Part shown: in pieces, positions 1-35,277 of the stretch
Layout of the letters: each line of letters opens with the position of its first letter
How positions within the stretch are numbered: position 1 is the first letter of the stretch
Source: a virus
DNA length: 35,277 nucleotides
IMG/VR virus record: IMGVR_UViG_3300028173_000031
Span: 1-35,277 of that record
Strand: one strand, 5' to 3'
Notes under the pieces: model-generated
Told to the model about the DNA's origin: nothing
The model's database searches: none
What the model saw: the letters and a program-made list of their open reading frames with translations, nothing else
Position numbers and translations under genes: made by a program

Positions 1-2706
1 CGTGATGTACCACTGTGTGAGATCAGTGCTGTTATCAACCGCGAACTCAGAGATGGTTAACTGCGCACCTGTGAACGCACCACCCAGTGCTAGTGCGTCG
101 ATGCTGTTAACAATGCCAACAACAGCGCCGTTATTCCAAAGCTTATCCCCAACCTCAACCTTGTCGCTTCGTCCATGGAACACTCTACCTGCGTAAGCGT
201 GTGCACCCGCACTTGCCTCACAAGCCCATGCTCTGGAGTAAGTAACCGTTAAGGTGGTGGCCGCAACGATCGTGGCAGAAATGGTCTCTTTATCCGTAGC
301 CAGTGCCTGTACTGAGTCACCTAGGAAGAGGACCGCACCGCTTGCCGCAGCCGCTGCTGTGGACTCACCAATCGAGTACGAGAAGCTAGCTAATGGGTCT
401 AGGAAGAGCGCCGTTAGGTCCGTAGCATCTGTGGCGTCAAACGCTGCTGCGAAGGTTGCTCCATATAGGGCGTTAGCGACGTTGTTACCAACCGTAGTTA
501 CGCGGAGAGCGTTAGCCGTTCCGTCGTCCTTAATGGTCATCGAAGTAGTAGCGCTACTAACAGTAGTGCCCTGTAGACCAGCGTTCAGTGCATCGCCGTA
601 GGCTGCCTGCGATGTAAGTAGGGCATCCATGTGAATGTCAGCACCACCCATAACCGAGACGGACAGGTTATTAGCGCCACCTGTGTCCGACAATACCATC
701 TGACCAGTAGTGAGCTGCGAGACAGCCACTAGGTTATTCAAGGCACCACCACCAATTGCGGCGTCGATAGCTGCAACCATACCTGACACAGTTACCGTGG
801 CTCCGCCAACGTTAATCAACTGCGAAGTAGCTGCACCACCCACATCCCACACAACGGTTAGATCCTGTCCTGCACCGCCTGCGGCGGTATCCATGGCGGC
901 TACCATAGCGTCCGTGAAGTCGAAGACAATGTGCCCGTTAATCGCCATGTCACCCAGCTCCAGGGTTAGCGAACCAGGTACGATTGCTTGGGTGTTGAAA
1001 CCAATTGCATCGACGTTGTAGTCGGTCTCCTCTAGGACTAGACGCCTACTAGGGATACCACCACCGCCCCAAGCGTTGGCGTCTAAGATAGCCCCAGCGA
1101 CCGCCTCAGTCTTAGTCTTAAAGCCGCTAAAGAGCGTCTCAATAACCGACGCGTCATCGGACTTCATCTCGATGGTAGAGTCGTGCGAATTGGTCGTAGT
1201 TGTCACAATGCTTAGGCAGGTGATAACTACACCCTCCTCATTAGACACAGCCACTGTGCTTACAGTTGCGTCCGCACCTAGGGCGGTAGTGAGATCTGCA
1301 TCAGGTGTATTTGCGCCCACAAATGTGGTCGTGATCCAGTCTGCTCCATTAAGGGAGATGTCCAGAGTCTTACCAGCAATTCCGAATGCGGTGTTAGTTT
1401 TGGCAGCTAGGATATTAACCGAGCCAACAACACCAGCGGACTGAGCGGAGCCCGCCGCGTCAGCGGAGAAGTCAATCGGGTCCATACCGCCGGCTAGGTA
1501 GTACGTCCTAGTCTGACCGACACCCCACGGGATAGTTAGGTCATCAAAGCAGGGGGATGCTGCTAGTGCGGAATCGTAAACAAGCTCAAGAACTAGAGCA
1601 GTAGACGCGTTAGCTACAGAGGCGATAGCGGTTGCTAGCTGTGCGAAGGTAGTGGTGAGGTCCTTATCAATGGTTAGTGTACTAAGCCCAGCGTTCCAAG
1701 CAGCGGTATGCCCACCACCGTTGGTGAAGCTAATAACAATGTCGTTGCCACTATCACCTACGTAGTCACCAACTGCGTTAGAGGGGGAGGTCTTGTAGTT
1801 TTGGTAACCAAGAGCAGTGACCTTCAGGTAGTTGGCTCCAGTAGAATCAGGCCACTTAACAACACCGTTGCCCGTGCCGTGGGCTAGTGGGATAGTGATC
1901 GTCGCTTCCTGCCCAAGGTGCATTAGTTTGTTGGTCTTAGAGCCTGTGGACTTAATACCATGCAGGTACGTCTTAGGGTTACTGAACGCGGGCTGCGAGA
2001 TAACCGTTCTAGAGATGTTGTGAACCTGGGTGGCACCGCCTGTGTAGGCGTTCCAGTTAGGGGCACTGTCCTTCGAGTACTCCGACAGAGTTCGGTTGAA
2101 GTAGCGGAACATCCGAAGATTGTCGCTCTCCAGAACCAGGTCATCCATGTCTGTGACTAGGGGTGACGGCAGGCTGGAGTACGGGATGTCGTAAGACAGG
2201 TTGTCGTAGTTACCTCGGCCAGAGATAAGCACACCGACCTTGCTGCTAATGTTTAGTGGGTCACCTGCGGCGTTTGTTTTGAGCTGTAGCGTAGCGCTAG
2301 TTCCCTTCGCCGCAGTTAGCACCACTAGGGTGTCGTCAACAAAGGAGGCAGTTGCGTTAGCGGAACCCAGCGCAGTGTTTAGCGTGTTAAGAATAACCGC
2401 CTGCGAGATGGCTGCACCGCCGATAGATACCGGAAAGGTAACCGGCTTATCCACACCATTAACCGTGATGGTCATGGTGGTACCAGAGATACCCGGGATT
2501 GGATCGGCTACGATGCCATCACCAAGCAGACGTGCTGCAGTAGTGACGACAGCGCTCGAATTAAGCGCGCCCTCAGTGGTAAGTGCTTCCACGATTTGGA
2601 AACATGGTCCGACGATACAAGGAATCAGAGTGGGTGTCAGAACGGTGGGAGACTCCGCTGTGACGACCTGTGTGATTTCTACGCCGGGACGTGCGCTTGT
2701 GGCCAT
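1..2706 (-). CDS. Probable tail sheath protein, cut by the left window edge
   Basis: The frame is open for 902 codons from the ATG at 2706 to the window edge, with AGGAG eight bases upstream of the start. The N-terminus (RPGVEITQVV, then PTLIPCIVGPCFQ around residues 6-35) resembles contractile-tail sheath proteins, which begin with a PGV motif followed by a hydrophobic VG strand. The rest is rich in Gly, Ala, Thr and Val with few charged residues, as expected for beta-rich tail proteins. At least two stretches (about residues 75-155 and 620-685) share an inserted-module pattern: a beta strand, a short helix rich in Ala and Asn, then a hydrophobic strand pair. At over 902 residues it is longer than a typical sheath. 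Another large tail or baseplate protein is possible. It is the last gene of the visible minus-strand block. Confidence 0.62.
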   Translation of the reverse strand, partial: MATSARPGVEITQVVTAESPTVLTPTLIPCIVGPCFQIVEALTTEGALNSSAVVTTAARLLGDGIVADPIPGISGTTMTITVNGVDKPVTFPVSIGGAAISQAVILNTLNTALGSANATASFVDDTLVVLTAAKGTSATLQLKTNAAGDPLNISSKVGVLISGRGNYDNLSYDIPYSSLPSPLVTDMDDLVLESDNLRMFRYFNRTLSEYSKDSAPNWNAYTGGATQVHNISRTVISQPAFSNPKTYLHGIKSTGSKTNKLMHLGQEATITIPLAHGTGNGVVKWPDSTGANYLKVTALGYQNYKTSPSNAVGDYVGDSGNDIVISFTNGGGHTAAWNAGLSTLTIDKDLTTTFAQLATAIASVANASTALVLELVYDSALAASPCFDDLTIPWGVGQTRTYYLAGGMDPIDFSADAAGSAQSAGVVGSVNILAAKTNTAFGIAGKTLDISLNGADWITTTFVGANTPDADLTTALGADATVSTVAVSNEEGVVITCLSIVTTTTNSHDSTIEMKSDDASVIETLFSGFKTKTEAVAGAILDANAWGGGGIPSRRLVLEETDYNVDAIGFNTQAIVPGSLTLELGDMAINGHIVFDFTDAMVAAMDTAAGGAGQDLTVVWDVGGAATSQLINVGGATVTVSGMVAAIDAAIGGGALNNLVAVSQLTTGQMVLSDTGGANNLSVSVMGGADIHMDALLTSQAAYGDALNAGLQGTTVSSATTSMTIKDDGTANALRVTTVGNNVANALYGATFAAAFDATDATDLTALFLDPLASFSYSIGESTAAAAASGAVLFLGDSVQALATDKETISATIVAATTLTVTYSRAWACEASAGAHAYAGRVFHGRSDKVEVGDKLWNNGAVVGIVNSIDALALGGAFTGAQLTISEFAVDNSTDLTQWYIT

Positions 2707-2724
2707 TATGCTAACTCCTAGCTA

Positions 2725-3381
2725 TTAACTCTGCAGGGTAGGTTCGCCCTCTTGCAGTTGTAGATTAACAGCGCGAACAAGTGTGTGGAAGTCCTGACTT
2801 TCTACCGAAATGCGGTCCTGAATCCATATAGGTACATGGATCTGAACCATTTTCCACTCTGGTCTACTTGAGCCTGGAACTAGTTGTCCCATGGCTGTCT
2901 CAGGGGTGATGGTAATGTTATTGCCAATGGCGTGTAGCCGACAAAAACGATTAAGACTTCTCTTAAACACCGGGATCATTCTGAATATCGTGTACGCAAT
3001 GTCCTGCGCCTCTAACCCCTCTCGGGCCACGATGCTCATTGTAATCGAAGTTCCGATAAGATCAGAGTATATGGTCCTATTATTACTGAATACCGGTTGC
3101 TCTGACTGACCTAAAGATGTGCCGGACCAAGAGGCAGGACCTCTAGACGTGGAAATGATTGGCCTTTTATTTGTCTTTGCTACTTCGTCTGGATTCTGGT
3201 CAGTGATGATAATTTCTGTCTCATCGAAGTTAGGATGCCACCTATGCTGACCAACGGGGCGATACCGGTACAGACCTTGCACCCAAATAAGCCAACTACG
3301 AACCGCTAGCCGTAGCCGGTCTTCTGGGGGGCACCAAGAGAAGTCGCTTGGGATTGGATTGATATTACTGGACTGGCTCAT
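2725..3381 (-). CDS. Probable tail-completion or tail-terminator-like virion protein
   Basis: 218 residues. The ATG overlaps the stop of the preceding gene (ATGA arrangement), suggesting translational coupling. The centre has a pattern common in tail-completion proteins: a strand (SITMSIVAREG), then a helix (LEAQDIAYTIFRMIPVFKR), then further strands, ending in VQIHVPIWIQD. This is the fold style of proteins that cap the tail tube or join head and tail, and the position just before the sheath-like gene fits. The assignment rests on pattern and position; no catalytic motif is present. Confidence 0.45.
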   Translation of the reverse strand: MSQSSNINPIPSDFSWCPPEDRLRLAVRSWLIWVQGLYRYRPVGQHRWHPNFDETEIIITDQNPDEVAKTNKRPIISTSRGPASWSGTSLGQSEQPVFSNNRTIYSDLIGTSITMSIVAREGLEAQDIAYTIFRMIPVFKRSLNRFCRLHAIGNNITITPETAMGQLVPGSSRPEWKMVQIHVPIWIQDRISVESQDFHTLVRAVNLQLQEGEPTLQS

Positions 3382-4298
3382 GACTTAGTTCCAAATACGC
3401 CCAGAATGGTGCTTGATAGGCTATCGGAGTCTAGCGTCTGGGGGTTGGTATAGTTCCGCTCTGGTGAAGCGATGAGCGCCTGTATCTCCGCGTCAGTTAG
3501 GTTCAGTGGGATGCTGTATTCAACATCCCCCTTAGGTACTTGGTGAATGGTAACTTGCTGCCTAATTAAAGCACGCGCCTTCTTAATCTTAGACAGGCGA
3601 GACCCTACACGCCATCGGACATTTTCTGCCTCGAGGATGAGGTCACCCTCAAATACCTCAGGGTAATTACCCATCAGTAGCATCGTGTCCTGTGACTCTA
3701 GCGACGTAAACCCTGCGTGCACTGTTTGTTCGTCAGGGGTAACGACCATGCCGTATACCTGTACAGGTGCGTGGTATCCACCTACGTATCCAGTGCCAAA
3801 ACATGCCTGGCAGTTGCCGCGTGTCCTTCTCTGCATAACGTGGTCAAAACATACGGAGCACTTTGTGCCTGACTTCTTTCTAGGGAACACCCAGATCTGC
3901 CTTCCACTAAACTCACGTAGCTTGAGATTGTTAATCCTAGCCATCTCTAGTGCGACTAGGTCAGGGCGGGCAGCGAGTTTAGCCCCACCCAATGTTGGGT
4001 AGACCGCATCCGTAGATTCACCGTCAGCCGTCTGCTTAGCTACCTCTCGGTACTGCACACGGATTCGATACCAGAGCTTGTGGTAATACGAGTGCTGACC
4101 CTTAACAGTTGTGTCTCGTACGTGGAACTGGTTTACCACCGGAACCGTGAGAGCTACGTAAGGGCCAAACTCATTATCTGATTTCTCAACTATAAACTGG
4201 TAATCAGCAATATCGTCGAAGCTGGGTTTTACATCCCAGTAGATATCCAAGAAGCTCAAATCGAAGCTTCGTATTCTGATATCGGTTACTTCGATCAT
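3378..4298 (-). CDS. Neck-type virion protein with Ig/FnIII-like N-terminus and Cys4 zinc-ribbon-like motif
   Basis: 306 residues. The first 100 residues read as alternating strands with a tryptophan core (DIYWDVKPS, then WYRIRVQYRE), like a fibronectin type III fold. Around residues 140-175 there is a knuckle pair, CSVC followed about 20 residues later by CQAC and FGTGYVGGYH, typical of a structural zinc ribbon. The C-terminal half has strands suited to an assembly interface. The start codon overlaps the previous stop (TAATG). The place between capsid and sheath genes suggests a neck or connector protein. The fold assignment is an inference from residue patterns. Confidence 0.5.
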   Translation of the reverse strand: MIEVTDIRIRSFDLSFLDIYWDVKPSFDDIADYQFIVEKSDNEFGPYVALTVPVVNQFHVRDTTVKGQHSYYHKLWYRIRVQYREVAKQTADGESTDAVYPTLGGAKLAARPDLVALEMARINNLKLREFSGRQIWVFPRKKSGTKCSVCFDHVMQRRTRGNCQACFGTGYVGGYHAPVQVYGMVVTPDEQTVHAGFTSLESQDTMLLMGNYPEVFEGDLILEAENVRWRVGSRLSKIKKARALIRQQVTIHQVPKGDVEYSIPLNLTDAEIQALIASPERNYTNPQTLDSDSLSSTILGVFGTKS

Positions 4299-5083
4299 TA
4301 AGCATTGTTCTCTGCTCGCTTTCTAGCGAGAGCAAGCCCGGTTAGGCCCGCAGCGCCACCGCCGATGGCTAGATTACGGTTAAACTTCTTAGAAGCGATG
4401 CGGTCAGCACGGGCCTTCTTAAGGCCACGACCTACAGCATACCCACTACCAACTAGCGCCGACGTAGGTGCGATACCCGTATCATCTAGGCCCTGGATGA
4501 GGGAGCCAGCGGTAATGTTGCCCTCACGGTTTCTAACACTCTTGTTAAGCGCAGCGGCTAGACCACCAGGATCTACGGTACGCTTAATGTCACGGCCTTC
4601 CTGCCAGGCGCGGTAGTACTTCTCACCCTTAGACTTGGCGAGCTCTTCTGGATCACCCGCCCACTTCTTAATACGCTTGCTGGGCAGCTTACTTAGCGCC
4701 TTCTTGATACCGCGAGGACCCTCGTCGGTTAGGCCTGCTTTAACTGCGGCTAGCGTGCCCTTGCCTGCCCTACCTGACGCCTGACCTGAGTGTGCAGCGC
4801 CACGGGCTAGTCTAGATAAGAACGCGACCTTCACACGCATCTTAGGGGTCTTCAGCTTGGTGGTTTTAACACCTGCTTTCTTTAGCGCGTTCTTAACGTT
4901 GTCTCTTGAAGCGCTGTTGACCTTAGGCATTTTAGGCGTCTTCACCTTTAGCTTAGGGAAGGACATGGCCTCTTTAGTAAGAGGTGCCTTTAGTTCAAGA
5001 AAGAAGCTGCTGGCAGTGAGAAGACCGTCAATGGTCAGCTCTGCAGGCTCCTCGTCCAGTAGGTAGTTTTCTAGGTCGTTCAT
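4298..5083 (-). CDS. Basic virion-block protein with Gly/Ala-rich C-terminus, function unknown
   Basis: An upstream in-frame start exists at 5116, but it lies inside the previous gene. The ATG at 5083 has AAGGGA seven bases upstream and follows the previous stop by ten bases, so it is preferred (261 residues). The N-terminus is acidic (NDLENYLLDEEPAE). The middle is very lysine-rich (LKVKTPKMPKV and similar short repeats around residues 45-85). The C-terminus ends in a Gly/Ala segment (AIGGGAAGLTGLALARKR) that could be a short membrane-active helix. Similar basic Gly/Ala-rich proteins occur elsewhere in the block. No enzymatic motif is visible. It may be an internal or DNA-associated virion protein. 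Confidence 0.55.
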   Translation of the reverse strand: MNDLENYLLDEEPAELTIDGLLTASSFFLELKAPLTKEAMSFPKLKVKTPKMPKVNSASRDNVKNALKKAGVKTTKLKTPKMRVKVAFLSRLARGAAHSGQASGRAGKGTLAAVKAGLTDEGPRGIKKALSKLPSKRIKKWAGDPEELAKSKGEKYYRAWQEGRDIKRTVDPGGLAAALNKSVRNREGNITAGSLIQGLDDTGIAPTSALVGSGYAVGRGLKKARADRIASKKFNRNLAIGGGAAGLTGLALARKRAENNA

Positions 5084-5093
5084 ATCAAGTCCC

Positions 5094-5477
5094 TTAGCTG
5101 TACTCGCTGAGTCCACGGCTGTATGCAGACTTGAACATCATAACAAGAATTGTTCCGTCAACAGTCAGCGTAGCGTTGTCCGAGACTAGGCGAATCCCAC
5201 CCGGTAGTGGCGTGTGTAGCGTCACACCCATTAGTGTGGGTGTAGCGGACGTTAGGATGTGCGGCGTGGGTAGACTAAACGAATCACTATCTAGGTTGAA
5301 GAAGGTAGTGCCGTCGTAACTTCCCTGGATAGTAAAGGGCTCAGCGATATCGAAACCGGTTACCACGATACTGAACCCACGGTACATGGACGAGTTGGGG
5401 ATAACCGCAACAGCTTGGGCAGGGCCACCAGCTAGAGCTACGGCTACCGTTTCTTTTTTCTTTGCTGGTGTAGCCAT
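5094..5477 (-). CDS. Small beta-rich virion protein, function unknown
   Basis: 127 residues, with GAGGAG nine bases before the ATG. After a lysine-rich N-terminus (ATPAKKKETV) the sequence alternates hydrophobic strands and turns (YRGFSIVVTGFD, FTIQGSYDGTTFFNLDSDSF), like a small jelly-roll or Ig-like domain of the type seen in virion decoration or adaptor proteins. Its stop lies ten bases before the next start. I do not recognise the family. Confidence 0.5.
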   Translation of the reverse strand: MATPAKKKETVAVALAGGPAQAVAVIPNSSMYRGFSIVVTGFDIAEPFTIQGSYDGTTFFNLDSDSFSLPTPHILTSATPTLMGVTLHTPLPGGIRLVSDNATLTVDGTILVMMFKSAYSRGLSEYS

Positions 5478-6013
5478 TACTCTAGCTCCTCAAAGTATCC
5501 GTTAATTAGCGCGTACTCGGATGACACGCCTGACCCGTTCAAAGCATCTCTTAGGTTGATTGCCTGCTTTAGCTGGGTCTTCTTTCTTTCGTACTGTGAC
5601 TTAAACAAATTTAGCCACTGCATAAGCATGGGTGTTTTGTCTGAGACACTGACCTGGATACCTTGTCCATCCGAGTAAGTCATATGGTTTCTGGTCTGTA
5701 GAAGCCCGATGGATTCTATCAGGTGAATGATAGTACCGTTAATGAGCAGAGATACAGAGGGGAAACTACTGAGCGACACGCTATCAATTAGGGGTGGAGT
5801 AGTATTCCAATCATCCAGGGCCTCTAGCATGGCTAATGCAATTTGTTTATCACTGGATTCGTATCCAGCAATAAGCCTATTTAGCTCCGGAAAGTCTCGT
5901 AGTTTTGATCTAACTAATTGGATTAGATCTCTGATGTACTTCGGTAGACCAGCGTTTACCGATGCCTCAGATCCTAGGGTGTTGGTACTAGGCAGAGTAG
6001 GGTCGTTTGCCAT
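5477..6013 (-). CDS. Probable neck or head-tail connector protein
   Basis: 178 residues, with a GAGGTG ribosome site. Mostly helical: SKLRDFPELNRLIAGYE, then IALAMLEALDDWNTTPPLID, then a long amphipathic helix (WLNLFKSQYERKKTQLKQA). The short DDWNTTPP element, where a helix ends in aromatic and proline residues, recalls the helical connector proteins that sit between portal and tail. Its location downstream of the major capsid gene supports that. The assignment is tentative. Confidence 0.42.
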   Translation of the reverse strand: MANDPTLPSTNTLGSEASVNAGLPKYIRDLIQLVRSKLRDFPELNRLIAGYESSDKQIALAMLEALDDWNTTPPLIDSVSLSSFPSVSLLINGTIIHLIESIGLLQTRNHMTYSDGQGIQVSVSDKTPMLMQWLNLFKSQYERKKTQLKQAINLRDALNGSGVSSEYALINGYFEELE

Positions 6014-6031
6014 TTAGCACCTCGTTACCTC

Positions 6032-6235
6032 TTAGGAGTTTTCGGCCTTAGCCTTTGGTTTAGCGCGGGACTTGCGCTTCTTGGGAGTAGGGTCGGTCTC
6101 GTGTAGGGAGAGGTCTCCACAGTCCACCAAGTGTTTAACAGCACCCAAGGTACCTTCATCTACTTCCATAGATGCGCCTACGGGCAGTGGGTGTGCGCCT
6201 ACACGCCAGTAGCGCTTTTCACTACGTACCCACAT
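6032..6235 (-). CDS. Small protein with lysine-rich tail, function unknown
   Basis: 67 residues. The first 50 contain a compact strand-rich stretch (YWRVGAHPLPVGASMEV). The last 18 are almost all Lys, Arg, Pro and Ala (PKKRKSRAKPKAKA). The start overlaps the stop of the preceding gene (TAATG), so it is probably translated by coupling. Its tail resembles that of the preceding gene product. Both may contact DNA or an acidic partner in the capsid. No family was recognised. Confidence 0.5.
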   Translation of the reverse strand: MWVRSEKRYWRVGAHPLPVGASMEVDEGTLGAVKHLVDCGDLSLHETDPTPKKRKSRAKPKAKAENS

Positions 6236-6624
6236 TACTCAACCTCGCTCTTCTTAGTACGCTTGGCCCTAGTCTTTTTAGGGGCGGGCTCCGCCTTCTC
6301 GGCAGGGGCCTCTGGCTCAGCCTTCGCGGGAGCAGCTTTGGTCTCTTTAGGGGCAGGCTCTTCATACGTGCCTAGCGCCTTAGCGAGATCTTCGCCGAAG
6401 ACGGTACCTAGAAGTCGCTGGGACTTAAGGGCACCTAGTTTTGTGAACTTATCAATGTTGGCTTTTTGGGCCTCGTAGGCAGCGTCAGAGATAATCATCT
6501 CCTGCGCAGGTCCTAGGAACCTAGAGCCAATGCGCATACGACCCTTACGGATAGCGTGGTGCTTGCGGCCCGCCTTGCGGGGGTCGTTACGAGAACCTAG
6601 TAGGCTAGTAAGTTTGTATGGCAT
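6235..6624 (-). CDS. Small basic protein downstream of the capsid gene
   Basis: The ATG at 6624 has AGGAAA about seven bases upstream. A longer frame to 6687 would run through a strong hairpin and lacks a ribosome site, so 6624 is chosen (129 residues). The N-terminus is basic (GRKHHAIRKGRMRIGSRF). The C-terminal 45 residues are a low-complexity Pro/Ala/Lys/Glu stretch ending in KKTRAKRTKKSEVE. It follows the major capsid gene across a 68-base gap holding that hairpin. It may be a capsid-associated or connector accessory protein; nothing is diagnostic. Confidence 0.5.
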   Translation of the reverse strand: MPYKLTSLLGSRNDPRKAGRKHHAIRKGRMRIGSRFLGPAQEMIISDAAYEAQKANIDKFTKLGALKSQRLLGTVFGEDLAKALGTYEEPAPKETKAAPAKAEPEAPAEKAEPAPKKTRAKRTKKSEVE

Positions 6625-6642
6625 GTGTGTTTCCTGCGTGCC

Positions 6643-6679
6643 GGAATGGCACCCCCCTACAAGAGAGGAGTGCCATCCC
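6643..6679 (-). terminator. Strong hairpin just downstream of the major capsid gene
   Basis: On the minus-strand RNA the arms GGGAUGGCACUCCUC and GGGGGGUGCCAUUCC can form a 15-bp stem with three G-U pairs and a seven-base loop. The G-U pairs favour the minus-strand transcript, the one carrying the capsid mRNA. No U-run follows, so it is more likely an mRNA-end, stability or partial attenuation element than a full terminator. It starts 14 bases past the capsid stop codon. Confidence 0.6.
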
Positions 6680-6692
6680 AAACACAAGTGAC

Positions 6693-7907
6693 TTAGAAGT
6701 CAGTAACCTGCGGGAAGAACTGGTCTTCCTCGACGAGGCTATTCAGAGCGCCCAGCGACTCCTCACCAACCGGCAGACGGTTAGCGCGAGTAGTGGCGTT
6801 ATTTGCCGGGGTAGTAAGCGGCTCAACCGAACCAGCGTACAGCTCCATCTTACGCACAGCCGCCACGTTGGCGATGTACACACAGATGTCTTCCCAAGCC
6901 TCGAAGGAGATCTTGTTTCTCTCCTTGTCAGCGTAGAACTTGAGCTTGTTAAGTACGCAGAAACCACCCAAGAACTCCGGCGCGCAGAACGCGTAGATGT
7001 TACCGGGACGCAGAATGTCGGTCTTCAGAGTCTTAATGAACTTCCGACCAATGACAGTCTGGTACTTGTAACCATCAACCGAAGTCTCACCGACGATCTT
7101 ATCGCCCATGTCAGACAGTGCCCAAGCGTTAATGTCCTCGAAGTCACGGTTAGTGATCAAGAACTTATCGCACTCAAGACGCGAAGCCGCGCTTGTACCA
7201 GCAGTTGCGCCGTTACCAGCGAACAGTTGGAACATCTTGATGAAGTCGTCCTTCTGAACCGGGAAGATGAGAGTCTCATCACAACCCAGCGCATCAGTAG
7301 CGGCAACGGTATTAGCGATAACGTCAACGCCCTTCACCTTACCAACTTCAGCCATACCTGCAGCGACGTTACGAGCCGTGAAGGCATCCGCGTCAGCGTA
7401 GGTAGCGCCAAATGTAAGGTTCTGAGCATCTTGCTGGAGCGACTGGCATGCCGACTCCCAGTGATTAAGGGCCACGCGGTCCTCAACTTCCTGGATGTCG
7501 TTCACGATGTGACGCTTGATGATCTTCGTGATCGGCATGCGGTATGCCAGAAGCTCTTGCTCAGTCTGCTCGTAACGTAGCGAGCCGATCGAACTAAAGG
7601 GTGCTTCAAACCGAACACCGGTGTAGTAATGAGCCTCGGGCTGACCCCGGAAACTCATCGACATACCACGGCTCCACGGCTCCATCTCGACAACCTTCAC
7701 CAAGGTATCGTGATTCATCGATACTTGGATAGTGGGGTCAGATGCAGACACGCTCATCGGTGGGAGGACTTTACGTAGAAAGCCCTCTTCGCGTAGACGG
7801 TCACGAATGTAATTACTGCCGTATGCAGCGATTTTCTCTTTGCCCTCAGGTGAGTCTAGACGTGCTAGAAACATCTCATTAAGGACCATTCCATTATCAG
7901 TAGCCAT
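6693..7907 (-). CDS. Major capsid protein (HK97-fold type)
   Basis: 404 residues, with AAGGAG before the ATG. The layout fits an HK97-fold capsid protein. There is a helical N-terminal arm (residues 1-45, YIRDRLREEGFLRKVLPP). Next come a region containing FRGQPEAHYYTGVRFEAPF (E-loop-like) and a long spine helix (MPITKIIKRHIVNDIQEVED). A P-domain and A-domain follow, with strands such as CDKFLITNRDFEDIN. The end has IYAFCAPEFLGGF and FEAWEDICVYIANVAAVRK. It sits downstream of protease and scaffold candidates, as in many phages. No KTA motif was seen in it, so N-terminal processing is uncertain. Confidence 0.82.
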   Translation of the reverse strand: MATDNGMVLNEMFLARLDSPEGKEKIAAYGSNYIRDRLREEGFLRKVLPPMSVSASDPTIQVSMNHDTLVKVVEMEPWSRGMSMSFRGQPEAHYYTGVRFEAPFSSIGSLRYEQTEQELLAYRMPITKIIKRHIVNDIQEVEDRVALNHWESACQSLQQDAQNLTFGATYADADAFTARNVAAGMAEVGKVKGVDVIANTVAATDALGCDETLIFPVQKDDFIKMFQLFAGNGATAGTSAASRLECDKFLITNRDFEDINAWALSDMGDKIVGETSVDGYKYQTVIGRKFIKTLKTDILRPGNIYAFCAPEFLGGFCVLNKLKFYADKERNKISFEAWEDICVYIANVAAVRKMELYAGSVEPLTTPANNATTRANRLPVGEESLGALNSLVEEDQFFPQVTDF

Positions 7908-7934
7908 TTGGTTACTCCTTGTTCCTTAGAGGGA

Positions 7935-8510
7935 TTAGCGGCTGATGAGCTGGGGTGTGTCGTAGAGATAAATCTCAACTTCGCCACGGCCAGACACAGC
8001 ACTGTTAACGGTAACTCGCTCAACGTACCCGATAGCCCAGCCGGAGCTGGCAGCAGGTAGAATTGCGGGGACGATACGGTCGGTAGTTCCCTGGATAGTC
8101 GTAGTCAGTGCACCAAGCGATGCGCAAACTAGAGCTCCGGGGACCCAGCCATCCGATGCCGGTGCGGCACCTGTAGCTAGTTGAAAGAGCTTAGTCCGAA
8201 CACGGACAGCACCCTTCTTGAAAACCGGTACGCGTTGCTGGCCGTAAGCCGCGCGGTCAGACCGCTGAGCCGAACCCCAGACCATGCGTAGACCCGAACC
8301 AATGTCTAGGACATTGGCTACCGCGCCATCCTGGTATAGACCGACCGTGCTGATCGCGGTCTTTCCTTGTACGATAACTAGCTCACCATCCTCCGGGGGA
8401 AGTGTGAAAGTCGTACCACTGCAGTCCACGTCTTCAACAAAGACGTGTAGGACCGAAGTGGTCGGCTTTACATTCCGGCGGCGAGTAGCGCTAAGAGTTG
8501 CAGTTGCCAT
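7935..8510 (-). CDS. Capsid accessory or decoration-like virion protein
   Basis: 191 residues, with AGAAGGAG before the ATG. After a basic N-terminus (TRRRNVKP) the protein is almost all beta: VLHVFVEDVDCSG, GELVIVQGKTAIS, then RVTVNSAVSGRGEVEIYLYDTP. This composition and a place directly before the major capsid gene suit a head decoration or stabilising protein. I cannot exclude a head-fibre subunit. No catalytic residues are apparent. Confidence 0.5.
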   Translation of the reverse strand: MATATLSATRRRNVKPTTSVLHVFVEDVDCSGTTFTLPPEDGELVIVQGKTAISTVGLYQDGAVANVLDIGSGLRMVWGSAQRSDRAAYGQQRVPVFKKGAVRVRTKLFQLATGAAPASDGWVPGALVCASLGALTTTIQGTTDRIVPAILPAASSGWAIGYVERVTVNSAVSGRGEVEIYLYDTPQLISR

Positions 8511-8537
8511 CTCTTATCTCCTTCTGTAAAAAATTAA

Positions 8538-8885
8538 TTATGCCTGTCCGTTGAGAATAAAATTCTCAAAGGAACTACCACTATCGATCTCGGGGCGTTC
8601 CGAAATCGATGCAAAAGACATGTCAGGGGCGGCGAGTGCCACTGCCTCTTTAATGACATCCAGGTCCTTCTCCGAGCTCAGAACATCTGAGACACGCTTC
8701 TTAAAAGGAACAGATGCATCACCGAGACCACGGGTCTCCATCATGGCGACGATCTCCTCCGCCTTATCACGCTGCTTATACTCGGCTAGCGCTGCTGCGA
8801 GCTTCTCCTTATCCTCCACTAGTGCACGAAGTACACTTGGGACCATACGAAGAACCTCACGGGCAGATTTGTCTTCCTGCGCCAT
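8538..8885 (-). CDS. Small helical protein, possible scaffold or core component
   Basis: 115 residues, with AAGGAGG before the ATG. Almost entirely helical and charged (VLRALVEDKEKLAAALAEYKQRDKAEEIVAMME), with a short C-terminal tail. It sits between an acidic scaffold-like gene and capsid genes, three bases after the preceding stop. Small helical proteins here are often scaffolding or core proteins. The last codons contain a perfect 8-bp inverted repeat. Confidence 0.48.
   Translation of the reverse strand: MAQEDKSAREVLRMVPSVLRALVEDKEKLAAALAEYKQRDKAEEIVAMMETRGLGDASVPFKKRVSDVLSSEKDLDVIKEAVALAAPDMSFASISERPEIDSGSSFENFILNGQA
8551..8569 (-). other. Perfect inverted repeat at the 3' end of a gene
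   Basis: TTGAGAAT and ATTCTCAA are separated by AAA inside the last codons of the 8538-8885 gene. In the minus-strand RNA this gives an 8-bp hairpin. A run of six T follows roughly 15 bases later, too far for a classical terminator, so a weak attenuator or an RNA-end element is the most that can be proposed. Confidence 0.4.
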
Positions 8886-8887
8886 GA

Positions 8888-9565
8888 CTATACCTCCTTA
8901 CCAACTTTGGCCATCAACCGCTTTCGCAAGAGGTCGGTAGCTGTCTTACGAGCCATAGGCTCTACATCGCCACGAACGCCCGCTGTCTTCACATCACCGT
9001 CAGTGATACTCGTATCGGGCTCGTCAGCACTAAACGAGGCCTCAAGGACCTCGGCTAAAGTAACTTCTGCACTAGCGGCCTTCAGGACAGGCTCGTCAGT
9101 GTCAGTAACCTCGGTTGTATCCGAGGAGTTGTCTGTGTCAGTAATCGCATTCTCGTCTGCAGTGTCTGCATAAAAGAGCTGCTCATCCTGGTCATCAGAC
9201 TCGTCTTTCTTGGGCTTCGGATCAGCGTCCGTTACCAAGTGCATACCCTTCAGGCGAGAGATGATGGCACTTGCCATCTCTTCTTTACTGTCGGAGGTCT
9301 TCTTGCTGGACTGCGTTAGCTTGGCCTTAAGGCTAGCTTTCAGTTTAGCAGCTACGTCTTCTGTACTAGAGGCGTCAGCTACCTCGGGGGCAATTGTTTC
9401 TGGGGTCTCTGACTCACTGAGAATAAATTCAACAGCAGAGGCGAGTTTCTCAACGTAGGCAGACTCTGTGTAACTAGCCGTGTCCTCGTTATGAGAAACG
9501 TCAGTACCCTCATCAGCGGTACCTGCCAGTCGCTTAATCAGGTCATGTATTGACGAATCGGACAT
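8888..9565 (-). CDS. Acidic scaffold or prohead-core candidate
   Basis: The ATG at 9565 has AGGAG six bases upstream. A longer frame to 9643 would translate the structured leader and is rejected. 225 residues, very acidic, with low-complexity Asp/Glu/Ser/Thr stretches (DTADENAITDTDNSSD) and helices (VAAKLKASLKAKLTQ). The C-terminus turns basic (LLRKRLMAKVGKEV), the usual polarity of scaffolding proteins, whose basic end binds capsid. Two KTA tripeptides (VKTAGV, RKTATD) lie near the C-terminus. It is the first gene after the promoter at 9653-9681. The function is inferred from composition and position. Confidence 0.5.
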   Translation of the reverse strand: MSDSSIHDLIKRLAGTADEGTDVSHNEDTASYTESAYVEKLASAVEFILSESETPETIAPEVADASSTEDVAAKLKASLKAKLTQSSKKTSDSKEEMASAIISRLKGMHLVTDADPKPKKDESDDQDEQLFYADTADENAITDTDNSSDTTEVTDTDEPVLKAASAEVTLAEVLEASFSADEPDTSITDGDVKTAGVRGDVEPMARKTATDLLRKRLMAKVGKEV

Positions 9566-9581
9566 TGTGGCTCCTAACTTT

Positions 9582-9620
9582 CGGCGGCTGCCCGCCGAGG
9601 CGTGATATGCGCCCCGGCGG
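9582..9620 (-). promoter_or_regulatory. Structured leader with two competing hairpins
   Basis: In the minus-strand RNA, CCGCCGGGGCG and CGCCUCGGCGG pair over 11 bp with one G-U and a seven-base loop (9592-9620). The second arm can instead pair CGGCGG with CCGCCG (9582-9587), forming a 6-bp hairpin next to the ribosome site. The two structures exclude each other because they share an arm. This is the arrangement of an attenuator or translation switch. The G-U pair fits the minus strand. No ligand or protein partner can be inferred. Confidence 0.55.
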
Positions 9621-9652
9621 ACTAACCTTCCGTGGACTTGCAACCTGGTCCA

Positions 9653-9681
9653 ATTATAGACCTTAAGGTTGCAGGTAACAA
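9653..9681 (-). promoter_or_regulatory. Sigma70-like promoter upstream of the scaffold/capsid genes
   Basis: On the minus strand TTGTTA (9681-9676) and TATAAT (9658-9653) are separated by exactly 17 bases. Transcription would start near 9646, about 80 bases before the ATG at 9565. The -10 box sits in the middle of an inverted repeat, AGGTTGCA (9666-9673) and TGCAACCT (9639-9646), which could be an operator. Confidence 0.65.
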
Positions 9682-9718
9682 AGTGGGGATTGGGGCACTA
9701 AGGCCTTTTATCCCCACT
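9682..9718 (-). terminator. Hairpin after an acidic gene, terminator-like
   Basis: AGTGGGGAT and ATCCCCACT form a perfect 9-bp inverted repeat with a 19-base loop that holds a small AAGGCCTT palindrome. On the minus strand it is followed by TTGTT. It starts seven bases past the stop of the 9725-10321 gene and abuts the -35 box of the next promoter, as expected for a unit boundary. The short T-run makes full termination uncertain. Confidence 0.5.
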
Positions 9719-9724
9719 CAGTGA

Positions 9725-10321
9725 TTACTCACCCGATAGCGCAGCGTGAATCTCTTCAACGTCGTAGCCATTAGCGGTAAGCAACTCAACAGCATGCGCA
9801 GTAAGAGCCTCGTCTAGAGCCTCTTCGTCAGCCTCAGCGGTTTTCTCGCCAGCCTCTGCTACGTCGTCACCCAGAGTAGCGTTGTATGCTTCGATGATCT
9901 CGTTGGCGCGTGCAAGAGCAGCGTCCTCGAACTCAGTCTCTGCAGCATTCTTCTCTAGGTCACCACCAGCGGCACCTTGGATCTTGGTCAGCTCGTCGTA
10001 AAACGAGTGTGCCATTGTGCGCCCGAGGTAGTCAGCTTCTGCAAGCTTGACCTTGTCGTCCTCGGACAGATCACCTTCAGCCGAAGCGGTCTTCTCAGCG
10101 TAAACCTCGGTGTTGTCAGCAGCACCCATGGCCTCAGCCAGGATCTCAGCGACCTCATCCTCGGTTAGCTGCGAAAGATCCACACCCTCAGCGGCTGCGA
10201 CCTTCTCTAGCATATCCAACATCTCAGCTTCCGCTGTCTTCTCAATTAGGCCCTGGTTAGCAGCGATATTTTCGTGCGTGCCGTAAGCCTGAGCTAGTAG
10301 CTCATCCATTCCGTTTCCCAT
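9725..10321 (-). CDS. Very acidic Ala/Glu-rich protein, scaffold or core candidate
   Basis: 198 residues, with AAGGAG before the ATG. It is helical and extremely acidic. The motif EKTA occurs three times (IEKTAEAEM, AEKTASAEG, GEKTAEADE), with a related EKNAAE, at irregular intervals between helical blocks. Repeated cleavable motifs in an acidic helical protein next to the prohead protease suit an internal scaffold degraded during maturation. The hypothesis has no homology support here. Confidence 0.5.
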   Translation of the reverse strand: MGNGMDELLAQAYGTHENIAANQGLIEKTAEAEMLDMLEKVAAAEGVDLSQLTEDEVAEILAEAMGAADNTEVYAEKTASAEGDLSEDDKVKLAEADYLGRTMAHSFYDELTKIQGAAGGDLEKNAAETEFEDAALARANEIIEAYNATLGDDVAEAGEKTAEADEEALDEALTAHAVELLTANGYDVEEIHAALSGE

Positions 10322-10361
10322 CTTGAACTCCTTAGTAGTCGATTTGAGGTGCGCTATATCT

Positions 10362-10376
10362 GGGTGAAATTCACCC
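10362..10376 (-). other. Palindromic hairpin downstream of the protease gene
   Basis: GGGTGAA and TTCACCC flank a single central A. As RNA this gives a 5-bp stem with a five-base loop. It lies 18 bases past the stop of the 10394-12037 gene and 41 bases before the next start. No T-run follows. It could be an mRNA-end element or an operator. Confidence 0.4.
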
Positions 10377-10393
10377 TAAGCACGTACCGTCAC

Positions 10394-12037
10394 TTACACC
10401 TTCAGTTTAGTTAGAAGGCCTTTATTTAACAGTCCGCGTTTGTGCAGATTAGTGCCAAGCCTTGTCAACCCAACAAAGACAGACGCTGCTAGAACTGGAT
10501 GTTTATCCATGAAGCCTTTGATGTTGCCGATTTCACTGCGACCCCGTTTACCTGAAACATGGGCCCCATAAAGATACGCGAGTGGAATTGCCCCAAGCAG
10601 AGCGATGGCTTTCTTACTTGCCGTCTTTGTCTGTTCGCCCACAAATGCATCTTCGAATCCGAATTCATCGATCTCCGAGACTAATTCTATATCATGACTC
10701 GTAATGTTGACAACTATGGAACTAATCTTTTCAAGTAGTTGTTCCCGGTAGCCATTATAAGCGGCTGATACGACGTCGAGATATGGATCTGGTGCGGCGT
10801 ATTTAGGGCCGCTATTAATGGCACCAACCGTCGCTGTCTTAGTAAAGTGAACCCGCCTTGCCAGCAATGGGGAGAAGGAGCTGCGCTCAGACATTAGGGG
10901 GAGAAGCTCCCTAACTAGACCTTTATCTAGTTCTGACCTAAGGCCGAAATCCATACTTCTATCAACACGAGTAACGGGGCTGAAGATTAGGCCCTGAGAA
11001 TTAAGTGCCTCAGCCAGTTTAGGCTTGCCCATCTTGTGTAATAACACCCTCTGGAATTCGGAGGGCTTCATGACCATCCCCGATGCTGCAGTGGAGGTTA
11101 GTGATTTCTTCCAAGGCATCTTGATCATCATGCGGATGATCTTGGCCGGAAGGCTGGGTTCTTTATTGGTCAGGTGTGGCAGTACTCCGGATGACAGTGC
11201 TGGAAGGCGCTTAATCATTTTGGAGAGCTTCTGCTTCTCGGCCACCTTGATATGCATGGCTTGGGTAAGAGACTTATCACGTAGGTTATACATGACAGCC
11301 AGGTCCGCAGATGGGGTAGCATTGTAGATACTAGCCACCTTGAGCATGGTGTACCCAGTTCGATCAGCAGGGATCAGTACAAAGCTGATATCGAAGAACT
11401 TAGGGCGCGGGTTGTAGACAAACACCTTACGGCCATCAGGTAGAACCTGATTCATCATATTCTTAGTATGAATACAGTAGTCGTTTCGAGTCTTGGACTT
11501 GTTACCGCAGATAGAGCAGACGTCGTACTTAACACGACATCCCATGCTTACCGCTGGATGACCGCCTGCGTCTAGCTCGTCTATTAGTTTCTGGTGTCCA
11601 AGGTCCCTTGCCTTGTCTCGGTCGATGACCAGGATGATTTCAACACGACGCATGGTCTTGTTGTAGACCGCAAGGCCCACCATGCCCATAGACTTGTCTT
11701 GGTCTTTGTTCTGGTGATGGCGGTAGATACCTGCGGTTTCATACGTGCGATAACCGTAAAGGTCACCACCCACCAGGTCTTCCTGAGAGGGGTTAAGCTG
11801 CTTCTCTTCGAAGTAGTCGCCATTAATATTAGCGCCGTAATACTCTCCAGCACCAAGCGCGTTCACCAGGATGTAAAGTTTACCGGGCTCGGGCTTAAGG
11901 TTATTCGCGTAGGCGGCAACCTCAGGGTGTAGCTCACCTGAAGCAAGCTTAGTAAGCCCATCACCACCGGGATGAAAGGCTTGGACCAGGATGTTTCCAT
12001 CCTCATCTACTCCTGGGAATGTGAGCAACTTAAGCAT
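10394..12037 (-). CDS. Prohead (capsid maturation) protease with zinc-knuckle insert and long C-terminal extension
   Basis: The ATG at 12037 overlaps the previous stop; an upstream start at 12115 would overlap that gene by about 86 bases, so 547 residues are taken. The N-terminal 270 residues resemble phage prohead serine proteases. NINGDYF lies near residue 70, GIYRHHQNKD supplies the candidate catalytic His (107/108), and HPAVSMGCRV carries the candidate catalytic Ser (164). Directly after come CSIC (174-177) and YCIH (188-190), a Cys3His set likely to bind zinc, then the FFDISFVLIPAD strand. Residues 280-547 form an extra domain with two KTA motifs and two Gly/Ala hydrophobic stretches. 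The family role is scaffold and capsid cleavage inside the prohead. Confidence 0.72.
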   Translation of the reverse strand: MLKLLTFPGVDEDGNILVQAFHPGGDGLTKLASGELHPEVAAYANNLKPEPGKLYILVNALGAGEYYGANINGDYFEEKQLNPSQEDLVGGDLYGYRTYETAGIYRHHQNKDQDKSMGMVGLAVYNKTMRRVEIILVIDRDKARDLGHQKLIDELDAGGHPAVSMGCRVKYDVCSICGNKSKTRNDYCIHTKNMMNQVLPDGRKVFVYNPRPKFFDISFVLIPADRTGYTMLKVASIYNATPSADLAVMYNLRDKSLTQAMHIKVAEKQKLSKMIKRLPALSSGVLPHLTNKEPSLPAKIIRMMIKMPWKKSLTSTAASGMVMKPSEFQRVLLHKMGKPKLAEALNSQGLIFSPVTRVDRSMDFGLRSELDKGLVRELLPLMSERSSFSPLLARRVHFTKTATVGAINSGPKYAAPDPYLDVVSAAYNGYREQLLEKISSIVVNITSHDIELVSEIDEFGFEDAFVGEQTKTASKKAIALLGAIPLAYLYGAHVSGKRGRSEIGNIKGFMDKHPVLAASVFVGLTRLGTNLHKRGLLNKGLLTKLKV

Positions 12038-12611
12038 TACGCTTCGCCTTTTGTTTAGCCTTGTATCGCTTAACTTCTCTGAGTAAGGCCTTCTCTCGCT
12101 TGTACAGACCCTCACCCTTATTAGCTCTACCAGCTAGCGCCCTAGCGCCTACGAATCTACTAATCGCGGTGTCAGCAGCAGATTGAGCTCCACCCATCAC
12201 AGCTCCAGCAGGACCAGCCATGGCCCCACCTAGTATGGCGCTTATTACCCCCATAGAGAGTGGTGACGTAGCGTGCTGAGATATTGTCTTTTGTTGTTTC
12301 GACCACTTCTTAGTTTTGACGCCACGGAGCAGAAGTTTCTTCTCCGTCTTAGAGTAGTTCTTGGACTTCTTCTTAAGGGAGTCCCGGAGGGACTGAGCCT
12401 GGAACTCACGTCTAATGTAAGTACTGCCACCACCTGCGGCGGCACTACCGGCTACAGTAAGTCGCTTAAGCTTCTTAGATAGGGGGCGCATACCGGACGC
12501 CTTCCTAGTCTTCAGTGATATTAGGCCAGCCAAAGCACCCAAACCCACACCAGTAGCTGGGTGGGTAAGGGCTCTGCTTATTGGGTAAGTTTTCTTCTTA
12601 CTATTGGCCAC
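12030..12611 (-). CDS. Basic Gly/Ala-rich virion-block protein
   Basis: 193 residues from a GTG start with AAGGGG upstream. Very basic (KKKSKNYSKTEKKLLLRGVKT, with a lysine-rich last 20 residues). It has two hydrophobic Gly/Ala stretches, GVGLGALAGLISL near residue 22 and MGVISAILGGAMAGPAGAVM near residue 120. The latter has glycine-zipper spacing that could insert in a membrane. It overlaps the protease start by eight bases. It may be an internal or ejected protein. Confidence 0.5.
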   Translation of the reverse strand: MANSKKKTYPISRALTHPATGVGLGALAGLISLKTRKASGMRPLSKKLKRLTVAGSAAAGGGSTYIRREFQAQSLRDSLKKKSKNYSKTEKKLLLRGVKTKKWSKQQKTISQHATSPLSMGVISAILGGAMAGPAGAVMGGAQSAADTAISRFVGARALAGRANKGEGLYKREKALLREVKRYKAKQKAKRNA

Positions 12612-12614
12612 GGA

Positions 12615-13625
12615 TTACCCCTTGGAGAAACCGCTCAATTCAGCAGCGCTTGTCGGGAAGATCTTACGCATCGCGCTATCACCCTTAGACTTCTGGCGCT
12701 TCTCAGCAACCTCAACAAGGGTCTTAACGTCAACAGGCTGGATGCCCTCTTCCTTAAACTGCATGGCTCTACGCATGAACGCACCAGCAACCAACGGGTC
12801 CGAGGCGATGCTCTTGTTGAAGCGGAACAGCGTGTTGAATACCTTCTGCACGTCTTCTGGCTTCTCGGTGCTCAGCTTGGGGTTCTCAGCCATCATCTTC
12901 TTGAAGTACATCTTCTTCTTGACTGGGGTAGTAACCGCTTCCTGAGTCGAACTCAGGGCGTCAATACCTCCGCCAATAGCAGCCGCACCGGCACCAAAGG
13001 CTAGTGCCTTTCTACCTGCGCTACCCTTACCGAACATACCCTTCACACCCTTAATCATCTTGCTCTTAAGGGTAGGTTTGTTGATACGATTCTTAATCAT
13101 CTTAAGCGAACCGGCTCCTGCAATACCCGCAGCACCACCAGTCATCCACTTAAGTGTCTGCGCACTGACGTCGTCACTCAGCGCCTTACCGAAGTTCTTT
13201 ACTCCTTCTGGTGGCCCGCCCAGGCCCTTATACGACTTAGAGAACTGTTGCTTTAGGGTAAGTTTCTTGGCCTTAGTGAGTACTTTTCCACCGTCACGGG
13301 ACCCACCAACCTGACGTGTTCGCTGTGCGAGGGAGTCAGCGGCCTTGCGAGCTTTTCCTTCGTTAAAGAAGTTACGCTCAGCTTCTGACAGGTTCTTTTT
13401 TGGCATTACTGGGGTGTTCTTACGGGGCCTAGCATGCACCGACCCACCAACCCTAGCAGAGCGGCCCTTTCCGCCTCCGGACCCTCCACCCATACCGTAA
13501 AGTCTCTTAGCCCTAGGTGGTGTCCTAATCTTGCTAACACGGGGGTGGGTCTGTCCACCTCTACGAGTAACCTCGATTTGTCTACGAACAGCGTTAGCTA
13601 GCTTCAACTTTAATTCACGGTCCAT
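12615..13625 (-). CDS. Basic virion-block protein with helical C-terminal domain
   Basis: The ATG at 13625 follows the previous stop by two bases; a GTG at 13637 has no ribosome site. 336 residues. The first 150 are basic and Gly/Arg-rich (MGGGSGGGKGRSARVGG). A Gly/Ala hydrophobic segment follows (ALAFGAGAAAIGGGID, near residue 215). The C-terminal 110 residues are a compact helical domain (VQKVFNTLFRFNKSIASDP, then VAGAFMRRAMQF). The division into a disordered basic arm and a folded tail suggests a DNA- or scaffold-contacting virion protein. No function is recognised. Confidence 0.5.
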   Translation of the reverse strand: MDRELKLKLANAVRRQIEVTRRGGQTHPRVSKIRTPPRAKRLYGMGGGSGGGKGRSARVGGSVHARPRKNTPVMPKKNLSEAERNFFNEGKARKAADSLAQRTRQVGGSRDGGKVLTKAKKLTLKQQFSKSYKGLGGPPEGVKNFGKALSDDVSAQTLKWMTGGAAGIAGAGSLKMIKNRINKPTLKSKMIKGVKGMFGKGSAGRKALAFGAGAAAIGGGIDALSSTQEAVTTPVKKKMYFKKMMAENPKLSTEKPEDVQKVFNTLFRFNKSIASDPLVAGAFMRRAMQFKEEGIQPVDVKTLVEVAEKRQKSKGDSAMRKIFPTSAAELSGFSKG

Positions 13626-13627
13626 AA

Positions 13628-14239
13628 TTAACCCCACGTAGAGTTTGCTAGGGGATTCTGCCCACTAGTACGCTGTTGCATAGCCCGAAGTACTTCTGGC
13701 TCGATTCTATTCTTAGGCATAGACTCCTCTGGAGAAAGCGCGGATGCAACATCTCTAGCAGCTTTACTGGTACCTAGCAGGTAGGCGATACCTGCAGCAC
13801 CCAGCGCTTTACCAGGGTGTTTTCGAGCTAGGCCAACCAATCCACCACGACCATAACGCTGTTTGTAGTGGACAGGTTTATTACCTATCACACCCGCGTA
13901 GGCCTTACCTTTCTTTCGGCGAGTCTTGATATCGGCGTAGTCTTTGGCACTAATCTCTTTTAGTCCCTTACCTGGGCCACCGGAGATCTCCTGCAGACGC
14001 TTACCTTTATTTACACCACGAGTCTGCTTGGGCCCTAGGATCATACTAGCGAATCCATCACCTACAGCCCTAAAGGGAGCAGCAGTGACTCTACCGACAG
14101 TGTTACCTAGAGCTCGCTCACCGAAGTTAAGTCCCTTCTTACCAGCCTTAGCCTCTGCCTCTTTAATAAGTCTACCCTCCGCTACTACCTGAGTAATAGA
14201 CGCGAGTAGTGCGTTACGTTGGGCTTGTTTAGTAGACAA
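13628..14239 (-). CDS. Basic protein of the virion block, TTG start
   Basis: The frame extends to a GTG at 14263, inside the previous gene. A TTG at 14239 has AAGGAG exactly six bases upstream and follows the previous stop by one base, so it is preferred (203 residues). Basic throughout (KGKRLQEISGG, DIKTRRKKGKAYAG), with one hydrophobic Gly/Ala stretch, KHPGKALGAAGIAYLLGTSK, near residue 145. It belongs with the other basic Gly/Ala-rich proteins of the block. The function is unknown. Confidence 0.5.
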   Translation of the reverse strand: MSTKQAQRNALLASITQVVAEGRLIKEAEAKAGKKGLNFGERALGNTVGRVTAAPFRAVGDGFASMILGPKQTRGVNKGKRLQEISGGPGKGLKEISAKDYADIKTRRKKGKAYAGVIGNKPVHYKQRYGRGGLVGLARKHPGKALGAAGIAYLLGTSKAARDVASALSPEESMPKNRIEPEVLRAMQQRTSGQNPLANSTWG

Positions 14240-14240
14240 C

Positions 14241-15200
14241 TTAGGCTCCTTGAGGTGGAACACCTGGGGCCGCTCCTGGAGGAGCCATTCCTGGTGCTGC
14301 CTGGGGAGGAGCCATTCCTGGATCCATGCCTGGCTGTGGTTGACCTTGGAATAGGTCCGATGTCGGCTGCACCGCAGCGGGCCCTGCGAGAATGGCCAGT
14401 AGTCCTGTCATTGCCATCTTAGTCTGCTCGAGAGCCATAGACGCGGACATCATCTTCTGGGAGATCATATCCAGGTCCTGGGTCAGGCCTGTAATCGGGT
14501 TACCCATAGCTGGCATCATACCTGCCTGAGCTAGCTTATTCAGCTCACCATAAGCTACGCGCTCACCGAACTCTTCCTTAATAACTGCGAGAAGACCTGC
14601 AGTTTTCGGGTTGGCGGACTCAATAGCGGAGCCGATAACACCGGGCGTATAATGCCACCGCTCGCTTGCAACCTTCACCATGTCATCCAGAGACGCGAGT
14701 GTGGCTGTGTAGTTGAAGATCAGCCCGTCCAGATCACTCTGCTGGTCCAACATGAGCCGGTGAGTGTTGGCTGCCTTATGGTCTGTTACTTCTCTAGAGT
14801 CTGCCGAGGCGGTCTTTTCCATCTCAGTAGCGAACACATCGCCGATCTCTTGTCCAGGAATGTACTTGTCATCGTTCTTAGGGAGAGCCACAACGTGGGC
14901 TACCTTCTCTTTACGGTCACAGTTTGAGTAGATGGCCTCTGCATCAGCCACAGGGAAGTTTACGTTCTTCCCATATCCCTTCTTGAATAGAATGTGGAAC
15001 GTGGCGACGTTAGCGTGCTCTACAACACGCTTGGTCTGCTCCAGGTTCAGGCCTGCCTCTTTCACCATTGTCTTAATGGAGTCGTTCAGGGTTTTTCCTG
15101 AGCGCGAGTATTCCATAGCAGCACCCTTACCGAGCTCTTTTAGCTTGTCGGAGGAGACGCCAAGGTCTTGCTTACTCATTAAGTATGATTCTAGGTCCAT
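14241..15200 (-). CDS. Virion-block protein with Pro/Gly/Met-rich repeat tail
   Basis: The ATG at 15200 has AGGTGA upstream and begins five bases after the TerL stop (319 residues). The first 130 residues form a mixed, mainly helical domain. EKTASADS (near residue 130) and PKTAGLL are KTA motifs. The last 30 residues are short repeats of PGMAPP and related units, likely disordered. Position directly downstream of TerL is where a portal gene often lies, but size and sequence do not resemble a portal. The function is unknown. Confidence 0.5.
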   Translation of the reverse strand: MDLESYLMSKQDLGVSSDKLKELGKGAAMEYSRSGKTLNDSIKTMVKEAGLNLEQTKRVVEHANVATFHILFKKGYGKNVNFPVADAEAIYSNCDRKEKVAHVVALPKNDDKYIPGQEIGDVFATEMEKTASADSREVTDHKAANTHRLMLDQQSDLDGLIFNYTATLASLDDMVKVASERWHYTPGVIGSAIESANPKTAGLLAVIKEEFGERVAYGELNKLAQAGMMPAMGNPITGLTQDLDMISQKMMSASMALEQTKMAMTGLLAILAGPAAVQPTSDLFQGQPQPGMDPGMAPPQAAPGMAPPGAAPGVPPQGA

Positions 15201-15204
15201 GGTC

Positions 15205-16887
15205 TCACCTATCGTCAATGTCTGGCGTGAGGATATCAGGCCTCGGGTGCATCATCATTGACACTAAAAAGCAGTACAGCATCGAGTGGAGGGTGTCATC
15301 GGTAGTACCTGGGGTTCTATCTACGACGGTAACTCTCCTCGCATTATTGTACTCCTTGAAAACAGATAGCAAATCCTGTGCGAATGGGTGTTCCCAACAT
15401 TCCCATTTAGGGAATTCTATCTCATCCTTACGGTTAATAGCGTTTATCAGCGCCATTAACACCTCGGACCGATTCACCATCCAACGCATTAAATTCTTGT
15501 CGAAGTAAACTCTCTTAGTATTTACGTATTGGTAGCGGATGATCTTCCGAATACCGAAGTCACGGATCAGCTCGTCATTGCGGTCCAGGCCACCACCGTA
15601 ATCGACACCGACAAGCTTAATCTTGTAGTCGTGGATTAACTTTTTGATGATCGGCATCATGTTTACTTGCGTCGATTCCTCACCAACAAAGCGCTTCATG
15701 TATACGAAGGAGAACTTGCCTCCGAAATAGCCACCGATAGTGACAACGGTTTTACTATCTCCGTCAGAACCCCAGTCGATACCCATCCATAGATGTGTGG
15801 CTCTCTTAGCTAGGATCGCACCCTGCTCGAAGGTATAACCACCTGAGCATTCTTGGAGCGTATCGGTCGTAAGAAGCTTCTCGCTGGAGTCGTACTCCAT
15901 ACCCAAAACCTCATTATAGAACTGGGCGGTGGTGTAGCGGTGCATGGTATCGATGACTTCGTCCCAGCTCACCCAAGGGGTGATTACCTGAGGGATGCGG
16001 TAGCCTTCGAATGGTAGGGGGGTAGGTGGGTTGTCTAGCCACGACTTGGTGCGCATAGACGCCCAACGCGCTTCGGGGTGGGCGGGGTAGATTTGGTTAC
16101 CGCAACGCTCACAGATAAGATGCTTCTTACCCACATTCTCCAGCCTCACGACAATCCAATGTCTTGGGGTGTGGAAGTCGCAGGGAATCACCCACTCGTA
16201 TTGCGTCGAGTACGCCTGCCAGTATTTGGCAATAGTATTATCTACTGACTTAGGTGTACCCGAGTAACGTTTGTATCTAAACGTGGAGTGCTTCTGGGTC
16301 TCTTCGATTACGGGGATGATGTCAGTGAGGATGTCCTGAAGCTCGTCTAGGCAGAGTAGATCAACTTTAGGGATACCACGGGTACGGTCGGCGTGGAGGA
16401 ATGCATATCGAAGGTCGATCTCAGAGCCGGTGATGAACACCTTTCGAAAGACAGATTGTACGCCTGGGATGAATGTACGAATCTTCGCACTGCTCTCAAT
16501 GGGTTTGTTGATCTTATCTCGAGAGAAGGTTTCAGTCTGAGACTGAGTGGGGGTCACCAGTAACGACCTAAAGTGGCGTCTAAGGATAGAGTAGATAAGG
16601 AGCAGATTACCTAAGTAGGTGGACTTCTCGCTCTGCCGAGCAAACTTCAGTAAGACTCGACGTGCGGAAGTGTCGTATACAGGCAGTAGATATTCTCTCC
16701 CCTTAAAGGAGAACGGAATGAGGTCCCCGTCGTCGTTAGGCAGATACATCATCCTTGATGTAAATTCGGATGGATACAGCTTAGCCATATCGTTCTTAGT
16801 AATTTCTTGGGATAGTCTTGGACGTACACGCATGTCAGATAAATTTAACTCCGTTATAGGCTGCCTATCTAGAGCGCTAGGCAACAC
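15205..16887 (-). CDS. Terminase large subunit (DNA-packaging ATPase and nuclease)
   Basis: The motor that translocates DNA into the prohead and cuts the concatemer. The ATPase domain has the phosphate-binding loop ARQSEKST (about residues 83-90), Walker B LLCLDE (178-182) and the SGTP coupling motif (near 225). A Cys pair in CERCGNQ may form a zinc ribbon with other residues. The nuclease domain has MGIDWGSDGDSKT, LVGVDYGGGLDRN and a late acidic set, TTDDTLHSMLY, the usual order of RNase H-like terminase nucleases. The start is uncertain. The frame reaches 16974 inside the previous gene. GTG 16887 is seven bases after that gene's stop, and ATG 16833 has GGAG fifteen bases upstream. I give 16887. 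Confidence 0.88.
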   Translation of the reverse strand: MLPSALDRQPITELNLSDMRVRPRLSQEITKNDMAKLYPSEFTSRMMYLPNDDGDLIPFSFKGREYLLPVYDTSARRVLLKFARQSEKSTYLGNLLLIYSILRRHFRSLLVTPTQSQTETFSRDKINKPIESSAKIRTFIPGVQSVFRKVFITGSEIDLRYAFLHADRTRGIPKVDLLCLDELQDILTDIIPVIEETQKHSTFRYKRYSGTPKSVDNTIAKYWQAYSTQYEWVIPCDFHTPRHWIVVRLENVGKKHLICERCGNQIYPAHPEARWASMRTKSWLDNPPTPLPFEGYRIPQVITPWVSWDEVIDTMHRYTTAQFYNEVLGMEYDSSEKLLTTDTLQECSGGYTFEQGAILAKRATHLWMGIDWGSDGDSKTVVTIGGYFGGKFSFVYMKRFVGEESTQVNMMPIIKKLIHDYKIKLVGVDYGGGLDRNDELIRDFGIRKIIRYQYVNTKRVYFDKNLMRWMVNRSEVLMALINAINRKDEIEFPKWECWEHPFAQDLLSVFKEYNNARRVTVVDRTPGTTDDTLHSMLYCFLVSMMMHPRPDILTPDIDDR

Positions 16888-16894
16888 TATTATC

Positions 16895-17266
16895 TCATTC
16901 GAGGTCCTTGAGGAGGTCTGCCATGCTAGGTGTAGGCCCAAGCTTCTTACTACTGCTGATATCCACAACCTCAAACGGGTTATACGCTACTTCCATCCCA
17001 CCGCTAGGGTTAGCTACCGATCGCGTACGGCCACGCTTACGATTAGGCTCTGACTCATCGAGATCGTTTAGGTCGACGAATGAATCACAAAGGAAGTCTT
17101 CTCGGACCGGGACGTCGTACATATAGCACTCGCCGTCGCCTTTCCAAGATCGACCAGACATATAGCCGAAGTGTGCGCATCCAGAACAGCGTTCATAGGG
17201 GGTACCTATACGCAGATTCGGTGCGATTCCTATTGGCTTAGTGATCCGATCAAGTACGTTACCCAC
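16895..17266 (-). CDS. Cys-rich protein next to TerL
   Basis: The frame extends upstream, but GTG 17266 has AGAGG about seven bases before it and overlaps the helicase stop, so it is chosen (123 residues). Residues 25-65 hold four cysteines in the pattern CSGC, then C in GECYMYDV, then C in EDFLCDSFV. This spacing suits a small zinc site. The C-terminal half is Arg- and Ser-rich and probably disordered. It is directly before TerL, so a packaging accessory role is possible but unproven. It does not look like a small terminase subunit. Confidence 0.5.
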   Translation of the reverse strand: MGNVLDRITKPIGIAPNLRIGTPYERCSGCAHFGYMSGRSWKGDGECYMYDVPVREDFLCDSFVDLNDLDESEPNRKRGRTRSVANPSGGMEVAYNPFEVVDISSSKKLGPTPSMADLLKDLE

Positions 17267-18971
17267 CAACCATCCTCTTGAAGAACGACGGCTTTTTGGG
17301 TGCAGGTGCCGCCTTCTTATATTCGTATCGTACATTTCCCTTTGCGTCAACGTACTTACGGAGGTACTTGTGTGGTTGCTTGATTACGTCATAGAACTGC
17401 TTAGTGGTTTTGTGCTTCCGACCAGCCACATTATACATCCACTCATCTGTGGTGCGTGGGGCTTTTCTACCTACGAGCTTACCTAGAAAACCAGGTGTTT
17501 TAGACGTTGGGGCTACGCTCATATATCTACGGGTATCCACCACCCTCTTCTCAGGAGCACGGAACTCCTGCCCACCAAGACGTCTAGCTCTGGCTTCAGC
17601 CTGGAGGATGCGTTCGGGGTTAAAGTGGCCATCTAGTGCATAGAACGCTGTGGCATTCTTGAGGTCCAAGCCCTCAGCTCCGGCACCGGTTAGAACGATT
17701 ACGCGCTTGCTGCCCTTCTTGAATTCTGTGATGCCTGCATTCCGGCTCATCTCAGTCACTTTGGAACCACCGACGTCAGTACCTTTACCGACGAATAGTG
17801 CGGGCTGGATACCCATCTTACGGAGCCCAGCAACCAGTACGTCCGCTCCACCACGAACCAGGTTGGAGTAGAGGACGACCTTATGATTGGGATCTAGGTC
17901 CAAGTGAGACTTAGTATCACTGAGCATCTTCTGCACTTTAGGAGTGCGGTGTGCGCTTTGCTCTAGCGATACGTCTGACCTACCTGAGCTCACGCTGTTG
18001 GCCATTCTCCTGGCCTCGGTTAGTTGCGCAAATAGGAGGTTGGCGTCCTTGACGGTGATGTTCTTATCGCGTCGTGCGATAAACTCTTTGGCAGGTCCGA
18101 GTTTGTTTAGTGCTAGCTGGTATAGCTGGAACTGCTCATCGGACATAGGAACCTTAACGTTCTGTACATCCTTGCGGGGCATGCTCTTGCCCTTCATATC
18201 CGACGTGGTGACATAATCAATTCTAGGAGCGGTAACCTTGGCGATACCTGCCTCGTTCTTAGGGCCGATTACCTTCTTAGTCCTACCACTGAATCCCTCT
18301 TCGAACCCAATCGTCTGGGTGAACTTACGCTTAAACTCGCGTGGGGACATGCCTCGCATACCCTCACTAATTGTGAGTAGTGTGGCGATCTCTTGTGGAT
18401 TGTTGTTAACCAGTGACGCAGTTAGTCCAATGAAATTAGTCGAGTGCGCCCTAGCTGCCACCGCTGCCTTAAACACACCCGCCTTCTCATTACGCACCTT
18501 GTGAAACTCGTCGAGGATCAGTGTATCAGCACCGGTTGCCTTCATGAGACCGATGGGGTCCTTACGGAACATTGAGTAACTGACCACGGTGTAGTCTTTG
18601 TCACTACCGACAGACCCCATGGGGACACTGCCCGCTCCGGAACCAATTATCTGGTGAGAGCTAGTTGTAAACTTCTCCACGCCATTCTTGGCAAAGTTCT
18701 TCCTAAGGCCAGCAGGGGTCACTACTAGTGCCTTAGTAGCCTTACCCTCATGACGCATCTTCTCGAAGCCGTACACGGCGGTGACGGTCTTACCAGTGCC
18801 CATTTGGTGAGCAAGGATAAGCTTGCCCTTGTTGGAGAAGAGCTTATCCACCGCAGACGCCTGATGGGGATATGGCGCAAACCACTCCTTCATCGCAGGT
18901 ATGTCAGTACCGCGCTTCTTCTCTACTGGCGCACCTTCAGCGTGCTTCTCTATGTACGAAGCTAAACTCAT
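17259..18971 (-). CDS. SNF2-type superfamily 2 helicase/translocase within the virion block
   Basis: 570 residues with both RecA-like lobes. Motif I is HQMGTGKT (55-62), Ia LVVTPAGLRKNF, II LILDEFHK (DEFH, 154-157) and III GLTAS (182-186). Motif V is LTGAGAEGLDLKNA and VI is QAEARARRLGGQ (about 457-468), with the Arg pair that contacts ATP. Motif details and the Q-x-x-R-x-x-R type motif VI match SNF2-like DNA translocases. The last 60 residues are a basic tail (KTTKQFYDVIKQ, AAPAPKKPSFFKRM). It lies between a basic structural-type gene and TerL, overlapping both. It may act in late DNA processing or packaging, or be packaged. Those roles are inference. Confidence 0.82.
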   Translation of the reverse strand: MSLASYIEKHAEGAPVEKKRGTDIPAMKEWFAPYPHQASAVDKLFSNKGKLILAHQMGTGKTVTAVYGFEKMRHEGKATKALVVTPAGLRKNFAKNGVEKFTTSSHQIIGSGAGSVPMGSVGSDKDYTVVSYSMFRKDPIGLMKATGADTLILDEFHKVRNEKAGVFKAAVAARAHSTNFIGLTASLVNNNPQEIATLLTISEGMRGMSPREFKRKFTQTIGFEEGFSGRTKKVIGPKNEAGIAKVTAPRIDYVTTSDMKGKSMPRKDVQNVKVPMSDEQFQLYQLALNKLGPAKEFIARRDKNITVKDANLLFAQLTEARRMANSVSSGRSDVSLEQSAHRTPKVQKMLSDTKSHLDLDPNHKVVLYSNLVRGGADVLVAGLRKMGIQPALFVGKGTDVGGSKVTEMSRNAGITEFKKGSKRVIVLTGAGAEGLDLKNATAFYALDGHFNPERILQAEARARRLGGQEFRAPEKRVVDTRRYMSVAPTSKTPGFLGKLVGRKAPRTTDEWMYNVAGRKHKTTKQFYDVIKQPHKYLRKYVDAKGNVRYEYKKAAPAPKKPSFFKRMVGG

Positions 18972-20773
18972 TATCGTTTCTTTCTCGATTTCTTCTTTCT
19001 GTTGGTACCGGCCAGGTGACCAGCAGTTAGGCCTAGTGCGGTGGGGGCACCTAAGCCTGCAGCCAGGTTCCCTCGCTTACCACTAAGCATCTTCATAGCC
19101 TTACGCTTACCTGGCTTGCTGATGCCTGACGAAGCAGCACCTGCTAGCCCGGAACGGATAATTGCTCCGGATAGATTCGCACCTGACTGACTGGCTGGGG
19201 AGATGAGGGTCTCCATAGCCACGCGCTTGGCTCTGGATGCTGGCGATCCGGCTAGCCCAGGCATAACCGCGTCCTTAATGCCTTCGGCAACCATGTCCTT
19301 ACCCATACGCTTAAACGCGGGTAGGTGTTGCCCTAGACCCTTGATTCCGCCGAGCAACCCGTGGGCACCCATCGCCGTGGAGCCAGGTAGGCCACTAGCC
19401 ATAAGTCCACCACCCATAGCGGCAGTTAGCGCGTCTGGTCCGTACTTACCAATAGCCCCTTGGCGCTTACGCGCGTGGTAGCCCTTGGGTAGTCCGTTGG
19501 AGTCTAGGACTCCTCGACCACGGTACATCACCTCTTTGTATGCTGGCTCGACGTACTTGCGTACAAACTTGTTGTTGCTCTTTTGGTATAGGTCTTCTTT
19601 ACCCAGAGCCATCCGGGTACCCCTATCAAACGATGATAGGATAGGAGTTGGGTCACCCTTGGCAGTGTAGGTAAGCTTGGGGTTATTAGCGATTTTACCT
19701 GACAGGTTGGATAACACCTCGGCCCTACGCTTCTCAGGGACGCCACGAAGTAGCTTGCCTAGTTGCTGACCTGCCTGCCGGTTGATGCGCAGTTCGGGCA
19801 TAGTAAAGCCTAGGGCGGCTGCGCCTCTAAACCCTAGGTTCTCGTTACCAGCAACTCCCTCCCTAATACCCACGGCGAGCTGCCTAGCTCTGGCCTCATC
19901 GACTAGGTTCTTAGCGCCTCTACCACCGGGGATAAAGTCTAGCACTCGGCTAGCTGTACCGCCCCGCATGAGTCCCTTAGTGGACTGATGTACAAACGGA
20001 AGCGCTGCGAGTTCAGCAACACTGGCTGTCTTCTTTTTCATAGCATTCCTAGCCGCAGAGATGACTCCCGAGAGGGCTAGACCACCGACAGCGCCACCAG
20101 CTAGACCGCCTGCAACTGCTGGTCCAGTAACCTTAAGCGCCTTAGCGACGGCCTTATGGAAGGAGACACCCTTCTTGCCTTGAGACGCGAGGGACCCAAC
20201 AAGCTTCTCACCGCCACGGCTGGCACCACCAACAGCCGCACCACCAAGTGCAGAGGATAGGTACATATCCTTCTTGTTCTTCTTCTTTTGGCCGTGCGCT
20301 AGGGCAGCGCCCATAGCTAGGGCGGCAGGGAGTTTGTACCCTACGCGCATACTACCTAGGCCTAGCCCCTTGATTGCTGCGGACCGTGTGCTTTTACCGC
20401 TAACCTTACTTGCGCGGTAGCCTTCGATAGCACCCTTCTGACCAGCATAGACAGACGAGCTTGCACCGATAAGTGCGAAGCCTCGTTTACGCTCATCCGA
20501 ATCCTTTGATTGTGCGAGTTGGATACCTTTGAGAAACACTGGTGCGGAAAGAATACCAATACCGGCACCGATAGCACGACCAGAGCCACGACCGGCCACG
20601 CCCTGCTTAAGGCCCTTTAGGATGGGTAGCTTTCTCTTAGAGAGCTTAGACTCGACAGCATGCTCAATTGCGCCCTTAGGTAGGTCACCCAGAACGGCCT
20701 TAGCGGCAAACGCGGGTGCAGAAGCAGCAAGAGCTGATGTGTAGCTAAGGTTATTTGACCGATCCGTTGACAT
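18971..20773 (-). CDS. Large basic Gly/Ala-rich virion-block protein with many hydrophobic segments
   Basis: 600 residues. The sequence alternates basic stretches with Gly/Ala hydrophobic segments such as GAGIGILSAPVFLKGIQLAQ, LPAALAMGAALAHG and VAGGLAGGAVGGLALSGVIS, and ends in RKKKSRKKR. One KTA motif (KKKTASVAELAALP) lies near residue 245 before a change in composition. The pattern suits an internal virion protein that could form a membrane channel or coat DNA. No enzyme motif is visible. Its start overlaps the previous gene by 23 bases, and its stop overlaps the helicase start. Confidence 0.5.
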   Translation of the reverse strand: MSTDRSNNLSYTSALAASAPAFAAKAVLGDLPKGAIEHAVESKLSKRKLPILKGLKQGVAGRGSGRAIGAGIGILSAPVFLKGIQLAQSKDSDERKRGFALIGASSSVYAGQKGAIEGYRASKVSGKSTRSAAIKGLGLGSMRVGYKLPAALAMGAALAHGQKKKNKKDMYLSSALGGAAVGGASRGGEKLVGSLASQGKKGVSFHKAVAKALKVTGPAVAGGLAGGAVGGLALSGVISAARNAMKKKTASVAELAALPFVHQSTKGLMRGGTASRVLDFIPGGRGAKNLVDEARARQLAVGIREGVAGNENLGFRGAAALGFTMPELRINRQAGQQLGKLLRGVPEKRRAEVLSNLSGKIANNPKLTYTAKGDPTPILSSFDRGTRMALGKEDLYQKSNNKFVRKYVEPAYKEVMYRGRGVLDSNGLPKGYHARKRQGAIGKYGPDALTAAMGGGLMASGLPGSTAMGAHGLLGGIKGLGQHLPAFKRMGKDMVAEGIKDAVMPGLAGSPASRAKRVAMETLISPASQSGANLSGAIIRSGLAGAASSGISKPGKRKAMKMLSGKRGNLAAGLGAPTALGLTAGHLAGTNRKKKSRKKR

Positions 20774-21137
20774 GAGCTTTTACCAGGTTCGCCAGTCGCT
20801 TAGTAAACAACGGGAGGATGGTCTCCACCACCATTATAGGAGACGGGGTAAATTCAAAGTACCAGCTTTTGGCCTCAGGTACGTACTCAACGACGGGTGG
20901 GGGTGGCATGGTTTTCACCATTGAGATCATTTCTTTCAGTGCGGATTGGAATCCAATAGGGAATTGGTTCCCCTCACAGAAGAGCTGAACCTTTACACGG
21001 TTGCCGTCTACAAAGTACTTAGCGGTTATTCCCTCAATAGGAATTACCAGGTCTTTAAGAGTCACCGGTGCGAAGTTGGGTAGCTGCATACTAAGTACAG
21101 CCTCGATCTCCTCTAGAGTAGGCATCTGCGTGGTCAT
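20751..21137 (-). CDS. Small protein of unknown function
   Basis: 128 residues, with GGGAG before the ATG and an ATGA overlap with the previous stop. It contains strand-rich stretches (VTLKDLVIPIEGITAKYFVDG, VKVQLFCEGN) and a C-terminal helix. It is translated between two structural-type genes and probably coupled to them. The family is not recognised. Confidence 0.45.
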   Translation of the reverse strand: MTTQMPTLEEIEAVLSMQLPNFAPVTLKDLVIPIEGITAKYFVDGNRVKVQLFCEGNQFPIGFQSALKEMISMVKTMPPPPVVEYVPEAKSWYFEFTPSPIMVVETILPLFTKRLANLVKAHVNGSVK

Positions 21138-21961
21138 TCGGTGCTCCCAGGAACATTAGACTCAAGCTCTGCCTTCACCTTATCTAGATCCTCTAGAGAG
21201 GTAATCTCACGCCTACCTAACTGAATGGATAGTTGGCGTAGCTCGGTTAGGATCTCACGTACACCGTCACCAGAACGGTTGAGGATTTCAGACGCCTTGA
21301 ATACGTTCTCAGCCCAAAGTTTAGCGGTCATAGCCGTATTACGATCGTTCTTCATCTCGTTAGTTTCCATGAACCGCATTGCAGACTCATGGAACATACT
21401 CTTGATGACTTCCTCTTGGGGGATGTCTACGCGGTACCCAACCTTCCAAAGGGCAAATTCGGGGCCCTGATTATAGCAGGCGCGAAGATCTACCCCTCGA
21501 GGGTGCTGTCTAAAAATAGAGAACCACTGGTCAATGGTGAGCAAGTCACGATTCCAGAAGTAGTGCTGGTACATCTCCAGTACCCCTTCGGGTACGAGCT
21601 GACCAGTAATCTCTTTGGTGTAGTAGCTGACTTCAGAGTGCTTCATGCCCGCTAGTATAAGCGGCTCGATAACAGGCCGAACTCTAGTGTTGGACAGGAG
21701 GTCTCTAGCGGCGACAGCATCATCATCCTGTCTAGCCAAGGAGACAACTTTCTGTCTACGAATCCATGGACGTGCAGCTTTGTACTGATATCCAAACGGT
21801 TTGGGTTTGGATTCCTTAAGCTTCTTATTGAGGAAAGAGAGGTACTCCTTCGTGGGCTTAATAACCCCGAGGAGATCTGCTGAATCCTGAATCTCAGACT
21901 GGTTAAGGCCTGAAAACAACAGCATGTACTTAAGCCAATACTCGTTAGGTAGTCTCTGCAC
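21134..21961 (-). CDS. Helical protein, possible terminase small subunit
   Basis: 275 residues from a GTG that overlaps the previous stop, with GAGGG just upstream. Around residues 95-150 the segment LILAGMKHSEVSYYTKEITG followed by EGVLEMYQHYFWNRD looks like a helix-turn-helix followed by the aromatic helix found in some small terminase-like proteins. The C-terminus is a long charged helix (LGRREITSLEDLDKVKAELE) that could oligomerise. The next genes lead to TerL. The match is weak; another DNA-binding or virion protein is equally possible. Confidence 0.35.
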   Translation of the reverse strand: MQRLPNEYWLKYMLLFSGLNQSEIQDSADLLGVIKPTKEYLSFLNKKLKESKPKPFGYQYKAARPWIRRQKVVSLARQDDDAVAARDLLSNTRVRPVIEPLILAGMKHSEVSYYTKEITGQLVPEGVLEMYQHYFWNRDLLTIDQWFSIFRQHPRGVDLRACYNQGPEFALWKVGYRVDIPQEEVIKSMFHESAMRFMETNEMKNDRNTAMTAKLWAENVFKASEILNRSGDGVREILTELRQLSIQLGRREITSLEDLDKVKAELESNVPGSTE

Positions 21962-23978
21962 CTGCCCTCAACTGTAATTTCTTGAGACCGTTAAGTGCTC
22001 GCTCAATTCCGTTAAGGGCTGAGGACACTGCTGCCTCTGGGATATCTGTGACACCAAGGCGTACACCGATTAACAATTCGGCTAGCTTTCCAACAGACTC
22101 CTCTAGTTGCGGCACGGAGTCAACGTAGTTCTGAACATTCTCTGGCGTAACGAAGTTCAGGGATAGGACCGAATCCACAGTATCGGAGTTATTAAGGGAG
22201 GCCGCTTCCTTAATAAGATCGATCTTAATGTCTTCAACTATTAGCGCGGTAATAGCGTCTACACCGGCAGTCTTGGTCTTGTTGGTGAAGATCGCGGTGT
22301 GTACCGGTACGAACTTAACCGGGGCCCCAGCCTTAGCGGCAGCAATCTTTTCCTTGGCACCTGCGTCGGTATCACCCATAAGCACCAGCACCTGAGCAGC
22401 ACCCAACTCACGGATTTCGCCGTAGGTTTCTAGGTCTGTGTCACCCCTACTGAAGTTGAAGTGGCCCTGATTCTCACGTAGCTCAACCTCGTCAAGCATA
22501 GAGTTAGCCGACGACAGCTTCACCATACGCGAGGGGTCGGAGCCGTACTTGACCGAGGACACGCTTACCGGGAGAAAGATGTGGTCGGATGGGATAATGA
22601 ACCCGCTCTCGCCATAACGTACGAGCCTATTCGTATTGCCTGACGCGATCTTGATTCTTCCGTAGATCGGATCATCTACTAGGTAAACAGTTGGGCTATT
22701 CGCACTGGTGACCACACTAGCAACCTTAATCACCTCGGTGACCGTGTCACCAAAGACAAACACACCGGAGCCCTTGGGGGCTGACCCCTGTAGAGAACTA
22801 AGATCCAGGTCACCGCAGCGAATACCCGCTACCTTCTCCTGAACGGCATTACCTGATTTAGCCACCACAATCGAGGTGTCGGAGGGTTTCCCGTCCACAA
22901 TGCGGATAGGGTTCTTAATGACCACGGCCCGCTGTGAGTCGCCTGCCGTTGTCTGCACTGCGTAGATACCGGACTCAGTAGCCTCAGTAATCTGGTCGGG
23001 TAGGTTGATAGCAGGTAGTCCCGCTTGCTTTTCTCTCGAAAGAATAGCGAACCCATCGTTAATAGCTGTTTGACGAACCTCTACGGGGAGCGCTTGGGCT
23101 TCCGCGTATTTAAGGAACGATATGCTTACTTGGTCCGCTGGGCCGTCTCTATTGAAACTTCGGATGGAGTAACCAGTACTAGTCTTCATAACTGAAGTTA
23201 CGTCTGAGTTACTTAGGTCGTGTGCGAGCCGTGCGTAGAGGTCGGTTCGGTTGCTTGCCTCTTTAGTAAGTGGCTTGCTCACAGCACTGGCCAACTTGGT
23301 TAGCGACTGCATGAAGGCAGGGTTAGCTTTAGCCGCACCTGCTAGACTTTGTGAGTCACTGACGGATTGGATGAACGCGTGAGCGGTATCGGTGTCAATG
23401 TTCAGGTGCGTGAGCACTGAGGCGGTCTTGTTGGTAGCCCCGCCTCCGCCGTAACCATTACGACCAGAGTTAGCTGCACCGGGTGCAGAGGGATTAATAT
23501 TGCCACTTCCCACATCGGTAGATGTACCCATAGCTGCACTAGTGGGGGCAGTCACGTATGGACTTGCGTTAAACAAGGTGGACGCTACACGGTTCTCGCT
23601 CAGCGGGTAGAACTTACCGGCAGCATCAATAAACACGTCGTAGGAGTAGGCCTTCTTCTCGGCAACGATCACCGGGATGCGAAGCATCGCACCCTCTTCA
23701 GGTGCCTGAGGCTGGACTTGCATCTCCCCGGCACCGACAGGGTTGGCGTCCGGTGGGACCTCATTAACCTGGCTTACCATGAACACCCCGTACATATACC
23801 CGAGGCTGTCATCCTGACCCTTGATGTCCAGGTTGACCTGGTACTTACCGAGGAAGGGGTGCTGCTTGTACAGCAACGCCAGCAGCTCACTCGGGTAGGT
23901 AGCAGGGTTATCACTTAGGTTGTTCTTAGCAGCGGTTTTCTCGAAAACCAAGCCTTCGATCTTATTTAGAAGTTTCAT
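21945..23978 (-). CDS. Large virion-block protein with KTA motifs, function unknown
   Basis: 677 residues, first gene of the minus-strand block. AGGAG lies 12 bases before the ATG, further than usual. VFEKTAAKNN at residues 11-20 would release a 16-residue leader if KTA is a cleavage site. Two further KTA sites lie near residue 190 (NKTASVLTH) and near residue 565 (TKTAGVDAI). The middle is beta-rich (VFVFGDTVTEVIKVASVV, TVYLVDDPIYGRIKIA). The end is helical. It lacks portal-type signatures, but a divergent portal cannot be excluded. Virion function is inferred from its place and the motifs. Confidence 0.5.
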   Translation of the reverse strand: MKLLNKIEGLVFEKTAAKNNLSDNPATYPSELLALLYKQHPFLGKYQVNLDIKGQDDSLGYMYGVFMVSQVNEVPPDANPVGAGEMQVQPQAPEEGAMLRIPVIVAEKKAYSYDVFIDAAGKFYPLSENRVASTLFNASPYVTAPTSAAMGTSTDVGSGNINPSAPGAANSGRNGYGGGGATNKTASVLTHLNIDTDTAHAFIQSVSDSQSLAGAAKANPAFMQSLTKLASAVSKPLTKEASNRTDLYARLAHDLSNSDVTSVMKTSTGYSIRSFNRDGPADQVSISFLKYAEAQALPVEVRQTAINDGFAILSREKQAGLPAINLPDQITEATESGIYAVQTTAGDSQRAVVIKNPIRIVDGKPSDTSIVVAKSGNAVQEKVAGIRCGDLDLSSLQGSAPKGSGVFVFGDTVTEVIKVASVVTSANSPTVYLVDDPIYGRIKIASGNTNRLVRYGESGFIIPSDHIFLPVSVSSVKYGSDPSRMVKLSSANSMLDEVELRENQGHFNFSRGDTDLETYGEIRELGAAQVLVLMGDTDAGAKEKIAAAKAGAPVKFVPVHTAIFTNKTKTAGVDAITALIVEDIKIDLIKEAASLNNSDTVDSVLSLNFVTPENVQNYVDSVPQLEESVGKLAELLIGVRLGVTDIPEAAVSSALNGIERALNGLKKLQLRAGAETT

Positions 23979-24033
23979 AGGCAGTCTACACTCCTGAAGG
24001 GTTGCGCGATCTTAGTGTACACCACCGCCGCGT

Positions 24034-24050
24034 ACCTTGCGATGCAAGGT
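24034..24050. repeat. Perfect 7-bp inverted repeat in the control region
   Basis: ACCTTGC and GCAAGGT flank GAT. The right arm contains the GCAAG box of the plus-strand promoter at 24044-24071. The left arm places an equal box on the minus strand, 56 bases upstream of the 23978 start, so the repeat could serve both directions or bind a dimeric regulator. Confidence 0.5.
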
Positions 24051-24071
24051 TACTACCCTAAAGGGTATAAG
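24044..24071 (+). promoter_or_regulatory. Phage-type promoter P1 (GCAAG, 18 bases, ATAAG)
   Basis: GCAAG (24044-24048) and ATAAG (24067-24071) are spaced by 18 bases, with AGGGT before the second box. Four other plus-strand gaps in the window have the same layout. A second inverted repeat, TACCCT-AA-AGGGTA (24054-24067), overlaps the spacer. Transcription would start near 24078, beyond the ATG at 24076, so the first start used is probably the GTG at 24109. Confidence 0.55.
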
Positions 24072-24108
24072 CAACATGGACACTACACAACATACCTGGA
24101 GGTTGGAG

Positions 24109-24258
24109 GTGCTGAAGTTTTTCCAAACGCGAGGTGGTGCGCAATTTATCCACGTCGTGCAGATACAGATGAAGCGTATCGCTGATGCGCTAACTAAAAT
24201 TGGTGATGAACTTGAGAAAGAGCGCTTGCGCAGGGAGAAGGCTGATGACGATTCCTAA
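24109..24258 (+). CDS. Small coiled protein of 49 residues, GTG start
   Basis: The frame is open from 24037. The predicted promoter puts the transcript start near 24078, and GTG 24109 has GGAGG exactly six bases upstream, so 24109 is preferred (49 residues). The product is a single charged helix (MKRIADALTKIGDELEKERLRREKADDDS forms its end). It overlaps the next gene by 14 bases. The function is unknown; a small regulator or anti-host protein is possible. Confidence 0.5.
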   Translation: MLKFFQTRGGAQFIHVVQIQMKRIADALTKIGDELEKERLRREKADDDS

Positions 24259-25051
24259 GTGGGAAGAATTCCTATCTGGCTCCGCTAAGGAGCCTGAAGC
24301 GATTACGTGCAAAGACGTATTCGCGTTATTTGATCCGGAGGGTGACAACCCAGATGTCATACGGGTTCCTGGGCACATACGAAAGTATGGTAAGAGCTTG
24401 CACGAGAGCAAGATGCGCAGGGGAGAGCTACCGGGGGTGCAGGACCTGCTCAAGGAGATGGGGTTGCCGGAGAGTGCCACGGCACTGCCGGCCACTATCG
24501 AAGACTTCCGCCCTGGTGAGTTCAACCTGCCGGAGTGGCAGAACGGTATGATGGACCAGTGCCGCGAGTTGTTCATGGAGGACGGCTACAGCGCCCCTAT
24601 GATCCACATTGCATTTAAGGGTGAAGACGGGGCCATCGGTGTTATGCACATGTCCCTGGTTGCCCTACACGATAAGGGGTACAGCAACGACATCAAGGCG
24701 TCATTCGCTCGGGATGTTCTGTCTCCCCTGATGAAGAAGTTCAACGCATTCTGCTACATCACGACGGCAGAGGCCTGGGCACGTGTTGGTAAGGTTGACC
24801 CCAACCACGTTGGGGATATCGACGCCCTCGATGGCTACGAGTCGGTAAAGGACCATCCGGACAGTATTGAGGTTATCCACATGCATGTGGAGACCAAGAC
24901 TGGTTCGAAGATGATGATGACGCGAATCCTACGTGACGCTGAGGGTAACCACTCCTTGTCCGATGAGGATGAGGATATGAACCCTGACGGTGGTCTACCT
25001 GAGGGCCCCCTGGTTGGTCTGCTTCTTATGCAGAACATGGCGGAAGCATGA
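24245..25051 (+). CDS. Protein of unknown function, first large plus-strand gene
   Basis: The ATG at 24245 has AGGGAGAAGG just before it and is preferred over 24200 (268 residues). A mixed alpha/beta protein with strands APMIHIAFKGEDGAIGVM, FNAFCYITTAEAWARVG and SIEVIHMHVETKTGSKMMM and a Glu/Asp-rich end. No catalytic motif is recognised. It overlaps both neighbours and forms a unit with the next two genes, ending at the terminator at 26174. Confidence 0.5.
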   Translation: MTIPKWEEFLSGSAKEPEAITCKDVFALFDPEGDNPDVIRVPGHIRKYGKSLHESKMRRGELPGVQDLLKEMGLPESATALPATIEDFRPGEFNLPEWQNGMMDQCRELFMEDGYSAPMIHIAFKGEDGAIGVMHMSLVALHDKGYSNDIKASFARDVLSPLMKKFNAFCYITTAEAWARVGKVDPNHVGDIDALDGYESVKDHPDSIEVIHMHVETKTGSKMMMTRILRDAEGNHSLSDEDEDMNPDGGLPEGPLVGLLLMQNMAEA

Positions 25052-25767
25052 GTCAGCTTTTCGTCAGCGTTAAGTCCAAGAAAGATTTATTTGCAATGCA
25101 TGATTTCTTGAAGAAGAACCTGCGCCCTTGGTGGCAGGTGCTGCTTTCAGATATCGATATCGATCACCCCCTGGTTGCATACCAGGAATATGAGTACGGG
25201 GAGACCCGGAACATCCTACCCAACATCGACGAGGACTTGACGTTGGCCATCGCCGCTCATCCGAACGGAACGGATGGACTGGTGTACCCCACGCTCTCCG
25301 CGTTAATCCCAAGTAGCCTCCACAAAGGATCGGGGTACTTCACGCAGTGCATCATGCGCTTTGTAGCGACCAAGGTCGGAATCAAGGGTAAAGTGTTTGT
25401 TCCGATGCTGGACGACTACATGGAGGTCCCTAGCGTTAAGAATGACGGGGATCTAGGTGTTGGGGATATTCCAATCATCTACCCATCGCCGTTGGCGGCA
25501 GCCGCATTCCGAAAGATGGCGCAGGGTGACACGTACCGTGGAACTAACTGGCGGTCTGTCAACCAAGTAACCTTCGGTACCGGCTATACCGCCTTTCCGT
25601 CCGATTTCAAGAGTGCTACGCACTCCAAGGCGTACCAGGCTGGTAAGGGTCAGGTCTTCGTATTCGTAAAGTCCTGCGCGGCTGCGGACCTCGCTGCACA
25701 GCGGGAGATGCGAAGACTCAGCGACCTTTGGTGTGACCAAGGCTGGGACGCAAGGCGGAAAGTCTGA
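25048..25767 (+). CDS. Protein of unknown function
   Basis: 239 residues; ATGA overlap with the previous stop. It contains alternating strands and helices (LTLAIAAHPNGTDGLVYP, YFTQCIMRFVATKVG) and several aromatic residues. No cofactor or catalytic signature was recognised. It is cotranscribed with the genes on either side. A role in early or middle phage development can be guessed from strand and location only. Confidence 0.5.
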   Translation: MSQLFVSVKSKKDLFAMHDFLKKNLRPWWQVLLSDIDIDHPLVAYQEYEYGETRNILPNIDEDLTLAIAAHPNGTDGLVYPTLSALIPSSLHKGSGYFTQCIMRFVATKVGIKGKVFVPMLDDYMEVPSVKNDGDLGVGDIPIIYPSPLAAAAFRKMAQGDTYRGTNWRSVNQVTFGTGYTAFPSDFKSATHSKAYQAGKGQVFVFVKSCAAADLAAQREMRRLSDLWCDQGWDARRKV

Positions 25768-26162
25768 TGGGGGATGACTACGTATCCATGCTGAGTAGGC
25801 TCGGTTGGTATAGAGGCCAGATACGCAGCAGTCGTGCCCGACAGGTTGTATTCCTTAAGAATAGCCGATGGTTTTTCAGAGGTACAAGGATCGGAGATGG
25901 TGACATTGGCCGTGGGGACATTGAGGACGCGATGGCGGTGCTACGCCCTGGCGAATTCCTGATCCTTACTAACGAGCATAGGTCTGGTTACGAACAATCT
26001 GGGATTCCTTTCTTCATCGTGGGTCAAGGTCAGATCATCTACAACTCGGACTTTTATCCTGGGAGGGCGCTTACCAACCAGATGAGCTTCGACAAGGTTC
26101 GGGCCATGAGCACCTCGGAGATGATGTGCATGTTACCTGCGTTGGCCAGCGCGCCAGCGTGA
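25767..26162 (+). CDS. Protein of unknown function
   Basis: 131 residues. The start overlaps the previous stop (TGATG). The N-terminus is basic (LGWYRGQIRSSRARQVVFLKN) and the centre has strand pairs (GEFLILTNEHRSG, IPFFIVGQGQIIYN). It is the last gene of its unit; the terminator at 26174 follows after 11 bases. The family is not recognised. Confidence 0.5.
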   Translation: MGDDYVSMLSRLGWYRGQIRSSRARQVVFLKNSRWFFRGTRIGDGDIGRGDIEDAMAVLRPGEFLILTNEHRSGYEQSGIPFFIVGQGQIIYNSDFYPGRALTNQMSFDKVRAMSTSEMMCMLPALASAPA

Positions 26163-26173
26163 TATTTGATACT

Positions 26174-26194
26174 AAGGGGCTTTACCCCTTTTTT
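26174..26194 (+). terminator. Intrinsic terminator between converging genes
   Basis: AAGGGG and CCCCTT form a 6-bp stem with a CTTTA loop, followed by four more T. It ends the plus-strand unit 24109-26162. The 3' end of the converging spike gene at 26193 lies at its edge. Confidence 0.75.
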
Positions 26195-27593
26195 ACTTAG
26201 TCTTAGTCCCTAACGATACTGCGGCGGGGGCGATAGCTAACGCTGGCGACGGTGTAGTAAACGCAGGGACAACCACACCGGGCATACCCAAAACGGCGTT
26301 CGCCACAATAGCGGCACACAGGGGCTGAGGTATAATTAGTGTGACTCCGTGCGTATGTGCGGCGACTGCGTTGAGTAGTCCGTTATCTTTAACTACCGGA
26401 AAGGAGGGCCCACCTCCTGCACCGCCACCTACTCCAGTAGCGCCTAGAACGATCTGTCCGGCAGCGATAGTGACTAACGCAGAGTTCTCAATCGATAGAT
26501 TACCTAGTTGGTTGTCCAAGGTGATGCTACTCGAACCCAACAGTATTTTGCTGGCAGCAGCGACTACAAAATCCTCAACTATGGCTTCTAGGTCCCCGCC
26601 AGATGTTAGGTCCACGGTGCTTCCGCCTGCCCCAAACTCAATCTTGGCGTTACCGATGATACGGGTGTAGAAATCACCATCGAGCTCTACGTGAATATTG
26701 CCTGTTGATTTTACGAAGTTGTTGCCCTCTCGATCTAGCTGGTAGGCGTAGGTGACCTTCTTCGTGTTATGGGAGTAGATGGTGAAGCTAAGGACGCCGT
26801 CGTCCCCGGTTGTGGGGATGGAGGACTTTTCCTTGCGCAGGTCTTCGTTAGCGAAGATGTGCTCATTGTCCTTTTCCAAGTCTAGGGTGTCCTTAGTGAC
26901 GTTACCCATGCGCAGCTCTAGGGTGTACTTACCATCAGATACGTCTTCTTGAGCAGTGTTCTTGAACGAGTAAGAAATCAATGCAGGCGTACTGTCCGTG
27001 GATCCCGTGATCTTCTCTCCAACCTTCAAGGTCGGGTGCCCCCAGATAATCTCACCTAGAGGAGAGTGCGCCTCGTATCTCTGGAAGTAGTCCTTGATGG
27101 TGTTCTGAATTGGGATGTACACACGCTGAGCCATGCTGGTGGCCCCAATCTCTAGAAGACCGCCAGTTCTCATTATAATGAAATTACGGTCCCTCGTAGC
27201 CAGCATAACATCGCCTGGCTCTAGGGGTGGGCGGTTGCCCATGTAAGATATGCTGGCCTCTGCAGATGGTGCCTCTTCTTGAGAGTCTCCCTCCAAAGCT
27301 ACAATGGAACCAGAGCGAGGGTTAACTACAAACCCAAGGATGAAGCAGGTCTTATCAGCAGAGACAACCACATAGCAGTGGCTGCCGACCTCGGGCATTA
27401 CATTAATGCCACCAGCGTGTTCGGAGCTTGCGTAGGGGGTTGCGAATGGAACGTCCACTAGCGGCTTGTGCGTGTAGATGGTCATCAGGTCCACGCTATA
27501 CTCCCTAGCGTTGACTGAAGTCACCTTAGCGAGCTCGATCTTAGCGGGGCCATCCGCCTGTGATGGTGTACTAGTTAATCCTCTATCAGACAT
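26193..27593 (-). CDS. Probable baseplate spike protein
   Basis: 466 residues, with AGGAGG five bases before the ATG. Residues 15-115 look like an OB-fold of the spike/lysozyme-hub type (AKVTSVNAREYSVDLMTI, then PEVGSHCYVVVSADKTCFILGFV). Residues 320-400 are short regularly spaced beta strands (GNIHVELDGDFYTRIIG, LTSGGDLEAIVEDFVVA, SITLDNQLGNLSIEN) like a triple-stranded beta-helix. An AHTHG motif near residue 416 matches the HxH iron-binding motif of phage spike tips. These features support a membrane-piercing spike. It lies away from the other virion genes and is flanked by plus-strand genes. Confidence 0.6.
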   Translation of the reverse strand: MSDRGLTSTPSQADGPAKIELAKVTSVNAREYSVDLMTIYTHKPLVDVPFATPYASSEHAGGINVMPEVGSHCYVVVSADKTCFILGFVVNPRSGSIVALEGDSQEEAPSAEASISYMGNRPPLEPGDVMLATRDRNFIIMRTGGLLEIGATSMAQRVYIPIQNTIKDYFQRYEAHSPLGEIIWGHPTLKVGEKITGSTDSTPALISYSFKNTAQEDVSDGKYTLELRMGNVTKDTLDLEKDNEHIFANEDLRKEKSSIPTTGDDGVLSFTIYSHNTKKVTYAYQLDREGNNFVKSTGNIHVELDGDFYTRIIGNAKIEFGAGGSTVDLTSGGDLEAIVEDFVVAAASKILLGSSSITLDNQLGNLSIENSALVTIAAGQIVLGATGVGGGAGGGPSFPVVKDNGLLNAVAAHTHGVTLIIPQPLCAAIVANAVLGMPGVVVPAFTTPSPALAIAPAAVSLGTKTK

Positions 27594-27645
27594 AAGTTCC
27601 TCCTAACAACTCGTATTGTATATCGCATGGTGAAGTGTGACCACC

Positions 27646-27673
27646 GCAAAGAGGTGCACCACTTGGGTATAAG
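27646..27673 (+). promoter_or_regulatory. Phage-type promoter P2 (GCAAA, 18 bases, ATAAG)
   Basis: GCAAA (27646-27650) and ATAAG (27669-27673) are separated by 18 bases, with TTGGGT before the second box. The start would be near 27680, giving a short leader with AAGGAG before the 27708 ATG. Same layout as the sites at 24044, 30035, 31682 and 34060. Confidence 0.6.
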
Positions 27674-27707
27674 ACAGTTGAACCTAACGGATAAGGAGAT
27701 GACACCT

Positions 27708-28037
27708 ATGCCAAAAAAGAATCGTATGTTCGCGGATCTAAGCACACCTGAGCTAGTCCGTGTGCGCGAGCACATAACTGGTGCGACCAAATTCGCATCG
27801 TTAATGCTGAAGACCGGTAAAATCAATGAACGCGAGTTGCTCGCCGTACTGATGAACATGGCCATTGCAGTAGCTACTGCCATGGGTAAAACCAAAGAGG
27901 AGTTTCTCGACTATGCGCTAGCGGCCCATTTAGGGTTGGAGGGCAAGTTGGTGGACGCAGATAAAAAGCCATCAGAGAAAACCAAACGTTCGTTCATGGA
28001 GCGAATTGAGAACAGCAGGAGCACCAAAGATGACTGA
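27708..28037 (+). CDS. Small helical protein of unknown function
   Basis: The ATG at 27708 has AAGGAG nine bases upstream. An earlier ATG at 27699 is too close to that site. 109 residues, helical (LVRVREHITGATKFASLML, LLAVLMNMAIAVATAMG), with a charged C-terminus (KKPSEKTKRSFMERIEN). First gene after promoter P2 and overlapping the next gene. No family was recognised. Confidence 0.5.
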   Translation: MPKKNRMFADLSTPELVRVREHITGATKFASLMLKTGKINERELLAVLMNMAIAVATAMGKTKEEFLDYALAAHLGLEGKLVDADKKPSEKTKRSFMERIENSRSTKDD

Positions 28038-28395
28038 CCCCGTAAAGAAGCCTGACGGCGAGGCACCAGCAGAGGTTCACAGCCCGTCGATCATCGCGAT
28101 GCAGGCGGCGTGGCATACGCTGGCCGAGGTTGCCTCCCACGTCTTCGACGCGTACAAGGCGCTCGATGAGAAGGACCTGAAGGTCGCACCCGAGATCCCC
28201 TTCAACCTCGGTGCATCCATTGGCATGCTCAGCCGTACCCGCTCTCTTCTGGAGAAAGGTATCCTCGCTGAGGGCGGAGCGTTGCCGGTGGTTGTCGCCG
28301 ACAAGAAGCTTCAGGACGATGCCAAGCCTAAGGAGGCGGAGCCCGAGGAGTTGGACGCTGACGTTGAGGCAATGGACGCGCCGGCAGGTACCTAG
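28030..28395 (+). CDS. Protein of unknown function with acidic C-terminus
   Basis: 121 residues, with AGGAG nine bases before the ATG. The centre is helical (MQAAWHTLAEVASHVFDAY, ASIGMLSRTRSLLEKG). The last 30 residues are acidic and disordered. It overlaps both neighbours: the previous gene by eight bases and the next start codon (TAGTG). No family was recognised. Codons are GC-richer than in the minus-strand block. Confidence 0.5.
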   Translation: MTDPVKKPDGEAPAEVHSPSIIAMQAAWHTLAEVASHVFDAYKALDEKDLKVAPEIPFNLGASIGMLSRTRSLLEKGILAEGGALPVVVADKKLQDDAKPKEAEPEELDADVEAMDAPAGT

Positions 28396-28688
28396 TGGAT
28401 CCGATCCTTGGGTCCGCAGCAGCACTTATGTTGCTTCTAGCCGTTTCTTTGGGTTACACGATGGTGAGAGTGAAGAAGCTATCATCACAGAAATACGCCC
28501 TCCAAGTGCTTTTGGCAGATGAGAAACGGCGCAGTCGCCGGCTTAGGGCCAGGTTAGCCGAAGCAGGTGAAACTATGTTGAATAGCTTTCCGCTGGATGA
28601 CGGTTCAGGACTACCAGGTCTACCACCGATGCCACCAAAACCTAACGGTCGGTGGGATCGTGTGCTGTCAAAACGTCCACGTTCTTAG
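28395..28688 (+). CDS. Predicted membrane protein, one N-terminal transmembrane segment
   Basis: 97 residues from a GTG overlapping the previous TAG. Residues 5-24 (LGSAAALMLLLAVSLGYTMV) form a clear membrane segment, followed by a basic helix (KLSSQKYALQVLLADEKRRS) and a Pro-rich tail. The layout resembles an inner-membrane spanin subunit or other small phage membrane proteins, but no partner or lysis enzyme is adjacent, so no lysis role is claimed. Its last 47 bases overlap the converging minus-strand gene. Confidence 0.5.
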   Translation: MDPILGSAAALMLLLAVSLGYTMVRVKKLSSQKYALQVLLADEKRRSRRLRARLAEAGETMLNSFPLDDGSGLPGLPPMPPKPNGRWDRVLSKRPRS

Positions 28689-29211
28689 GTTCGAATTCAA
28701 GCCAGAAATATCCTGGGTATTCGGTGGTGGGTTCAAAGTACCACCGGTACCCAGGGTAGGTCTGCTCTAGTTGTTTAGCGAAACCTTCGAGGTTCACCTC
28801 ATCATTCCAAGCGATACTTCTAATCAAGTCCATAAGCTCAGGCCAACGCTCCACGTATTCCTGTGCAGACAACCTACGCTTCCCCCGATATCCCTCGGCT
28901 CCCTCAACATATGGGCAGTCCATAGCAAACGCGCCTGTGAGTCGTCCGTCATGGCGATCCTGGCACCAAGGCACATCGGTTAGGCGGGTCTCATATGTAG
29001 AACACGTCCAAACCCCAGAGTCTTCCCTAGTCAAGTATTTACAGTGGAGTCCTTCGATGACGATAAATTCGTCGTTGAGATCTACCGTTGCATGACATGA
29101 AACTCCACACCTACGACATTTATCCTCAATGATTTCAGGTGTCTCCTCCGGATTAGCCGGGGGGAAGATGCTTAGGTTGTTCAGGATAACGAATTCAGGG
29201 TTGTCGCTCAT
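28642..29211 (-). CDS. YkgJ-type Cys-cluster protein (putative metal-binding domain)
   Basis: 189 residues, with AAAAGGAG before the ATG. The pattern CRRCGVSC (32-39), then C57, C70, C83 and C99, with EFIVIEGLHCKYLTREDSGVWTC and STYETRLTDVPWC, resembles the YkgJ-type zinc- or iron-chelating domain (CxxCGxCC then Cys in a short domain). The standard CC pair is here SC. The C-terminus is acidic and aromatic. It is encoded opposite to its neighbours, the usual sign of an accessory gene. The metal is unknown. Confidence 0.6.
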   Translation of the reverse strand: MSDNPEFVILNNLSIFPPANPEETPEIIEDKCRRCGVSCHATVDLNDEFIVIEGLHCKYLTREDSGVWTCSTYETRLTDVPWCQDRHDGRLTGAFAMDCPYVEGAEGYRGKRRLSAQEYVERWPELMDLIRSIAWNDEVNLEGFAKQLEQTYPGYRWYFEPTTEYPGYFWLEFEPKNVDVLTAHDPTDR

Positions 29212-29275
29212 CTAAGTGGCTCCTTTTCAGTAGGTAATAGATAACCCACAAACCCCTAGCTAACAAGGAACTGAG

Positions 29276-30028
29276 ATGGCTAAAAGCTACACACAGGATG
29301 AGATGACAGCCGCAGTACGGACAACCGTGACTCGGCGCATCCTGACTATCAACAAACGATTCACTGTTCCACCTCCCTGCATGGCGCTGTCTTCGCTGCA
29401 CTGGCCTTGGGAGGAGGATGCTGTTGGCGTCGGTGGAACCACGCTGCTTCGGCTGCCCCTTGGGGCTACGAGCCTCCCCCACGATACATTGATTGTCCCC
29501 AATTATGTTAACCAGTACCTAAACCGGAAGAACACCGGTGCTGGTCGTCGGAACGTAGTGCTGCCCATCAAGGTGAGCAAGCACGAAGCTCCGGAGTGGT
29601 TCGACGTACCCAACGAGGGAAACGTGCACGCGCAAATGCGGGCAGGGATGCTTTCGATCTTAGGGAGCAGCCATACCCCTGAGCCCGTTGCAACGCTCAT
29701 GAACTACCTGACGGAGTCCTTCCATGCACGCGGCCACAAGTTTGGGCGAGTGTTTGTGGTGGGGCCGGAAGACATGTTCCACCTGCGGTCCATGGTCAGC
29801 GGTGAGCTACCGACAAGCGCAGAGGATCGTTGGCACAACATCCTGTTCGTATCCGGCATGGTCATCCTGGCCATCAAGGACATTGAACCGGGTAAGTTCC
29901 TGTCCCTCGTGCCGGGTATGAAAGAGCACTGCATGATCCAGGAGAAGAACCTTAAGACCGTTAAGGTCGGTTACGCTGGGCGCACTGCGCGTAAGGTGAT
30001 GACTCCGGTCCTCGTCAAGCGCAAGTAG
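29276..30028 (+). CDS. Protein of unknown function
   Basis: 250 residues; AAGGAAC lies eight bases before the ATG. A mixed alpha/beta protein with strands RNVVLPIKVSKHEAP, GRVFVVGPEDMFHLR and HNILFVSGMVILAIKDI and a basic end. No catalytic motif was recognised. No GCAAA/ATAAG promoter was found in the 64-base gap before it, so its transcription is unclear. The gene ends six bases before promoter P3. Confidence 0.5.
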   Translation: MAKSYTQDEMTAAVRTTVTRRILTINKRFTVPPPCMALSSLHWPWEEDAVGVGGTTLLRLPLGATSLPHDTLIVPNYVNQYLNRKNTGAGRRNVVLPIKVSKHEAPEWFDVPNEGNVHAQMRAGMLSILGSSHTPEPVATLMNYLTESFHARGHKFGRVFVVGPEDMFHLRSMVSGELPTSAEDRWHNILFVSGMVILAIKDIEPGKFLSLVPGMKEHCMIQEKNLKTVKVGYAGRTARKVMTPVLVKRK

Positions 30029-30034
30029 TCGACA

Positions 30035-30062
30035 GCAAACAGGGTATCAATTTTGGCATAAG
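30035..30062 (+). promoter_or_regulatory. Phage-type promoter P3 (GCAAA, 18 bases, ATAAG)
   Basis: GCAAA (30035-30039) and ATAAG (30058-30062) with an 18-base spacer and TTGGC before the second box. The start would be near 30069, exactly where the first hairpin of the downstream structured RNA begins. Confidence 0.6.
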
Positions 30063-30069
30063 ACTTATG

Positions 30070-30146
30070 ACGCGGGAAGTTCCCGCTACTGGTTGCTAAG
30101 ACAGAAATGTCTGAGGGAAGGGGTGCGTACGCGCGCCCCTTCTTTT
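30070..30146 (+). ncRNA. Predicted structured RNA with three hairpins and its own terminator
   Basis: Hairpin 1 is the palindrome GCGGGAA-G-TTCCCGC (30072-30086). Hairpin 2 is AGACA-GAAA-TGTCT (30099-30112), a 5-bp stem with a GAAA tetraloop. Hairpin 3 is the intrinsic terminator at 30117-30146. Promoter P3 ends eight bases before it, so the transcript would be about 77 bases and begin with hairpin 1. It ends 25 bases before the next ATG, so it may be a small RNA, an attenuator, or both. Confidence 0.6.
30117..30146 (+). terminator. Intrinsic terminator at the end of the structured RNA
   Basis: GAAGGGGTGCG and CGCGCCCCTTC pair over 11 bp, including one U-G, around a UACG tetraloop, followed by TTTT. 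This is the strongest terminator in the window. It sits between promoter P3 and the gene at 30171, so read-through would be needed for that gene. Confidence 0.8.
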
Positions 30147-30170
30147 AGATTACACACAGGAGACACAAGA

Positions 30171-30599
30171 ATGCCCAAGCAAGAGTTGACGATGGAAGAG
30201 TACCAAATGCTGGTGAAGGTGGGTGCCTCTCCTGAGGACTCAAACGTCATCGATGAGGAGACCGGTTTCTACGAGCCGGGTGCCACCATGTGGCTCTCGA
30301 CCATAGGCCTACGTGATCACGGACACAGCGAGCTGGGTACCATCGTACCGGTGGAGTACCTGACGGAGGGCACTAAGCTGCTCAACCGTTGGGGGCTGTA
30401 CAGCATGAATTCGGGAAGGGAGTTGCGCGACGGTGAGAGCATCGGCGGCGAGTCGTCTGCGATGTCCATGTCCTTCTACACGCTCACCCTGCAAGAGGAC
30501 ACCGGTATCCTGCTGCTGGAGCTGATCGGCACCAAGCTGACCAAGGCCTGCGCAGGCTGTGGGTGCGATATGGAAGACGGCCACGAAGAGCGTCACTAG
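30171..30599 (+). CDS. Protein of unknown function with a Cys/His-rich C-terminus
   Basis: The ATG at 30171 has AGGAG nine bases upstream; an earlier in-frame start at 30093 would translate the structured RNA and is rejected (142 residues). Contains strands (MSMSFYTLTLQEDTGILLLEL) and ends in CAGCGCDMEDGHEERH, three Cys and two His that could bind a metal. It lies 24 bases beyond a terminator and may be under attenuation control. No family was recognised. Confidence 0.5.
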   Translation: MPKQELTMEEYQMLVKVGASPEDSNVIDEETGFYEPGATMWLSTIGLRDHGHSELGTIVPVEYLTEGTKLLNRWGLYSMNSGRELRDGESIGGESSAMSMSFYTLTLQEDTGILLLELIGTKLTKACAGCGCDMEDGHEERH

Positions 30600-30934
30600 T
30601 GACGGGTGAGGATCTAGACCGGGGACTACGTAACCTGGTGAGAGAGCTAGAAGAGGAAAGCGACTACTTTTTCCCTACACAACCAGAGCAGGAAGAGGCC
30701 ACTCCTACACAGGAGCCAGTTAACGAGTATGACTCATCACGGGTGTATTTACCTTCACTATCGTCAAGGTACCCTAATGGTCTCTCGTCCGAAGACATGC
30801 ACATGGAGTACCGCCGGGTAGTCGAGGAGCTCCAGGAGGCCAATGCTCCCCAAGACCCATGTGAGGACCCACACGGTCCCACTCCGAAAAAGAAAGGGAG
30901 ATTCGCGGCAATCGTGTTGCCTAAGGAAAAATAG
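30599..30934 (+). CDS. Small charged protein of unknown function, GTG start
   Basis: 111 residues from a GTG that overlaps the previous TAG (TAGTG), as also seen at 28395. Acidic N-terminal half (LVRELEEESDYFF, PEQEEATPT) and a basic end (PTPKKKGRFAAI). No domain is apparent. It is read together with the gene before it and the phosphoesterase gene after it. Confidence 0.45.
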   Translation: MTGEDLDRGLRNLVRELEEESDYFFPTQPEQEEATPTQEPVNEYDSSRVYLPSLSSRYPNGLSSEDMHMEYRRVVEELQEANAPQDPCEDPHGPTPKKKGRFAAIVLPKEK

Positions 30935-30937
30935 CTA

Positions 30938-31549
30938 ATGATCTACTTTACTTCCGATACACATTTTAACCATAGGAACATTTTATCGTTCTGCCCAGGA
31001 CGGAGGATGCTTCTCCCCTACAACCTGATGGACCTGCCATGGCAAGAGCTCGTCGAGTCTCAGTCAGCAATCAAGTCCATGAACGAGGCCCTTATTGAGA
31101 AATGGAATGACGCAGTTCGCCCCGGCGATACCGTTTATCATCTCGGTGATTTTGCTATGGGACCTAGGGATCTAATCCCCGGCGTACTAGAGCGGCTTAA
31201 TGGAACGATCATTATGGTAGCGGGCAACCACGACAACAAGCGTGACGACCACTACTTCCCAAAGGTTATCCGAACGCCTCTAATCATTGAGTGTGAGGGA
31301 AACCTGGTGGAGCTGGTTCATAACCCTAGGCATGCCGTGGGCACAGGAGACCTAACTTTCTGTGGTCACGTGCATGACCTATGGGTGGATATGAAGAGGG
31401 GCCACTTAGTGGAAGAGTACCGCACTCGACGTAGGGTTGAGCCTGAGTGGGTATCTCCTGCTCACATCTATAACGTAGGTGTAGATGCGCGGGAGTTCAC
31501 TCCCCGTACCTTCGCCGAAATAGTAACTCCTAGGGAGACTCCTAAATGA
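30938..31549 (+). CDS. Calcineurin-like metallophosphoesterase
   Basis: 203 residues. All metal-binding motifs of the superfamily are seen in order: SDTHFNH (6-12), GDTVYHLGDFA (63-73, with Asp71), GNHDN (96-100), HNP (His128) and GHVH (143-146). Such enzymes hydrolyse phosphate esters or diesters, often with Mn2+ or Fe; the substrate cannot be read from sequence. The insert around residues 14-45 may shape the active site. It sits in a run of small phage genes of unknown function, suggesting a role in nucleotide or nucleic-acid metabolism or counter-defence. Confidence 0.85.
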   Translation: MIYFTSDTHFNHRNILSFCPGRRMLLPYNLMDLPWQELVESQSAIKSMNEALIEKWNDAVRPGDTVYHLGDFAMGPRDLIPGVLERLNGTIIMVAGNHDNKRDDHYFPKVIRTPLIIECEGNLVELVHNPRHAVGTGDLTFCGHVHDLWVDMKRGHLVEEYRTRRRVEPEWVSPAHIYNVGVDAREFTPRTFAEIVTPRETPK

Positions 31550-31680
31550 AATACTGGGTATTCTGGTGGTTGGACTTTATTAAGACCGCCTTCGAATTAG
31601 AGCGCGATATCCTCTTCCATGAGGTGAGGGAGGCACTCATTAGCTGTAGAAACTGGGGTCTTCGAACCATGCGATTTTAG
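31546..31680 (+). CDS. Small protein of 44 residues
   Basis: The ATG overlaps the stop of the phosphoesterase gene (ATGA), with GGGAG nine bases before it; the stop is TAG at 31678. The product begins with an aromatic, hydrophobic segment (MKYWVFWWLDFIKTAFELE) and ends in a basic tail. It is too short for most gene finders but has coupling and a ribosome site. The aromatic start suggests membrane contact. The function is unknown. Confidence 0.5.
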   Translation: MKYWVFWWLDFIKTAFELERDILFHEVREALISCRNWGLRTMRF

Positions 31681-31681
31681 T

Positions 31682-31710
31682 GCAAAAAAGTGTGTGTTTC
31701 TTGGGATAAG
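31682..31710 (+). promoter_or_regulatory. Phage-type promoter P4 (GCAAA, 19 bases, ATAAG)
   Basis: GCAAA (31682-31686) and ATAAG (31706-31710), spacer 19 (18 if the box is shifted one base along the A-run), with TTGGG before the second box. Transcription would start near 31717, giving a leader of about 43 bases with AGGAG before the ATG at 31760. The leader contains a small GGGA/TCCC hairpin. Confidence 0.55.
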
Positions 31711-31759
31711 AATAGTGATAGAGGGAGTCTATTCCCCACTAACCCCAGGAGATAACGTC

Positions 31760-32200
31760 ATGAAAAATCCCTTCAAGAAGAAACGATCCAAAACTGACAA
31801 GGCTCTTCGTGCACTCGGAGCAGTCGCTACCGGTGCTGCCTACGTCGGCCTAGGTGTGGCTGAGGTGCACGCGGATATCCGTGCCGAAGAGCGTGCCCGT
31901 GTTCTGGCTGCCGAGCGTCTGCGTCGCTGGCCTTCCGAGCCGCTGGTCATCACTCGTACGGTGCACGTCGAGGTTCCGGTGGTCGTGCCGGTGTTCCTCA
32001 CTCCGGTCGAGCAGCTCCGCGCTGACATGGCCACTGAGGGTTACGACTCCGCACGGATGACCGCTCTTCGTCGGTGGACGCGTACGACCCCTGCGCACAC
32101 GCGCCTCTCGGGACGTGACGTGACGATCATCAGCGCGAGCTTCACCTACACCCACAACCGGGAGCGGGCGATCGAGCTCCTCGCTCCGTTCTGCACCTAA
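31760..32200 (+). CDS. Basic protein with possible membrane segment, function unknown
   Basis: The ATG at 31760 has AGGAG eight bases upstream (146 residues). Basic N-terminus (KNPFKKKRSKTDKAL), a moderately hydrophobic Gly/Ala stretch (GAVATGAAYVGLGVA, near residue 20), then Arg-rich helices and a hydrophobic Pro/Val region. Codons are markedly GC-rich. No family is recognised. First gene after promoter P4 and probably alone, since a hairpin follows at 32228. Confidence 0.5.
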   Translation: MKNPFKKKRSKTDKALRALGAVATGAAYVGLGVAEVHADIRAEERARVLAAERLRRWPSEPLVITRTVHVEVPVVVPVFLTPVEQLRADMATEGYDSARMTALRRWTRTTPAHTRLSGRDVTIISASFTYTHNRERAIELLAPFCT

Positions 32201-32227
32201 GATCTCCGGGGGGAGTTCTACTTGGGT

Positions 32228-32257
32228 AGGGGCCTAGGTCTTCGGACCTGGGCCCTT
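32228..32257 (+). terminator. UUCG-capped hairpin between converging genes
   Basis: On the plus strand a stem of about 13 bp (GGGGCCTAGGTC with GACCTGGGCCCT plus flanking A-T) encloses a TTCG loop closed by C-G, an unusually stable RNA hairpin. It lies 28 bases past the plus-strand gene's stop and overlaps the last codons of the minus-strand gene. No T-run follows, so it may end or process RNA rather than act as a classical terminator. Confidence 0.5.
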
Positions 32258-34033
32258 GCCTGAGAGCAGGTCTAGTTTCTTTTGTTTACGTTGTAGGCGG
32301 TATTTGTCTGCCTGGTATAGGCCGGTGGCACCCGCAACTGGGGCTGAGGCGGCGGCTAGTAGCTTGCCTTTCTTGAAGTAAGAGAAGGCCGGTGCGCCGG
32401 ACTCACGCTTACCACCAACTAGGGACTGCAGCATCTCCTCTCGAGTCATCCCCTTGGGGCTCATCTTCCTACTGCGCATTTCTTTCTTCAGGCCACCGTC
32501 ACCAAAGGTATTACCCTTCTTGCTTACCGAGATAGACAAGTTGTCTACATCGTTAAGGCGCTTGCCTCCTGCGCTACGGAACCCCTTATCGATAACCTTG
32601 TTCAGCTTATCGATATTGTAGAAGTCGTGTTGCCACGCACCGCGCTGTCGCTTTAGCAACCGGTCCTTAACTACTTTCGTAGGGGTATTGACCTTTACCA
32701 CTACGTTGAAGTGGCGTGGGTCCACCTTATTAAGTAGGTGTGTCTGTTCGTACACGGACCCCTTACCGGGAGCATGCCTACCCATATACTCGGATAGGCG
32801 TCTACCGGACAAAGTGTTCTTACCCACAATATCAAGTTCGTTGGCCTTGGTACCTAGCTGGTCCGCAATGCCGCGTGCGATAGTGCTCTTACCTGACCCT
32901 CCCGTACCAACCACTGCAATACGTGCTTTGCGTGGGTCTACACCGGCCCGCCTAAGCTCTTTGATTAACCGCTTGGACGAGTGCTGTACATTACTGGGGA
33001 TGGCTTGGCCGAGACCGGGGTCACGCTTAACTTTACCTAGCAACATCTTTACTTTGTAGGCTAGGTCCTTTCGGGTGCCCTTTAAGGCGGCTAGCCCAAG
33101 AGCCGTACCTGCTGCCGCCCCGAGTGGGAGTGTGGCTAGGGACGGACTAGTAGACTCCTTAGCAGCGGTCTTAGTTTGACTACCAATGGCCCCACCTAAA
33201 GCACCTCCAGCAACTGGTGCAGCTAGTATGGCCCCAACCCGCTTCTTATTTACATAGTCTAGTCGTTGACTTGGCATCTTTTTACCTGTTCTTAGAAACA
33301 TCAGTTTCTGACCGTGAGACATCCCAGGTTTGCCACCAGCCGCTGCTACGAGTTGATCGACAGAGCTAGTCCCACTCTTCTTTCCGCGAACCTTTACGTG
33401 TAGGTCACCAATGGATTTAATACTATCCATACCGCTCGTATCGAAGTTGGTTCGGATGTCCTTGTTTATGTTACCGGGCTTGTACACGTCATGCTGCCAC
33501 GCACCCCGTCCTCGATTAAGAATTCTGGACGTGCGAGTGGCCTTAGGCGTGTCCAGATGCATGATGACGTCATAAGCGTCAGGGGTCTCTCTAGCTAGTA
33601 GTTGAGTTTGCTCACTTACTGATCCACCGCCAGGTAGCTCGTACTTGTATCGCTTAGCATTTGAAATCTGAGACTTAGCCTTAACTACTTTATTGAGTTC
33701 CGACGCGGGCATACCTAGTTGAGACGCGAGTTCCCTAGCGAAGGTGCTCTTACCTGAGCCACCTACACCTGAGATAGCGATCCGCGCTTTTTCTGGTGAC
33801 ACACCTGCCTTCCGTAGAGCCTTACGGAGCTTCTTAGCTTGGGCTGTCACCTCAGCCGGTGGGCCCTTATGCAGGGCAACATTCTTGTGTGTTCCTTTAA
33901 CGAGCCTACTAGCACGTGAGAGCAGATCCTTTCGGACGCCCTTAGCGGCTACAGCCGCAGCGATTGTGGCACCACCTGCGCCCGCGATTGCTCCTAGAGT
34001 GCCTAAGCTACTCCTCTTTTTTGACTCAGGCAT
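32234..34033 (-). CDS. Tandemly duplicated P-loop NTPase or kinase with Gly/Ala membrane-like segments
   Basis: The ATG at 34033 has GGAG six bases upstream; the frame extends to a TTG at 34063 with no advantage (599 residues). Two related halves follow each other. Each has a Gly/Ala hydrophobic stretch, KG(V/T)RKDL, then a P-loop kinase-like domain. Walker A is GVGGSGKST (89-97) and GTGGSGKST (376-384), and each half has RGAWQHD(V/F)Y. KTA occurs at 288-290, just between the halves. The C-terminus adds another Gly/Ala segment (LLAAASAPVAGATGLY). The domain resembles small nucleotide or nucleoside kinases, but no known catalytic motif beyond the P-loop was assigned. Substrate and role are unknown. 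Confidence 0.68.
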   Translation of the reverse strand: MPESKKRSSLGTLGAIAGAGGATIAAAVAAKGVRKDLLSRASRLVKGTHKNVALHKGPPAEVTAQAKKLRKALRKAGVSPEKARIAISGVGGSGKSTFARELASQLGMPASELNKVVKAKSQISNAKRYKYELPGGGSVSEQTQLLARETPDAYDVIMHLDTPKATRTSRILNRGRGAWQHDVYKPGNINKDIRTNFDTSGMDSIKSIGDLHVKVRGKKSGTSSVDQLVAAAGGKPGMSHGQKLMFLRTGKKMPSQRLDYVNKKRVGAILAAPVAGGALGGAIGSQTKTAAKESTSPSLATLPLGAAAGTALGLAALKGTRKDLAYKVKMLLGKVKRDPGLGQAIPSNVQHSSKRLIKELRRAGVDPRKARIAVVGTGGSGKSTIARGIADQLGTKANELDIVGKNTLSGRRLSEYMGRHAPGKGSVYEQTHLLNKVDPRHFNVVVKVNTPTKVVKDRLLKRQRGAWQHDFYNIDKLNKVIDKGFRSAGGKRLNDVDNLSISVSKKGNTFGDGGLKKEMRSRKMSPKGMTREEMLQSLVGGKRESGAPAFSYFKKGKLLAAASAPVAGATGLYQADKYRLQRKQKKLDLLSGKGPGPKT

Positions 34034-34059
34034 GACGTCTCCGGGCGTGATTACACCTG

Positions 34060-34087
34060 TCAATTATGCACCATAAATTGGAATAAG
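34060..34087 (+). promoter_or_regulatory. Phage-type promoter P5 (TCAAT, 18 bases, ATAAG)
   Basis: TCAAT (34060-34064) and ATAAG (34083-34087) with an 18-base spacer and TTGGA before the second box. The first box deviates from GCAAA, but the spacing and second box match. The start would be near 34094, with AGGAG before the ATG at 34136. Confidence 0.5.
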
Positions 34088-34135
34088 AATAATGGAAGAA
34101 GACTAATCTACTTCCCATCCCCCATAGGAGACCTG

Positions 34136-34675
34136 ATGAAACCTAACCAGAGGGCAAGTGCAGAACTGCTAGCAGTCGCTGCCGCAGTCTACCGACAGTA
34201 CAACAAGCCCATCCGCGTTGCTGAGGTGTACACCTCCCTGAAGTACCGGGAGCTCGCCAGGAAGAAGGGAGACAAGACGTCTCCCTCCAATCAGCGCAAG
34301 CGCATCTCTGCCAGCTTCGCTCGCTTCTGCGGGCTCAAGCGCGGCGCGTACGGAACAACGGTGTACCTCGGATACACCATCACCAAAGCCCTGAACAAGG
34401 ACGACCAGATTGTCTGGACGTTCACTAAGGGTGAGGCCCCTGCGGTCTCCAAGGAAATCGCCGCCAAGAGCGACGAGTACTTGAAACACATTCTCGCCGA
34501 TCACCTACCCGAGGTGGTCACGCTTTTGAAGCGTGCATTTGGCGTTGGGATCGAGCAGGGGAAGGCCGCAGCCGTGGTCGACCCTCAGACCGTCGAGGAT
34601 GCTCGGTTGAATGGGATTGAAGAAGGACGTGGGTTGGAACGAGCCGACCTTCTCCGAAAGATCAACGGACAGTAG
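34136..34675 (+). CDS. Helical protein, possible winged-helix DNA-binding; paralog of the next gene
   Basis: 179 residues, with AGGAG six bases before the ATG. Residues 5-60 (LLAVAAAVYRQYNKPIRVAE, then helices with KTSPSNQRKRISAS) suit a winged-helix or helix-turn-helix start. The last 50 residues form a charged helix (FGVGIEQGKAAAVVDPQTVED). Architecture and several positions match the next gene, suggesting tandem duplication. A regulator is plausible but not shown. Codons are GC-rich. Confidence 0.55.
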   Translation: MKPNQRASAELLAVAAAVYRQYNKPIRVAEVYTSLKYRELARKKGDKTSPSNQRKRISASFARFCGLKRGAYGTTVYLGYTITKALNKDDQIVWTFTKGEAPAVSKEIAAKSDEYLKHILADHLPEVVTLLKRAFGVGIEQGKAAAVVDPQTVEDARLNGIEEGRGLERADLLRKINGQ

Positions 34676-34687
34676 GAGATCATCGAC

Positions 34688-35277
34688 ATGAAGAAGAAGA
34701 GCACAATTTTCACAAAGGCATTTCTCGAGCTCGCCGGAGCCGCGATTGTGGTGGCAGGCAAGCCGCTCAAGTTCAATGACATCTCCAAGGACCCAGAGCT
34801 CAACGCTTGGCTCGACGAGATGGGTCGATCGAAGAGCCCTCGCAGTCGGTACCAGGTTGCGCGGTACCAGTTTCTCCGGGCCATCACGGGCGACCCCTCG
34901 AACGGGACATTCGAGAACTTCGACATTGGCCAGCACACCGCAGACTGGGAGGGGCTGCGCATCACGTTCACCCTGTCACACACAGTGCATGGACTGGGGT
35001 ACAAGCTCCACGTCGATGACATCTCCCCGTTGGCGCTCATTGCGAAGCAGGGGTCCGACGCCCCAGCGGCTGAGGCCCCCGCTGCCGAAGCCCCGGCTGC
35101 AGTGCCGGATATCTTCGAAGCGCCCCAGGCTGACAAGCAGGGTCACATGCTCCAGGACCTACTGGATGGCATCGAGACCCACATGGCCGACGCGGTGAAG
35201 GCTGCGTACAAGAGGGGGCTTGCCGATGGGCAGGCGACCGTGGATGAGGAGGCCTGCAAGACCCACTTCGACAAAAG
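34688..35277 (+). CDS. Helical protein, paralog of the previous gene, cut by the right edge
   Basis: Open from the ATG at 34688 (AGGAG nine bases upstream) to the window edge without a stop, 196 residues visible. Like the previous gene it has an N-terminal helical domain (FLELAGAAIVVAGKPLKFND, then SKSPRSRYQVARYQFLRA). An Ala/Pro/Glu linker follows (APAAEAPAAEAPAA) and then a charged helix (AVKAAYKRGLADGQATVDEE). The shared order of domains supports a tandem pair. The C-terminus is missing, so the function cannot be judged. Confidence 0.55.
   Translation, partial: MKKKSTIFTKAFLELAGAAIVVAGKPLKFNDISKDPELNAWLDEMGRSKSPRSRYQVARYQFLRAITGDPSNGTFENFDIGQHTADWEGLRITFTLSHTVHGLGYKLHVDDISPLALIAKQGSDAPAAEAPAAEAPAAVPDIFEAPQADKQGHMLQDLLDGIETHMADAVKAAYKRGLADGQATVDEEACKTHFDK

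Follow-up and report, generated by a model that had tools for sequence, protein, structure and literature searches.

The internal head (ejection) proteins of phage T4 are cleaved by the prohead protease. In Salmonella phage SPN3US, the cleavage motif of the prohead protease is AXE (PMC10052503). Mass spectrometry of virions of another Salmonella phage, Arash, detected RNA polymerase subunits, a dNMP kinase and an SNF2-type helicase, and the authors warn that such enzymes may have been carried over into the preparations (PMC10585845). Several NMP-kinase-type domains within one chain are found in adenylate kinase 9, a protein of tandem adenylate kinases.

Here we describe a 599-aa protein with two P-loop units, encoded in a 35,277-base virus record (IMGVR_UViG_3300028173_000031; the whole record is called the window, and all positions below are window positions). 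It resembles adenylate kinase 9 in having several NMP-kinase-like domains per chain, but adenylate kinase 9 is eukaryotic and the matches are only weak and local. We know of no other duplicated unit of this kind flanked by Gly/Ala segments.

An old internal duplication

The gene and its parts are as follows.

32234..34033, minus strand: tandem-duplicated P-loop protein, 599 aa (ATG at 34033, stop at 32234-32236)
33173..34033, minus strand: unit 1, residues 1-287 (half-half alignment)
33947..33997, minus strand: Gly/Ala hydrophobic segment 1, residues 13-29 (17-aa hydropathy 1.71, 71% G+A)
33743..33769, minus strand: Walker A of unit 1, GVGGSGKST, residues 89-97 (GGSGKST at 91-97)
33605..33625, minus strand: GSVSEQT of unit 1, residues 137-143, directly ahead of the region matched by adenylate-kinase profiles
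33488..33508, minus strand: RGAWQHD of unit 1, residues 176-182, lid-like, past the R-x3-R helix
33185..33235, minus strand: Gly/Ala hydrophobic segment 2, residues 267-283 (hydropathy 1.65, 65% G+A)
33164..33172, minus strand: KTA at the unit boundary, residues 288-290, the protein's only K[TV]A and a candidate K-x-A processing site
32237..33163, minus strand: unit 2, residues 291-599 (half-half alignment)
33089..33139, minus strand: Gly/Ala hydrophobic segment 3, residues 299-315 (hydropathy 1.51, 53% G+A)
32882..32908, minus strand: Walker A of unit 2, GTGGSGKST, residues 376-384
32741..32761, minus strand: GSVYEQT of unit 2, residues 425-431 (half-half alignment)
32624..32644, minus strand: RGAWQHD of unit 2, residues 464-470 (half-half alignment)
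32276..32323, minus strand: weak Gly/Ala segment 4, about residues 571-586, aligned with segment 2 and under the hydropathy cut-off

The start context is CCCGGAGACGTC-ATG, with a Shine-Dalgarno-like GGAG at about 34039-34042. The protein is basic (pI 10.6, 19% Lys+Arg) and has three to four Gly/Ala hydrophobic segments. In each unit, a Gly/Ala hydrophobic segment comes first and is followed by KGxRKDL and a linker rich in helix. Next come KARIA-x3-GGSGKST, GSV[SY]EQTxLL, a strand that ends in TP and an R-x3-R helix. After RGAWQHD, the unit closes with a basic, GM[ST]-containing linker and another Gly/Ala segment.

The protein is an old internal duplication of one P-loop unit. Residues 1-290 and 291-599 share 41% identity and 58% positives over 188 aa (blastp, E 4e-42), and their Smith-Waterman score is 390, whereas 300 shuffles reached 73 at most. 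Once the P-loop is taken out, the score is still 295 (shuffle maximum 62, again 300 shuffles). The similarity extends to the lead-in alone (101, shuffle maximum 54) and to the domain after the P-loop alone (164, shuffle maximum 53), neither score being reached in 1000 shuffles; for the C-terminal 70 aa, the observed score was reached by seven shuffles out of 1000. The third bases agree at 19 of 53 conserved four-fold-degenerate codons (chance expectation 27%). This indicates that the silent sites are saturated and that the duplication is old, with the protein motifs conserved in both copies.

These comparisons bear out the tandem P-loop duplication proposed in the original prediction, and exclude the case in which the two halves are alike in the P-loop alone. 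All the shared elements it named (GGSGKST, RGAWQHD, and the Gly/Ala segment plus KGxRKDL, with KTA in between) are present, and GSVxEQTxLL is common to both halves too. Its Gly/Ala segments are likewise real, but it understated the extent of the unit, which has such a segment at both ends.

Similarity to P-loop kinases

The Pfam family AAA_18 (PF13238) matches the full protein with 38.5 bits, above the cut-off of 29.4, because two copies that are each below the threshold (25.3 and 21.1 bits for the single units) sum. The Walker A motif, GxxxxGK[ST] followed by a helix, is present in both units at the place equivalent to that in AAA_18 and adenylate-kinase-like P-loop kinases, and past a strand and a helix both units have an Arg-rich lid region in which R-x3-R and RGAWQHD are conserved. 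Adenylate-kinase profiles match the region after the P-loop and the lid region at equivalent places in the two units (e.g. for NF002700, residues 144-179 of unit 1 align with model positions 98-133, and residues 142-174 of unit 2 with 99-130). The structure 1y63 (Lmaj004144AAA, a P-loop protein) aligns weakly with residues 121-174 of unit 2 (E 0.096), sharing a strand ending in T-P, a helix ending in R-x3-R and then a lid-like segment. Unlike AAA_18 and adenylate-kinase-like kinases, the units have a long N-terminal lead-in and Gly/Ala segments at both ends, and are duplicated.

Matches to thymidylate (phrog_2107), shikimate and cytidylate kinase models cover about 25-64 residues around the P-loop rather than most of the model, those to the last two being weak. 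For the adenylate kinase equivalog TIGR01351 the score is 25 bits against a curated cut-off of 168, and neither unit has the DG[FY]PR (DGFPR-type) signature of adenylate kinases, with GSV[SY]EQT occupying about that place. Since the cut-offs for named enzymes are far off and DGFPR is unseen, the units are placed in the P-loop kinase-like superfamily with no assignment to a family. AlphaFold models (mean pLDDT 35 and 43) were too poor for use.

Judging by these weak profile matches, each unit is most likely a P-loop kinase of the adenylate/shikimate-kinase type, and both would bind ATP and act as phosphotransferases. A kinase had been suggested originally, and the matching profiles are indeed kinase-type rather than ABC/AAA-type. 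A small molecule, nucleotide or other, is a likelier substrate than a protein, as the nearest profiles are those of small-molecule kinases. A match of residues 226-281 (33191-33358) to farnesyl diphosphate synthase (NCBIfam E 0.0011, PDB E 0.02-0.05) was set aside as probably due to chance, because unit 2 has no match at the equivalent place.

Genomic context and relatives

The phage belongs to a mostly uncultured lineage of large-genome tailed phages. Searches with the capsid protein find relatives in IMG/VR that reach 199 kb in length. Among isolates, Salmonella phage Arash (OQ632216) and Vibrio phages D69, D148 and D181 are nearest; Arash, itself distant, is the closest by major capsid protein (38% over 141 aa), terminase and helicase. 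The conserved part of the window is a block of head genes.

2725..27593, minus strand: conserved head-gene block, collinear with related phages and sharing the K-x-A motif
6693-7907, minus strand: major capsid protein (phrog_2522, weak)
10394-12115, minus strand: prohead protease-like gene (phrog_18299)
15205-16974, minus strand: terminase (phrog_675)
17259-18971, minus strand: SNF2-type helicase, in the head block

Three plus-strand genes at 24200-26162, which have no counterparts in the relatives, interrupt the minus-strand block. All tested genes from 27627 onward, including the tandem-protein gene, also have no counterpart in related phages, so the tandem-protein gene is accessory. A 22-base repeat around GGRATAAGAATA is found at 31701-31722 and 34078-34099 (82% alike), ahead of plus-strand genes at 31760 and 34136. 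Within the window, its exact core occurs at these two places only; the repeat is possibly a phage promoter element.

The original prediction recognised no described family with this duplicated layout; our searches found none either, nor any characterised homolog. Scans of viral and genome contigs for exact 8-residue peptides gave no homolog, and a scan of viral contigs for a spaced motif (EQ..L and G.WQH) gave 11 matches, all by chance. From phage and plasmid records, tblastn returned generic P-loop kinases only (e.g. MT839397 and a Priestia AAA ATPase). About 42 records of related phages, some of them fragments whose lack of a match proves little, gave no relative of the tandem protein in protein or two-unit profile searches; no relative was found in Arash.

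A K-x-A motif in head proteins

K-x-A is a lineage-wide motif enriched in head proteins. In the head block of the window (3378-24000) there are 22 K[TV]A against two mirror motifs (shuffle mean 6.4, maximum 16). Within the first 40 residues of 1070 ORFs from eight related genomes (G004, G005, G008, G010, G019, G020, G025 and G026), [EL]K[TVLYIEHS]A occurs 109 times and its mirror nine times; example N-termini with the motif are MNALEKYAAKKKL. The motif often takes the form of an N-terminal tag, MNxLEKYAAK or FxDELxKIA. EKTA, EKVA or EKIA positions are kept in the alignments of several head-protein families, and in the major capsid protein GKEKIAA is retained around residue 25, where K25, I26, A27 and A28 are invariant in six relatives. 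Arash resembles the lineage of the window in this respect: 18 [EL]K.A against two mirror motifs were counted in its head proteins (L174:11730-20608), and two against one in its tail proteins.

The natural reading of K-x-A would be a prohead-protease cleavage motif; prohead-protease site and capsid-targeting peptide are both candidates for its role. Like the motif behind the cleaved internal head proteins of SPN3US and T4, it is short, specific to head proteins, present in many putative substrates and often near the N-terminus, and virion enzymes are found in these systems. The lineage differs in that its motif is K-x-A and cleavage is putative, and in that the tandem P-loop protein has no N-terminal copy.

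The KTA of the tandem protein (288-290) belongs to this lineage motif and lies as TKTAAK between the units; a TKTASK is found in the protease-like protein, before a C-terminal hydrophobic segment. One KTA is ordinary for the composition of the tandem protein (0.47 expected), and only its position, judged post hoc, is notable: from composition, a K[TV]A would fall within residues 281-302 with a probability of 0.03, and a KTA would start at about 285-294 with one of 0.006. In the window, basic proteins with Gly/Ala segments are otherwise found mainly in the head block. In the relatives, such proteins are found outside the head block too, so composition alone is no proof of location in the head.

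In one relative, G005, a 1874-aa basic protein (L026:12458-18079) has Gly/Ala segments and three KTA motifs, and the KTA at 329 separates modules that other relatives encode as individual genes (e.g. L021:16135-17382 of G004); Pfam confirmed no domain identity for these modules. The same genome encodes a 338-aa basic Gly/Ala protein (L026:18986-19999) with HELGHS, a possible zinc-metalloprotease motif, and no Pfam match. Papain-like, glycosyltransferase or HELGH-protease domains in the Gly/Ala proteins of the relatives were considered and were unsupported by Pfam and PDB searches.

Possible roles of the tandem protein

Tentatively, and at somewhat less than an even chance, we take the protein to be a doubled kinase-like accessory protein of a tailed phage with a large genome, packed in the head and possibly cleaved. 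It arose by an old duplication of one kinase-like unit, which consists of an NMP-kinase-type domain preceded by a Gly/Ala segment and a KGxRKDL linker and followed by another Gly/Ala segment, and it would be packed in the head alongside the other basic Gly/Ala proteins of the lineage. Cleavage by the prohead protease, possibly at KTA 288-290, would release two kinases that reach the cell together with the DNA and have an early role. The Gly/Ala segments could help passage or membrane contact, but they may instead be soluble helices. Processing into two parts, at the KTA between the units, and delivery by the virion had both been raised in the original prediction. These putative events are made more plausible by K-x-A being a head-protein motif of the lineage and by a composition like that of head-block proteins. 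A fuller version of this account, in which a head-packed two-kinase polyprotein is cut at K-T-A and injected as a membrane-inserting pair, as one of a set of module-swapped, K-x-A-tagged delivered enzymes, seems unlikely.

The strongest alternative is an ordinary tandem kinase that works inside the infected cell: two fused NMP-kinase-like domains, uncut and with no virion role, would act on nucleotides there, and the Gly/Ala segments would serve as flexible or amphipathic linkers. This is possible, if rather doubtful. The gene is outside the head block, the usual though not strictly defining location for processed head proteins, and lies amid plus-strand accessory genes, with a calcineurin-like phosphoesterase in the region. 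The protein also lacks the N-terminal EKxA that is common in putative head proteins of the lineage, and cellular tandem adenylate kinases do exist (adenylate kinase 9, PDB 9d2f, a weak match). However, it would be unusual for a cytosolic NMP kinase to have so high a pI and Lys+Arg content and such Gly/Ala segments, which are typical of the head-block proteins of this phage.

A P-loop protein with no kinase activity, whose ATP binding serves assembly or DNA handling in the head, is quite improbable. The profile matches do not extend beyond the P-loop and lid region, no best full-length family was found and the DGFPR-type signature is missing, as such a protein would have it, but an intact Walker A and an Arg-rich lid-like region with RGAWQHD in both units point to selection. 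Slightly less probable still is a membrane-anchored P-loop NTPase acting at the host membrane (e.g. in superinfection exclusion or counter-defence) and not delivered by the virion: the hydrophobic segments flanking each unit and the accessory gene location would suit it, but the segments, only 17-20 residues long and very rich in Gly/Ala, have moderate hydropathy values (1.5-1.7), similar ones are found in head-block proteins of the same phage, and matches to defence-system models sit around the P-loop.

If the tandem protein is delivered by the virion, as in the head-packaged account, it would add an internally duplicated kinase to the head-delivered enzymes and would illustrate the way in which phages put together and process cargo of several enzymes. 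The K-x-A motif is arguably a more general finding than the tandem protein. It is a concrete, testable signature for predicting the packed and processed proteins of this lineage, for which Arash is an available isolate.
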